From NCBI GenBank assembly GCA_023249635.1, contig JAHFCH010000025.1, positions 1-45,212 of the forward strand: 45,212 bases of DNA, written 5' to 3'. The notes beneath the pieces were generated by a model that made no database searches, was not told the DNA's origin, and worked only from the letters and a program-made list of their open reading frames with translations. Positions 1-45,212 of the stretch are shown here, one piece after another. Within the stretch, counting starts at the first letter, position 1; each line of letters opens with the position of its first letter. The position numbers were made by a program, and so were the translations under genes. This DNA is from Fibrobacterota bacterium. Its GTDB lineage: Bacteria > Fibrobacterota > Fibrobacteria > UBA11236.

Positions 1-169
1 AATCCCGGATCATCCATCGGCCCGGAACGTCGTCGGGGGGGCGCGAGGGGAGGTTGGCTTTGATGGCATCATAGGAGCTAAGCAATTCCTGGGCGGCTCG
101 GATTTGCATCCCCTTGAGTGCTCTGCCTTCATGCAATTGAGCCCGTAACCTTTCAGCAAATCTTTCCAT
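1..169 (-). CDS. Unknown protein, N-terminal part only
   Basis: The first 56 codons of a minus-strand gene run off the left edge of the window. The frame opens at an ATG (167-169) and reads MERFAERLRAQLHEGR and onward, a charged helix-rich N-terminus ending at RWMIRD. I do not recognise a family. Upstream in the same frame there is a TAA at 191-193, and before it a 20-codon ORF with a good Shine-Dalgarno sequence. The true gene may therefore begin farther upstream and be interrupted, or the two may be separate. It is divergent from the STAND nuclease gene that starts at 290. Confidence 0.5.
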   Translation of the reverse strand, partial: MERFAERLRAQLHEGRALKGMQIRAAQELLSSYDAIKANLPSRPPDDVPGRWMIRD

Positions 170-190
170 GCCATAAAAATAGCTTGAGTT

Positions 191-253
191 TTAGTGCAGG
201 TCTCCGATGCGTTCGAATTCAAAGGGCATCTTGGTCCCATCTGTTTTCACCAC
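191..253 (-). CDS. Possible 20-codon ORF or broken 5' end
   Basis: A GTG (or the next GTG) at 248-253 follows a strong Shine-Dalgarno-like run (AGGGGGTGG on the minus strand) at good spacing. It encodes VVKTDGTKMPFEFERIGDLH and then stops. The same frame continues after the stop with NSSYFYG and then the ATG of the gene at 1-169. It is either a leader peptide, a short independent gene, or the interrupted N-terminus of that gene. The sequence alone does not decide. Confidence 0.25.
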   Translation of the reverse strand: MVKTDGTKMPFEFERIGDLH

Positions 254-289
254 GAGCCACCCCCTAATACGGTTTCTATTTTTGAATAG

Positions 290-3200
290 ATGAAAAGCAA
301 TAGCCAAGGCGTGAGTACCGAGTTAACCGGAGGTGCGGGGTTTACCTTCGAAGACGGCTGTTTGGCAATTTATCTATGCGCCTTACTTGGGGAAGGGCCT
401 TGTCGAGGGCTTCCAAATCGGACAGTGGTAAGAGTCGCCTCGCAACGAGCAAGTGCTGGCGAACCAATGGATGACATTATCGTCGAAGCAGAAAGCCCCA
501 ACAGCGAACGTGCCAAATTGAGCCTCCAGGTCAAGAAGGCATTGACGGTTAGCAGCGCGGAATCCAATCAGGATTTCCGTTCGATTATTCTGGGAGCCTA
601 TGCCACGATAACGAAGCCCGAATTCCGGGCGGATATAGATCAAGTAGGGGCAATAACGGGCAGCATAAGGGATGACTCCAAACGCGCAGTCGAAACGGTC
701 TGCACATGGGCAAAAAGCCAGGACACTTCTGATACCTTCCTTGGGAAATTTTCACCCGGTGTGTCAAATAATGAGCATCGAAAATTCCACAACGCAGTTC
801 GAGACATCTTAAGGGACTCTATACCAGCCAACCGTCTGGATACCGAAGTCCATCGCCTCCTCAAGCATTTCGTCTTAATGGAATTCGACCTACTCCATGA
901 TGGAGCAACGGACGAAAGCAATGCCGTTGCGCTTCTGCGCTACTGCCTCAAGCCAATTGATGCAACTCGTTCCGCAGATCTCTGGTCTTGCCTTCGAGTC
1001 ATCGCAAGGGAGGCGGCCGGTCAGGGAGCGGCGTTTAGCCGGCCCAACCTTATCCCGAGGCTGCATGGGTCATTTCGCCTGGTTGGCGCCATTTCACTCC
1101 GGAAAAGTCTGGACCTCTTGTTCCAAGAGGCTCAGTTAGGTTTAAAAGATATTGCCGTCGATGTAATCGGATCCGTCATTCCTCGAACAAAGGTCATCGA
1201 AGAAACCAGGGACAAACTAAAACAGCATAGCTTCGTGCAAATAATCGGAATCCCTGGAGCCGGAAAATCGGCGGTCCTTAGACTTCTGTGCGATGAGTTT
1301 TTCAAGGCTGGCACCGGCTTGTTCTTGAAATCGGATAAACTTTCCTATTCAAGTTGGTCAGCATACGCCATGGCGATCGGTTTGGATGCCGTCTCTCTTG
1401 AGTCCTTGCTTCTTGAAATTACCCTTTGTGGGACCCCAATTCTTGCCATTGATGGCCTCGACAGAATTTCCCCTGAAAGCCGAGGCATAGTCAGAGATAT
1501 CCTGAATACCATTCTTGGAAACCCTGTATTGAAATCAGCTTGGTCCATTGCCGCTACGGTCCGTAGTGGAGGGATCGAGGACATAAGAACTTGGTTGCCA
1601 TCGAATCTTTTCGACGAGTCACAGCCTGCAATGGTTGAAGTCAAAGCATTCGACGATGAAGAGTCAAGGGCCCTAGCCGATGCGCTGCCAGCGCTTCGCG
1701 CGCTACTTTTCAGCGAAAATGAGCGCGTTCGAGAAATTTCCCGGCGCCCGTTTTTTGCGGCGGTAATCGGGAAGTCTTTTGGTAATACGCAGGGTTCCCC
1801 AGTAGAAGCGAATTCGGAAATTCAGTTGATCGATGCTTGGTGGGTGCGTGGTGGGTACAACGCCAACTCGAACCGGATTCTATACCGCACAGAAGCCTTG
1901 CGGCGTCTGGCTGCCTACGGATCCGCAACTTTGGGACGAGGTATTTCGCTTGAAGGGACCATCGATCTCGGCGCGATAACCGAATTAAAAGCCGATGGTA
2001 TCCTTAAGGATGGGGCACCAGGAAGTGTCCGGTTTTCCCACGACATCTTTTTTGAGTGGGCGTATCTTCATGTTTTAATGGGTCGTGAATCTGAATGGCC
2101 CGATGAAATTCGGCGAGTCGGGGAACCACCTGTTCTCGGCCGAGTCGTCGAACTCCTCTCACAAAAGGCATTGGCTTCCTCTCCCGCATCTTGGGGAAAC
2201 AGTCTTACCGCCCTCGAAACTTCGGACCTACGTCCTCAATGGGCCCGCGCATGGCTCCTCGGACCGATTGGCCACTCTGAATTTCTGGATAAGGCTACGC
2301 CTTTCACTGATGCCTTGTTTTATGAGGGTAGTGATAGAGTTCGGCGGTTAGCGGTTTGGTTCCAGGCTGAAAAGACTCGCCCGAACCCTGCAATCCTTGA
2401 TGGCTCAAGTGGAAAAGGACTCTCACTATCAGAGGCAGTGCGCCTCGCTGATCTATATGCTTGGCCCTCAGATATCCGGTCCTGGCAAAGAGGCTGCCAG
2501 TGGTTCATCGACAACATAGGTAGATGTCCTATTGATGTGATCCCTGAAATCGTAGCTGTCTTTGAGGTTTGGCAGAACGCTCTGGCGGATCACCCGAACG
2601 CTATCTCCCGCCAAATTATGGTCCTTGTCCACTCTTGGCTGATCGATATCGAAGACTTGATCCATGCCGAAGATTACCGAAGGTCCGGAGAAGGAAAGTG
2701 GCATACTCTCCCTGAAGGCGGAATGAAGGAATTGGAACAACGCCTTCGGCATCTATTTGTCCGGTCAGTACGAACGCTACCCAACGAGGTTAAGGACTAC
2801 CTTTCCCGAGTTGCCGACAGGCCCCGTTTAAGGAAAGAGTGCTTCAAGGATGTCTTGACTTTTTCTCCCATACTCGCTGAAAAAATTGGACCGGTCCTCG
2901 TGAGCTTTCTGCTAGCCGAATTGAAGCAAGAATTGCCAAATGATGTTGCAAAGCGACCTATGCCAAGGGGAATGTTTAACCAAGGACCATCGATCCACGA
3001 TCGACTAGAGCTTGCTCTAAATCCGAATACTCATGCTTTTTTCCCCGCTTCTCCTCTTTGGCAGCCATTCCCGGCGCTATTTCAATCTTCACCAGAGGAT
3101 GGGCTATACGCGGTTCGTGAGCTGTCCAACCATGCCATCACCGCTTGGCGACAGTTCTGCGCTAACGATTGGGAGCGTCCAAGTACTCCGATCCCATTGG

Positions 3201-5602
3201 TAATGGACTTCCCTTGGGGCCTCCAGAGTTTTTGGGGAAGTCACAAAACTTATACGTGGTTCCGGGGCAACGGTGGACCAGGCGTCCTTGCCTCGGCACT
3301 GATGGCGTTAGAAAAATGGGCATTCTCGGAAATCGAAAAGGGGGTCGACGCGGACGGTCTAATCCGGAAAATACTTACCGGGCATGAGTCTTGCGCCGTT
3401 CTCGGCATCGCTGTTGCCATCGCTCTTCACACCAAAAGGGTGTCCAATACTACATTGCCGTTTATTTCTTCTCAGGCTCTATGGTGGTGGGACATAGCAC
3501 GCATGGGCTATGACCGAACTGCATCGAGTATGCTTCTATCATTCCATGAGACTCAGGATCATATCGCGGCTCTCCGTGAACAAAATTCTTGGGAGGTGCG
3601 AAAATCAGAAATTCGAGACTTGGCGATGCGTTTCGTAATTTGCAATGATGAAACCCTTGCGAAGGCGGCCCAATCCGTCATCCAGGATTTCCCCAAAAAC
3701 ATCCACTTTGCAACGGAAGAAGAAAAGAAAAACAGTGATGATACTGATTCAGTCCTTCGCCAAGCTTTGATCTGGGCGGAATGGGGTAAGCCGGAAAACT
3801 ATACTGCGAGGCGCTTTGAAGGAAACGGCCAAGTTTTAATCGAACTGAACAATCCGACGGCCCAAGACCCAGATGTTGTAGCGTCACGGGAGCGAGTCCA
3901 GACTCTTAACCAGCAACTAGGCCTATCCCTTTGGGCCGACGAAAGTTTCTCCGGCTCTCAGATATCTGCCAGAATGTCTCTGATTCAGGCACTGGAAACC
4001 GCCCACTTGCTTGAAGGTCCAGAGCTTTTCACTCAACCCGTCGGGATGCTGAGCTTCTCTGATCAAGCTGTGGCCGCCGTGGCCGCTGTGGCGATGAAGT
4101 TCTTCTCCTCAATTCCAGAGGCAGAACGGCAATGGGCGGTCGATGTCATTTTTCGCGTGACGGAACTTCCCGAACCAATGGACGAAGAATTTTATTCAAT
4201 GTCGGAAAATCCATACCATGTTGGCCTTCACGCTTTACGGGGCTTGGTATTCATGATACGAGGAAAAATCAGAGTCCTTGAGGCTCAGCAAGCGTTGATC
4301 CGATTAACCGCTCATCCAAGGGAATCCATTTCGAAAAACGCTGTCAGCGCCATCCTCGGTCTCTGGGATGTAGACAAACGCTTTTCGTGGATAGGGCTTA
4401 ATTTGGCTATCAACCTTTCAACCGGGTATTGGAATGGAAACCCGGACGAGTCCGGGCAGAATGATCTAGAGAATAACGCTAAGGCTGTTGAAGCAGCACT
4501 GGCTAAGATGGTATCAGGAGACAATTTCGATTTCAAGTTATCCCGAATACCTCCCGCGTGGGAGTTTGCACAGGCAAGGCCCATTCGGGGGCCGTTCAAC
4601 GAAGAGCAACCAGCCGGAGCACCACATTGGCGTAGTCCTGACACGCATTTTGATCACCGCTACCTATCCTCATTGCTTAGAAGCATTCCATTCAAAGAAA
4701 TCCTTCAAGAGCATTCAATGGCGAGTCAGTTTCTGATATTCTGCAATACCATGACCGAATGGACTGTGGAACGGATTTCACCAACGTGGGACACCCGAGG
4801 TCAAAATCGTAGGGATCGCGAAACAAACATTTTCGAATGGAAGATGGATCTGTCCCGCTTCCTTGGACAAGTTGCCATTCATCTTGAACCCGCCCAAGTA
4901 AGAACCGTTTTCTTGGATGTCATAGCCTCCCTGGATGATGACGATTATTTTGACATGCTCAGTCCATTCCTAGACATGTTGGGGTGTGGCATTATGGATG
5001 ATGCAGTCTTTCCGGAAAATGCGATAGCCATTATGGGAGACTGTCTGCCTAGGATTTTAGCCAGCGACGATTGGTCAATGTTGAGAAGGCGGAGTAGCCG
5101 CCATTTGGATGAAGACCTTTCTAAAATTGTCAGCTCACTTTTCTTCGTCCAGGTTGGCGAAAGCAAAGCACCTAACTCCGCAAGGTTCGCAAATGGTGAC
5201 TGGAGCGAGGTGGGAAAGATCCTTCCACTAGTGGACTCCGTTGTCATGTCGTTCGGAGACATCCCAAGGGTGGCTTCGTTGTTCCTCACGCTCTGTGAAA
5301 GGGCTGGCGCGAACTACCCAATGGAAAAATTTCTTGATCATATGCATGGGCTATTCAAACTGCAATCAAGCACACCAGTAGGCTGGAGGGAAACTTATTT
5401 ACCCAATCGAATCGCATCCTTAATTCAAAACTTTGCTACGCGTACGCAGCCTTTGCCTCTGGAAAAAGCACAATCCATGCTGCGCCTTCTCGATAGGCTA
5501 GTGGACATGGGAGATCGTCGGGCAACCGCACTTCAAACCAGCGAACTCTTCAAGAATACCCGAGCAGATTCAGCCCGAGAATTGACATCTTCAACCTTAT
5601 GA
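290..5602 (+). CDS. STAND NTPase with N-terminal PD-(D/E)XK nuclease domain
   Basis: This is a 1770-residue protein. Residues 15-110 contain an acidic pair in PMDDIIVE (D61/D62) and a LQVKK strand (Q80, K82). That is the D...QxK pattern of Cap4/Mrr-like PD-(D/E)XK nucleases. A P-loop NTPase follows, with Walker A GIPGAGKS (320-327) and Walker B ILAIDGLDRI (384-393), as in STAND regulators. The remaining ~1300 residues look like alpha-helical repeat structure and would be the sensor arm. By family precedent (Avs-like STAND nucleases) the likely role is ligand-triggered oligomerisation and DNA cleavage in antiphage defence. There is no clear Shine-Dalgarno before ATG 290. The 3' end overlaps the convergent gene by 6 bases. 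The domain assignment is good; the ligand is unknown. Confidence 0.8.
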   Translation: MKSNSQGVSTELTGGAGFTFEDGCLAIYLCALLGEGPCRGLPNRTVVRVASQRASAGEPMDDIIVEAESPNSERAKLSLQVKKALTVSSAESNQDFRSIILGAYATITKPEFRADIDQVGAITGSIRDDSKRAVETVCTWAKSQDTSDTFLGKFSPGVSNNEHRKFHNAVRDILRDSIPANRLDTEVHRLLKHFVLMEFDLLHDGATDESNAVALLRYCLKPIDATRSADLWSCLRVIAREAAGQGAAFSRPNLIPRLHGSFRLVGAISLRKSLDLLFQEAQLGLKDIAVDVIGSVIPRTKVIEETRDKLKQHSFVQIIGIPGAGKSAVLRLLCDEFFKAGTGLFLKSDKLSYSSWSAYAMAIGLDAVSLESLLLEITLCGTPILAIDGLDRISPESRGIVRDILNTILGNPVLKSAWSIAATVRSGGIEDIRTWLPSNLFDESQPAMVEVKAFDDEESRALADALPALRALLFSENERVREISRRPFFAAVIGKSFGNTQGSPVEANSEIQLIDAWWVRGGYNANSNRILYRTEALRRLAAYGSATLGRGISLEGTIDLGAITELKADGILKDGAPGSVRFSHDIFFEWAYLHVLMGRESEWPDEIRRVGEPPVLGRVVELLSQKALASSPASWGNSLTALETSDLRPQWARAWLLGPIGHSEFLDKATPFTDALFYEGSDRVRRLAVWFQAEKTRPNPAILDGSSGKGLSLSEAVRLADLYAWPSDIRSWQRGCQWFIDNIGRCPIDVIPEIVAVFEVWQNALADHPNAISRQIMVLVHSWLIDIEDLIHAEDYRRSGEGKWHTLPEGGMKELEQRLRHLFVRSVRTLPNEVKDYLSRVADRPRLRKECFKDVLTFSPILAEKIGPVLVSFLLAELKQELPNDVAKRPMPRGMFNQGPSIHDRLELALNPNTHAFFPASPLWQPFPALFQSSPEDGLYAVRELSNHAITAWRQFCANDWERPSTPIPLVMDFPWGLQSFWGSHKTYTWFRGNGGPGVLASALMALEKWAFSEIEKGVDADGLIRKILTGHESCAVLGIAVAIALHTKRVSNTTLPFISSQALWWWDIARMGYDRTASSMLLSFHETQDHIAALREQNSWEVRKSEIRDLAMRFVICNDETLAKAAQSVIQDFPKNIHFATEEEKKNSDDTDSVLRQALIWAEWGKPENYTARRFEGNGQVLIELNNPTAQDPDVVASRERVQTLNQQLGLSLWADESFSGSQISARMSLIQALETAHLLEGPELFTQPVGMLSFSDQAVAAVAAVAMKFFSSIPEAERQWAVDVIFRVTELPEPMDEEFYSMSENPYHVGLHALRGLVFMIRGKIRVLEAQQALIRLTAHPRESISKNAVSAILGLWDVDKRFSWIGLNLAINLSTGYWNGNPDESGQNDLENNAKAVEAALAKMVSGDNFDFKLSRIPPAWEFAQARPIRGPFNEEQPAGAPHWRSPDTHFDHRYLSSLLRSIPFKEILQEHSMASQFLIFCNTMTEWTVERISPTWDTRGQNRRDRETNIFEWKMDLSRFLGQVAIHLEPAQVRTVFLDVIASLDDDDYFDMLSPFLDMLGCGIMDDAVFPENAIAIMGDCLPRILASDDWSMLRRRSSRHLDEDLSKIVSSLFFVQVGESKAPNSARFANGDWSEVGKILPLVDSVVMSFGDIPRVASLFLTLCERAGANYPMEKFLDHMHGLFKLQSSTPVGWRETYLPNRIASLIQNFATRTQPLPLEKAQSMLRLLDRLVDMGDRRATALQTSELFKNTRADSARELTSSTL

Positions 5603-6340
5603 AGGATGGGACTGGGTTGGAATAGTCGCCTTGACCGGGTAAGGAAAGAGCATATTGGGATTAAGCAACCGAATTACCGGATTGGGCAGGGATTTTCTCA
5701 GCAATAGATCATGGACAATGTAACCGAAGCTGGGATAGATAAGCCCCAATGATTGGAGGTAGGATTCCGCTTGCCTTAGTAGTTCATTTCTGTTTGGGAG
5801 GCCAAAGCCTTTGCCCTGTTGTAGCAATACCGACGAGTGTCCGCCAGCATCTTCCTCATCTCTTCCCAATACCGAGGTCTTAATAAGAAGGTAGTGGCCG
5901 ACTTCAGGATCCCCCGCCTCTTTTGGGAACGAATCCTTGATGTCCAACACATAGGGACTGATCCAACCCGGGTAGGGATCGGTTACTACGACGTCGAGTA
6001 GGGAAACCTGCTCCCATCCTTCTTCCTTTAGTCGTCCAACCTGCTCAAGATGTTTAAATGGTTTTAATGACTTGTATCTGCCGCTGCCAATGTATTGGGA
6101 AACCTTAACTTCAAAGGCAGCACTCTCAAGTACTACGCCTGCTTCGTCAATCTGGAACGCAGCAATGTCTACGTCACCCCGACGCCCATAGCGAGACTTG
6201 TCCCACTCTGTAATAAGAATGGCAGGCATGTGAAAACCTGCAAAGCTTAACACCTTTTCAAAAAAGGAGGCTGAGAAAAGACGTGTGAGACGTGCCTCTC
6301 GGTTGTGCGGGTCCTCAATGTAATATGGGTGCTCCGTCAA
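5597..6340 (-). CDS. PD-(D/E)XK-like protein, uncharacterised
   Basis: This is a 247-residue protein. A stretch around residues 52-82 reads YGRRGDVDIAAF, then AAFEVKVSQ. This gives D56/D58 and E77-x-K79, a D...ExK arrangement expected of a restriction-endonuclease-like fold. It was inferred by eye, not from a search. The start ATG overlaps the stop of the upstream gene by four bases (ATGA, 6337-6340), so the two are translationally coupled. The 3' end runs into the convergent STAND nuclease gene. Context suggests a nuclease or nucleic-acid-binding partner of the prohead-protease-like protein in a defence or phage-derived module. Confidence 0.55.
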   Translation of the reverse strand: MTEHPYYIEDPHNREARLTRLFSASFFEKVLSFAGFHMPAILITEWDKSRYGRRGDVDIAAFQIDEAGVVLESAAFEVKVSQYIGSGRYKSLKPFKHLEQVGRLKEEGWEQVSLLDVVVTDPYPGWISPYVLDIKDSFPKEAGDPEVGHYLLIKTSVLGRDEEDAGGHSSVLLQQGKGFGLPNRNELLRQAESYLQSLGLIYPSFGYIVHDLLLRKSLPNPVIRLLNPNMLFPYPVKATIPTQSHPS

Positions 6341-7200
6341 GTTTCCCTCCTAATGCTCGTGGCATTCTTGATACGATCCTTTTTATCCTCTCTCATCCGA
6401 TCCCAAGTTTTGATCAAGGTATTCCTATTTTTCGTATACCATTCGGCAACCATTGGTTTGTGTCTCGGCGCCACATGACCCGTGAGTTTCGCACAGGTCC
6501 CAATCTCAAATGCAGCACTGGTTGATCCATCCGAGTCAGAAACATGGAAGTGGGCGATATTGTGATTGTGTTCGTTGGTGTGAATTTCATAGCTCAAGCC
6601 TTTGTATTCGTCCACGAGCCCTTTTTTTATCCACTCATTGTAAACAATCTCACCCTCATCGTTTACCATGGGATGCCACATGGTACAGATGCTGATCTCC
6701 AAGAGGGTCCACTTGCTGATCGTTGAGATACCCTTGGATTCCTCGGTTACCAAAGGTTGAATACAAATGGATGCTGCCTTAATAAAGCCGCTAGAGAACA
6801 TCAAAAAGACATCCCCGCTCGTTGGGTCTTTTGGGGGAAGAAATAATACAAGGCTCTTCAGCAAACCACATTCAATTTTTTCTACCAACGAATACCCAAT
6901 TGGCTTTGTGATGAGGTGGCTCCATAGAACCACCGGATTTTCTGAAAATCCTATTAGATCCCCTCCGTGAAGTAGAATCTTTTTCCCTGCTCGATCGACT
7001 TCCTGGTTGGCTGCATTGACTAAAAGGACCCGTTTCTCATACCCCTCTTGGTACTCTATATCCCGTCTCCGGCAAAGCTCCTCGACATATTCCTTTGAGA
7101 CCTTTTCAAAAGGAATTGAAGAAAGGGATTGTTCCGTGTAGTACGGGTTGTTGGATCCTAAGGACGTGGACATGGTCTCAAAAATAGCTTGACGGACCAC
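6337..7200 (-). CDS. Prohead-protease-like domain fused to DUF4160-like domain
   Basis: This is a 287-residue protein. Residues 60-175 resemble HK97-type prohead proteases (peptidase family S78). There is an NQEVDRAG...HGGDLIGF stretch, then NPVVLWSH (His95), IKAASICIQPL (Ser144) and WTLLEIS (Glu168), in the order and spacing of that family's catalytic residues. Residues 200-270 resemble DUF4160: HNIAHFHV, an acidic strand, then a W-Y-x-x-N-R helix with TLIKTWDRM. No capsid, portal or terminase gene is nearby, so this is probably a domesticated protease rather than part of a prophage. The frame can start at GTG 7200 or ATG 7173; the GTG has a weak GAAGA just upstream. It is the first gene of a coupled pair with the PD-(D/E)XK-like gene. 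Confidence 0.65.
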   Translation of the reverse strand: MVRQAIFETMSTSLGSNNPYYTEQSLSSIPFEKVSKEYVEELCRRRDIEYQEGYEKRVLLVNAANQEVDRAGKKILLHGGDLIGFSENPVVLWSHLITKPIGYSLVEKIECGLLKSLVLFLPPKDPTSGDVFLMFSSGFIKAASICIQPLVTEESKGISTISKWTLLEISICTMWHPMVNDEGEIVYNEWIKKGLVDEYKGLSYEIHTNEHNHNIAHFHVSDSDGSTSAAFEIGTCAKLTGHVAPRHKPMVAEWYTKNRNTLIKTWDRMREDKKDRIKNATSIRRET

Positions 7201-7405
7201 TCTTCAAGTAGCCCCAAAGCATTGCCCGAGGCGGGAGGAACCACAACGTCCTTAAAGTGTGCCGCGGATGCCCACCGAGGTCTACTGGATCGGAGGGGAA
7301 CTAGGTAAGGGAAAGGAATAGATCCCTGAAATCTTCAAGAATTACGACCATCTTAGGCTTCTCTGTAGAGAGGAAAGTTCAAAAAGGCTCTACTACGCTC
7401 CAGGG

Positions 7406-7948
7406 TTAGGTGAAGTACGCGGGATACCGCTCCCGCAGCGACAGGAATCCCGTCGAACTGACGATGAGATGATCCACGACCGGGATCCCAATTGTCTTGC
7501 TCACCTCGACCAGCCGCCGCGTGGCGATCAGGTCCGATTCGCTCGGCTCCAGATTCCCGCTCGGGTGATTGTGAGCGATCAGAATGGACACAGCGTTATT
7601 CAAAATCGCCCCTCGGAAGGTTTCTCTCGGATGAATCTGGCATTGGTTGGCCAAGCCGATGGTCACGTGCCGGACGTTGAATATCTGGTTATTCCCATCC
7701 AGGTCAAGGACCGCGACAATCTCCTGGGGCGAGTACCGGATGGAGGCTAGAGCGGGTAGCGCATCCTTCGGGGTCCGGACTTTTGTCTTGTCCTTTAGGT
7801 AGGATGCAGGGATGTAGCACCCATAGGCATCCCGCACGTAGGCCACGCCGCCGATGGTCTTCTTGGCCGCCGGCTGCGGCTTCAAGCTGGGCTCCGGGCC
7901 CGCTTCTGTGGTCGGGTTTTCCAGGTTGTCGTGTTGCAGGGAGTCCAT
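7406..7948 (-). CDS. radC: RadC-like JAMM/JAB domain protein
   Basis: This is a 180-residue protein from ATG 7948, which has AAAGGCGG upstream. A longer reading from 8077 is possible but has no better signal and an unusual composition. The C-terminal half is the RadC/JAMM domain: HNHPSG (126-131), a downstream Asp139 and the VVDHLIV strand (D159, H160) are the metal-site and family signature residues. The N-terminal ~60 residues are low-complexity and poly-charged and lack the usual helix-hairpin-helix of chromosomal RadC. Such short forms are typical of plasmids and integrative elements. It lies downstream of the serine recombinase on the same strand. The function of the family is unsettled. 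Confidence 0.85.
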   Translation of the reverse strand: MDSLQHDNLENPTTEAGPEPSLKPQPAAKKTIGGVAYVRDAYGCYIPASYLKDKTKVRTPKDALPALASIRYSPQEIVAVLDLDGNNQIFNVRHVTIGLANQCQIHPRETFRGAILNNAVSILIAHNHPSGNLEPSESDLIATRRLVEVSKTIGIPVVDHLIVSSTGFLSLRERYPAYFT

Positions 7949-8307
7949 GCTTTTCCGCCTTTCCGGGCCGGAATCCTTTCCGGCGTGGGTGTGAACGCGG
8001 AAAGGCGGGGGAAACGCATGGGCCAGGAGGGAAGCCCGTGGCCGGAAAAGAATTGGGGGGTGACCGGGGCGGTCCATGACCGGCCTGGGGGGAGCCGATT
8101 GTTTTCCGCCTCCGATTCCCGTAACGCACGCGTTACGGGAAGGAGAATGCGTTTAGCGATCAGAAACCGACACCGGCCGAAAGGGCGGGGGCGGATTCCG
8201 CGACCCCAGCGGCGTCACATCCACGCCGGATAGGATGGAGTGCCCGGAAGGTTTTTGAAAGCAAGGGGGCCCCTCAATACGACTCGGAGGAAACCCAGAA
8301 TTCGGAG
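7949..8307. other. Non-coding gap between radC and recombinase
   Basis: No convincing gene is seen here. Short open frames on both strands are GC-driven. The one notable element is the perfect inverted repeat listed separately at 8116-8141. Confidence 0.5.
8116..8141. repeat. Perfect 12-bp inverted repeat with 2-nt centre
   Basis: The arms TTCCCGTAACGC and GCGTTACGGGAA are exact reverse complements separated by AC. The element lies ~170 bp beyond the 3' end of the serine recombinase gene and ~170 bp upstream of the radC start. It could be an operator, a recombination or attachment core, or a replication or transfer site. There is no T-run on either side, so a rho-independent terminator is unlikely. 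Confidence 0.6.
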
Positions 8308-9804
8308 TTAGAGGGCTTTAAGATTCGGCTTGCCGGGCTCGTGGACGGTCATCAAATCGAATGGCTGCCGGTAGGTGACGCGGATTCTTCCATCCCGCAA
8401 GGTGGAGCGGGAGCAGAGGATATGAAGCAGCGTCCGTTTTTGGATCGGGGATTGTTTCCGGTAGAGTGCCGAGGCCTTTCTAGCGAGACTTACCAGACCT
8501 TGCCGCAGTGCTGGGTCGATTTTCTCCGCTTCCACACCGGGGCGAAGGCTCGCACGGAGCCGCTTGATTTCCTCTCCCCACTCCAGGGACTTCTTCTTCC
8601 AAAGCGCGTCCGGGAGCGCGCCATCGAGGTTGGCCTCCAACCCTTTCTCTATGCGGTTTTCGAGGGCCTCAATGCGCTTTGCGACGGCATCGGTTTTTTC
8701 CTTTTGGAAGGCTGCATCTTCGTCGGCGGATGCCGCCAGGTCGGCCTCAACATCTTCCATCACGTCGAGCCCCACCTCGACCGCCTCCACGACGGCTTCA
8801 AACTGCCGGTCCAACTCCTCTTCGCGGAGAACTGCCTTCTGGGAGCATAGGCCGCGCCGATGCGTGCAATGGTAGTAGACGTATTTCCCCTTCTTCATTT
8901 CCGCCGTGATGGCGCAGCCGCACTCCTCGCAGGTCAAAAGGCCCGTGAATGCGAACGTATGCTTCTGCTGCTTGGGCCGGTTGTGGTCCCTAAATGCGGC
9001 CTGCACGGCTTCAAACAATTCTTCGGGGATGAGGTGCGGATAGCTCCCCGTATAGGTTTCCCCGGCGAAATGAAAACGGCCGATATAGAATGGATTTTTC
9101 AAAACCTTCTCCAACGTCGTCGGTGGGATTTTCGGCTTCGAGGGTTGGAAGGTATATCCCTCCTCGAATAGATGTCGGCTCAAGCGGTCCAGCGAGTACG
9201 CGCCTGTCGCGTAGGCTTCAAACATCTTCTTCACCCACGGGCCGTGAACGGGGTCGATATCAATTCCGCGCGAGTCTCTGTTGTTCCGATACCCCACGGG
9301 CGGCCGACCGGGAGGTAGGCCCTTGCTGGCCTTCTCCAGCATGCCCTTGGCCACCTCCTCGCGAAGATTGTCGATGTAGTTCTTAGCCATCAAGACCTTG
9401 ATGCCGTGGATGAACTTGTCATGCGACGTGGAAAGGTGGGAGAGGCGCGTTCCTTCCTTGACCAGATGGATTTCGAGCGCGAGTTCATCGAGCGCGACGT
9501 AGTCCTTGAAATTCCTATAGAGCCGGTCCGTCTTTTCCACCAGCAGGTTTTGCGCGGAAGGGTGCGCCTTTAGGAAGGACAGCATCTCTCCGAACTGCGG
9601 ACGGCCCACCTTCTTGGCCGTCTCCACGTCAATGAATTCGCGCAGGACCCTGATCCCCTCTTTCTCCGCGAACGCGCGTAGTAGTTTGATCTGCGCGTCA
9701 ATGGAATACCCTTCGGCCTGCTCACGGCTCGACACGCGCGCATAGAGGACGGCATCGGTTCTGTGCGCGGGTTCATTCTCGGAACGGATCTCTCTACGGG
9801 CCAT
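8308..9804 (-). CDS. Large serine recombinase
   Basis: This is a 498-residue site-specific recombinase. The resolvase domain (17-155) has VLYARVSSREQ, with S25 as the expected nucleophile, and VEKTDRLYRN. It is followed by the recombinase DNA-binding domain (about 165-275; KGLPPGRPPVGY and LKNPFYIGRF), a zinc ribbon (C292, C295, C313, C320), a long coiled coil (about 330-410) and a C-terminal tail. This is the full architecture of phage and ICE integrases. The ATG at 9804 overlaps the stop of the small upstream gene by 11 bases, indicating coupling. It probably integrates and excises the surrounding element. No att site could be identified by eye. Confidence 0.93.
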   Translation of the reverse strand: MARREIRSENEPAHRTDAVLYARVSSREQAEGYSIDAQIKLLRAFAEKEGIRVLREFIDVETAKKVGRPQFGEMLSFLKAHPSAQNLLVEKTDRLYRNFKDYVALDELALEIHLVKEGTRLSHLSTSHDKFIHGIKVLMAKNYIDNLREEVAKGMLEKASKGLPPGRPPVGYRNNRDSRGIDIDPVHGPWVKKMFEAYATGAYSLDRLSRHLFEEGYTFQPSKPKIPPTTLEKVLKNPFYIGRFHFAGETYTGSYPHLIPEELFEAVQAAFRDHNRPKQQKHTFAFTGLLTCEECGCAITAEMKKGKYVYYHCTHRRGLCSQKAVLREEELDRQFEAVVEAVEVGLDVMEDVEADLAASADEDAAFQKEKTDAVAKRIEALENRIEKGLEANLDGALPDALWKKKSLEWGEEIKRLRASLRPGVEAEKIDPALRQGLVSLARKASALYRKQSPIQKRTLLHILCSRSTLRDGRIRVTYRQPFDLMTVHEPGKPNLKAL

Positions 9805-10012
9805 TGTCTTTCAGATCCTTACGATGTTCGGAGAGCCATCTGAAGAAGCGGGTCAGGTTCCCGAGGGCTTCGTCCGCCTCCGGGTCCGGCACTGGCCGAC
9901 CCCGACGCGTGCGGAGGAAGTCGGCCATTCGCTTTAATCTTTTCTTGGCGAACCGCGAAGCGGGAGAGGAATTTCCAGGATCGAGCGGAGTTTGTTCTGC
10001 ATCAGCGGACAT
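9794..10012 (-). CDS. Small basic protein upstream of the recombinase
   Basis: This is a 72-residue protein from ATG 10012. AGGGA lies six bases upstream of that ATG, which favours it over the in-frame ATG at 10018. The sequence starts MSADAEQTPLD. It has a basic helix (RFAKKRLKRMADFLRTRRGR) and a C-terminal RFFRWLSEHRKDLKD helix. It overlaps the recombinase start. By position it could be an excisionase or recombination directionality factor, but no fold was recognised. Confidence 0.6.
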   Translation of the reverse strand: MSADAEQTPLDPGNSSPASRFAKKRLKRMADFLRTRRGRPVPDPEADEALGNLTRFFRWLSEHRKDLKDNGP

Positions 10013-10452
10013 AAACATTCCCTGCCGGCGCGGTACTGGTGGGCGGGCTTCATTAACATAACAGGCTTCCGGGGCCTGGAAATAAAGGCCCAAACCGCTG
10101 TCACATCCCAGTGACGGGGGGTAAAGGGGTATTACAGAGTATCTGGGAGTGTTACGGAGGATGAAGAAGGAGGAAGGCTGTAGGTTGCTGTAGGTAAAAT
10201 CACCCCTGAAATTTTTCTTTGTGACCGAACTTTTACAAATGCCTCCTCAAAAAGTTGAAAGAGGGGCTGCGGTGGATTGGAGAGAAGCGGAGAGATGGAG
10301 GAGAATGAAACCGGGCCCCCGCCGAAATGGGGGGGCAGCCCTAAGGCTACCCCCCGAAGGGAAAGGGCGCTCGTACCCGCAGAGCACGCCCGTCCCGAAT
10401 TCGGCAGAGCAGGGATGGAAAACCTAGCTGAATGGTGAACGCGGCCAAACAT
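10013..10452. other. 440-bp intergenic region with GC-rich hairpins
   Basis: I see no supported gene. The region holds a small inverted repeat near 10099-10114 (GTCAC/GTGAC), a repeated CTGTAGGT near 10180, and the strong hairpin at 10330-10355. It probably contains the promoter of the small gene/recombinase operon and the end of the membrane-protein transcript. Confidence 0.4.
10330..10355. repeat. Strong GC hairpin
   Basis: GGGGGG, then C, AGCC, a CTAA loop, GGCT, A and CCCCCC form a 6+4 bp stem with one mismatch. It lies ~100 nt beyond the stop of the minus-strand membrane-protein gene. It may stop or protect that transcript, but no U-tract follows on either strand. Confidence 0.5.
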
Positions 10453-11082
10453 TTAGATGGCCAGTTCCTCGGCAGCCGGAACGGCTTCTTCCTCTTCGGC
10501 CGCTTCCAGGTAGGCCACGAAGCGTTGTTTCCGGGTCACTTGCCATTTAAAAAATTGAACGGACACGGCCAGGAGCGAAACCACGATCAAAAGCCAGGAA
10601 TACGGTAGTTTTATTGGGCCGAGCCCATGGGCTAAGGCGAGAAGAAGGCTTCCAATGAGGGCCAAAACGAAGGCCGAAAGCTCGGCATGTTTTTCTTCCA
10701 AGCGTAACTCCTCGGCGAAGAATTTTTGAAACCGTCTGCGCTCCGTGCCGGACGCGGCGCGCAAGGCGCGGATTACCCCATCGTCACGTCGCGTTTGGGC
10801 TTTGTACTGGGTCAAGCGATTCGGAGAGGGGCGGAAGAGGGATAGGAGGATTGGCAGGAGCGTGAGACTAAGATACCCGACCATAAGGATGATGCGGATG
10901 ATGTCCAACTCATTGGGGAAAAGGGGTTGCTTGAATACCCGGTGGTACAGGGTGCCGGCACAGAGGACTACAACGACGAGCAGAAGAAAGAGGCTTATCT
11001 CTTTCGGGATCCGGGGGCGTAGGGTTTTCAGAAAGGATTCATAGACCTCGAATATTTTATCCGCGTCACTTTTTATGGGCAT
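10453..11082 (-). CDS. Membrane protein with four predicted TM helices
   Basis: This is a 209-residue protein with hydrophobic segments at about 29-46, 63-83, 135-153 and 161-178, separated by a basic and amphipathic middle loop (90-132) and followed by an acidic alanine/glutamate-rich tail. AAGGAG lies upstream of ATG 11082. It belongs to the minus-strand series that starts with the replication-relaxation and coupling-protein genes, so a transfer- or entry-exclusion-type role is possible. I do not recognise a family. Confidence 0.7.
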   Translation of the reverse strand: MPIKSDADKIFEVYESFLKTLRPRIPKEISLFLLLVVVVLCAGTLYHRVFKQPLFPNELDIIRIILMVGYLSLTLLPILLSLFRPSPNRLTQYKAQTRRDDGVIRALRAASGTERRRFQKFFAEELRLEEKHAELSAFVLALIGSLLLALAHGLGPIKLPYSWLLIVVSLLAVSVQFFKWQVTRKQRFVAYLEAAEEEEAVPAAEELAI

Positions 11083-11160
11083 GGCTGCTCTTCTCCTTAT
11101 GGCCAGGATTTAATTTTTCCTGGCCATTTAGACGTGCGGCAGGCCAAAATCGTGAAGCGG

Positions 11161-11562
11161 TCAAGTATCCGCGAAGGGATCATCCTTAAGGTGCTTGCGG
11201 GAGACGCGCCAGCCTTCGCGATCCACCTTCATGCCGGTGGCCGAATCCTCAACCCCCATTCTTATTCGTGTGACGCTGAGATACTTTTTCGATTCGCGCA
11301 CTTCCGTCTCGGCATTCTCTTGATCCACCCCCAAGTCCACCAGGATTTCGATCAGAGCCTCCGAGCCCAGGCTTTTATCGCCAATCCGGAAATGCGGGAA
11401 GTACATCTGGACCTTTTCAAATTCGACCCAAGTATGGGTCGTACCCATGGCCTTGTCTACAAAAGTCACGATCCCGTTGAGCTTTCCGGCCCACGTCTTC
11501 GCGAACTGAAACGACTCATAGCATGCGGTCGCATTCTGCGCCATGCAGTTGAATTGGTACAT
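11161..11562 (-). CDS. Hypothetical protein of the mobile element
   Basis: This is a 133-residue protein starting MYQFNCMAQNATACY, with ATG 11562 seven bases after AAGGA. The upstream gene stops two bases before this start, so they are an operon. The middle contains mixed beta-like and helical stretches (NGIVTFVDKAMG, YLSVTRIRMGVEDS). No motif is recognised. Its conserved position behind the coupling-protein gene suggests accessory transfer or element maintenance. Confidence 0.65.
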   Translation of the reverse strand: MYQFNCMAQNATACYESFQFAKTWAGKLNGIVTFVDKAMGTTHTWVEFEKVQMYFPHFRIGDKSLGSEALIEILVDLGVDQENAETEVRESKKYLSVTRIRMGVEDSATGMKVDREGWRVSRKHLKDDPFADT

Positions 11563-11564
11563 AA

Positions 11565-11996
11565 TCAATCCTTTCCTTTTACGGTGTGAGTATGAGAAGT
11601 GGCCGGATCGCCCCCGGCCGAAGGCAAATGGTTTTCAGATGAGGGCGAAGGCCCCTTTGGGGGCCGCCCGCCTTTGGAAACGTCCCGCGCCAGGGACCGC
11701 GCCAATCCCATGACGAGTTGTAATTGGTTCTCCGACAAGGTTGCCAGGAGGCGGCCGACCTTGCTGAGGCGGCGTTCGCCTTCGGCGGGCCGCTCCTTCT
11801 TCGGCTTTGGCTGGAGCGCGTTCTGGCCGAGGACGCTCCGGGAAATAATGCTGTCCATTTGCGCCTTGACCTGGCCCTCGGTCGCCTCCTTCTTCACCCG
11901 TTCCGCCAAAGCGCGAACGCCTTTCAGAGACGCGGAAAGCGCTTGGTGGAGTCGTACCACGTCCTCGGCCATGCTCATTGTCTTTGCCGTCCTCAT
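11565..11996 (-). CDS. Hypothetical helical protein
   Basis: This is a 143-residue protein. The first ~100 residues form charged helices (AEDVVRLHQALSASLKGVRA, then LLATLSENQLQLVMGLARSL). The last 40 residues are a disordered Gly/Pro/Ser tail. The start ATG overlaps the stop of the coupling-protein gene (ATGA, 11993-11996), with GGAGG seven bases upstream, so translation is coupled. Its role is unknown; a coupling-protein partner or mobilization accessory protein would fit the position. Confidence 0.65.
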   Translation of the reverse strand: MRTAKTMSMAEDVVRLHQALSASLKGVRALAERVKKEATEGQVKAQMDSIISRSVLGQNALQPKPKKERPAEGERRLSKVGRLLATLSENQLQLVMGLARSLARDVSKGGRPPKGPSPSSENHLPSAGGDPATSHTHTVKGKD

Positions 11997-13993
11997 ACTT
12001 CACCCTCCGGTTTCTTGTCCTTGATGAACCGGCCTAAGGGGGAATCCTTCCCTCCCGCTGGCCGAGGTTTTTTCGGCTTCGGGGGAGGGGGGCTATCCGT
12101 GCCCTCCCCCGGATTTTTGTCGTCACTCTTTTCCCCGGGGCCATCCGGACCCGGTTCAGTTTTACAGGGCCTCTCCGCGTGGCTTAGAAGCGCCCGTTCC
12201 AGGAAAGCCTGCAACTCGGCATCGGAACACAATTCACTGGGGTCCACGTACCCGAACCGGACCGGGGCTTTCATGAGACGGCCTTCGCCATCTTCCAGGA
12301 TTCCGAATCCGTACCCTTTGGGGAGGGCTAAGTCGGAGGCCTGGACGTATTTCTCCAATTCCTCCCGGTAGGTCACGGTCTGGTTGTCGCGGCCATGGAT
12401 GTGGGTTTTGTCGGTCATCTGTCCGATGGATAGGGATTTCTTGACCACCGTCCGCTCGCCCATCTGCTCTGCTGCCCAGGCCGCGGTCTCGGCATTAATG
12501 TTCAGGAAGAATTTCTGGTAGGTGTTGTCGACGAGTTCATTCATAAAGGAGCCGGCGAGATTGGGCCGCTCGAGATTTCCCACGGACTGGTGCGCGATGA
12601 GGAATCCGATTTTCGAGGACCGACACTTGTCGAGCATGTTGATGAACTCGTTATAGGCAAAGCTCCCGAACTCATCCAGGTAGCCTTGTACCCCTATCGT
12701 GGACTGGGCCTTGCCCGCCTGGCGGGCCCCGGACAATAGTTGCAGTTCCATGATGATCATCCGCCCCAAGGCCCGTGCCTGGGGGCCTTTGGACGAGGTG
12801 TCCAAATCCAGGTACAGGTTTCCGGCCTTTTCGATCAGGTCGCGCAGATTAAGGGTGCGCCCTTTGGGGTTGTCGAAGATGTGAGAGAGGCTTTCATCCA
12901 AAACCAGGCTCCCCACGTGAGCCGCCAAGCCGGACAAGGATTCGAGATCCGTATCCGCCAGTTCGTGCAAGAGGGCCAGGTTATCCGGGTTCTTGCACCG
13001 CTTCCCAAGTTGGTCGAGAAGCGCCTTGGGGCGCTTCAGGAAGTGGTACAACTGCTTCAGCATGATGGTTCCGTCTATTTCTGGTTCGGTCCGCATGATG
13101 CGGAAGAACCCCATGAGCCAGCTTTCCTGGAATGGACGGTAATGCGGGTGATTGATCTCGGAGGAATTCATGAGCTTCTTCGTCAGGCTGTCCGCATCGC
13201 CAAACAACAGCGGATCATAGGCAAGGGATTCCTTATGGTGAAAAGAAAGGAGAGCGGTCGGGACGTTTCCTTTCGCCCGCATCGCTCCCGTGGCCAGGAC
13301 TTTCAACAAATAGAGATCTGCCTTCCCGTTTAAAGTCACGGTCGCAAAATGGGAGGATGCGGCATCCTCAATCAGCATGGGGGCGACGATGGAATAGGAT
13401 TTGCCTGAGCCTGTATTTCCTAAGACCTGCATATGCCGGTACCGCTGCTCCTCCCGGATCACGATATTGAAGTAGTCTTCCGGCTTCTCGACCTTTCTCC
13501 CATGTCGCTTATCGGTTTCGAGGTCCGAGGCGAATCGTTTGTAATAGCCGAGAATGCGAATGTTGGGCGCCTTCTGCGCCCAAGCCGCGAGGTAACTTTT
13601 CATTTTCTCTTCCTGCCGATTGAAGACCGGGGGAAAGGGATTCTTCGGAGAATCGTCTGCAATATTCCTGTGGAGAAGTCCCTGCCAGAAGCGCCGGAAC
13701 GCCCGTCCGGGTCCGGGAATCCGGGCGGTGCGATAGCTGACGCCGACCGTGAAGAAAAGGAGCGGCCCCGCGAACAGATAGGGGTGGTAATGGATGTACC
13801 AGAAATAAAATGGGCTCTTATAGATGCGGAGGCCGAGGTATGGAAAATCGACCAGGAACTGCATAACCATCCTCGCATACCGCCGATCCAGGTAGTAGGT
13901 CAAAAGGGCGACGAGCAAAAGCGGAATCAAAAAATCGAAGAGCAGTGTTTTCTTTATTGGGTAGCGGGCTTTTTGAATCTCATACGTAATCAT
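11993..13993 (-). CDS. Type IV coupling protein (VirD4/TraD/TraG-like)
   Basis: This is a 666-residue membrane ATPase that recruits DNA-protein complexes to a type IV secretion channel. It has two N-terminal TM helices (about 18-34 and 71-87). Then come Walker A LGNTGSGKS (191-199), Walker B GYLDEFG (437-443), and the IAHQS segment (466-470) of T4CPs. Further on is a TraD/TraG-like C-terminal domain with NELVDNTYQKFFLNINAETA. The last 60 residues are Pro/Lys-rich and disordered. AAGGAAG precedes ATG 13993. No relaxase or other T4SS genes are visible, so the element may be mobilizable rather than self-transmissible, or extend outside the window. Confidence 0.88.
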   Translation of the reverse strand: MITYEIQKARYPIKKTLLFDFLIPLLLVALLTYYLDRRYARMVMQFLVDFPYLGLRIYKSPFYFWYIHYHPYLFAGPLLFFTVGVSYRTARIPGPGRAFRRFWQGLLHRNIADDSPKNPFPPVFNRQEEKMKSYLAAWAQKAPNIRILGYYKRFASDLETDKRHGRKVEKPEDYFNIVIREEQRYRHMQVLGNTGSGKSYSIVAPMLIEDAASSHFATVTLNGKADLYLLKVLATGAMRAKGNVPTALLSFHHKESLAYDPLLFGDADSLTKKLMNSSEINHPHYRPFQESWLMGFFRIMRTEPEIDGTIMLKQLYHFLKRPKALLDQLGKRCKNPDNLALLHELADTDLESLSGLAAHVGSLVLDESLSHIFDNPKGRTLNLRDLIEKAGNLYLDLDTSSKGPQARALGRMIIMELQLLSGARQAGKAQSTIGVQGYLDEFGSFAYNEFINMLDKCRSSKIGFLIAHQSVGNLERPNLAGSFMNELVDNTYQKFFLNINAETAAWAAEQMGERTVVKKSLSIGQMTDKTHIHGRDNQTVTYREELEKYVQASDLALPKGYGFGILEDGEGRLMKAPVRFGYVDPSELCSDAELQAFLERALLSHAERPCKTEPGPDGPGEKSDDKNPGEGTDSPPPPKPKKPRPAGGKDSPLGRFIKDKKPEGEV

Positions 13994-14035
13994 TTTGACT
14001 TCCTTAAGTTTCGGGCATCCAGGCCCGGCAGAGTC

Positions 14036-15139
14036 TTATGCCATGGCTTCTTCCAAGGCATGTTGAAAGGCGGGGGCGTAAGGGTCGATGATTTCCGAGA
14101 GGAGCCATTTCCGTTTTCCGAAATGGCGTCCCGCATATCCGACCTTCTGCCAATGCGCCGGGCGGGGTTCTGAGGGCGCGGATCCGGATTTTACGGGATC
14201 GGGAATCCAGATTTGCTTGTCGAATACCTCATGATCATACCGGTACAATTCCAAGGATTTGAAAGGCCCGGAAGGCCCCTCCTTTCGGAACGACGGGGTC
14301 CAAAGGCCTAACAGTAAATTGCGATTCAGGGCCGCTTGGTCCCGGGGATTGAAGAAGAGGGTTTGGTGATTCACCTTCACGTCGCCGGAGAGAATTTTTC
14401 GGATGAGGCGACCGAGGTTATGAAAAATCTCTTCCGTCGCAGCCAGGAACAGGTAGTAGTCTGCGCGATGCTCGGTCAGGTGATGGATCTTTTCCAGGAG
14501 TCCTATATCCCGGATACGCGAATTTTCAAACTCGATGAACACACGCCCCGTTTCCTCAGCCAGGGAATTGCACAAGAGCAAATCCGGCTGGCAGGAAACA
14601 TGCAGGGCGGTTTTCTTGGCCTTCACCATATCCATCCACAAAACATGCCGGAACCGAAAGCTCTGCCGGAACAGTACGGAGAGTTCCAATAGGGAGCGCG
14701 TATGTCCAATCGGATGCGCGTTCAGGTAATGCGGGGTGAAGGGGTAAACCTCCAAACCCCGGGTCGGAAAGAGGAAGAAGTTCGCGATCTCGGCGGGCCG
14801 GGTCGGCTTCTGCTTGTAGTAAAACGATTCCGTGGCGAGATCGAACTTGGGCCTGTCTTCGAGATAGAACTCCGCGATGCGATGGCCCATCTCGGTCAGG
14901 TAATAGATGAAATGGCCGTCGCCCATTTGATGCCGATGGACGAGTCCATTTTGGACGAGCACGCGCGTCATTTCACGCGTGTATGAAAGGGTTTTATGGG
15001 AGGGGTAAAAATAGCGCTGCGCGTCGGGGAGAGTAATGTAAGGCGCTTCGCGCAGAAGGAAAAGAAGGGCCCGGGACTTTTCCGTGATTCCGCGGTACCG
15101 GTCCGCTCCGAGTTTCAGAGGCAAGCGCGATTCCATCAT
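14036..15139 (-). CDS. Replication-relaxation family protein
   Basis: This is a 367-residue protein. Residues 20-95 form a winged helix-turn-helix (LPDAQRYFYPSHKTLSYTRE; LVHRH; IYYLTEMGHRIAEFY). The core domain follows, with H146 in GHTRSLLEL, the PDLLL strand (185-189) and FIEFEN (201-206). This is the H...PD...E pattern of Replic_Relax proteins, which act at plasmid or ICE origins and often precede coupling-protein genes, as here (42 bp gap). ATG 15139 or 15136 is the start; a TTG extension to 15151 is less likely. Two inverted repeats lie 45-95 bp upstream of the start (15183-15232). They may be its binding site. Confidence 0.75.
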   Translation of the reverse strand: MMESRLPLKLGADRYRGITEKSRALLFLLREAPYITLPDAQRYFYPSHKTLSYTREMTRVLVQNGLVHRHQMGDGHFIYYLTEMGHRIAEFYLEDRPKFDLATESFYYKQKPTRPAEIANFFLFPTRGLEVYPFTPHYLNAHPIGHTRSLLELSVLFRQSFRFRHVLWMDMVKAKKTALHVSCQPDLLLCNSLAEETGRVFIEFENSRIRDIGLLEKIHHLTEHRADYYLFLAATEEIFHNLGRLIRKILSGDVKVNHQTLFFNPRDQAALNRNLLLGLWTPSFRKEGPSGPFKSLELYRYDHEVFDKQIWIPDPVKSGSAPSEPRPAHWQKVGYAGRHFGKRKWLLSEIIDPYAPAFQHALEEAMA

Positions 15140-15182
15140 TTCACTCAACAAATACGGGTATGGAATGAATTACGGAGATTGC

Positions 15183-15232
15183 GAGCGGTATTCCACCGCT
15201 CCGAAATGTTTTTCACCTTTTTACAAAGGTGA
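15183..15232. repeat. Two adjacent inverted repeats upstream of the replication-relaxation gene
   Basis: The first is GAGCGGT-ATTCC-ACCGCTC (15183-15201, 7-bp stem). The second is TCACCTTT-TTAC-AAAGGTGA (15213-15232, perfect 8-bp stem). Both lie in the 5' region of the gene at 14036-15139, within locally AT-richer DNA. They may be an operator, an origin of transfer or replication, or a promoter-proximal RNA structure. Confidence 0.55.
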
Positions 15233-15358
15233 GACAAAAGGCCTTTCCGGTTTTGGAAAATCGAGTATTGTATGGGAGTATTCGGTTTTCGTTTCAGCAT
15301 TCTGGATTTGGATTGAATGGCTTTCGGAGGACCCGCCTTGGGGTCCGGCTCTGTCGTA

Positions 15359-15772
15359 TTTTGCGCGAGCAAAATGCAGCCCCGTCCCCGGGGCTAACCC
15401 CTCCCCCTGGCGCGCAGCGACAGGCGCCGAGCGAAGGCGAGGCCCATTACGGGGGCCCCAGAGCGCCGCCGAAACCTTGGAACAAGGTTGAGGGAAAGGA
15501 GTGAGGATTGGCGCGGGCCTCGCGTAAGCGAGGAACGTGACAACCGGAGCGACGACAGGCGCGGCCGGACCTGGGGCAAGCCGACTCCCGCAGGGAGGCG
15601 GATTGGCCTGGGTACGGCTGGGGTTCCCGTAATGGGCCGCGTATGCGGCGAGGCGCTAAGTCGAAGACTTAGGGGAGGGGTTCTAGCGCAACCCCCGCGG
15701 GACGGGGGTGCGCTAGGTTTAATCGTCCCCGGTCAAGACCGGGGGCAAGCGCCGTAGGCGCCTCTGCTGCAT
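15359..15772 (+). ncRNA. Candidate large structured RNA (HEARO/OMEGA-like?)
   Basis: This GC-rich stretch lacks a credible ORF but has dense nested pairing. Local hairpins: 15359-15374 (GCGA loop), 15378-15395, 15473-15489 (GAA loop), 15518-15533 (GUAA loop), 15656-15672, 15683-15716 (14 bp with one bulge), 15727-15744 and 15749-15761. Long-range helices: 15396-15406 with 15672-15682 (11 bp), and 15441-15453 with 15626-15638 (13 bp). A possible closing helix pairs 15374-15380 with 15766-15772. Two GNRA loops on the plus strand suggest that orientation. The size and GC-rich multistem shape recall HEARO/OMEGA RNAs of IscB elements, but no IscB gene follows, so that identity is only a guess. Confidence 0.6.
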
Positions 15773-16059
15773 GCAATGGAATTCAAAAAGCCCGACGAGA
15801 CCTGTTTGGATGAGGGGCCCGATTTGCCCGACTGTTTGACGCCGAGCGGAGCGGATGGGCCGTTCACCCAAGAGGGAGCCAAAGGATTCTATTCGTTTGC
15901 GCGGCAAGGAAAGCCGAGAAAGGATTTGACAATGGTTTTTTCTGGGGCGCCGTCAAACATTGCCTATCGCCCGCATTGTTTTGGGGGATGCCTGTGGTTT
16001 CGTTTCAAGGAGGGCTTGGCTTACTCGGCGCCCTTGGACCGAGGTTTTCGGCGCGGGTC

Positions 16060-16493
16060 CTATGCCTGGCCTTGAAACTCTGGGATCACGGTCCGCAATA
16101 GTCTAAGCCGCTGCCGGAAAAGCTTTCCCCGGCGAAGCTTCTTCCTTTGCTGGGCAAACCAGGCGGCAAGTGCTCTCTCTTCGACATCCGGGCTTAGGAC
16201 GCTGGTTTTTTGCCGGAGTGCTTTTTTCGAAAGGGCAAGAGGAATCGATAGCGCCGCATCCAGAGGGATTCGATGGGATCCCATTCGAATCCGAGGGCTT
16301 CCAGAAGGCGGATTCGTTCCTGAGAGAGAATGCCCCTTCTTCGATACTCCCCTTGGGCGCTGCACCAGTTTGCCAAAGGATCCGAGGGGATTGCACCCTC
16401 TCGCATCGCGGGCCAAAGCGAAGAATGTTTTTTCCGGAACGCTTTCAAGACATGCTCCTTGATGCGGTCCATGAGACGAGCGACGTACGACAT
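16060..16493 (-). pseudogene. Helicase-associated (HA) domain protein, frameshifted
   Basis: Two overlapping minus-strand frames together give two HA-type repeats. The first frame has LANWCSAQGEYRRRGILS, then LLEALGFEWD, W and RYRFLLPF. The second has ALAAWFAQQRKKLRRGKL, then RLRLLRTVIP. This is the L..W...QR...r.G.L...r...L pattern of helicase-associated domains. The frame is lost at a T6 run (16206-16211; A6 on the coding strand). One more A would join them as HSGKKTSVLSPD. It is either a sequencing indel or a decayed gene. HA-domain proteins are commonly mobile-element cargo; here it lies beyond the candidate RNA. Confidence 0.65.
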
Positions 16494-16499
16494 GGGCAA

Positions 16500-16828
16500 G
16501 GCACGGCCGGGTCCATGGGATTAATGGGGGGATTTGCGGGGAGAAGGGAACTTGGGGTATGGCGGGGACTGGACCATACCCCCATGGAGTCAGGCCGCGT
16601 GAATTCCGTCCACGTGGGCCTTGGTCGACGTTTCGCCAAGAATGTCTCCTATTCCAGGGCGCCCTGTTTTTTAGTGATCTGAATTACTTTTCTCCAGAAC
16701 TGGAATTTTCCGGATTCCGAGCCCACTTGGCGAGCTGCCCAGAGGTCCGCAGGCGGTAAAGGTGCGCGGCGGCCCACGGGAATTAAATCCACGCTTTTGC
16801 CCACGGGAAAGGATGCATGGGAGGTCTT
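16500..16828. other. Intergenic and promoter region of the RelA-SLOG-RyR operon
   Basis: No gene is seen. It includes an AT-rich patch (about 16668-16712) suited to a promoter and an 11-bp direct repeat (16772-16809) close to the start of the next gene. Confidence 0.4.
16772..16809. repeat. Direct repeat GCCCACGGGAA, two copies
   Basis: Copies lie at 16772-16782 and 16799-16809, 27 bp start to start. The second ends 19 bp before the ATG at 16829. Spacing of nearly three helical turns so close to the start would suit an operator, but nothing else in the window confirms it. Confidence 0.4.
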
Positions 16829-19549
16829 ATGGATTTAACCTGGCTGAAATCGCAAATCGCTGCTTTCCAAAGCGAACGACCGCGGTACGAGGCCTACTCC
16901 GTCTTCCTCGACTCCGTTCTGAGAAAAGCCGCGGTCCAACTTGCCCCCACCGCCACCGTCCAGGTCCGCGTCAAATCCATGCCCTCCTTCGCCGAAAAGT
17001 GCCTGCGAAAGAAGCAAAAGTACGATCAACCCGCATATCAATTGACCGATCTTTGCGGCGCCCGGATAATCGCCTATTCTCAGGAAGAGGTCGAAGCCTT
17101 ATGCGATTTCGTCCGCAAGCAATTCGAAGTGGACGAGAAGAACAGCGAAGACAAGCTGAAAATCCTGCAGGCCAATCAATTCGGCTATCGATCCGTCCAT
17201 TTCGTGGTGCAAACCCGTTCCGGCGGAACCCCCGGACTGGAGGCCGACCCCGGATTGCTCGCATCCATCAACGCCCCGGGCCCGCAGGGGAAGCCCTTCC
17301 TCCGCAAGGCGGAAATCCAAATCCGCACGTACATGCAGCATGTTTGGGCCGACGTGTTCCATGACCGCCTGTACAAAACGGCGATGAAAATACCGTCGGC
17401 TTATCAGCGGCAGGCCAATGCGTTGGCGGCGCAGCTCGAAACCCTGGACGGACTTCTGGACGGACTCATGGCGCGAATGGATGCCTACCATGGCGACTTG
17501 GGCGCATACATGGGCGCGGCGGAAATACAAAACGAGATCGAGATTCAATCAGCCCTACTGAGCGGATTCGCTGAAGAAAAAGACCAGCCTGCCATGGCCT
17601 TGCGCTTGGCCAAGCTCCACAAAATCCAGGGAACCCGGGAGGGCTGGAAAGCGGTCATCGCGACGACCGAGCCGTTCCGAAACGGCAACACGCCGACGCA
17701 TCGGCAATTGGGGCTGGAATGGGGCAATGCTCTGTGCAGATTCCATCCACCCGGAAGCCCGGAATTCCAAAAGGGCCTGGACTGCCTGCTTGCCCTGGCA
17801 AAGCTCGACGCGCCGATCGACCCCAAGGCGGAAAAATCCGAGTCCGTCCTGCGAGCCCGGGCCCTGGACGATTTGGGTTATGCGGCCGCCAGGACACGGC
17901 AAGACGATTTCAGGCTGCGGGCGAAAAAATATTATTCCGTCGCGCATTCCCTGATTCCCGGCAACCCGTATTATTTCTGCCGCTACTTGATAGCCGCCGT
18001 CAAGGAAAGCCGAGGACACAAAGCCCTGGAACCCGTGCAGCCGTGGATCTTCGAGGCCATTCGGATTTGCGAAGATCACGTGGCCGTGGGGGTGGAGCTT
18101 CCGGAAGCCTGTTTCTCGCTGTTCTGGCTGCATTGGTTCTCCAACCCGCCCCGCCTCGACCGGAAACCGGAGGCGCTCGGATACCTGCTTCGCGCCTTGG
18201 GTAATTCGTCCACGGAGCGGTTGCGGGAGGAATGCATTTCAGTGCTTGACCTCGCGGATCAGCTCCGCCATGAGGATCACCTCTGGGTCCCGGAACTGGA
18301 GGAGGCCGCCATGATCCTGCTGATAGCCGGCATAGCGAAGGAAGGCGAAAAGCTCACCTCCGGGTCAGGTCCGGAAAGGGAATTCTTCCACCGTCTTAGT
18401 ACCGAGGTACCTGAAAAATTCCTTGGGGATCCCAAACCTACGGACAAATATCTGATCGTGGCCGGCAACGCATCCATCGGCATGGAACAGAAGGACATCG
18501 GGGAATGGGGGGATATTCTGGCCCCGGCCTTGGAAGGATTGGAAGGTGTGGTTTTCGGGCCCGGCACGAATGCCGGCATGGGCGCGGCCTTGGGCGATGC
18601 CTGGCGAAAGTTGAAGATCAGGGAAGCTGTGAAGAATCAGAGGGATAGGAAAGCAGCAGCCGAACATGCAGAAGGTTTGCGCCTCCTTGCGCTACTCCCC
18701 ACCCTCCTTCCCAGCGATGCGAACAAGGACGAGGCCTATGAATCCCATTCTTTGCCGGCGAGAAGGTCGCAAGCGGCCTTTTCCTTCCGCGAGCCGCTCT
18801 TTACTTGGTTCACTCTTCTCCAGTACGGAGTGCAGCCTTCTCGCGTCCGGCTGCTGGGCGTGGGCGGAGGAAATATTGCCGCCTTCGAATTTCGCTTGGC
18901 TTTGATGCTGGGAGCACGGGTGGGAGTGGTGGCGGCCTGCGGTCGCGCCGCCAAGGATATCCTGGATGAATCGCCTTGGTGGCCTCGGCAAACACCCGAC
19001 GGCCTCGCCGCCCTGGTGAACCTGCCCAAGGACGCCATGTCCGTTATGGCTTTCCTGCATGCCGGCGACGTGAAGGAGGACAAGCGCTTCGAGGCCGCAG
19101 CCCGGATGGCCCACGAAGAATACGTCCGGTCCCAGTCCCAATACGAGGTGAGGCCCGAGCTCCGGCCCTGGGAAACCCTGCCCGCGGATTTCAGGATCTC
19201 CAATTTCCACCAGGCCGCCTTCGCTGCTACCATCCTGAGACGGGGGAGATTCGGTTTGAGGCCGGGAAAGGATTTCACCCCCCTGAACTTTTCCGATCCC
19301 CGCATCCTGTCTCCGGAAACCCTGGAAATGATGGCCGAAATGGAACATGGCCGTTGGAACGTAGAACGCCTGTTGCAGGGATGGAAGTTGGGGAAAACCT
19401 CCGACAAACCGAATCGGGTCAACGCAAACCTAGTGCCCTGGGCGGATTTGGCCGAGGAAGTGAGGGATTGGGATCGAAACGCCATCCGCGGTTTACCGGA
19501 GAAAATGAAAAAAGCCGGTCTGGAAATCTATCCATTGGAGAGAAGCTGA
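16829..19549 (+). CDS. RelA/SpoT - TPR - SLOG - RyR fusion protein
   Basis: ATG 16829 follows GGGAGGT at ideal spacing; an in-frame ATG at 16817 lies within that leader. Residue numbers count from 16817. Residues 45-190 form a RelA/SpoT synthetase domain with QLTDLCGARII (D78), FGYRSVHFVV and AEIQIRT (E166), so the Mg-binding and substrate residues appear intact. There is no HD hydrolase domain. Residues 240-540 are TPR-like helices. Residues 545-750 are a SLOG/LSDAT-type nucleotide-binding domain (VVFGPGTNAGMGAALGDA; LLGVGGGNIAAFEFRLALML). Residues 760-905 are a RyR domain (ARMAHEEY, PWETLP, MAEMEHGRWNVERLLQGW, LVPWADL). I infer alarmone synthesis controlled by a nucleotide ligand. It is the first gene of the plus-strand operon, and its stop overlaps the Nudix start. 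Confidence 0.85.
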   Translation: MDLTWLKSQIAAFQSERPRYEAYSVFLDSVLRKAAVQLAPTATVQVRVKSMPSFAEKCLRKKQKYDQPAYQLTDLCGARIIAYSQEEVEALCDFVRKQFEVDEKNSEDKLKILQANQFGYRSVHFVVQTRSGGTPGLEADPGLLASINAPGPQGKPFLRKAEIQIRTYMQHVWADVFHDRLYKTAMKIPSAYQRQANALAAQLETLDGLLDGLMARMDAYHGDLGAYMGAAEIQNEIEIQSALLSGFAEEKDQPAMALRLAKLHKIQGTREGWKAVIATTEPFRNGNTPTHRQLGLEWGNALCRFHPPGSPEFQKGLDCLLALAKLDAPIDPKAEKSESVLRARALDDLGYAAARTRQDDFRLRAKKYYSVAHSLIPGNPYYFCRYLIAAVKESRGHKALEPVQPWIFEAIRICEDHVAVGVELPEACFSLFWLHWFSNPPRLDRKPEALGYLLRALGNSSTERLREECISVLDLADQLRHEDHLWVPELEEAAMILLIAGIAKEGEKLTSGSGPEREFFHRLSTEVPEKFLGDPKPTDKYLIVAGNASIGMEQKDIGEWGDILAPALEGLEGVVFGPGTNAGMGAALGDAWRKLKIREAVKNQRDRKAAAEHAEGLRLLALLPTLLPSDANKDEAYESHSLPARRSQAAFSFREPLFTWFTLLQYGVQPSRVRLLGVGGGNIAAFEFRLALMLGARVGVVAACGRAAKDILDESPWWPRQTPDGLAALVNLPKDAMSVMAFLHAGDVKEDKRFEAAARMAHEEYVRSQSQYEVRPELRPWETLPADFRISNFHQAAFAATILRRGRFGLRPGKDFTPLNFSDPRILSPETLEMMAEMEHGRWNVERLLQGWKLGKTSDKPNRVNANLVPWADLAEEVRDWDRNAIRGLPEKMKKAGLEIYPLERS

Positions 19550-19983
19550 TGGAAACGGGCGGCGAAATCCGAGATGGAAAATGGCTATATCCCGTGCCCG
19601 TGGTCCGGGCCATCGTGGAAAACGAGGATGGCCACTTTCTTCTCCTCCGGCGCAGGAATACCCGTTATGGCGAAGGGGAGTGGTGCCTGCCCGGGGGAAA
19701 AATCGACTACCTCTCCACTCCCGAAGAAAGCGTGGTGCGCGAAGTGGAAGAGGAATCGGGTCTTCGCTTCGCGGATTTCCGCTTTCTATTCTACCGGAAC
19801 AACCCTCCCCTCTGGGAAGGCGCCATGCAATGCCTCAACCTGTACTTCGCAGGCAAGGGGCAGGGAACGATACGCTTGAATCCGGAATCCTCCGCTTATC
19901 AATGGGTGCGTCCGGAGGAATGGGGAAATTATCCCATTGCCTTCGGGGGAGATGAGGCCGTGGAAACATGGCTCCGGCACTGA
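19549..19983 (+). CDS. Nudix hydrolase
   Basis: This is a 144-residue single-domain protein. The Nudix box runs GGKIDYLSTPEES, then VVREVEEESGL. The REVEEESG metal-binding core is intact, but the first Glu of the classical GX5EX7REUXEEXGU consensus is replaced by Ser (YLS instead of PGE). The fold's early strand LYPVPVVRAIV and late YQWVRPEEW segment are present. The ATG overlaps the stop of the RelA fusion (TGATG), so the two are made together. By context it may degrade or modify the nucleotide made or sensed by the upstream protein; the substrate cannot be read from the sequence. Confidence 0.88.
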   Translation: METGGEIRDGKWLYPVPVVRAIVENEDGHFLLLRRRNTRYGEGEWCLPGGKIDYLSTPEESVVREVEEESGLRFADFRFLFYRNNPPLWEGAMQCLNLYFAGKGQGTIRLNPESSAYQWVRPEEWGNYPIAFGGDEAVETWLRH

Positions 19984-19989
19984 ATCCCC

Positions 19990-21378
19990 ATGATCTCACG
20001 GACCAACCCCCACCGCGCACCCCTCTCCATGGATGAATTCCTCGCCAAGCGCTTCATGCCCGACAACCTGTGCAAACGGCCCTTGATGCAGAATGATCTG
20101 CTGCGCAGCCTGTACGGAACCATGCTCCTCCTATGGCCCGTGGAGCTCATCCTCGAATTCTGGAATCGCCTTCCCCTCGAATCCGCGGGCCGCACCCTCA
20201 CCGGGGCCGAGTTGTTTCGCCATATCTGGGATACGAGCAAGGCTGCTCCCAAGGAATACGTGGCACGGGTCATGTGGTGCATCGAATTCTTCCTGGTCCA
20301 GCACGGGATGGATGTGCAGAAATTCATGGATACGGTCGTGTTCAGGATCAATGATGGCACCCCGGTTTCCGCGCCCACCCTTACCCGCTGGATTATGTCC
20401 AAGGTCCATTCCATTTATACGGCCAAGGATTTGCGGGTCAAGGTGTTGGAACTGATGGCCGATACCACCGAGAAATTCATTCCGGGTAGCTACCGCGAGG
20501 TTCTGAGAGTCGAAAAGCAGGACGATGTCCGAACGGCCTGGTGCCTATGGGCGCCCGATAAGAACCTCAATATCAAGTGGACCTACCACAGCGAACTTTT
20601 CGGCCTCAAGATGCTCACCAATGCTCCCAGGGTGCTGGGCTTGCCGCCATTCGAAAGGGTAGACGATTTGGCCGAGACCGGATGCGTGGAGCACATCCTA
20701 TGGGACTGCGAGATGAGGGTGGAGGGGGACCGCCTGCTCATCGATGGCGAGGACCATGGAAGACGCATTCCCTTCCAGGAGCATTGCCGCAAACTCGATG
20801 TTGATCTGGATCATCTCTTTCCTCCCGATTGGACCGTGAACCTCATTCACAAGCCTTACCATTGCCCTTTGCGCCGCCGCGAAGTGCTTCATGTGGGTTG
20901 CGCTTACGATGCTCCGGTATGGATCGGAAAGGTCCGGTTTCCCCGCCACCAGCCGGATAACACTGCTGCCTTGACCCATCTTCTCAGCGACATCGTGGAA
21001 TCCAAGGCCGAATTGCAAGAGAGGCTGGAAGCCAAGCATGCGTGCCTGCTCGACTCCTTGATCGAAAAAGCCGTTTTCACCTATACGGCCGGAGAGAATA
21101 TCATGGAGCTCAATAGCAAGGTGCTCATCAGGGGCGTACCGGCCGAGCTCCTGTCTTATATGTTGCGCGCCCACCGGGACTCGGGGAAGACCAGATTCCT
21201 GCTGGCGGACTTCAAGCGGGACACGGGTATTCTCAACCGGCGGAATCCGAACCTGGAGGCCTTTCTGGAAAAGTTGCGGGTGCGCTTGACGGATCGGTTC
21301 CACCGTATGCGCATCGTCATTGAACCCGGGGTGCGCATCCTTCAGATGGACTGTCCCGTGATTTTCAAAGAGACTTAG
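19990..21378 (+). CDS. Unknown protein with C-terminal winged-helix-like domain
   Basis: This is a 462-residue protein starting six bases after the Nudix stop, so it is probably in the same operon. Residues 1-360 match nothing I recognise. They are mixed alpha/beta with several Trp/Cys residues (RVMWCIEFFL, AWCLWAPDKN). Residues ~370-460 are clearly related to the small protein at 22162-22512: MELNSKVLIRGVPAELL, MLRAH, GKTRFLLADFK, NLEAFLEKLRVRLTDR. This recalls the winged helix of response regulators, where a helix ending in LRxRL is followed by a beta wing. A DNA-binding or regulatory role is therefore inferred, perhaps coupling the nucleotide signal to transcription. Confidence 0.7.
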   Translation: MISRTNPHRAPLSMDEFLAKRFMPDNLCKRPLMQNDLLRSLYGTMLLLWPVELILEFWNRLPLESAGRTLTGAELFRHIWDTSKAAPKEYVARVMWCIEFFLVQHGMDVQKFMDTVVFRINDGTPVSAPTLTRWIMSKVHSIYTAKDLRVKVLELMADTTEKFIPGSYREVLRVEKQDDVRTAWCLWAPDKNLNIKWTYHSELFGLKMLTNAPRVLGLPPFERVDDLAETGCVEHILWDCEMRVEGDRLLIDGEDHGRRIPFQEHCRKLDVDLDHLFPPDWTVNLIHKPYHCPLRRREVLHVGCAYDAPVWIGKVRFPRHQPDNTAALTHLLSDIVESKAELQERLEAKHACLLDSLIEKAVFTYTAGENIMELNSKVLIRGVPAELLSYMLRAHRDSGKTRFLLADFKRDTGILNRRNPNLEAFLEKLRVRLTDRFHRMRIVIEPGVRILQMDCPVIFKET

Positions 21379-21436
21379 TCTACCTGCCTCTCGCGTAAGC
21401 AAAAGTACGAAGTAAGTAAAGGTATGCGGATGTCAG

Positions 21437-21497
21437 CGGACGTCCGTAATATGTTTCCCCTTGCAAACTCGGCGCGGGCTACCGGAAAGTTTCCGGT
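21437..21497. promoter_or_regulatory. Palindromes upstream of ECF sigma 1
   Basis: Two palindromes lie in the 206-bp gap before the sigma gene. One is CGGACGTCCG at 21437-21446. The other is ACCGGAAA-G-TTTCCGGT at 21481-21497, an exact 8-bp inverted repeat around one base. They are plausible operator sites for the winged-helix proteins encoded on both sides. No T-run follows the second one, so a terminator is unlikely. Confidence 0.45.
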
Positions 21498-21584
21498 CCG
21501 CGAATCCAGGGAACCATCTCCTTTAAGCCACTTTCCAGGCGGCCTTAGGGATGGTTTTGGCCCACGCCGAGGCAGGGAGGGAGA

Positions 21585-22094
21585 ATGCGGAACGCAACGG
21601 AGTCCAAGGAACGGAAATGGGCGGACCTTTACAAGAAGCACGGGCAGATGGTTTACAACGCGAGCCTCAAGGGCACTCAGAGTAAACAGGCAGCCGAAGA
21701 CGTGAGCCAGCAGGTTTTCATGAACGTTTTCAGGCACCTGGAAGGATTCCGGAACCAATGCCAAATGAAAACCTGGGTATATCGGATAACCTTGAACGAG
21801 TGCTACCAGTACCGGGAGCGGAACAGGCGGGAAAACCGGAAGGTCCAAGCCTTCCTGGCCGATCACCCGGAGGGCAAGGACGAGGCAAAAGATTGGGACG
21901 ACAAGATCCTGGTGGGCCGTGTTCTGGATTTGGCCGATACGCAAACGCAGAAAATGTTGGAGATGATGTTTTACAAGGACTTGACCCACGAGCAGACGGC
22001 AGCAAGCTTCGGCGTCTCCAGGGTGACCATCACCAAACGCCTGGAGAAATTCCGCAACTCCACGGTTGCCGTCTTGGGTTCGGGGGAAAAATGA
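21585..22094 (+). CDS. ECF-type RNA polymerase sigma factor (1)
   Basis: This is a 169-residue protein. The sigma-2 domain (about 12-82) has AAEDVSQQVFMNVFRHLEGF and TWVYRITLNECYQY. The sigma-4 domain (about 110-160) has LTHEQTAASFGVSRVTITKR. Sigma-3 is absent, as in ECF factors. GGGAGGGAGA directly precedes ATG 21585. The stop overlaps a 24-codon ORF (ATGA), which in turn overlaps the winged-helix gene, so downstream products are coupled and could include its regulator. No classical zinc anti-sigma factor is adjacent, so control may come from the small coupled proteins. Confidence 0.9.
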   Translation: MRNATESKERKWADLYKKHGQMVYNASLKGTQSKQAAEDVSQQVFMNVFRHLEGFRNQCQMKTWVYRITLNECYQYRERNRRENRKVQAFLADHPEGKDEAKDWDDKILVGRVLDLADTQTQKMLEMMFYKDLTHEQTAASFGVSRVTITKRLEKFRNSTVAVLGSGEK

Positions 22095-22165
22095 AGGCGG
22101 TATTCGATTGGCCGAATTGCACAATGTCGGTCAACGTCGATGGCTTGGGGAAATGCAAGGAATGA
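22091..22165 (+). CDS. 24-codon ORF coupled to sigma factor and winged-helix genes
   Basis: The ORF reads MKAVFDWPNCTMSVNVDGLGKCKE, with ATG 22091 overlapping the sigma stop (ATGA) and its TGA overlapping ATG 22162 of the next gene (ATGA again). A G-rich leader (GGGGGAAAA) precedes it. Two overlaps in a row are unlikely by chance in non-coding sequence. It may be a functional micropeptide with two cysteines, or only a translational relay. No known family. Confidence 0.5.
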   Translation: MKAVFDWPNCTMSVNVDGLGKCKE

Positions 22166-22512
22166 AGGTAGTGGAGACTCGGAATGCTGCGAAGGGCGCA
22201 GAGGTGGATCTGCGCTTCGCATATTACCAGGAAGCCGGCACGATGTTCCTGAATAGCGAACCCTTGATCAAAGGAGTGCCGGCCAAGCTGCTCCTGAGTA
22301 TGTTGCGCGCTTACGTATCCAACGGCAAAACGCTTTTCTTTCTTTCCGAGTTCAAGGTCGGGGGCGATCCGGCTGTGTCTTCCAACTTGGAAGCGCGACT
22401 GGAACGCTTAGCCAGGAGGCTCGAGGAAAGGCCGGGCAAAATCAGGCTGGAGAGGATGAGGGGATGCAGGAAACTGGTTTGTGAAGGGACTTTGGATCTT
22501 GAGGAAGTCTGA
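22162..22512 (+). CDS. Small winged-helix-like protein
   Basis: This is a 116-residue protein. The start is set at ATG 22162 by the ATGA overlap with the 24-codon ORF. Residues 25-110 align by eye with the C-terminus of the 462-residue protein: MFLNSEPLIKGVPAKLL, MLRAY, GKTLFFLSEFK, NLEARLERLARRLEER. The shared LRxRL helix plus a terminal strand suggests a winged helix. It could be a transcription factor or act on ECF sigma 1, with which it is translationally coupled. Its stop is followed by 106 bp before the GHKL operon. Confidence 0.75.
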   Translation: MKVVETRNAAKGAEVDLRFAYYQEAGTMFLNSEPLIKGVPAKLLLSMLRAYVSNGKTLFFLSEFKVGGDPAVSSNLEARLERLARRLEERPGKIRLERMRGCRKLVCEGTLDLEEV

Positions 22513-22548
22513 ACGCGCAAACTCCGCCGTCTTTCGAGCCCTATCCTG

Positions 22549-22577
22549 TTGACATCTCCCTAAGTTGCATACTCCAA
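22549..22577 (+). promoter_or_regulatory. Weak promoter candidate before the GHKL pair
   Basis: A consensus TTGACA (22549-22554) lies 65 bp before the GHKL start, with no good -10 hexamer at 17 bp spacing. It might be read by one of the neighbouring ECF factors rather than by the main sigma factor. Confidence 0.25.
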
Positions 22578-22618
22578 CGTAATGCCGGCCCGTCCACACC
22601 AGCGGGCAAGGAGAAAAC

Positions 22619-24514
22619 ATGACCCCTCGATCCCAATCCGATCTCGATCAAGCTTTGAAAGCGCTCGCCGCCAAGAGCATCCAAGCTGATGTTCCGCACC
22701 TCCTGGAGTCCATCCGAAGGCAATTCGCCAATCCGCTCGAATACGTTCGGGAGCTGATTGCCAACGGCTTGGATGCCGGCGCTACCGCGATCCGGGTGCG
22801 TGGGCGCTGGCTGGAGGGGAAAAAATTTCCCCTGCAGATCCTATTCGAGGACGATGGCAAGGGTATGGGCCGCGCGGAGATCGAGCGCTATTTGACGGTG
22901 TTCGAGTCCTTCAAGGACGGGGATGGGTCTACCGTGGGCCGCCACGGCGTCGGGAAGCTATCGCCTTGGGCGGACTCCACGCTCGGCAGTTATATGGTGG
23001 ATACTTGCGATGGAAAGGAGCGCACCATCCTCCACCTGGACTCTGTGCGCCAGGGTAACATGCGGGTTTACCAAGCGCGGGGCGGGCCCGCGGGGACCAC
23101 GGTGACCCTGGAATGGCCGGCGAGGGAGGCGCAGGAGTTGGATCGTCGCATGGAGGGCGTGATCCGGGTGGCGGAAGAATATTGCCGCTATGCTTCGCGG
23201 CCAATCCATTGCGAATATCGGGATAGCGTCATGGAACGGCTGGAAAAAGTCCAGATCGTCCACGCGCCTGAAAACGATGGCTGGATCGCGCTGGAGTCGG
23301 TGGATCTTCCCGGGGGAATCTGCAAGCTTTGGTATCGCTTGGATGGTGGTGGAGGCGGCTTTCACTTTTATCAAGGCGGCATCCGTCTGTGCCTGGACCC
23401 CACCCTCTTCGATACCATGGGATGGAATGATCCCTGGAGTCCGTCGGGCTTGCAGTTTCTCGCCGACAGCCAGGCCTTCGAGGTGCCCATCAGCCGCAAT
23501 GCCGTCAAGCGCAATGAAGCCTATTATCTCCTGGGAAGCCATTTGCGCGAGAAGGTAATGCCGGCGCTTGTGGAGGCCGCATGTCGGCGCCTGGAGCGAA
23601 AGGAATCGGGAGTCTTTGGGGATCAAGATGAAAGCCTGGTGATCGCTTACCTGTGCCAGGATTTCTTTTTCCGTCCCGCAAAGGAGATCCCTTTGTTTCC
23701 CGTGCTTCCTTTCGGCAAGGCCAGTGTCGGAAAATTGACCGCATGGAGGCGGCTGGGACCGCTCCGCGTTTTCCAGGTCCAGGTTGGACCCCTGGATTCC
23801 CCGCCCCAGGCGGCGGCGGACATGCTGGACGCGGCGCGCCTTACCTCGGTAATGAGGAAAATGCTGGAAACTCATTTAGGACCTTTGCAGGACGTTGACT
23901 TCGATAAAGACGTGATGGAGCTTCCCACCAGATCATCTGGGTCGGGGTTGAGTCGCCTGGAGTTACGCTTTCAGAAATGCCTCGTCCTACATCGGACCGA
24001 TCAACCCTTGCTTCCGGAGACCGACGAGGAGAGTCAGACACTCGGTTCCCACATTATCGAATACGCGCTGCGGCGCTTTGGGAAGTTGATTCGCGGCGAA
24101 GACCAGCAAATCGGCGGCGCGGCGGAAATCCCTTCCATACGTTTCCGCCTTGGACGATTGGTGAAGATGGATGGCCGTACTCCCGCGACCAGTCGCAAGT
24201 TCTTGTCGCAGGGGAAAGAGGTGGTCCTGAATTTGAACCATCCGGATCTGGAACGTCATTTGCGATTCGCAGCCAAAGATCCCCTACTGGCGGGGCATTG
24301 GTGCCTGCGGGAGTTTTTGCTTTCGGGAGAGGTAGAGCAGTTCCGGTATTTGAGCCAGGAGGTGCGCGAGGCATTGATTCAGCAAGACGCCGCGGCCCGT
24401 TGCTTGGGGGAGCAGGGTTCGCACACGGAGAAAGTGCCCCGGATACAATGCTTCCGCTGGAGCGACGACGAGGATGATTGGCGCCAATATGATAAAGGAG
24501 ACCGGTATGAATAG
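22619..24514 (+). CDS. HSP90-like GHKL ATPase (1)
   Basis: This is a 631-residue protein with AAGGAG seven bases before ATG 22619. Residues 25-200 form a Bergerat-fold ATPase: N-box YVRELIANGLDAGA (E45, N49), G1 EDDGKGM (77-83) and G2 GRHGVGKLS (107-115). A second alpha/beta domain typical of GHKL proteins follows (SRNAVKRN loop, about residues 295-302). The C-terminal ~300 residues are unassigned. This resembles HSP90/HtpG and MutL-type machines. It overlaps the next GHKL gene by 8 bp, suggesting a heteromeric pair. Inferred role: chaperone-like effector or switch of the system. Confidence 0.8.
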   Translation: MTPRSQSDLDQALKALAAKSIQADVPHLLESIRRQFANPLEYVRELIANGLDAGATAIRVRGRWLEGKKFPLQILFEDDGKGMGRAEIERYLTVFESFKDGDGSTVGRHGVGKLSPWADSTLGSYMVDTCDGKERTILHLDSVRQGNMRVYQARGGPAGTTVTLEWPAREAQELDRRMEGVIRVAEEYCRYASRPIHCEYRDSVMERLEKVQIVHAPENDGWIALESVDLPGGICKLWYRLDGGGGGFHFYQGGIRLCLDPTLFDTMGWNDPWSPSGLQFLADSQAFEVPISRNAVKRNEAYYLLGSHLREKVMPALVEAACRRLERKESGVFGDQDESLVIAYLCQDFFFRPAKEIPLFPVLPFGKASVGKLTAWRRLGPLRVFQVQVGPLDSPPQAAADMLDAARLTSVMRKMLETHLGPLQDVDFDKDVMELPTRSSGSGLSRLELRFQKCLVLHRTDQPLLPETDEESQTLGSHIIEYALRRFGKLIRGEDQQIGGAAEIPSIRFRLGRLVKMDGRTPATSRKFLSQGKEVVLNLNHPDLERHLRFAAKDPLLAGHWCLREFLLSGEVEQFRYLSQEVREALIQQDAAARCLGEQGSHTEKVPRIQCFRWSDDEDDWRQYDKGDRYE

Positions 24515-26399
24515 GCGGGATGGCCACGGGGAAGAAGGCGCGGACAAACCTCTGTTCGAAAGAAGCGGCGGGATGTATACCGTTGATGCGGTCAAAGGTT
24601 ACCGGAAGCTGGCTAGCCGGATGTTTGCCAACGACGTGGGTCGTGCTTTCGAAGAGCTCGTTTCCAATGCCGTCGATGCCTATCCCCCGGATCTGGATCG
24701 GGAGAAAGTGCGCGTGGAGCTGGCCTTCGGAGAGAAATGCGCCTCTGTCACCGATTGGGGCGAGGGCATGAGCCTGGAGCGGGTGCGCTGTTTGCTTACC
24801 CTCGGCGGCACGGACAAGGGTTTTTCCGGGGATCGCATCGGCCGGTTCGGCGTGGGATTCTTCAGCCTATTCGACCCCGACTTGCAGACGGCAAAAGTTC
24901 GCGTCACCACCCGCTGCGAGGACCGACAGGCGGAAATCACCTTCACCGTTGGGGATCCGGCGGTCCCGCCGGCCATCGAGGCTCGAGCCCTGGACGAACC
25001 CTTGCCCTATGCGACGCGTATCGAGGTGACGTTCCGATCGGCGCGTTCCCCCGATGTTTGCAAACGTTGGATCGAGGGGAAGGCCGGCTTCTATCCCTAT
25101 GACATAACGATCAACAATCGCAAGCCGCTTTCCATCTGGAAGCGAGGCAAGCATACCCGCCTTTTCGACACAGGGTACATCAAAGGACGGATCTATTCCG
25201 CCGTTAAGACCGAGGTCCGGATCCTGTGCAGATACAATTACCTGCGCACGCTTATCCCTGACCAGATCGCCGACGAATGCGAAAGCGAGGGCGGGATCGA
25301 TTTCCTCGAGATGCCCAAGCTTCCCGAACTTTGCGTGGATCTCAACTGCAACCACCTGAATGTCATCCTGTCTCGGAATTCCTTCCCTTGGGACGCGGCG
25401 GCCTGTCGCATGGCCAAGGAACTTTCTTCCCTGCTGCGGGGCTGCCTGCTGCGCCGCTTGTCCGAGGAAAACCCGAGACTCCAGGTGAGGCATAGCCTGG
25501 TTTATGCGAATCAATATGTTTTCCGGCGCCGTCTGGGCCGGCTCGCCCGTGACATCCGCGGCGGCCGGTACGTTTCCGATGCCGCCAGCGTGGAATGCCG
25601 TTTGTTTGAAGAACGGCTGTTCACCCTGGAGGGGAAGCGCGGCTTGTTCTCCCTCATGGATATGTGCAAGCTAAAAACCTCGGGTCTCCCGCTTTTCTAT
25701 TGCGCGGAAATGCATTCGGTGAACTGGCTTAACCGCAGGTATCGGCATGATTTCGTCCTGGTCCTGTCCAAGTACCGGCCGCAAGGCATGCCTTCGGACT
25801 ACGTGGCCAAAGTCTTCCAGGCGGTATTCGGCGGATTCCAGGTTGACCTGGACCTAATCGGCCGCAATCCGGAATGGATCCGGAAGCTCGTCGAGGATGG
25901 AATCATAAAAGCCGAAGATCTTGCCAGCGATCTGCGTCTCAATTCCCGTCCACCTTCGGATCCGGAGGAACAACGGCTCCTGGAAGAACTTTCGGCTTGG
26001 TTACGGCGCGAGTCGGTGGCCCGGGTCCTGAGGTCTAATTTCCAATTTAGGGTGCAGGATGTCGACCTGGGACTGTTCGAAGCGAAAGGGCGCGATGCGA
26101 ATGTGTTGGCGGCCTTCTTCGATCACGAGGACAAGCTGCTGGTTCGTCCGCCTAAGGAAATCGACGCGGAGGCCCGTCTGAAAATCGGTCTCAACGCGGG
26201 TAACCCCCTATTCCAATCCCTGAAGTGGTCCCGGGAGTCCAACCGCGCGTACTACATGCTGGGTCTCATCGTGCATGAGTTGACCATGACCCAGCGGCTG
26301 GTGCCCCATTCGTGCAAGTTCTATTACGTCAAGCACAACGTGGAAACCGAGCTGATGGTCGCGCTGCAGGCCGAGTTGATGGGGGAGGCGGCTTCTTAG
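24507..26399 (+). CDS. HSP90-like GHKL ATPase (2)
   Basis: This is a 630-residue protein from ATG 24507, six bases after AAGGAG; an in-frame ATG at 24474 has no such site. The ATPase motifs are N-box FEELVSNAVDAY (E50, N54), G1 DWGEGM (83-88) and G2 GRFGVGFFS (112-120), as in HtpG-like proteins. The middle domain has LDRNSF-like CNHLNVILSRNSFPWD. The C-terminus is unassigned. It is only distantly related to its operon partner but shares the architecture. Convergent with ECF sigma 2, with 4 bp overlap of the stops. Confidence 0.8.
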   Translation: MNRRDGHGEEGADKPLFERSGGMYTVDAVKGYRKLASRMFANDVGRAFEELVSNAVDAYPPDLDREKVRVELAFGEKCASVTDWGEGMSLERVRCLLTLGGTDKGFSGDRIGRFGVGFFSLFDPDLQTAKVRVTTRCEDRQAEITFTVGDPAVPPAIEARALDEPLPYATRIEVTFRSARSPDVCKRWIEGKAGFYPYDITINNRKPLSIWKRGKHTRLFDTGYIKGRIYSAVKTEVRILCRYNYLRTLIPDQIADECESEGGIDFLEMPKLPELCVDLNCNHLNVILSRNSFPWDAAACRMAKELSSLLRGCLLRRLSEENPRLQVRHSLVYANQYVFRRRLGRLARDIRGGRYVSDAASVECRLFEERLFTLEGKRGLFSLMDMCKLKTSGLPLFYCAEMHSVNWLNRRYRHDFVLVLSKYRPQGMPSDYVAKVFQAVFGGFQVDLDLIGRNPEWIRKLVEDGIIKAEDLASDLRLNSRPPSDPEEQRLLEELSAWLRRESVARVLRSNFQFRVQDVDLGLFEAKGRDANVLAAFFDHEDKLLVRPPKEIDAEARLKIGLNAGNPLFQSLKWSRESNRAYYMLGLIVHELTMTQRLVPHSCKFYYVKHNVETELMVALQAELMGEAAS

Positions 26400-27055
26400 G
26401 CCATCGCCGGCAACGCATCGTGCTCGAAAGCTTCGCTCCCTTCCCAGAGCTCCTGCAGGTCGGAAGGTTGTTCCACCCTGGCCAGTACCAATTCGCGGAA
26501 GCGGATAATGGCTTTCCAAATGGTCTGCCGCGATATTTTCAATTTCTGCGCGACTTCCATCTGGGTACACCCCTCCAAGAAAATAAGCTGAAGGATAAGG
26601 CGGGTGCGATTATCCGCGAGGCGCAGCAGCCTTTCCACCCAGGCCGAGGCGCGATCCCGTTCGACATTGCGCTGAGCCGCCCCGGCAAGGCCGATGTCCT
26701 GCGCAAGCTCCGCTTCCTTCTCGCGATGTGTCCGCTGCCGCTCGTGCAGATGGTAACAGCCGTTCCGTGTGATGGTATAGATCCAGGTACGGACGCCCGC
26801 GTTTCCGCCGCGACGGGATTTTCCGCGGAACGCATGCAGGTTCCGGTGGACGCCGATAAATGCGTCTTGGACCATATCTTTCGCGTCGTCATCGGATCCG
26901 GTCCACCTGCATGCGAAGCGGTGCAAGGGTTCCGCCAGATCCTGGTAAAGCTTTTCGGAATCTTGGCCGCCTGACCGAATTCGGGCGGGAAGGGAAAAGG
27001 CTTGCGCGTTGCGCACGGGCTGATGGGGGCGGGAAGTCTGATTTGATTTGCGCAT
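26396..27055 (-). CDS. ECF-type RNA polymerase sigma factor (2)
   Basis: This is a 219-residue protein. Sigma-2 (about 35-110) has DDDAKDMVQDAFIGVHRNLHAF and TWIYTITRNGCYHL. Sigma-4 (about 140-195) has CTQMEVAQKLKISRQTIWKA. A 30-residue unstructured N-terminal extension and a 25-residue C-terminal acidic extension flank them. AGGAG precedes ATG 27055 by seven bases. A close match to a sigma-54 promoter lies 37 bp upstream of the start, and the sigma-54 activator gene is the next gene upstream. The two sigma layers are therefore probably in series. Confidence 0.9.
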   Translation of the reverse strand: MRKSNQTSRPHQPVRNAQAFSLPARIRSGGQDSEKLYQDLAEPLHRFACRWTGSDDDAKDMVQDAFIGVHRNLHAFRGKSRRGGNAGVRTWIYTITRNGCYHLHERQRTHREKEAELAQDIGLAGAAQRNVERDRASAWVERLLRLADNRTRLILQLIFLEGCTQMEVAQKLKISRQTIWKAIIRFRELVLARVEQPSDLQELWEGSEAFEHDALPAMA

Positions 27056-27090
27056 GCATTGCTCCTGGTTTTTTGGTACCGAGGTTCAAT

Positions 27091-27105
27091 GGCAATGGCT
27101 GTGCC
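27091..27105 (-). promoter_or_regulatory. Sigma-54 (-24/-12) promoter for ECF sigma 2
   Basis: Read on the minus strand, the sequence is cGGCACAGCCATTGCC. GG (27105-27104) and GC (27093-27092) are exactly 10 bp apart, matching TGGCAC-N5-TTGC at nearly all key positions. A start site near 27080 would give a ~25-nt leader holding AGGAG at 27062-27066. This is the only such match I found beside a start codon in this region. Confidence 0.65.
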
Positions 27106-27257
27106 GTGCAGAATAAGGAAGCAAAAGGCCGAAACCGTAAGGTTTTGGACCCTTACCACATGTCTATCAGGAGCAGGAATATTCTTGAATGTTCTTGGAT
27201 ATTCCGCAGCGACGTCAGAAGCCGCCTGCGAAGGAAGACCGGAAGGCGATCTGCGTC

Positions 27258-29513
27258 TCAACCTGCCGCTTGGAAGCGGGTTGTTCGATGCCGGAGAGGA
27301 GCAGCGAACTCGCGCAGCAGTTTTTTCTGATCGGAGGATAGATCGGTGACCAAGGGGCTATCGTGCTGCAACGCCGGTTTCAAGGTTTTGTCGATGAATC
27401 CCCAGAGTTCAGTAGTCGCAGGCGTGCCGCTCTGCGTGTAGAACCCGAGGACCATTGCCGCCGATTTCCGGTCGAAGCGACCCTTGGCAGGGCGCGCCGA
27501 GAGATGGACCAATAAACGTTGTACTGCTTCCGCATCGTCATGGGGTCGGATAGGCTTATGCCCATTGTTTGCGGAAGCGATGGGAGTGGGTCCGGAATCG
27601 CCGGGAATGGCAAATGCGGACCTCTTGCGGATGATAGAATCGATATCCGCATCGCTTAAGGTGGGTTCGGATTCTCCATCTTTCTGCCTCACCTTTAACT
27701 TGAAAATGGCATCGGTGCAGAGTGAACGGACATCTCGGTAATTTCCCGGCAATTTCACCCTGCCGGGGTCCAGGAAAGCATTCAGGATATTCCGATAGCG
27801 TGGATCCGTAATCGGCCCGAGGAAGGGCGCGTTATAAGTTTGCTTCGAGTGCTCCCATAACCGCGTGAATGCGCTTCTTAGCGCCTCGGGAACGCTCGCC
27901 AATGGCCTCAATTCCATCACGAAGAAGCTCAAGCGATGGAAAAAATCCTCAGCCAACCGGGATTCCCGGAGCATCTTCTGGACTTGCACATTGGTAGCCA
28001 CGATGATCCGCGCCATGAAAGTAATCGGCTCGGCGCCGCCCAGGGGAATGAATTGGTGGGGAGATTCGAATACCTTGAGAAGCAATGCCTGGCAATCCAG
28101 CGGCATATGGTGGATCTCATCCAGGAATACCGTTCCCATGGAAGTCCGGTTCGCGCTCCTCGGGGTTGGCATGGATGCGCGTTCCAGGATTCCCTTTTTT
28201 GCCTTTCCTGCGCCCGTAAATGCCCCCGCGGTGTGACCGAAGATTTCCGAGCGGACCATGTTTGTATCCCCTCCGAATTGGGCACAGTTCAAATCCAAAA
28301 AGGTCCTCTCATCCTGCCCCAGAATGCTCTTGTGGATATGGCGCGCCAAGGTCGTTTTCCCGCAACCGCTGGGGCCGACGATGAAGAGCGGGTTCGAGGG
28401 CCCGGACATGGTCTCCACCCGGATTTTCAATTGCTCCCGATCTTCGTCCTTCATCAGCAGGAGAAGCTCCTCTTCGATGTCATAAAGATTTATTTTGATG
28501 GATTCTCCGCTGGGTCTTTTCACTCGCGGGGTTACGGGAGGGACTTTGGATCCAGCCGGTCTCCGGACCTGAACCGCATCCATGGCATTCCCCAATCCCT
28601 CCAAATCCAAACCCTTGCCGTTCCGCAGGCTTGCGATCTCCCTGCCGACGACCTGCTCCAGCCTCATCCAATCTGCTTGTCCCTCGGCGGACCTTTCATC
28701 CGAAGGCTGGTTCCGCAACCGGTTCAGGCAATCTTTAACCAATCGCAGGCTATCTTCACGGTTATGATAGGCGCCCGCCAAATCTAGGCTGAAGCCAGCT
28801 CCCATCCTTTTGCGCGATTCGAAAAAAAGGGCCAGCAGGCATCCAGCCCATACATCATTTTCGCTGCCCAAATCTTGTAAGCCGGACTTCCCCGTCAAGC
28901 GATAATGGGCTGCCGGTTTGTAACCGGTCATTAGGGCATTCGCTTGGGCATCATGCCGCGCAAGTCGCCATAAATAGTGATAATTGCCCCCGTCGACGGA
29001 GAGCGTTCCGATCTCGGTCAGGAACAATCGTTCACTGCTCAACCATCCATGAATCCGCGATTCCCTGGGAATCAAGTAGCTGGCGGACGATCCAATCCGG
29101 TAGCGCCCATCCAGAAATAGATAGAGGGCGCTCAGCAGATCGTATCCGCTCTTGATTTTGGAGGAAGCCCACAGATTCGGGTTCAATGAGACCTGCCTGC
29201 AGATCCATCCCCAGGCATAGCCACCGGACTCGATCCTTCCAGTCCGAGGCTTATTGACGATTGGATCCCCGTCGGCCAGGATGAATTCATGCAGCGCTGA
29301 GGCTGCGACCCATTCGGGATCCAAGTAGGGATGATAGAGTTCAAGACTGGAGGGCCCGGTGTCATCTGTCCCCGCCATCCGGATGCAGAAATCCCACTCG
29401 TATTCCGGTTTTACCTGGCCAGGGTCCGGGGAAAATCCCGCCGCACTCGAAAGAATTTCGGCCAGTTTCTTCCAATCCGGCAAATTCCACGCGGACATCA
29501 TCGTTCGGCTCAT
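27258..29513 (-). CDS. Sigma-54-dependent AAA+ activator with novel N-terminal domain
   Basis: This is a 751-residue protein. The AAA+ domain (about 355-600) has Walker A GPSGCGKT (380-387), an intact GAFTGA loop (430-435) that contacts sigma-54, Walker B VFLDEI (463-468) and an AEDFFHRLSFFVMELRPL segment (521-538), as in NtrC-type activators. Residues 1-330 replace the usual receiver/GAF/PAS sensor with an unrecognised domain. I see no Fis-type helix-turn-helix at the C-terminus. It may act without specific DNA binding or through a partner. The ATG overlaps the stop of the propeller gene (ATGA), making that protein a likely sensor partner. The probable target is the promoter at 27091-27105. 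Confidence 0.85.
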   Translation of the reverse strand: MSRTMMSAWNLPDWKKLAEILSSAAGFSPDPGQVKPEYEWDFCIRMAGTDDTGPSSLELYHPYLDPEWVAASALHEFILADGDPIVNKPRTGRIESGGYAWGWICRQVSLNPNLWASSKIKSGYDLLSALYLFLDGRYRIGSSASYLIPRESRIHGWLSSERLFLTEIGTLSVDGGNYHYLWRLARHDAQANALMTGYKPAAHYRLTGKSGLQDLGSENDVWAGCLLALFFESRKRMGAGFSLDLAGAYHNREDSLRLVKDCLNRLRNQPSDERSAEGQADWMRLEQVVGREIASLRNGKGLDLEGLGNAMDAVQVRRPAGSKVPPVTPRVKRPSGESIKINLYDIEEELLLLMKDEDREQLKIRVETMSGPSNPLFIVGPSGCGKTTLARHIHKSILGQDERTFLDLNCAQFGGDTNMVRSEIFGHTAGAFTGAGKAKKGILERASMPTPRSANRTSMGTVFLDEIHHMPLDCQALLLKVFESPHQFIPLGGAEPITFMARIIVATNVQVQKMLRESRLAEDFFHRLSFFVMELRPLASVPEALRSAFTRLWEHSKQTYNAPFLGPITDPRYRNILNAFLDPGRVKLPGNYRDVRSLCTDAIFKLKVRQKDGESEPTLSDADIDSIIRKRSAFAIPGDSGPTPIASANNGHKPIRPHDDAEAVQRLLVHLSARPAKGRFDRKSAAMVLGFYTQSGTPATTELWGFIDKTLKPALQHDSPLVTDLSSDQKKLLREFAAPLRHRTTRFQAAG

Positions 29514-30898
29514 TCTGAAGGCCGAGGGATATTCGCCTTCGGCGTATCCTCATGCAAGGGATCCGGCAGGATGGCGACCTTGCCGTGATGGGTGCCCAAA
29601 CCGCGGGACAGGTATTTGGAACGCCTGTATAGGAATTTGCTGAAGAGCTCCCGGCTGGGGCTTCTGAGGGGCAATTGCCTTTTATCCAGAACCTTAAGCG
29701 TGTCCTTATCCAGCACGTACATCCGATTCAATCCCCGGTGGCAGGCATAGATGATTCTTTCTACGGGGTCGGGGGCCAGGGTGAAAAAACCGCCGCGCGT
29801 GCCCGCTTCCGTGGCGATGAAGGAAGCCAGGTAATGTTGATGGATGTCCATCTGCGGGCGGTCGAACCCCTTCATGCCGGTCCCATGGGAGATTTGCCAG
29901 GAACGGTAATCGGCGAGGAAATAGAGCCAACGTTTCCAAAAAGGCGGCAGCTCGATCCGGGTTTGTTTTTCGATGGCGCCTGTATGCAGATTGATTTTCA
30001 TTACGCTGCCGGGTACGCCGTACGCGCCATAGAAATACGGGTAGTCGACGAAAGTATCGACGGGGGCGTGGTTGGCGATAAACAACGCGTAATGGAAAGT
30101 CTTGATGTTCAGCGGCTTGGATTCGCCCAGGGTGTATAGGGAAAGGACATTGTCCTGGATTTTGAAGGCATTTCCAAAGGACATGAAATTGAAAGAGGGG
30201 CGCGCAATCGTCAACCTGCCGAGGGGATCGATGTATTCGCAATGATGTCCGCTGCGATACCCGTCGCCCGCCTGGTAAAGCAATTCAACGGTATCGATAC
30301 CCGTTTTCTTGAACACGAAAATGCATTTGGCCAAGGCATCATCGACAATGATGTAGTCGCCTTTGGTGGTGACTTGGTGCAGGTATTTCGGGGGTTCCGG
30401 CTTGAGCCGTTTTTCGGATGTTCCATTCCATTCATTGGGGCCGAAGTAGGAGAAATTATGGAGAACCTTCATTTCTCCCGTCAGCAGGTTCACTTTGATC
30501 AGGCGCAGGTTGAAATGGGTTACGATGTGATTTCCGTCGCCGGGTGTGTCGTTATCCCCCCAGAAGTCGAAGAAATCGGTGGTGGATTCCGGACCTCCGC
30601 TGGTCATACCCAGATTGCTGAAATTGTTGATGATGCGGGGATTTTCCAGATCATATCCGGAATGATCGGCTTTAAGGGGAAAGACGTAAATCTGCGCGGT
30701 GTTCGAACAGGATAATACCAGGTGCCGTTTATTCGGCGACTGCTTCACGAAGTGGGGCGAGCCTCCCATGCCGTAAGGGAATTCGTGATAGTAAGGCTTT
30801 TCGCCATTCCCATTGAGAGGGATTTGCAGGATCCCCCCCGATCCTCCCAGGGTATTGAGCATGCCGCCGTCGCAGGCAACGTACAAATACTTACGCAT
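29510..30898 (-). CDS. Beta-propeller-like protein, uncharacterised
   Basis: This is a 462-residue protein from ATG 30898, with AAGGGA seven bases upstream. It begins MRKYLYVACDGGMLNTLGG and contains repeated beta-strand blocks of propeller type: KRHLVLSCSNTAQIYVFPL, YIIVDDALAKCIFVFKKTG, IIYACHRGLNRMYVLDKDT. There is no signal peptide, so it is probably cytoplasmic. It has His/Asp-rich loops (HHCEYIDPLG) that could bind a ligand or metal. Fused by ATGA overlap to the sigma-54 activator gene, it is best read as that activator's sensor or regulator. Enzymatic activity cannot be excluded. Confidence 0.7.
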   Translation of the reverse strand: MRKYLYVACDGGMLNTLGGSGGILQIPLNGNGEKPYYHEFPYGMGGSPHFVKQSPNKRHLVLSCSNTAQIYVFPLKADHSGYDLENPRIINNFSNLGMTSGGPESTTDFFDFWGDNDTPGDGNHIVTHFNLRLIKVNLLTGEMKVLHNFSYFGPNEWNGTSEKRLKPEPPKYLHQVTTKGDYIIVDDALAKCIFVFKKTGIDTVELLYQAGDGYRSGHHCEYIDPLGRLTIARPSFNFMSFGNAFKIQDNVLSLYTLGESKPLNIKTFHYALFIANHAPVDTFVDYPYFYGAYGVPGSVMKINLHTGAIEKQTRIELPPFWKRWLYFLADYRSWQISHGTGMKGFDRPQMDIHQHYLASFIATEAGTRGGFFTLAPDPVERIIYACHRGLNRMYVLDKDTLKVLDKRQLPLRSPSRELFSKFLYRRSKYLSRGLGTHHGKVAILPDPLHEDTPKANIPRPSE

Positions 30899-30985
30899 CG
30901 CTGTCCCTTGATAGGAATCCGGCTGCAAATAATAGTAATCGATTCATCCCGTATTATATTTGGAGTCCAACCCCGGAGGTTTGTC
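30899..30985. promoter_or_regulatory. Divergent promoter region
   Basis: This 87-bp gap between the propeller operon (minus) and the AAA+-RyR gene (plus) contains an AT-rich core (30926-30960). A perfect TATAAT lies on the minus strand at 30953-30958 and TATTAT on the plus strand at 30952-30957. Neither has an obvious -35 partner, so activator or alternative-sigma control is possible. Confidence 0.35.
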
Positions 30986-33724
30986 ATGGCGGAGATCACA
31001 GGTAAATCCGACGCCAGAGTCCTGATAACCGGAGACGTTCTCAAGGAGACCCGCATCTTTCAAGGCGAGAGGGTATCACCATTCTCGACGGCTCGTCTGG
31101 GAACGACTTTGCGCCAAGGGTTTGGAAACTCCTCTTATCTGCATGAGCTTGTGCAGGGGATCTGCGATGATTTCACCAGCCTTAAGAGTGGCCTCGAAGC
31201 TTCGCCAAAGTCCGGGGAACCAACCGCTTCCATACCTTGGCCCCGCATTTCCTTGGCTTATGGCTTGAAGCAGGAGAGCTTCGGCAACCTTCCCCAGCAT
31301 TTGCACAGCATGGAATATTGGAAGCCTTTCCCCGCCTCCGGCACGGACAAACGTATCTGGCGCATGGAAAAATCCCCCGGATACGGCACCCAATTGGCTG
31401 AGGGACCATGGGAATTGCCTATCTCGGCGGCGGCTCGGGAGGATTGCGATCTCTTGGTCGTGGATGATGTGGGGCTCGCATTCCGGAACCATCTGCAGAA
31501 AGCCGCCTGGCCGCCTTTCCTTTCTTCGACGCAGTCCAAGCCGCCCCGCTGGATCCTTTGCAAAACCTCGCTCCCGCTCGCAGGCAACGAATTCCTGCGC
31601 GCCCTGAACAGGCATGCCGACCGTTTGGTCCTGCTCCTGGATGCGGAAGACATCCGCAAGGCGGAAGTGCGCATCACCCGTGCCGTGTCCTGGGAGCGCA
31701 CCGCTCTCGATCTAATCAAGGAGTTGCGGGAAAATCCGATCCTGGGTCCCTTGCTGCAGTGCCGGCACCTTTTCATCAAGATAGGGCTGGAGGGAGTCCT
31801 GCACGTAGAACCGAAGCCTTCCGGAAAACCGAGATGCACCTTGTATTTCGATCCGGATCGGTTGGAAGGGGACTTCCAAGACGAGCATACCGGTATCGTA
31901 TTCGGGGCCACTACTTCTTTGGCTTCGTCCCTTTTGCTTCTGCTTGTGCGTCATGCCCAAGCGGCGCCCATCCCCCCGGACCTGGATACGTCCGTCAAGG
32001 ATGCCTTAACCGGAGGTCTGTGCTCGGCCCGCCATGCTCTGGCGCATGGACGGGGCAGCGTGGATTGGGATCAAGCGCCGGCGTTGGACCTATCCGGAAT
32101 GAGCCGGGAAATCACCCTGCGAGCCGGAATCATTCCCGCTGACCAGGCGCGTAAGAGGGGTTGGGAACCGGAGCAAGCCCTTACCTTGGGGACGGCGGCC
32201 ATCCCCTGGGAACAAGATGCATACCGCGTGGAGACCTGGACCATCCTGGCCGCCAATCACGGGGATCCGGAAGCGCACAATATCCCTATGCACGGCGTGG
32301 CCGCCCGGGTAGCGGTGCAAGGCCCCGCCGCACTGCTCGACGTGCCCAGGCTCGCCTTCCGGAAGCTGCTCACCGTTGATCGATCGGAAATCGAAAACCT
32401 GCGCAATGTCAAGTCCCTGATGAAAGTTTACCGGAACGTCCCGAACTCCAGCCCACCCCTCAACCTCGGCGTCTTCGGTGCGCCCGGCTCGGGCAAATCC
32501 TTCGCGGTGCAGCAGATCGCGTTGGCCGTATTCGGCGATGGCGTGCCGTTCCTGGAGTACAATCTGTCGCAATTGGAATCGTCCGGGGATTTGGATGGGG
32601 CGTTCCAGCAAATACGGGATCAGGCGATCTACGGCAGGACTCCGGTGGTTTTCTGGGACGAATTCGATGCGGGATATTACAAGTGGTTGCAATATTTCCT
32701 GGCTCCGATGCAAGACGGCACCTTCCAGGTAGGTCAGGCCACCCACCTGATCGGCAAGTGCATTTTCGTCTTCGCGGGAGGCGTCAGCGACAGCTTCAAG
32801 ACCTTCGGCCCAACCCGGATCCAATTCGATGAAGGCGAAGCGGGAGAGCGGGACTTCGCACGGGCGGAAAAGGAATTCCGGGACAAAAAGGGACCGGATT
32901 TCGCCAGCCGGCTTTCCGGCTATATGGACGTGCTCGGTCCGAACCCCAAAAATGATTTGGACACATGCTTCCCCATCCGCCGCGCCATCCTGTTGCGCCG
33001 GTTGTTGGGGTTCGGCGACCGCCAACTGGTGGAAATGGACCGGGGCCTTCTCAGCGCTTTGCTGCGGGTGGGCAAGTACAAGCATGGCAACCGCTCCCTG
33101 GCCAAGATCGCGGACATGCTCAAGAACCATGGATCGCAAGGCAGGCTCCTGCGTTCCGACCTGCCGCCCCCGGACGTCATCTCCCTGCATGCCGACCTCA
33201 AGGAAATCGAGACCCTGGCCTCGCGCGATAACGAATTCCGGAAGCAGGCCGCAGCCCTGGCGCCCGTTGTGCATGAAAGCTACCGGGCCCAGTGCAAGCA
33301 GGACGGCAATACCATGGATTTCGACATGGATTTCGACCAATTGCCCGAGCATGTCAAGGCCGACAACGTCGATGCCGCTGCACGCATCCCTTGGCTGCTC
33401 AGCCTGGCCGGCCTCATGCTGGGTCCGGCCAATACTCCCGACGTCCTGTCCCGGCCCCAACTCGAAGAAATCCTGCTCAAGCGGATCGAGCTTCTGGCGG
33501 AAGCGGAACACGATGGTTGGATGGAGTCCCGCCGACGGAATGGATGGGTTTACGGCGAGAAGAGGGACAATGAGAAGCGCATCCATCCCTTGATGATCAA
33601 TTACCGCTTTCTCCCCGAGTCGGAGAAAAAGAAGGACAGGGATAACGTGATGAATATTCCAGGGGTCGTGGGTAAGGCGAAGTTCGCGGTGGCTTGGGAG
33701 AAGAGCCATAACCGGGCGGTTTAG
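30986..33724 (+). CDS. Ribokinase-like - AAA+ - RyR protein
   Basis: This is a 912-residue protein. ATG 30986 follows GGAGGT at five bases, which excludes the longer upstream frame that overlaps the propeller gene. Residues 1-330 resemble a PfkB/ribokinase fold (VLITGDVLKETRIFQGERV at the start; ITRAVSWERTALDLIKEL; FIKIGLEGVL), although the catalytic GxGD is replaced around HTGIVFGATT. The AAA+ domain has Walker A GAPGSGKS (498-505) and Walker B VVFWDEFD (554-561). The C-terminus (about 765-905) is a RyR domain (VVHESYRAQ, AEAEHDGWMESRRRNGW). It shares the RyR domain with the RelA fusion, so both may recognise the same ligand. Divergent from the propeller/activator operon. Confidence 0.8.
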   Translation: MAEITGKSDARVLITGDVLKETRIFQGERVSPFSTARLGTTLRQGFGNSSYLHELVQGICDDFTSLKSGLEASPKSGEPTASIPWPRISLAYGLKQESFGNLPQHLHSMEYWKPFPASGTDKRIWRMEKSPGYGTQLAEGPWELPISAAAREDCDLLVVDDVGLAFRNHLQKAAWPPFLSSTQSKPPRWILCKTSLPLAGNEFLRALNRHADRLVLLLDAEDIRKAEVRITRAVSWERTALDLIKELRENPILGPLLQCRHLFIKIGLEGVLHVEPKPSGKPRCTLYFDPDRLEGDFQDEHTGIVFGATTSLASSLLLLLVRHAQAAPIPPDLDTSVKDALTGGLCSARHALAHGRGSVDWDQAPALDLSGMSREITLRAGIIPADQARKRGWEPEQALTLGTAAIPWEQDAYRVETWTILAANHGDPEAHNIPMHGVAARVAVQGPAALLDVPRLAFRKLLTVDRSEIENLRNVKSLMKVYRNVPNSSPPLNLGVFGAPGSGKSFAVQQIALAVFGDGVPFLEYNLSQLESSGDLDGAFQQIRDQAIYGRTPVVFWDEFDAGYYKWLQYFLAPMQDGTFQVGQATHLIGKCIFVFAGGVSDSFKTFGPTRIQFDEGEAGERDFARAEKEFRDKKGPDFASRLSGYMDVLGPNPKNDLDTCFPIRRAILLRRLLGFGDRQLVEMDRGLLSALLRVGKYKHGNRSLAKIADMLKNHGSQGRLLRSDLPPPDVISLHADLKEIETLASRDNEFRKQAAALAPVVHESYRAQCKQDGNTMDFDMDFDQLPEHVKADNVDAAARIPWLLSLAGLMLGPANTPDVLSRPQLEEILLKRIELLAEAEHDGWMESRRRNGWVYGEKRDNEKRIHPLMINYRFLPESEKKKDRDNVMNIPGVVGKAKFAVAWEKSHNRAV

Positions 33725-33799
33725 GCTTACAGTAAGTTCTCGAAGGCAGGGGAGCAGCCGCCGGGCGCCGTAGGGAAGCACGTCTATAAAGAGCATTTT

Positions 33800-34220
33800 C
33801 TAATCTTTGATTTGGACCGAAAAATCAGCTTCAGTCACCGACGTGCATTCTTGGTCAACAAGCAAGGCACGGATGTGACTGGGATTCAGCTTGACCCCGA
33901 TTTCCCGCTCGATTTCCAGGGTCAGAAGTTCCAAGGTCTAACTGGACCTTTCCCAGCCTACACCCCGGGGCGATTCCTCCAGTAAAAAAATAGAAGCCGG
34001 TTCAGAAGCTCTTTGGTGACCTTTCGAGGCTTGGGCAAAAACGCCGGTCGGCCGAACCCTACTCCCGGCGTTCCTCAAATCGATACATGGTCTTATAGAT
34101 CAAGGTACGATTGCACGCAAGGTGCCGGGAGACCTCACTGGGCGACTGACCATCATGCAAAAGAAGCAGGATTCGGCACCGGCTGACTTCAATGGTATTC
34201 GGGATTTGTGCCTGCGGCGC
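33800..34220 (-). pseudogene. Decayed IS630-like transposase (N-terminal half)
   Basis: Three minus-strand pieces in different frames resemble the N-terminal part of IS630-family transposases. The first is a helix-turn-helix with RCRILLLLHDGQSPSEVSR. The second is a linker starting GFGRPAFLPKPRK. The third is TLELLTLEIEREIGVKLNP, followed by HIRALLV. Stops and frameshifts separate them, and the DDE catalytic half is missing. No terminal repeats were found. It is a relic between the two conflict regions. The 34221-34447 stretch beyond it holds nothing I can identify. Confidence 0.55.
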
Positions 34221-34447
34221 TCAATAGTATGGCGCAGGGACCAATAAAGGTCTGGTGCAATTATATTCATGAGCAGGAAGTCCTTCTGCAGGGGTTGAGT
34301 AGCTTCGTAACCACCCGACGTACTAAGAAGGCTTCCGTTTTCAATACTGCCGATTTTAATCCTACTGCCCATACGGATCCCTATCCTATTGCGGTTTTGA
34401 TCCCATCAACTAAAGGTTATTTAGGGCGATGGGACCGAGGATAGCTT

Positions 34448-35866
34448 TCAACCCATCAATTGGCTACGGTATTTTTGCATGACTGCGAAACCCCGCCAAC
34501 CCGCCGGCGCATGGTGTATCGCCTTTTCCATCGCCTCCAAAGCTTCCTGCTTGCGGCCCTGGTTGTTGAAGAATAAACCGAGCTGTCCCCAGGCTTGCGC
34601 CGAAGTCGGATCCAATTCCAATGCTTTCTTCAGCGCGGCTTCAGCTTCCGGAAACCTGCCCGCTTTCCAGTATTCCGTCCCGACCTTCCCCCAATATTCG
34701 CCGTTCATGGGCCTCTCGACCCGCGCGATTGTTCGGTCTATGCCCAACATCTTGTTGGTTTCATTGATACCGCGATTAGCGTAGTCATAGTTGCTCATAT
34801 GCGAATTATGGAAAGTGAAGGTTCCAATATGCAGGATGAACCACTTAGACGCGGTGAAAATCAGGTTGTCCCATTTGGAAAAGAAGTCCCACTCTTTTCC
34901 CGGTTCTTCGTAGCCGGATTGAAAGGTGACCAATGACTTGATCCCCCAATCCGTCGCTTCAATTCGGGATAGCCTGGCTTCGGAAACGCAGAAATCCTCC
35001 TCGTAGGTCACGCGAACGCACTCGTAGTACGGAATCAGGCTGATGAAGACGGCTTTCATGGCCGTAGCTATGTCTTCACCCGAAGGGGTTTCCGCCAAGC
35101 CCCCCGGATTCGAAACCAGCTTCGCCATGCGCGCGAGGATCGGGTTTTCTTTTGGTAACGATACCAGGCAACCTGAAGACGCCAGTACCTTGACCGCTTG
35201 CACCGATGCTTGGTCCAGAGGATTGCCGTCCAAATCCAGTTTCTGGAGGGCGGTCAACTTGGCTATGCTGCCCGGGAGGCAAGTTAGCTCGTTCCCTGAA
35301 GCATAAAACTCCTTGAGGTTGAGCAAGGAGCCGATTTCCTCAGGGAGGGTTTTCAGCTTATTCTCGCTCAGCGACAGCAATTGGAGACTGGCGAGCTTTC
35401 CGATCGTGGCAGGCAGGAAGGTCAATTCATTCTCCGGTAGAATTAATTCCCGGAGGTTGATCAGATCTCCGAGGGATTCGGGGAGGCTGATGAGCCGGTT
35501 TTCGCTCAGGCTCAGGGCCCTCAATTCATGAAGGTTGCCGATGGTTTCGGGAAGCGAGGTTAAGCGATTGGAGCGCAATCCGAGTGTTCTCAATTGACCG
35601 AGTTCACCGATGCTTTCCGGCAGCCGATCGAGGCGACAGCCCTTCAGATTCAGGATTTTCAGCTTGGAAAGGTGCCCGATATTCTCCGGAAGCCGCTCCA
35701 GGAAACTGCCCTGCAAGGCCAATGCTATCACATGCTGATCAGATTCGACGATTCCAAAGGAGTTTTCATCCAACTCATCAAGAAAAGGAAGGCTGCGCCC
35801 CAGCTCGTCTTCCAGAAATCGGATCACCTCGATCTCGAATGCGCCTATTCGTTTTTGCCGTAGCAT
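34448..35866 (-). CDS. LRR-TPR protein partner of the DUF4062 STAND gene
   Basis: This is a 472-residue protein. Residues ~45-220 hold about eight 23-residue leucine-rich repeats (for example LPETIGNLHELRALSLSENR). Residues 250-375 are an alpha/beta region with many aromatics and no recognised family. Residues ~385-460 hold two TPRs (WKAGRFPEAEAALKKALELD). It starts two bases after the stop of the STAND gene, so it is in the same operon. LRR and TPR arms suggest protein recognition, perhaps of a pathogen or partner component, with the STAND NTPase as the switch. Confidence 0.8.
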   Translation of the reverse strand: MLRQKRIGAFEIEVIRFLEDELGRSLPFLDELDENSFGIVESDQHVIALALQGSFLERLPENIGHLSKLKILNLKGCRLDRLPESIGELGQLRTLGLRSNRLTSLPETIGNLHELRALSLSENRLISLPESLGDLINLRELILPENELTFLPATIGKLASLQLLSLSENKLKTLPEEIGSLLNLKEFYASGNELTCLPGSIAKLTALQKLDLDGNPLDQASVQAVKVLASSGCLVSLPKENPILARMAKLVSNPGGLAETPSGEDIATAMKAVFISLIPYYECVRVTYEEDFCVSEARLSRIEATDWGIKSLVTFQSGYEEPGKEWDFFSKWDNLIFTASKWFILHIGTFTFHNSHMSNYDYANRGINETNKMLGIDRTIARVERPMNGEYWGKVGTEYWKAGRFPEAEAALKKALELDPTSAQAWGQLGLFFNNQGRKQEALEAMEKAIHHAPAGWRGFAVMQKYRSQLMG

Positions 35867-35868
35867 TC

Positions 35869-38703
35869 TTAGTCCCCACCTCGACCGGCCCTCAGGGCCT
35901 GCGAACGTCTGTGAAGTGCGTTTGCGATTGCGATCATTTCCAACTGGGTATAGGCGCTCCTTATTCGATCATGCTCGGGCCCCAATGAGGTTTCGAAAAT
36001 GGAAATCGCTTCCTTGATGGCTTTTTCCGCTTCGCCCGGCCTCATGGTCCATAGGAGCAGATCCGCGAGACGGCTTAGGTTGACTGCCACGTGAAAATGG
36101 GCGGGCCCGAGCCGCGCCTTATAGATCTCGATTGCGGCGCGATAGCATTTCTCGGCTTCGATCGAGTTTCTTTTTGCCTGTAGAATATCGCCTAAATTGC
36201 TCAAGATCACCGCCCTATAGCTGTCGCTTTCGGATAAGCCTTCCAAAGCGTTCCGGAACAATCCCTCCGCCTCTTCGTACAGTCCCTGTTCCTTTAAGAG
36301 TGTGGCTAGGTTGTTTTGGTAAACCGGCTGGGGATCCAAGGAGATAGCAGCACGATAATTGAGCTCCGCGTCCGCCGGCTTGCCTGTATTTTTCTGCGCG
36401 AAGGCCAGCGAATTCAAAAGATTGGCTTTGTCCTCTTTCGGTTGTTCCGGAAGTTTTTTGAAGATCTCCAAGGCTTGCAGGACGAACGGTTCGGCTTTTT
36501 CGAATTGCTGGGTCTCCCCCAACTTGGAGGCGAGTTCCACCAGATTGTTGATCCGCCGATTTTGCAACTCTCCCAAATAATCCAGCTTAAAGGTTTCGTC
36601 GTCCATTTCCTTGAGCTTCTGCAAGATGGCCAAGGCCTCGCGAACCGCGCCAAAGCGAGATAGAAAATCCGCCACGGCCTTCATCCTTAGTTCCAGGCGG
36701 GTGCGACTGGGCTTGGTCGCTTCATAGCGATCCAAGGCCTGGGTGTAGGCTTCGCCCGCGCTGTAGCGAGGGTGGAGGATCTTCCAATAGCCGATAAGAT
36801 CCATTTCCCGATTGCGGTTCGACAGGTTCATGAAAACATCGAACCGGACCAGGCAATCGCGTAGCCGTTCCCATTCTTCCGCTTTCGCGAGCTGCCAGGG
36901 CAATTCATCCGCCTTCCGGTCAATGTCCCCGCTTTTCTCAAAATAGACGGCAAGGCGCAGGTGCACGCTTTTCCCGGCTTCCGGGGTGCCCATATAGCGA
37001 TTCTCCACAGCCCTTTTCAGGAAATCGTGGAAGAACGAGATATATCCCATGGTATTGGAAAGGGATTCCTGCACCGCGAGATGCAATTGCGACCATGCTA
37101 TCCGCGGGACGCCGAGTATACCCTGCAATTCGGATTCCGTCAAACCATACTTGGATTTGGCTATCAGCGAGAAGGCGCTCCGGACCAACCCCGGGTACCC
37201 GGCTTCATAGTCCGCCTCGAGACGCTGCAGGATCTTTTCGAAAAGCTCGACCGGATCCCACGAAGCCAGGTAATGATCGATGCGCTCGTTCAACTTCGCG
37301 AATTCGCCGACGATACGGATTTCCTCAAGGAACGCGCGCAAATATAGCGGGAGGGAAGCCTGCTTTGCGCCGAGGACGGTTTTGGTCTGGGTCGCATCGA
37401 GCCGCTTGCCGTACCGCCCCAGATATCTGGCAACCATCTCGGTCTGCTCCAATGGAGTGAGGGCGGGCATCTCGACCACCCGCCATCCCCTTTCCTTGAA
37501 AGCCTCCAATGCTAGGGCGTTTGACACGGAGATCGCGACGCGGACATTGCCTGGGAATTGCTCCGGAAGCCAATGATAGGCGAGGGCGTCTTCCACGTCC
37601 GCGATTTGATCTAAGCCATCGAGCAAGAGGAACACGGGCGGCTGATCGGGAAGCTCTGCGAGGTAGCGGAAGAAGAACTTGACCAGATCGGAATTTCCTT
37701 CCGGAATTTTTTCACCAGATCCGTGCAAAAAGGACAATTCCTTCAAAAGCCTTCGGATAATCCAGGCATAATCGGTGCTCTTGGCCGTCGCCCCTACGAA
37801 ATTCGCGAAGATGTAGCATTGCCCATACTCCTCGCGCAGTTCCGCAGCCAGGCGCACCAGTTGCGAAGTCTTTCCGGACCCGGATTCGCCAAAAAGAACC
37901 AATGGGAGGAAAGATGCTTCCAGCAGCTTCACCATTGATCCTAAAGGCCCCGTGCGCTTGGCCAGGATGCCCGTCCGCGAGTCGATATAGATTTGCTGCC
38001 CGAGCCTTTCCTGCTCGAACTCATCGTATTCGCTTTGCGGATAGTCCGATTCAATGGCATCCTTCAAGTCCTGGAATACGAGTTCTGCGAGTTGCTCCGG
38101 ATCCAGGTAGGACTCCACCAGTTCGAGCGTTCCGCGTTCCGCCTCTTCCTTGATCAAATCCTTCAGACGTGCGAGTTTTCCCGCCGACCCGGCATCTTCA
38201 GAACCGTAGTCCCCCTGGTTTTCTGGACGCAAGCTCCTACGGTATGCCGGGGATCGGAAATAGAAGAATCTCCTTCCTGTGTCGGCGCCGTTCCGGACTG
38301 CGCCATAGAGGATTTCCAGCTCGGTGATGCTCCTATCGCCGTGATCACTCAACCAAGGCTGTTGCTGGATCAGGTTCTCAGGTACGTGACGCGGAACCCA
38401 TCCGTACCTTTCTCCCAGAAGCCCCACGAAGTAAGGACGGCAATTGTCGATCTCTGCGAAGCATATCGGGAGTATCTCCCCAGCTTCCGCCTGGCTCTCC
38501 GTGATCCCCCAACGCAAATCGACGTCGACGAAAACGATGTTCCTATTCGCGCAGAAGTCCCGAAGGGCGGGAAAGGTCTTCTTCACCAGCTCATCGCGCT
38601 CTTTTTGGAAGTCGCGGAAAGTTGAGGAAATGAAAACCTTGACGATGCGGGGAACGGACGGGCCGGAGGTTTTTCCTCTACGATTATCGTGCGCGGTTTC
38701 CAC
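35869..38703 (-). CDS. DUF4062 - STAND NTPase - TPR protein (NPHP3-like)
   Basis: This is a 944-residue protein from GTG 38703, which sits just after AGGAGGAGG; a TTG at 38748 is unlikely. Residues 20-105 are DUF4062 (KVFISSTFRDFQKERDEL, VDVDLRWGIT, YFVGLLGERYGW), with the SITELEILYGA motif near 126-136. The STAND NTPase follows, with Walker A GESGSGKT (272-279) and Walker B VFLLLDGLDQI (357-367). The last ~300 residues are TPRs. This is the architecture of bacterial nephrocystin-3-like signalling ATPases. DUF4062 has a TIR/SLOG-like fold and could be the effector. Probably a defence or stress switch, with the LRR-TPR protein encoded just downstream. Confidence 0.85.
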   Translation of the reverse strand: METAHDNRRGKTSGPSVPRIVKVFISSTFRDFQKERDELVKKTFPALRDFCANRNIVFVDVDLRWGITESQAEAGEILPICFAEIDNCRPYFVGLLGERYGWVPRHVPENLIQQQPWLSDHGDRSITELEILYGAVRNGADTGRRFFYFRSPAYRRSLRPENQGDYGSEDAGSAGKLARLKDLIKEEAERGTLELVESYLDPEQLAELVFQDLKDAIESDYPQSEYDEFEQERLGQQIYIDSRTGILAKRTGPLGSMVKLLEASFLPLVLFGESGSGKTSQLVRLAAELREEYGQCYIFANFVGATAKSTDYAWIIRRLLKELSFLHGSGEKIPEGNSDLVKFFFRYLAELPDQPPVFLLLDGLDQIADVEDALAYHWLPEQFPGNVRVAISVSNALALEAFKERGWRVVEMPALTPLEQTEMVARYLGRYGKRLDATQTKTVLGAKQASLPLYLRAFLEEIRIVGEFAKLNERIDHYLASWDPVELFEKILQRLEADYEAGYPGLVRSAFSLIAKSKYGLTESELQGILGVPRIAWSQLHLAVQESLSNTMGYISFFHDFLKRAVENRYMGTPEAGKSVHLRLAVYFEKSGDIDRKADELPWQLAKAEEWERLRDCLVRFDVFMNLSNRNREMDLIGYWKILHPRYSAGEAYTQALDRYEATKPSRTRLELRMKAVADFLSRFGAVREALAILQKLKEMDDETFKLDYLGELQNRRINNLVELASKLGETQQFEKAEPFVLQALEIFKKLPEQPKEDKANLLNSLAFAQKNTGKPADAELNYRAAISLDPQPVYQNNLATLLKEQGLYEEAEGLFRNALEGLSESDSYRAVILSNLGDILQAKRNSIEAEKCYRAAIEIYKARLGPAHFHVAVNLSRLADLLLWTMRPGEAEKAIKEAISIFETSLGPEHDRIRSAYTQLEMIAIANALHRRSQALRAGRGGD

Positions 38704-38811
38704 GGATCCTCCTCCTGAACCTACTTTGCACCGCCCCAATCCAGGCAAATAGAAAATCCGGCAGGGCCCGGCACTATGAATTATCGTCCATGATGGATTG
38801 CTCCCGCCGCG

Positions 38812-39309
38812 TTATAGGATACCGGAAATGGTTCCCACCGGCGAGAAAAATCCGGCTTGAATCATTTTTTCCAGGGCCACATCGGCTTCCGGCGCCGTGA
38901 GCTTCCTATCCCGGCAAGCCAGGATTAAAATCCCCACGGTGCCGGTCAAACGCAGCCCCAAGCTCTCGCATTTGCGCCGCACAGCCATGTCGTCCGTGGC
39001 CATGGTCCAGCGTCGCGAGCGGGTCATGGCGATGGATGCCGCCTCTCCCGATCCCAGGAATTGCAACAGCCGCTTGAATTCCGCCAGTTCATGATCCGAC
39101 AGGTCAATGCGTTCGATGGTTCGGGACTCGATCGCTTCCGCGGCCTCCCGCAAGAAGGGATGTTTTACCAATCCGCGGCATATCTCGTCGTAGACTTGCG
39201 CCGGGGCGGCGATTTTCCCTGCATGCCTGGAGAGGAATTTTGACCATAATTCGCTTTGGGAGAAATTGATCAGGACAACGGAGTCGCAGAGAAGGCGGTG
39301 CTTAGGCAC
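38812..39309 (-). CDS. PIN-domain toxin (DUF3368-like)
   Basis: This is a 165-residue protein. GTG 39309 overlaps the stop of the antitoxin frame, the usual toxin-antitoxin layout. PIN-domain acidic residues are in place: D9 in LLCDSVVLINF, E42 in VYDEI, E89 in GSGEAASIA, and D106/D107 in WTMATDDMAV. The DUF3368 group is usually paired with UPF0175-type antitoxins. Predicted activity is RNA cleavage. The antitoxin gene reads as frameshifted here; if that were real the toxin would be unrestrained, which favours a sequencing indel. Confidence 0.82.
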   Translation of the reverse strand: MPKHRLLCDSVVLINFSQSELWSKFLSRHAGKIAAPAQVYDEICRGLVKHPFLREAAEAIESRTIERIDLSDHELAEFKRLLQFLGSGEAASIAMTRSRRWTMATDDMAVRRKCESLGLRLTGTVGILILACRDRKLTAPEADVALEKMIQAGFFSPVGTISGIL

Positions 39310-39489
39310 TGGCCGCGTCGGAAGGCACGTACCCGGTGGCCTGCCGCAGGCCCCTATCTTGAAGCCAGGTGCGCGCCTCCCATTGCGTCTTGCCCAATGT
39401 TTCGGCCAGCTTTTCCCCAGGCTGATAAATCCACCCTCGAAGGCCGCCAGCGATTGGCCCTGTTCCGGATCCAAATCCGAAAGCTCCAT
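39302..39489 (-). pseudogene. UPF0175-like antitoxin, one-base frameshift
   Basis: ATG 39489 has GGGGAGAAG upstream and begins MELSDLDPEQGQSLAAFEGG, then FISLG. The frame then switches to EKLAETLGKTQWEARTWLQD, ending ATGYVPSDAASA at 39302. Adding one base to the C4 run (39415-39418, coding strand G4) would restore a 62-residue protein. The joined C-terminus resembles UPF0175 antitoxins. The family call is moderate because the N-terminus is short. Confidence 0.55.
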
Positions 39490-39643
39490 TGATCGACTTC
39501 TCCCCACGTGACTCCGCGCGACTCGCAGAGCTTGCGCAGGGCGGGGGAGACGCGCTTTACCAGATCTTCGCGTTCCTCCCGCATGTCGCGGAGGTGGAAG
39601 AGATGAAGACGCGGATGACACGGTTGCCGCTTTCGGGAGTCAT
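39490..39643 (-). pseudogene. N-terminal fragment of a DUF4062 gene
   Basis: From ATG 39643 the frame reads MTPESGNRVIRVFISST and then, after a one-base loss near 39591-39593, RDMREEREDLVKRVSPALRK and LCESRGVTWGEVD. This is the first ~50 residues of a DUF4062 protein. The match ends abruptly at EVD, exactly where the antitoxin gene begins. It looks like the stump of a fourth DUF4062-STAND gene whose rest was lost or replaced by the toxin-antitoxin cassette. Confidence 0.65.
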
Positions 39644-39798
39644 GGGGTGGGGCCTCCAGTCCTTTCGATTCGAAAGGTAGTGAATCGGGAGTCAAGTGTG
39701 ACAGGAGAAACGGGAAGTCACTGCTGAAATTCTGGGCAGGCGTGGCGAGCCCTGAAGCTTACATTTGCATACGCTGAGACCGCTCTCGTTCGATTTCC

Positions 39799-39891
39799 TT
39801 AAGCGTCCCGCCCAATAACAATTTTTTCCATCAGGTAATCCAAGTAGGGAGGGTCTATCTCTATCCTGTCTTGCACCCAGGAGAATCGCAT
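39799..39891 (-). CDS. Small ORF, 30 codons, or a longer frameshifted one
   Basis: ATG 39891 follows GAGGA at seven bases and reads MRFSWVQDRIEIDPPYLDYL, then MEKIVIGRDA. Dropping one base from the A6 run after MEK would continue instead as LLLGGTLKEIERERSQRMQM, ending at 39759, which looks more protein-like. It lies 44 bp after the DUF4062 gene at 39936-43090. The function is unknown; it may be a real micropeptide or the relic of a gene. Confidence 0.35.
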   Translation of the reverse strand: MRFSWVQDRIEIDPPYLDYLMEKIVIGRDA

Positions 39892-39935
39892 GTTATTTCC
39901 TCGTTTACGCACAATTTTTCCAGAGCTGGTAACTA

Positions 39936-42900
39936 TCAGATTGCCGTTGGATTTTCAAGAAAACCGCAGCTTCTGCAATACCATTCTTGTTCAGAAAGTT
40001 TGGCAGCGACGCGGCCGCATTTTGGACAAGGCTCAAATCTGACGACAAGGAGGTCTGCAACCAACGGAAGTGCAACTAACAGGCTAATCGTGATAAGGGC
40101 CAAGCCGAGAGCCAATAGTAAACCTCCCTGAAAACAGGTCCATGCACCGGTCCCGAACAAAGAAGCCGATGTGATACCAAAAGTCGCCCGGGTCAATTGG
40201 CGGCGCAAAAGTAGCGAGGCAAAAAGGCGTCTGCCCAGTCGAAGGCGGTTTTCTGCCAAAGCGAAGGCTGTTCGCCGAGACCATTCCGCCAGTTCATCCA
40301 ATGCCTCGCTCGCCTCCCTAAACTGTTTCTCTTGGATTCTAATCAATGCCAGGATACCGAATCCGTTGGCCAGGTCGATTGTTGAGCCCTCCTCTCTAGC
40401 ACTCTGAAGAATTAATGAGACGCATTCCTCTGCTTCCTTCAATCGACGGATAAGGAACAACGATTCTGCCCGGCCTATCAAGCATGGTCGCATGCGATCA
40501 ATCAGTCCAGCTTTCCAGAAAAGGCTTTCGGCTTGCTTGAAAAGTTCAAGTGCGGCCTCAGGGCACTTTTGCCTGAACTCCTTGATCGCTCTGGCTTCAA
40601 GACTTTCAGCCTCTCTCCGGGCTGCTGATCGGGACTTTCCCGACAACTCGGCGAGTAATTCGTCTCTCAGGTCAGCCGTTCTTGATCGTTTGGTGTCCAA
40701 GGCCTGCTGCACCAAATCGGCATCCTGATCGCGGCCGGCATGTCTCATGATGCCTTCTACGACTTTGAGATAGTTCGGGGAATACTTTCGCGGGTCGGCC
40801 AAAACTTGAGCATAAGTCGCTTCCCTCCGCTGGGGGCTGTTTCTCTCGATTTCAGCCCAATATTCCAGCACCTCTTCTTGCATGGACTTCCAAAAAGACT
40901 GCTTGCGCTCTATGGGAAGGAAGTGCTCCCAAATGGCGTAAAAGGATTCCGGCAAAAGGGTTTGTGAAAGCGTGACCCATTCTCCGAGCGATGCAAGCTG
41001 CCAAGCGACTTCGCGGTTCTGCCGCCACAGGAATTTCCGCCTCTCTGTCGGTTCAGCAATCCTTTCTGGATCCTGGCTGTTGAAGTAATCGACAAGCGAT
41101 TTTCGGCATCTGACCATATCCGATGGCCATCGAATGGCGATTGCCCTCGATAGGGCTGGATATTGAAAGCGCATGAACATCCCCAGCCTAGACATATAGG
41201 GACGCAAATGGCATAAGATGGAAAACATAACTTCAACGAGATCGCGGTCAACTTGGAGGAAGCCTTCCCCATCGTACAACCGTCTACGCGCCAATGCCCA
41301 ATGGCATAGACGCATCCATTCCGCTTCGTAAAGGCCCATCCTTGCTATGGCAAGCAAACACAAGGCGGTGGATGCTACGTCGGTTCCGAATTCTGATTCC
41401 AACCTGAGGAATAAGCAATCAAATGGTGCGATTCCCGGTGATTTGTTTTTGCTCAGGTTCCGAATATGGTTGGATACCTGGTCCGAAGAGGCGAGACCAC
41501 GCATTTCATCTAAAACCACCGATAGAAACAATGGATTGCCAGTGCCATCATGGCGAATTAATGCATCGACTTGATCATCGTTGAGAGTCTTAGCAGACAG
41601 TAGGGGCACGCTTTTCACGATTTGACATCGCTCATATGCGGAGAGGTCACCGAGTTTCAGGTAGACGGCCTTGTACCCGGTTGGAAGCGAAAAGATCTCG
41701 TTTCGCTCAGTTGCTGAACTGCAGATCAATTTGACGTTCTGGGGGAGCATTGGTGGAATCCAATGCATTCCGATTGTTCTGGATTCATCATGAAACTGGT
41801 CGCACCCATCCACGATGATGAGTATTCTTTTGTGCTTTGGGATGCGCTTAAGCGTTCTGATAAAGAAACTGAAAATTCCAGGAGGTGGGGCGCCTTCATC
41901 ATCGCTGGGTTCGATGAGCGGATCCAAAAGGTTGCAAAGGCGCAAGACCATTGTGGGGACCATTGCCGAATCCATTGTCGCTGCTGAATAGTGCTCGATG
42001 ACTAATGTTTCCGGATAACGCTGCCGGTAACGGAATGCAAATTCGGCCAAAAGGGAGGACTTTCCACTGCCTGCCGCCCCCATAACGAAGCAGGAGCAAT
42101 TTTCATTGCCCTTAGCATAATCTTCCAGAGCGTTCATCTCCGCCAGCCTACCTAAAAACGGACTCCGTTTCTTTTTTGCGAACCATAAATGGCCTTCCGT
42201 TTCAATTCCAATCGATTCTGGGAAAGAATCCAGAGGGTTGGCTCTGAAATCCCACCCATCGGAATTTTGTGGCGGTTCGTCTTCCAAGTCCAGATCAGCC
42301 TTAATCCTATTCAAAAGTTCTAAGAACGCAATTTCTCCAAAGGTCTTGAGGTCTAGGTCCACTTGGATGCAGGCAGCAAGAGGGTTCTTGATTCGTTCGG
42401 GCAATGAATCATACTTGCCCAAATCGACGACGCCTGTGGGAAAATGCTCTCTGAGTTCCTTGCGGTCACGCTCGTGCAAGTTTAATGTGGCGATACGCCA
42501 ATCGATACGCAACCCAGCATAGTCAGTTTGGTAATTTTGGGCGATGCCTTTCTCAAGCAATTTTTTTTCAAGTGGCCTAATCTTCGAGATGCGTCTGCGC
42601 TTTCAACCTCAAAGTCCCTGCGCCAGTTGGACGGAATCCGTCGTATGAAAGCAGGATCCCTAAAAAGGAAAAATGCCTTCGAGTCGTCCTCAGGATCTCG
42701 CAAAGCCCCATGCAGGATTTCTAGTTCAGTGATGCTTGCACCGCAATATGTTTGAATCCATTCGTGTTTGTGAAGAGTTTCGGAAGGAAATGATTCTGGG
42801 ATGCTGCCATATCGTTCACCGAGGATCCCAAGGAAATAGGGCTTATCCTTTCCGATTGCATCTAGGCATGCATCCAAAACCTTGTTGTTTTCCGCTTGCT

Positions 42901-43090
42901 CTCGGCTGACTCCCCATCGCAGGTCAATCTCATGGCAGAAAATCCGGTATCTATCCAAAATGAGGCGAAGCTTTGGAAACACGAACCTGGCCAGGTGATC
43001 TCTTTCAGCGTGCATGTCACGAAAGGTCGAGGAAACGAAAATCCGTACTTGGCGGAAATTTTTATTTGACAAATCTAGAGCCCTCTCGTA
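39936..43090 (-). CDS. DUF4062 - STAND NTPase - TM - zinc-ribbon protein, frameshifted
   Basis: Two minus-strand frames (about 43108-42482 and 42560-39936) form one gene of ~1050 codons. The first holds DUF4062 (VRIFVSSTFRDMHAERDHL, EIDLRWGVS, YFLGILGERYG). The second has Walker A GAAGSGKSS (near 42080), Walker B ILIIVDGCDQF, and TPR-like helices. It then has hydrophobic segments near 40050-40200 and a C-terminal zinc ribbon (CPKCG...CRSCG, last 30 residues). The frames meet at a T8 run (42561-42568); one added base gives HLKKKLLEKGIAQ. The second frame has no proper start there, only a TTG. The start is GTG 43090, or TTG 43108 or 43072. The membrane anchor plus zinc ribbon is unusual for this family. 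Confidence 0.75.
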
Positions 43091-43427
43091 CACCCTGTTC
43101 TGCTTCAAGGTGTTCCATTACCATCCCATAATGTCCAACAAAGGTATCAGCAATCTGCTTCTGATGGCACTCCTCGACCCTCTTCTCCGCGCACAAAAGG
43201 CAAAACAGCTGCTCAATCCCAAGCAACGGCTCCGTCAGCAAATCCCATTCCCCTCCCAACTCTCGGCACCACCTTTTCCAGTCCCTGTCTTCCAAAAAGA
43301 GATTCCGCAGATTGCGGAAACGATTAGAATACCAGGCCCGCCTTCGCCAACACGGCTTGGATTCTCTGTTCGGGTCTTTCGCCTTGAGCCAAATCCCCAT
43401 GCTCGCGCGATCCGGGCGCAGGCGCAC
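43062..43427 (-). CDS. Hypothetical Trp/Cys-rich protein
   Basis: This is a 121-residue frame from GTG 43427 (ATG 43400 is also possible). It is rich in Trp, Arg and Cys (KPCWRRRAWYSNRFRN, DWKRWCRELGGEWD, LFCLLCAEKRVEECHQKQ). Coding-like sequence continues upstream in the same frame (GIEIWIIGNDASSSGVIAVA), back to a TTG at 43538 with GGAGG five bases before it. An in-frame TAG at 43515-43517 interrupts that reading. The gene may therefore be longer and carry a nonsense mutation. It overlaps the next DUF4062 gene and follows the TPR gene by 22-130 bp, in one operon. No family recognised. Confidence 0.45.
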   Translation of the reverse strand: MRLRPDRASMGIWLKAKDPNRESKPCWRRRAWYSNRFRNLRNLFLEDRDWKRWCRELGGEWDLLTEPLLGIEQLFCLLCAEKRVEECHQKQIADTFVGHYGMVMEHLEAEQGVREGSRFVK

Positions 43428-43560
43428 GTCGGCGACGGCTATTACGCCGCTCGAAGAGGCATCATTGCCAATGATCCATATTTCAATTCCTTCTTTTATG
43501 CCATAAGCCCGATGCTAAACGTGGACTGTAGCCGTCAACCTTGCCTCCGCCCAATGGGAA

Positions 43561-45212
43561 TCAGGCACTTCCCCGTAGCCTATCCACTATAGGCAGAATC
43601 TGCTGCACAAAGGCAACCAACCCATGCTTCTGTGCCACGCGTAATGCTTCTTCGAGGAGGCAGAAGGCTTCCTTGGGGTGGCCCTGTTTGGAAAGAATTG
43701 AAGCTTGGTTAGCCAGTGATATGGCCAGCCCGATTGGATTCCCAATTTGGCGGCAAATGCGCTCCTCTTCCTTGTACAAGGCGATCGCCTCCTCGACCTG
43801 TCCGCGGTCCTTTAGGATACCGGCCAGGCTGCCGAGGCTTTTTGAGAGGCTATCGAGGTTTCCGAGCTGTCGGCAAATACGTTCCTGTTCCTTGAGCAAG
43901 TCCATGGCTTTGTCGAGTTGCCCTCGGGAGTAATGGATGACGGCCTGGTTGCCGAGGTTTGATTGGAGGCGATGGCGGTTTCCCAATTGACGGCAGATGC
44001 GCTCCTGTTCCTTGTACAAGGCCATGGCCTCGTCGAGTTGCCCGCGGGAGTAATGAATGCCGGCCTGGTTGCCGAGGGTTATCGAAAGGCCATCGAGGTT
44101 TCCGAGTTGGCGGCAGATGCGCTCCGCTTCTTTACGCAACGTCATGGCGTCGTCGAGTTGCCCACGGTCCTGAAGGATGACGGCCTGGTTGCTGAGGCAT
44201 GCTTGGAGGCCATCGAGGTTTCCGAGTTGGCGGCAGATGTGCTCCGCTTCTTTAAGCAACGCCATGGCGTCGTCGAATTCCCCGCGGTCCTGAAGGATGC
44301 CGGCCTGGTTGCCAAGGCTTCCTTGGAGGCCATGGAGGTTTCCCAGTTGGCGGCAGATGCGCTCCTGTTCCTTGTGCAAGGCCATGGCCTCGTCGAGTTG
44401 CCCGCGGTCCTGGACGATCAGGGCCTGGTTGCCAAGGCTTCTCTGGAGGCTATCGAGATTTCCGAGTTGTCGGCAAATGCGCTCCTCTTCCTTGTGCAGG
44501 GCCATGGCTTCGTCGAGCTGCCCGCGGGCCCTAACGATGACGGCTTGGTTGCCGAGGCTTGCTTGGAGGTTAATGAAGTCCCCGGATTTACGATACTTTT
44601 CTACCAGTCGGCCTCGAATTGTCATTGCTTCCTCGGGGTGACCGGTGTTAGCCAACAACATTCCGACATTCCATTCAAATTCACCGCTTCCCGTGCCTTG
44701 AATAGCAGCGGTATAAGCCTCGGTCATCCGCCAAGGCGAACTAGTCTCCACCTGCGCCCAATAGGTCTTGACCTCGAATTGATTCCCCTCCCAGGCCGCC
44801 GCGAAAAATGTCGGCTCCGCCAGCCGCTGGTACAGCACCTTCCAGTTTTCCGCCCTTACCAATTGCCAAGGCAGTTCATCCACCTGCCTTAAGCCCAGCG
44901 GTTGCCGACCGAAGTAATCGGCAATGCGAGCATGCAAAGCCTTCTGTGATTCCAAAGTGGCTGCATACAGCCTTTCCACCGCCTGTCTGAGATAATCATG
45001 GGCAAAGTTCAACAGCCCCGAGCGGTTCACCAAGGCCGCGTCGGCGGCCAAATGCAGAGGAGTGAAGTAGGCTCGGGGCAGTGGCGCTCCCGGAGTCCCC
45101 AATACCTCCAGCAGTTCCACCTCGGAAAGACCCCGCCGCGCCGCCCAGAGCAAGGTCATGGTATCGCGCACCAAGTTTGGACGATCGCGTTCGTAATCGC
45201 CTTCCCACCTTT
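43561..45212 (-). CDS. STAND/TPR protein, C-terminal part only
   Basis: The frame is open at the right edge (RWEGDYERDRPNLVRDTM...), so the N-terminus, probably DUF4062 and an NTPase, lies outside. The first ~130 visible residues match the winged-helix/adaptor segment of the other STAND proteins here (LSEVELLEVLGTP, LLNFAHDYLRQAVERLY, DELPWQLVRAENW). They are followed by eight 40-residue TPR units with the consensus LGNQA.I...GQLDEAMAL.KE.ERICRQLGN. The near-identity of the units points to recent duplication. It is the first visible gene of the minus-strand operon. By analogy it is a ligand-sensing conflict ATPase. Confidence 0.8.
   Translation of the reverse strand, partial: RWEGDYERDRPNLVRDTMTLLWAARRGLSEVELLEVLGTPGAPLPRAYFTPLHLAADAALVNRSGLLNFAHDYLRQAVERLYAATLESQKALHARIADYFGRQPLGLRQVDELPWQLVRAENWKVLYQRLAEPTFFAAAWEGNQFEVKTYWAQVETSSPWRMTEAYTAAIQGTGSGEFEWNVGMLLANTGHPEEAMTIRGRLVEKYRKSGDFINLQASLGNQAVIVRARGQLDEAMALHKEEERICRQLGNLDSLQRSLGNQALIVQDRGQLDEAMALHKEQERICRQLGNLHGLQGSLGNQAGILQDRGEFDDAMALLKEAEHICRQLGNLDGLQACLSNQAVILQDRGQLDDAMTLRKEAERICRQLGNLDGLSITLGNQAGIHYSRGQLDEAMALYKEQERICRQLGNRHRLQSNLGNQAVIHYSRGQLDKAMDLLKEQERICRQLGNLDSLSKSLGSLAGILKDRGQVEEAIALYKEEERICRQIGNPIGLAISLANQASILSKQGHPKEAFCLLEEALRVAQKHGLVAFVQQILPIVDRLRGSA
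43618..44577 (-). repeat. Eight tandem 120-bp coding repeats (TPR units)
   Basis: The period is exactly 120 bp (40 codons). The first seven units are very similar at DNA level (recurring CGGCAGATGCGCTCC and CTCGTCGAGTTGCCCGCGG on the plus strand); the eighth has diverged. Unit number is likely to vary between strains and to be hard to assemble from short reads. Confidence 0.8.

Follow-up and report, generated by a model that had tools for sequence, protein, structure and literature searches.

A large folded element with arms in common with integron attC sites in a mobile and defence island of a Fibrobacterota bacterium

We analysed a stretch of 45,212 nucleotides from a Fibrobacterota bacterium (contig JAHFCH010000025.1 of assembly GCA_023249635.1), hereafter the window, in which a folded element is located some 0.2 kb upstream of a gene block that runs leftward; a defence-like region lies to the right of the element. 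P0004 (14036-15151, 371 aa), which opens the block, adjoins the element, and searches of 168 phylum genomes, plasmids and viral contigs returned no relative of it. Near the element, a 101-aa open reading frame at 16194-16499 carries a helicase-associated domain (HA, PF03457) and is possibly a gene remnant. Defence-like genes occupy 290-5602 and 16817-45174; they include an Avs4-like gene (a weak assignment), a RelA/SpoT plus RyR gene, two adjacent HATPase proteins, and AAA plus RyR, NACHT, DUF4062 and TPR proteins. Inspection of a repeat pair at 13965-13983 and 15776-15794 gave nothing. The main features are as follows, where L005 and G004 denote the two partial relatives described below.

8308-9804, leftward block: large serine recombinase
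11993-13993, leftward block: TraG/TraD-like coupling protein
Same leftward block: RadC
15378-15748, +: supported element, from the fold and the parts common with the BLAST relatives L005 and G004
15378-15395, +: 5' hairpin AGCCCCG-TCCC-CGGGGCT; the G004 stem at the same place differs (GTCCGG/CCGGAC)
15397-15406, +: outer helix, 5' strand ACCCCUCCCC, about 11 bp with GGGGAGGGGU at 15672-15682 (from the fold)
15406-15424, +: arm A, CCTG-G-CGC-GCA-GCG-A-CAGG, 16/19 identical to attC arm A with one paired change
15441-15459, +: inner long helix, 5' strand GGCCCAUUACGGGGGCCCC, partner GGGGUUCCCGUAAUGGGCC at 15620-15638 (from the fold)
15473-15489, +: hairpin AACCTTG-GAA-CAAGGTT; in G004, ATCCCG-GGAA-CGGGAT
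15507-15543, +: arm B, TTG-G-CGCG, hairpin with GUAA loop, CGTG-A-CAA, homologous to attC arm B of the genus integrons
15585-15597, +: hairpin CTCCC-GCA-GGGAG (from the fold)
15620-15638, +: inner long helix, 3' strand GGGGUUCCCGUAAUGGGCC, partner at 15441-15459
15656-15672, +: hairpin CTAAGTC-GAA-GACTTAG, mostly kept in L005
15672-15682, +: outer helix, 3' strand GGGGAGGGGU, partner at 15397-15406
15683-15716, +: hairpin CTAGCGC...GCGCTAG; L005 keeps the outer stem, with one double-sided change, and not the inner stem
15725-15746, +: hairpin GTCCCCGGT-CAAG-ACCGGGGGC, kept in L005

The elaborate fold proposed in the initial annotation is real. Folded as RNA, the + strand of 15359-15772 has a minimum free energy of -252.6 kcal/mol compared with a dinucleotide-shuffle mean of -195.2 +/- 6.0 (z -9.5), a value matched by 0 of 100 shuffles, and its partial relatives keep several of the hairpins and show some compensatory changes; the - strand has a z of -8.3. 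Ten hairpin loops are present in this structure, including the two with GNRA loops noted before (GCGA at 15360-15373 and GUAA at 15518-15533), and half of the ten are GNA triloops, four of them with a C-G closing pair. The 11-bp and 13-bp long-range helices that had been described both occur in the + strand fold. The inner one belongs to a 24-nt inverted repeat with 88% complementarity and contains two G-T pairs, at which the opposite strand would have A-C mismatches. The terminal helix of the same description fared less well: AUGCAG/CUGCAU, like the outermost hairpins at 15360-15373 and 15749-15761, is absent from both relatives, and the supported element is therefore taken as approximately 15378-15748, or about 370 bases. 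When this core was folded as DNA, the z was -11.4 for the + strand and -6.7 for the - strand, which marks the + strand as the better structured one. Open reading frames across the element are mechanical only; family tests covered the downstream frame (15776-16075, 99 aa), which matched no Pfam or PHROGs family.

BLAST revealed two partial relatives, and the copy in the window is the one complete copy known. L005 (G000:C74), which lies in the same genome as the window, is a partial second copy that corresponds to the 3' half and directly follows an IS21-type istA/istB pair, while G004, a genus mate, has the 5' half at 79% identity beside an AbiEii-like gene; these gene names were read from translations. 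The G004 copy swaps the 5' hairpin stem GCCCCG/CGGGGC for GTCCGG/CCGGAC and AACCTTG/CAAGGTT for ATCCCG/CGGGAT, both swaps being read by eye because machine alignments do not keep both stems in register. In L005, three 3' hairpins retain their outer parts, and one pair there has changed on both sides; with two sequences, this is not significant alone. Across the 6.75-Mb genome, BLAST found one full and one partial copy; a further 25-bp match (L003, G000:C134, 96% identical) falls in an apparent coding region and was dropped. We built two covariance models, R1 from the window and L005 (3' part) and R2 from the window and G004 (5' part). In 168 phylum genomes, R1 scored strongly only at the two known copies, and weak R1 and R2 matches outside the genus (E 0.008-0.5) were treated as chance. 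BLAST against plasmids and phages gave no match, and exact-pattern scans of viral contigs gave nothing or a single match within a phage coding region. The same kind of scan of 84,980 genomes returned 31 matches, a number of the order that chance would produce; these were rejected, being no more window-like than shuffles (a few slightly exceed ten shuffles). As nothing in these collections went beyond chance, the element appears restricted to the genus within the reach of these searches, though diverged copies would escape the exact patterns.

The R2 model connected the element with integrons. In the phylum genomes it matched its two founding sequences and, in G002 and G005, clusters of loci spaced 1-2 kb apart. 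Among three genus mates it matched attC sites of integron arrays, every time through one and the same arm, the best E-value being 2e-9 in 88 kb. The clustered loci are gene-cassette arrays with palindromes of about 140 nt bounded by CCGTATAAC...GTTATACGG, whose L boxes, such as GATTAACCTGC/GCAGGTTGAATC, carry an extrahelical G; the open reading frames between the palindromes lie mostly on the opposite strand. A full integron integrase (TIGR02249, over the cut-off) is encoded in four of the six genus genomes (G001, G002, G003 and G005), and in G002:C53, G003:C17 and G005:C13 the distance from it to attC sites is no more than about 4 kb. Judged from their sequences, these arrays are chromosomal integrons. 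No integrase over the cut-off was found in G000, which is an incomplete MAG, or in G004, the two genomes with the window-type element.

Cassette arrays were seen at L068 (G002:C29), L069 (G005:C81), L070 (G002:C114), L128 (G002:C53) and L129 (G003:C17), and their attC sites, about 140 nt long with a two-arm terminal structure, are well conserved in sequence. The window's own genome has lone, diverged attC-like sites at L127:166-307 (G000:C258) and L126:2194-2359 (G000:C110), with no neighbouring array in the stretch seen. The length of the terminal structure varies within the genus, and at L068:8285-8456 and L126:2194-2359 attC arm B is longer by an inserted stretch of about 30 nt; such insertions make expansion of the terminal structure a plausible route.

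The reverse comparison used R3, a covariance model of twelve genus attC sites built without the window. R3 matched 15507-15543 of the window with 30.1 bits (E 5.5e-5 in 65 kb), scored 32.4 bits (E 1.7e-5) at the homologous position in G004, and gave no other match at E<=5 in the window and its relatives. Both matches cover model positions 71-107, which form one arm of the attC terminal structure and 37 of the 140 positions; genome-wide, the E-values become 0.0057 and 0.0014, respectively, and all E-values are rough, the models having been shortly calibrated. In an alignment of 14 sequences, this 37-nt arm B keeps 97.8% of pair cells, and 7 of its 13 pairs have changed on both sides; the covariation score was reached by 0 of 500 shuffles, and slid versions were at most 49% paired. 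The outer CC/GG pairs of the attC arm are TT/AA in the window and G004, and the inner G.A mismatch is kept. The attC arm A, CCTGGCCCGGAGGGACAGG, has a counterpart at 15406-15424 that agrees at 16 of 19 positions, as did 1 of 300 shuffles (0 of 300 for the G004 copy). Both arms occur in the same order and on the same strand, the attC bottom strand, in the element and in attC. Outside them there is little resemblance: by sequence similarity alone (ungapped or gapped), the whole window element scores 22 against attC, within the shuffle range (maximum 23), and the G004 copy scores 28, above its shuffle maximum of 21. Taken together, we find strong grounds for common descent of the arms, which is the simplest account.

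Sites of the attC type are defined structurally by their boxes, extrahelical bases, variable terminal structure and preference for the bottom strand (PMC8946536). The element folds as a single strand with a strand preference, and its arms A and B resemble the terminal arms of the genus attC. However, no paired AAC/GTT boxes were found in 15201-15950 on either strand at >=6/7 pairing, using a script that finds a control attC. The only L-like bases in the window, GCTAACCCC/GGGGTTCTAGC, are kept neither in G004 (5' strand) nor in L005 (3' strand), and the L-box reading of them was dropped on that account. No cassette array or intI gene was found nearby: R3 gave no other attC match in the window, and the incomplete MAG yielded no integron integrase over the cut-off. 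On the tests run, all at the sequence level, the element is not an attC: it has no paired AAC/GTT boxes, its L-box-like bases are not kept and its spacing differs.

GNA triloops are unusually stable in DNA. In the element, the arm A loop GCA becomes GTA in G004 with its form kept, and attC arm A mostly ends in GGA or GGAA. A crude scan found no sigma-70-like promoter and no terminator-like site on the + strand near the element. The triloops and the absence of such sites favour folded single-stranded DNA over RNA, which we hold with moderate confidence; GNRA and GNA loops occur in RNA too.

The main rival makes the element a standalone non-coding RNA, structured and of a new family. The + strand would be transcribed, and arm B would have passed to attC sites or come from them. 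The RNA fold of the element (z -9.5), its two GNRA loops and the hairpins kept in L005 and G004 all agree with this, and we consider it possible; against it stand the missing promoter-like and terminator-like sites in the crude scan and a DNA fold even farther from shuffles. For one particular RNA, the orphan or remnant OMEGA/HEARO RNA suggested in the initial annotation, little speaks except the general shape. At gathering scores Rfam matched nothing in the window, at E<=5 it matched nothing in the 801 bases around the element, HEARO (RF02033) went unmatched at E<=1 across the six genus genomes, and IscB or TnpB, already reported missing, was absent among the 25 window proteins scanned with Pfam, so that we regard this identity as hardly credible; tRNA and tmRNA identities were likewise rejected. 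The more general description given there still stands: a large conserved structured element that belongs to no known family and sits in a mobile-element setting. The initial annotation missed the attC link and the possibility that the molecule is single-stranded DNA and not RNA.

A single-stranded site of the mobile element, oriT-like or a single-strand initiation site with an attC likeness borrowed through one arm, would suit the position directly upstream of the block that encodes the TraG/TraD-like protein and the large serine recombinase, and would suit the strand-specific DNA folding. Both relatives adjoin other genes, however, no relaxase was identified in the window, and the adjacent P0004 has no relative for comparison, which leaves this reading improbable. 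Even less can be said for a mundane repeat, such as a REP/BIME cluster, or for GC-rich DNA that folds by chance. High GC content and the partial copies fit, but REP/BIME sequences are short palindromes with many copies per genome, and the finding of a single full and a single partial copy in 6.75 Mb speaks against the REP cluster that had been named as a competing outcome; the structure lies far beyond shuffles and arm B shows paired changes over 14 sequences. We therefore consider this very improbable.

We favour, at a probability of about one half, an oversized multi-arm element related to attC, most likely folded as single-stranded DNA from the + strand, in a mobile and defence island. The reciprocal R2 and R3 matches, the covariation in arm B, the identity in arm A and the shared strand count for this reading, as do the strand-biased DNA fold, the GNA triloops and the lack of promoter-like or terminator-like sites in the crude scan. 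Counted against it are the genome-wide R3 E-values, a whole-element similarity within shuffles, the match to 37 of 140 attC positions, the single complete copy, and the fact that neither a recombinase nor a binding protein has been linked to the element. More tentatively, the element may belong to a new class of large folded nucleic-acid elements that have core arms in common with attC and are a possible source or off-shoot of it.

In the attC-related reading, the element would share ancestry with the two-arm terminal domain of the chromosomal-integron attC of the genus, and its attC boxes would have been lost or never present. Its + strand would most likely act, or have acted, as folded single-stranded DNA, by analogy with the attC bottom strand, and could be exposed upon replication or transfer of the host island or mobile element. 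Without paired AAC/GTT boxes, the element is unlikely to be an integron-integrase substrate; it may have diverged to serve another single-stranded-DNA-binding protein, or it may be a decaying derivative. Because one complete copy is known, we infer this role, and weakly.

To our knowledge, the origin of folded integron attC sites is an open question, and an element with recognisable attC arms outside the box-and-cassette layout provides a concrete relative for comparison. If the attC-related reading is true, a structured "RNA" that looks like an orphan can turn out to be a site of folded DNA, which is a trap for RNA-discovery screens.

Among known systems, HEARO/OMEGA RNAs (RF02033) have a comparable large multi-hairpin structure and mobile-element setting, whereas the window element has no covariance-model match at any tested threshold and no IscB or TnpB. 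Like oriT and single-strand origins of plasmids and ICEs, the element folds in a strand-specific manner upstream of a coupling-protein block; it differs in that no relaxase or nick site is identified here and its relatives lie outside such modules. Compared with the genus attC sites (G002, G003 and G005), it is about 370 nt rather than about 140 nt long, has no paired AAC/GTT boxes and has L-box-like bases that its relatives do not keep, and carries an extra long helix and extra hairpins outside a cassette array, whereas its arm B is homologous, its arm A is recognisable, and both stand in the same order and on the same strand with similar GNA/GNRA loops.

Follow-up and report, generated by a model that had tools for sequence, protein, structure and literature searches.

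Introduction

RelA/SpoT synthetases act as regulated growth-arrest or antiphage effectors in CapRel(SJ46) and in the toxSAS toxins FaRel2 and FaRel, and the synthetase described here resembles them in this domain and shares their donor-site and catalytic residues. Whereas CapRel is switched by a phage protein via a pseudo-zinc-finger domain, the partner domains in the present protein are SLOG and RyR, both of nucleotide-binding types. RelQ/SAS1 (YjbM) provides the best fold and sequence match to the synthetase domain itself, although that enzyme is short, free-standing, and devoid of sensor domains. Thoeris, which combines a TIR protein (ThsB) with a SLOG protein (ThsA), is comparable in that a SLOG domain is here proposed as the receptor for a TIR-made nucleotide and that TIR domains lie near many loci of the family; it differs in that the effector here is an alarmone synthetase, the SLOG domain is of TRPM type, and RyR is added. 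TRPM2, with its SLOG domain (MHR1/2) and NUDT9H, likewise associates a TRPM-type SLOG with a Nudix domain, but the present system is without a channel, has a synthetase as its effector, and encodes a separate, MutT-like Nudix enzyme in a neighbouring gene. Finally, the phage protein RyDEP and the R12 repeats of ryanodine receptors share the RyR fold and, at identical spacing, an H/W/D site, whereas here RyR is joined to a host synthetase, its first repeat is degenerate, and N865 stands where RyDEP has H100.

The window analysed here is a 45,212-nucleotide stretch of DNA from a Fibrobacterota bacterium. It encodes a Rel-TPR-SLOG-RyR chain that we interpret, at a probability of roughly 0.5, as an effector of a prokaryotic immune (conflict) system, namely an alarmone synthetase gated by a nucleotide. 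No description of such a chain was found in the literature searched, outside of which lay Burroughs 2015 and Burroughs & Aravind 2020; a passage of PMC7824862 (2021) credits Burroughs et al. in this context and, going by that credit, the architecture may already have been noted by Burroughs et al. in 2015.

Domain architecture

The reading frame on the forward strand at 16829-19549 is uninterrupted and encodes 906 amino acids plus a stop. An in-frame ATG at 16817 offers a second possible start, which would give 910 amino acids; because a first-pass annotation, made from the DNA alone, numbered residues from that Met, its catalytic D78 and E166 are D74 and E162 here. The features of the chain and of the gene behind it are as follows.

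16829..19549, + strand: Rel-TPR-SLOG-RyR protein, coding sequence
16946..17512, + strand: synthetase-only RelA/SpoT domain, residues 40-228
17513..18400, + strand: alpha-helical TPR-like solenoid, residues 229-524
18440..19033, + strand: TRPM-type SLOG (LSDAT) domain, putatively nucleotide-binding, residues 538-735
19082..19264, + strand: degenerate first RyR repeat, residues ~752-812 (H762..Y765..W781..N792)
19313..19534, + strand: canonical RyR repeat, residues 829-902
19549..19983, + strand: Nudix hydrolase

The chain therefore comprises a synthetase-only RelA/SpoT domain, TPR-like helices, a TRPM-type SLOG domain, and a C-terminal tandem RyR module, in an order that the first-pass annotation had reported and that is confirmed here by the open frame, by Pfam, and by 69 near-full-length homologous chains. 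Since the same single-chain order was seen again in about 69 independent loci, the architecture is not due to chance. The structure prediction that the annotation had named as a check yielded a full-length AlphaFold2 model (mean pLDDT 88.6), which together with Foldseek supports the Rel, SLOG, and RyR folds; matches to Rel and RyR dominated the Foldseek search with the whole model, and the SLOG segment was therefore modelled separately. The annotation's further proposal, that one chain makes one nucleotide while sensing another, emerges as the best-supported hypothesis, given that the SLOG domain is of the type that binds ADPR in TRPM2 and that phage RyR domains bind or cleave 2'/3'cADPR (PMC13232231).

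The synthetase domain

In the window copy, Pfam RelA_SpoT matches residues 47-185 (E=7.8e-17), and Pfam scans of this copy and of the family revealed no HD hydrolase domain in the chain. The key residues are R47, K49, S53, K57, R60, D74, R79, Y120, E162, and Q164, so that the catalytic Asp and Glu, the donor-site R/K/S residues, and the G-loop Tyr by which a SAS is recognized are all present. Residue counts were taken over 56 aligned members from about 20 phyla, among which D74, E162, K49, G77, Q164, T167, and K183 are invariant (56/56), while R47 (55), S53 (54), K57 (55), and Y120 (55) are near-invariant, as is H171, and R60 is kept in 51. The donor-site and catalytic residues of FaRel2 listed in PMC11782079 have their equivalents among these positions.

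The synthetase part of the model matches B. subtilis SAS1/RelQ (5ded, E=8e-7, Foldseek), and by sequence the domain is likewise nearer to RelQ-type 2be3 (E=3.5e-21) than to CapRel 7ztb (9.5e-8) or FaRel2 (~7e-4). Sequence comparison thus did not place it with CapRel/FaRel2 rather than RelQ/RelP, as would be expected of a toxSAS, and toxicity is therefore not implied by the sequence. The idea that Nudix or HD neighbours serve as a check on a toxSAS-like toxicity is suggestive only.

The helical middle and the SLOG domain

Behind the synthetase, where TPRs had been predicted, the AlphaFold2 model forms a helical-repeat solenoid that begins at about residue 190 and lies mostly at pLDDT 84-97. Pfam TPR families match up to 18/56 relatives and find no match in the window copy.

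The SLOG domain matches weakly in Pfam (E=0.008, residues 676-715), where the window copy, at 15.9-19.8 bits, falls short of the curated LSDAT_prok cut-off of 25.4. Among the aligned members, LSDAT_prok is matched by 46/56 proteins at E<=0.01 and by 54/56 at E<=1 when the segment is scanned alone, the best relative reaching E=2.1e-11 in the segment scan. The model of the isolated segment (pLDDT 89) has a Rossmannoid fold like that of TRPM MHR1/2, and its best PDB match is human TRPM2 MHR1/2 with dADPR (8e6v, E=1e-6, Foldseek), followed by a long series of TRPM channels. MHR1/2 is an ADPR site in TRPM2 (PMC13143021). G546, G579, and G583 are invariant among the 56 aligned members and E687 is present in 55/56, whereas a loop position that is Gly in 55/56 is occupied by P578 in the window copy.

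The RyR module

The last ~150 residues consist of two RyR repeats. The first, recognized by profiles of the SLOG segment and the tail that match RyR repeats, is degenerate, with H762, W781, and Q795 near-invariant in the family. The second passes the Pfam cut-off (PF02026, E=3e-9, residues 831-900; 37.4 bits against a gathering score of 27.4), in agreement with the RyR domain previously assigned to this end of the chain. Its profile matches include PDB RyR R12, bacterial RyR, and RyR3-nucleotide complexes, and in Foldseek the tail of the model matches RyR3 R12 complexed with adenine nucleotides and with dantrolene-type drugs; ADP and AMP-PCP are bound by RyR3 R12 in PDB entries.

RyDEP residues H75/W78/H100/D117 correspond to H840/W843/N865/D882 with no gap in spacing, and H840 (55/56), W843 (51/56), and D882 (55/56) are retained across the aligned members. 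The position of H100, a phosphate ligand in RyDEP, is variable (Ser in 29, His in 13, and Asn in 11 of 56); the window copy has Asn and hence keeps three of the four residues of the RyDEP cADPR site. RyDEP and 6/8 further homologues bind 2'/3'cADPR, and none of those eight cleaves it despite high conservation (PMC13232231). Conservation of the RyDEP site and the behaviour of these homologues make ligand binding by the RyR domain plausible and cleavage less so.

Family and distribution

A scan of the contigs of the genome collection with the single protein found no relative. A full-length paralogue lies on another contig of the same genome (33% identity from end to end), with an overlapping Nudix gene of its own, and a third copy occurs in a Chitinispirillaceae genome of the same phylum. 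A profile of these three sequences retrieved 238 relatives from the genome collection; 80 of the loci were kept, and 69 near-full-length chains (>=750 aa, the window protein and its paralogue included) were read in single ORFs. Among the 56 aligned members, Pfam recognizes RelA_SpoT in 56, RyR in 55, and LSDAT_prok in 46 at E<=0.01.

The family spans about 20 phyla among the rows that were placed. Its bacterial sources include Planctomycetota, Verrucomicrobiota, Lentisphaerota, Bacteroidota, Chloroflexota, Nitrospirota, Actinomycetota, Acidobacteriota, Myxococcota, Thermodesulfobacteriota, and Clostridia, and members were also found in methanogenic archaea and Lokiarchaeota. Only two of the 80 kept loci come from named isolates (Oligosphaera ethanolica and Fundidesulfovibrio agrisoli), the rest being almost entirely uncultured. 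Phyla are intermixed in the family tree, and within the window's own phylum the family is present in 2/168 genomes and 0/5 congeners, which marks the synthetase gene as accessory. No family member was detected in a scan of viral contigs, and tblastn against plasmids and phages matched the Rel domain alone.

A whole-genome search found only two RelA_SpoT domains in the host, both from this synthetase family. That the host might be without a housekeeping RSH was considered and set aside: each of the five congeners has a long RSH, and the 95%-complete MAG therefore probably misses the contig in question.

Nudix partners and the neighbourhood of the family loci

The Nudix gene (Pfam NUDIX 8.5e-18) had been described as lying directly behind the synthetase, and its ATG does overlap the synthetase stop codon (TGATG). 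The encoded protein resembles MutT-type enzymes and keeps the REXXEE core of the Nudix box (GKIDYLSTPEESVVREVEEESGL), with Ser replacing the first Glu of the box. By strict coordinates, 36/82 loci have a Nudix gene next to the synthetase on the same strand; about five more have one whose start was called too early or whose gene is split, raising the figure to ~41/82, or about half of the family loci, while only five Nudix genes occur elsewhere in these 82 loci. The Nudix gene is downstream of the synthetase in some loci and upstream in others, and the neighbours comprise more than one sequence type, which suggests repeated recruitment. In two loci (L086 and L107), an HD_4 hydrolase lies beside the synthetase.

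Of the 82 loci, 26 have another RyR protein (TrkA_N-RyR, AAA-RyR, or stand-alone RyR) and 24 a TIR domain within 10 kb of the synthetase. In 30 genomes, 32 of 122 TIR domains fall within 12 kb of the synthetase against 0.6 expected, but these genomes were picked partly for rich neighbourhoods and the 82-locus counts are the fairer figures. Recurrent neighbours also include STAND-type proteins with DUF4062, NACHT, WD40, or TIR-NB-ARC parts, as well as SLATT-type proteins. The clustering of TIR and RyR could reflect defence islands in general and not one pathway.

The setting of the window copy

Further features of the window are listed below.

290..5602, + strand: Avs4-like STAND protein, 1770 aa
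19990..21378, + strand: 462-aa protein of no known family, 6 bp behind the Nudix gene
22619..26399, + strand: GHKL/HSP90-like ATPase pair (22619-24514 and 24474-26399)
30722..33724, + strand: AAA ATPase-RyR protein, the second RyR protein of the window

The STAND protein matches NCBIfam Avs4 over part of its length (E=1.6e-22), far below the curated cut-off, and its N-terminus matches the DUF626-type of PADLOC. The AAA-RyR protein (RyR 1.1e-13) has no NCBIfam or PADLOC match. In 11 family loci, relatives of it are encoded no more than 8 kb from the synthetase gene, which gives it the appearance of a second effector responding to the same signal. These two genes, together with a DUF4062-NACHT-TPR protein and conjugation/recombination genes also encoded here, give the window the look of a mobile defence island. 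The synthetase and the Nudix protein match the PADLOC phage-defence candidates PDC-S33 and PDC-S07. A whole-genome TIR search and a scan of the window proteins located the TIRs of this genome on other contigs and none in the 45-kb window, and the partnership of a TIR ThsB with a ThsA effector that defines Thoeris is accordingly not seen on this contig. The window contains no Rfam elements, and promoter/terminator signals were not above chance.

The 462-aa protein has no match in Pfam, NCBIfam, or PADLOC and no homologue in the family loci; it is a probable operon partner, in an association that is not conserved. It shares a region with the protein encoded at 22066-22512 (phmmer E=4e-12), and neither matches Pfam. 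The GHKL/HSP90-like ATPases are possible members of the system: a homologous pair accompanies the same system at 3312-7077 of a KSB1 locus (L031), and in both places the pair is found with a sigma-54 activator and an AAA-RyR protein.

Proposed function and alternative explanations

We suggest that the chain is probably a nucleotide-triggered growth-arrest switch in antiviral defence. In the proposed sequence of events, nearby infection sensors (TIR proteins, STAND NTPases) would make an ADP-ribose-class nucleotide (ADPR, a cADPR isomer, or a relative), probably TIR-made, which would be bound by SLOG and/or RyR. The change upon binding would be relayed via the helical arm, releasing the Rel domain; with ATP as donor, this domain would pyrophosphorylate a purine nucleotide or the end of a tRNA, with (p)ppGpp, (p)ppApp, and pyrophosphorylated tRNA as candidate products, and growth would stop. 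Accidental or lasting arrest would be prevented by the Nudix enzyme (in a few loci by an HD hydrolase), which would clear the activating signal or else what the Rel domain makes. The AAA-RyR and TrkA-RyR proteins encoded nearby would be further responders to the activating signal. In an extreme form of this scheme, the bound ADPR-class nucleotide might itself be the pyrophosphate acceptor.

This immune-effector reading is favoured by the intact catalytic and donor residues, the TRPM2-like SLOG fold, and the spacing of the RyDEP H75/W78/D117 equivalents; by the Nudix adjacency, the clustering with RyR and TIR, and the SLATT, NACHT, and TIR-NB-ARC neighbours; and by the patchy spread, the phylum-mixing tree, the PADLOC matches, and the Avs4-like gene in the window. 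Counted against it are the lack of a TIR gene in the window, P578, N865, the RelQ kinship, the MutT-type Nudix enzyme, and possible clustering of islands in general. With no TIR in 45 kb and with P578 and N865, the window copy may have a trigger that differs from that of the TIR-linked copies. The fuller claim, in which an ADP-ribose-class signal read by TRPM2 and RyR domain types turns on an alarmone synthetase, Nudix is the reset enzyme, and the whole is a widespread unnamed prokaryotic immune effector, we put a little short of even odds.

Some of the same observations would suit a metabolic (p)ppGpp synthetase, tuned by NAD+/ADP-ribose or adenine nucleotides so that the stringent response would follow redox or energy state, with Nudix removing (p)ppGpp: the Rel domain is closest to RelQ, RyR3 R12 binds ADP/AMP-PCP, and the Nudix enzyme is MutT-like. 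We consider this unlikely; against it stand the presence of the family in just 2/168 genomes of the phylum, its absence from all five congeners, every one of which already has a long RSH, and the TIR, STAND, SLATT, and other RyR proteins among the neighbours.

Doubtful to a greater degree is the possibility that SLOG and/or RyR are catalytic, with RyR cleaving a cADPR-type signal, an activity that RyDEP has, or SLOG a nucleotide, so that the chain would be a brake or converter that makes an alarmone while destroying the ADPR signal. The conserved RyDEP catalytic dyad (H840, D882) and the near-universal SLOG E687 would fit such activity, but the eight further RyDEP homologues did not cleave, six of them binding (PMC13232231), and the H100 position is Ser or Asn in 40/56. 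The least probable alternative makes the synthetase product itself the messenger, read as feedback by the SLOG/RyR part in cis and by AAA-RyR/TrkA-RyR in trans, with the TIR genes as unrelated island neighbours; RyR proteins do cluster around the synthetase gene, and Nudix and HD neighbours fit degradation of a Rel product, but experiments tie RyR and the TRPM2 SLOG to ADPR-class or adenine nucleotides, not to ppGpp.

If the immune-effector reading is true, NAD+/ADP-ribose immune signals and alarmones, which are usually treated apart, would be joined in one chain, which would link NAD+-derived immune signalling directly to arrest of the (p)ppGpp type. The family would also make the ligands of bacterial RyR domains testable, and the co-occurrence of TRPM-type SLOG and RyR repeats in prokaryotes would bear on how two animal calcium channels came by their ligand pockets.

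Related and split arrangements

The nearest Rel-only proteins (~370 aa) retrieved from relatives in the same taxonomic class (L005-L026) have a small HD_4-like gene close by in 18/20 loci, forming a split synthetase/hydrolase pair, which indicates that a paired hydrolase is common for such synthetases. In a Methanomicrobiales archaeon (L094), two genes take the place of the single chain, one for Rel (9980-10909) and one bearing RyR (10951-12483), as though effector and sensor could exist apart.

TrkA_N is an NAD-binding regulator domain of ion channels, and TrkA_N-RyR proteins of ~600 aa recur beside the synthetase (L039:4674-6470, L042:13104-14951, and L086:16828-18672, among others). Short RyR genes also lie near the synthetase in host genomes (L081:7097-7537 and L069:10001-10411), of which the former encodes a stand-alone RyR protein of 147 aa (E=3.4e-32) with a make-up similar to that of phage RyDEP.
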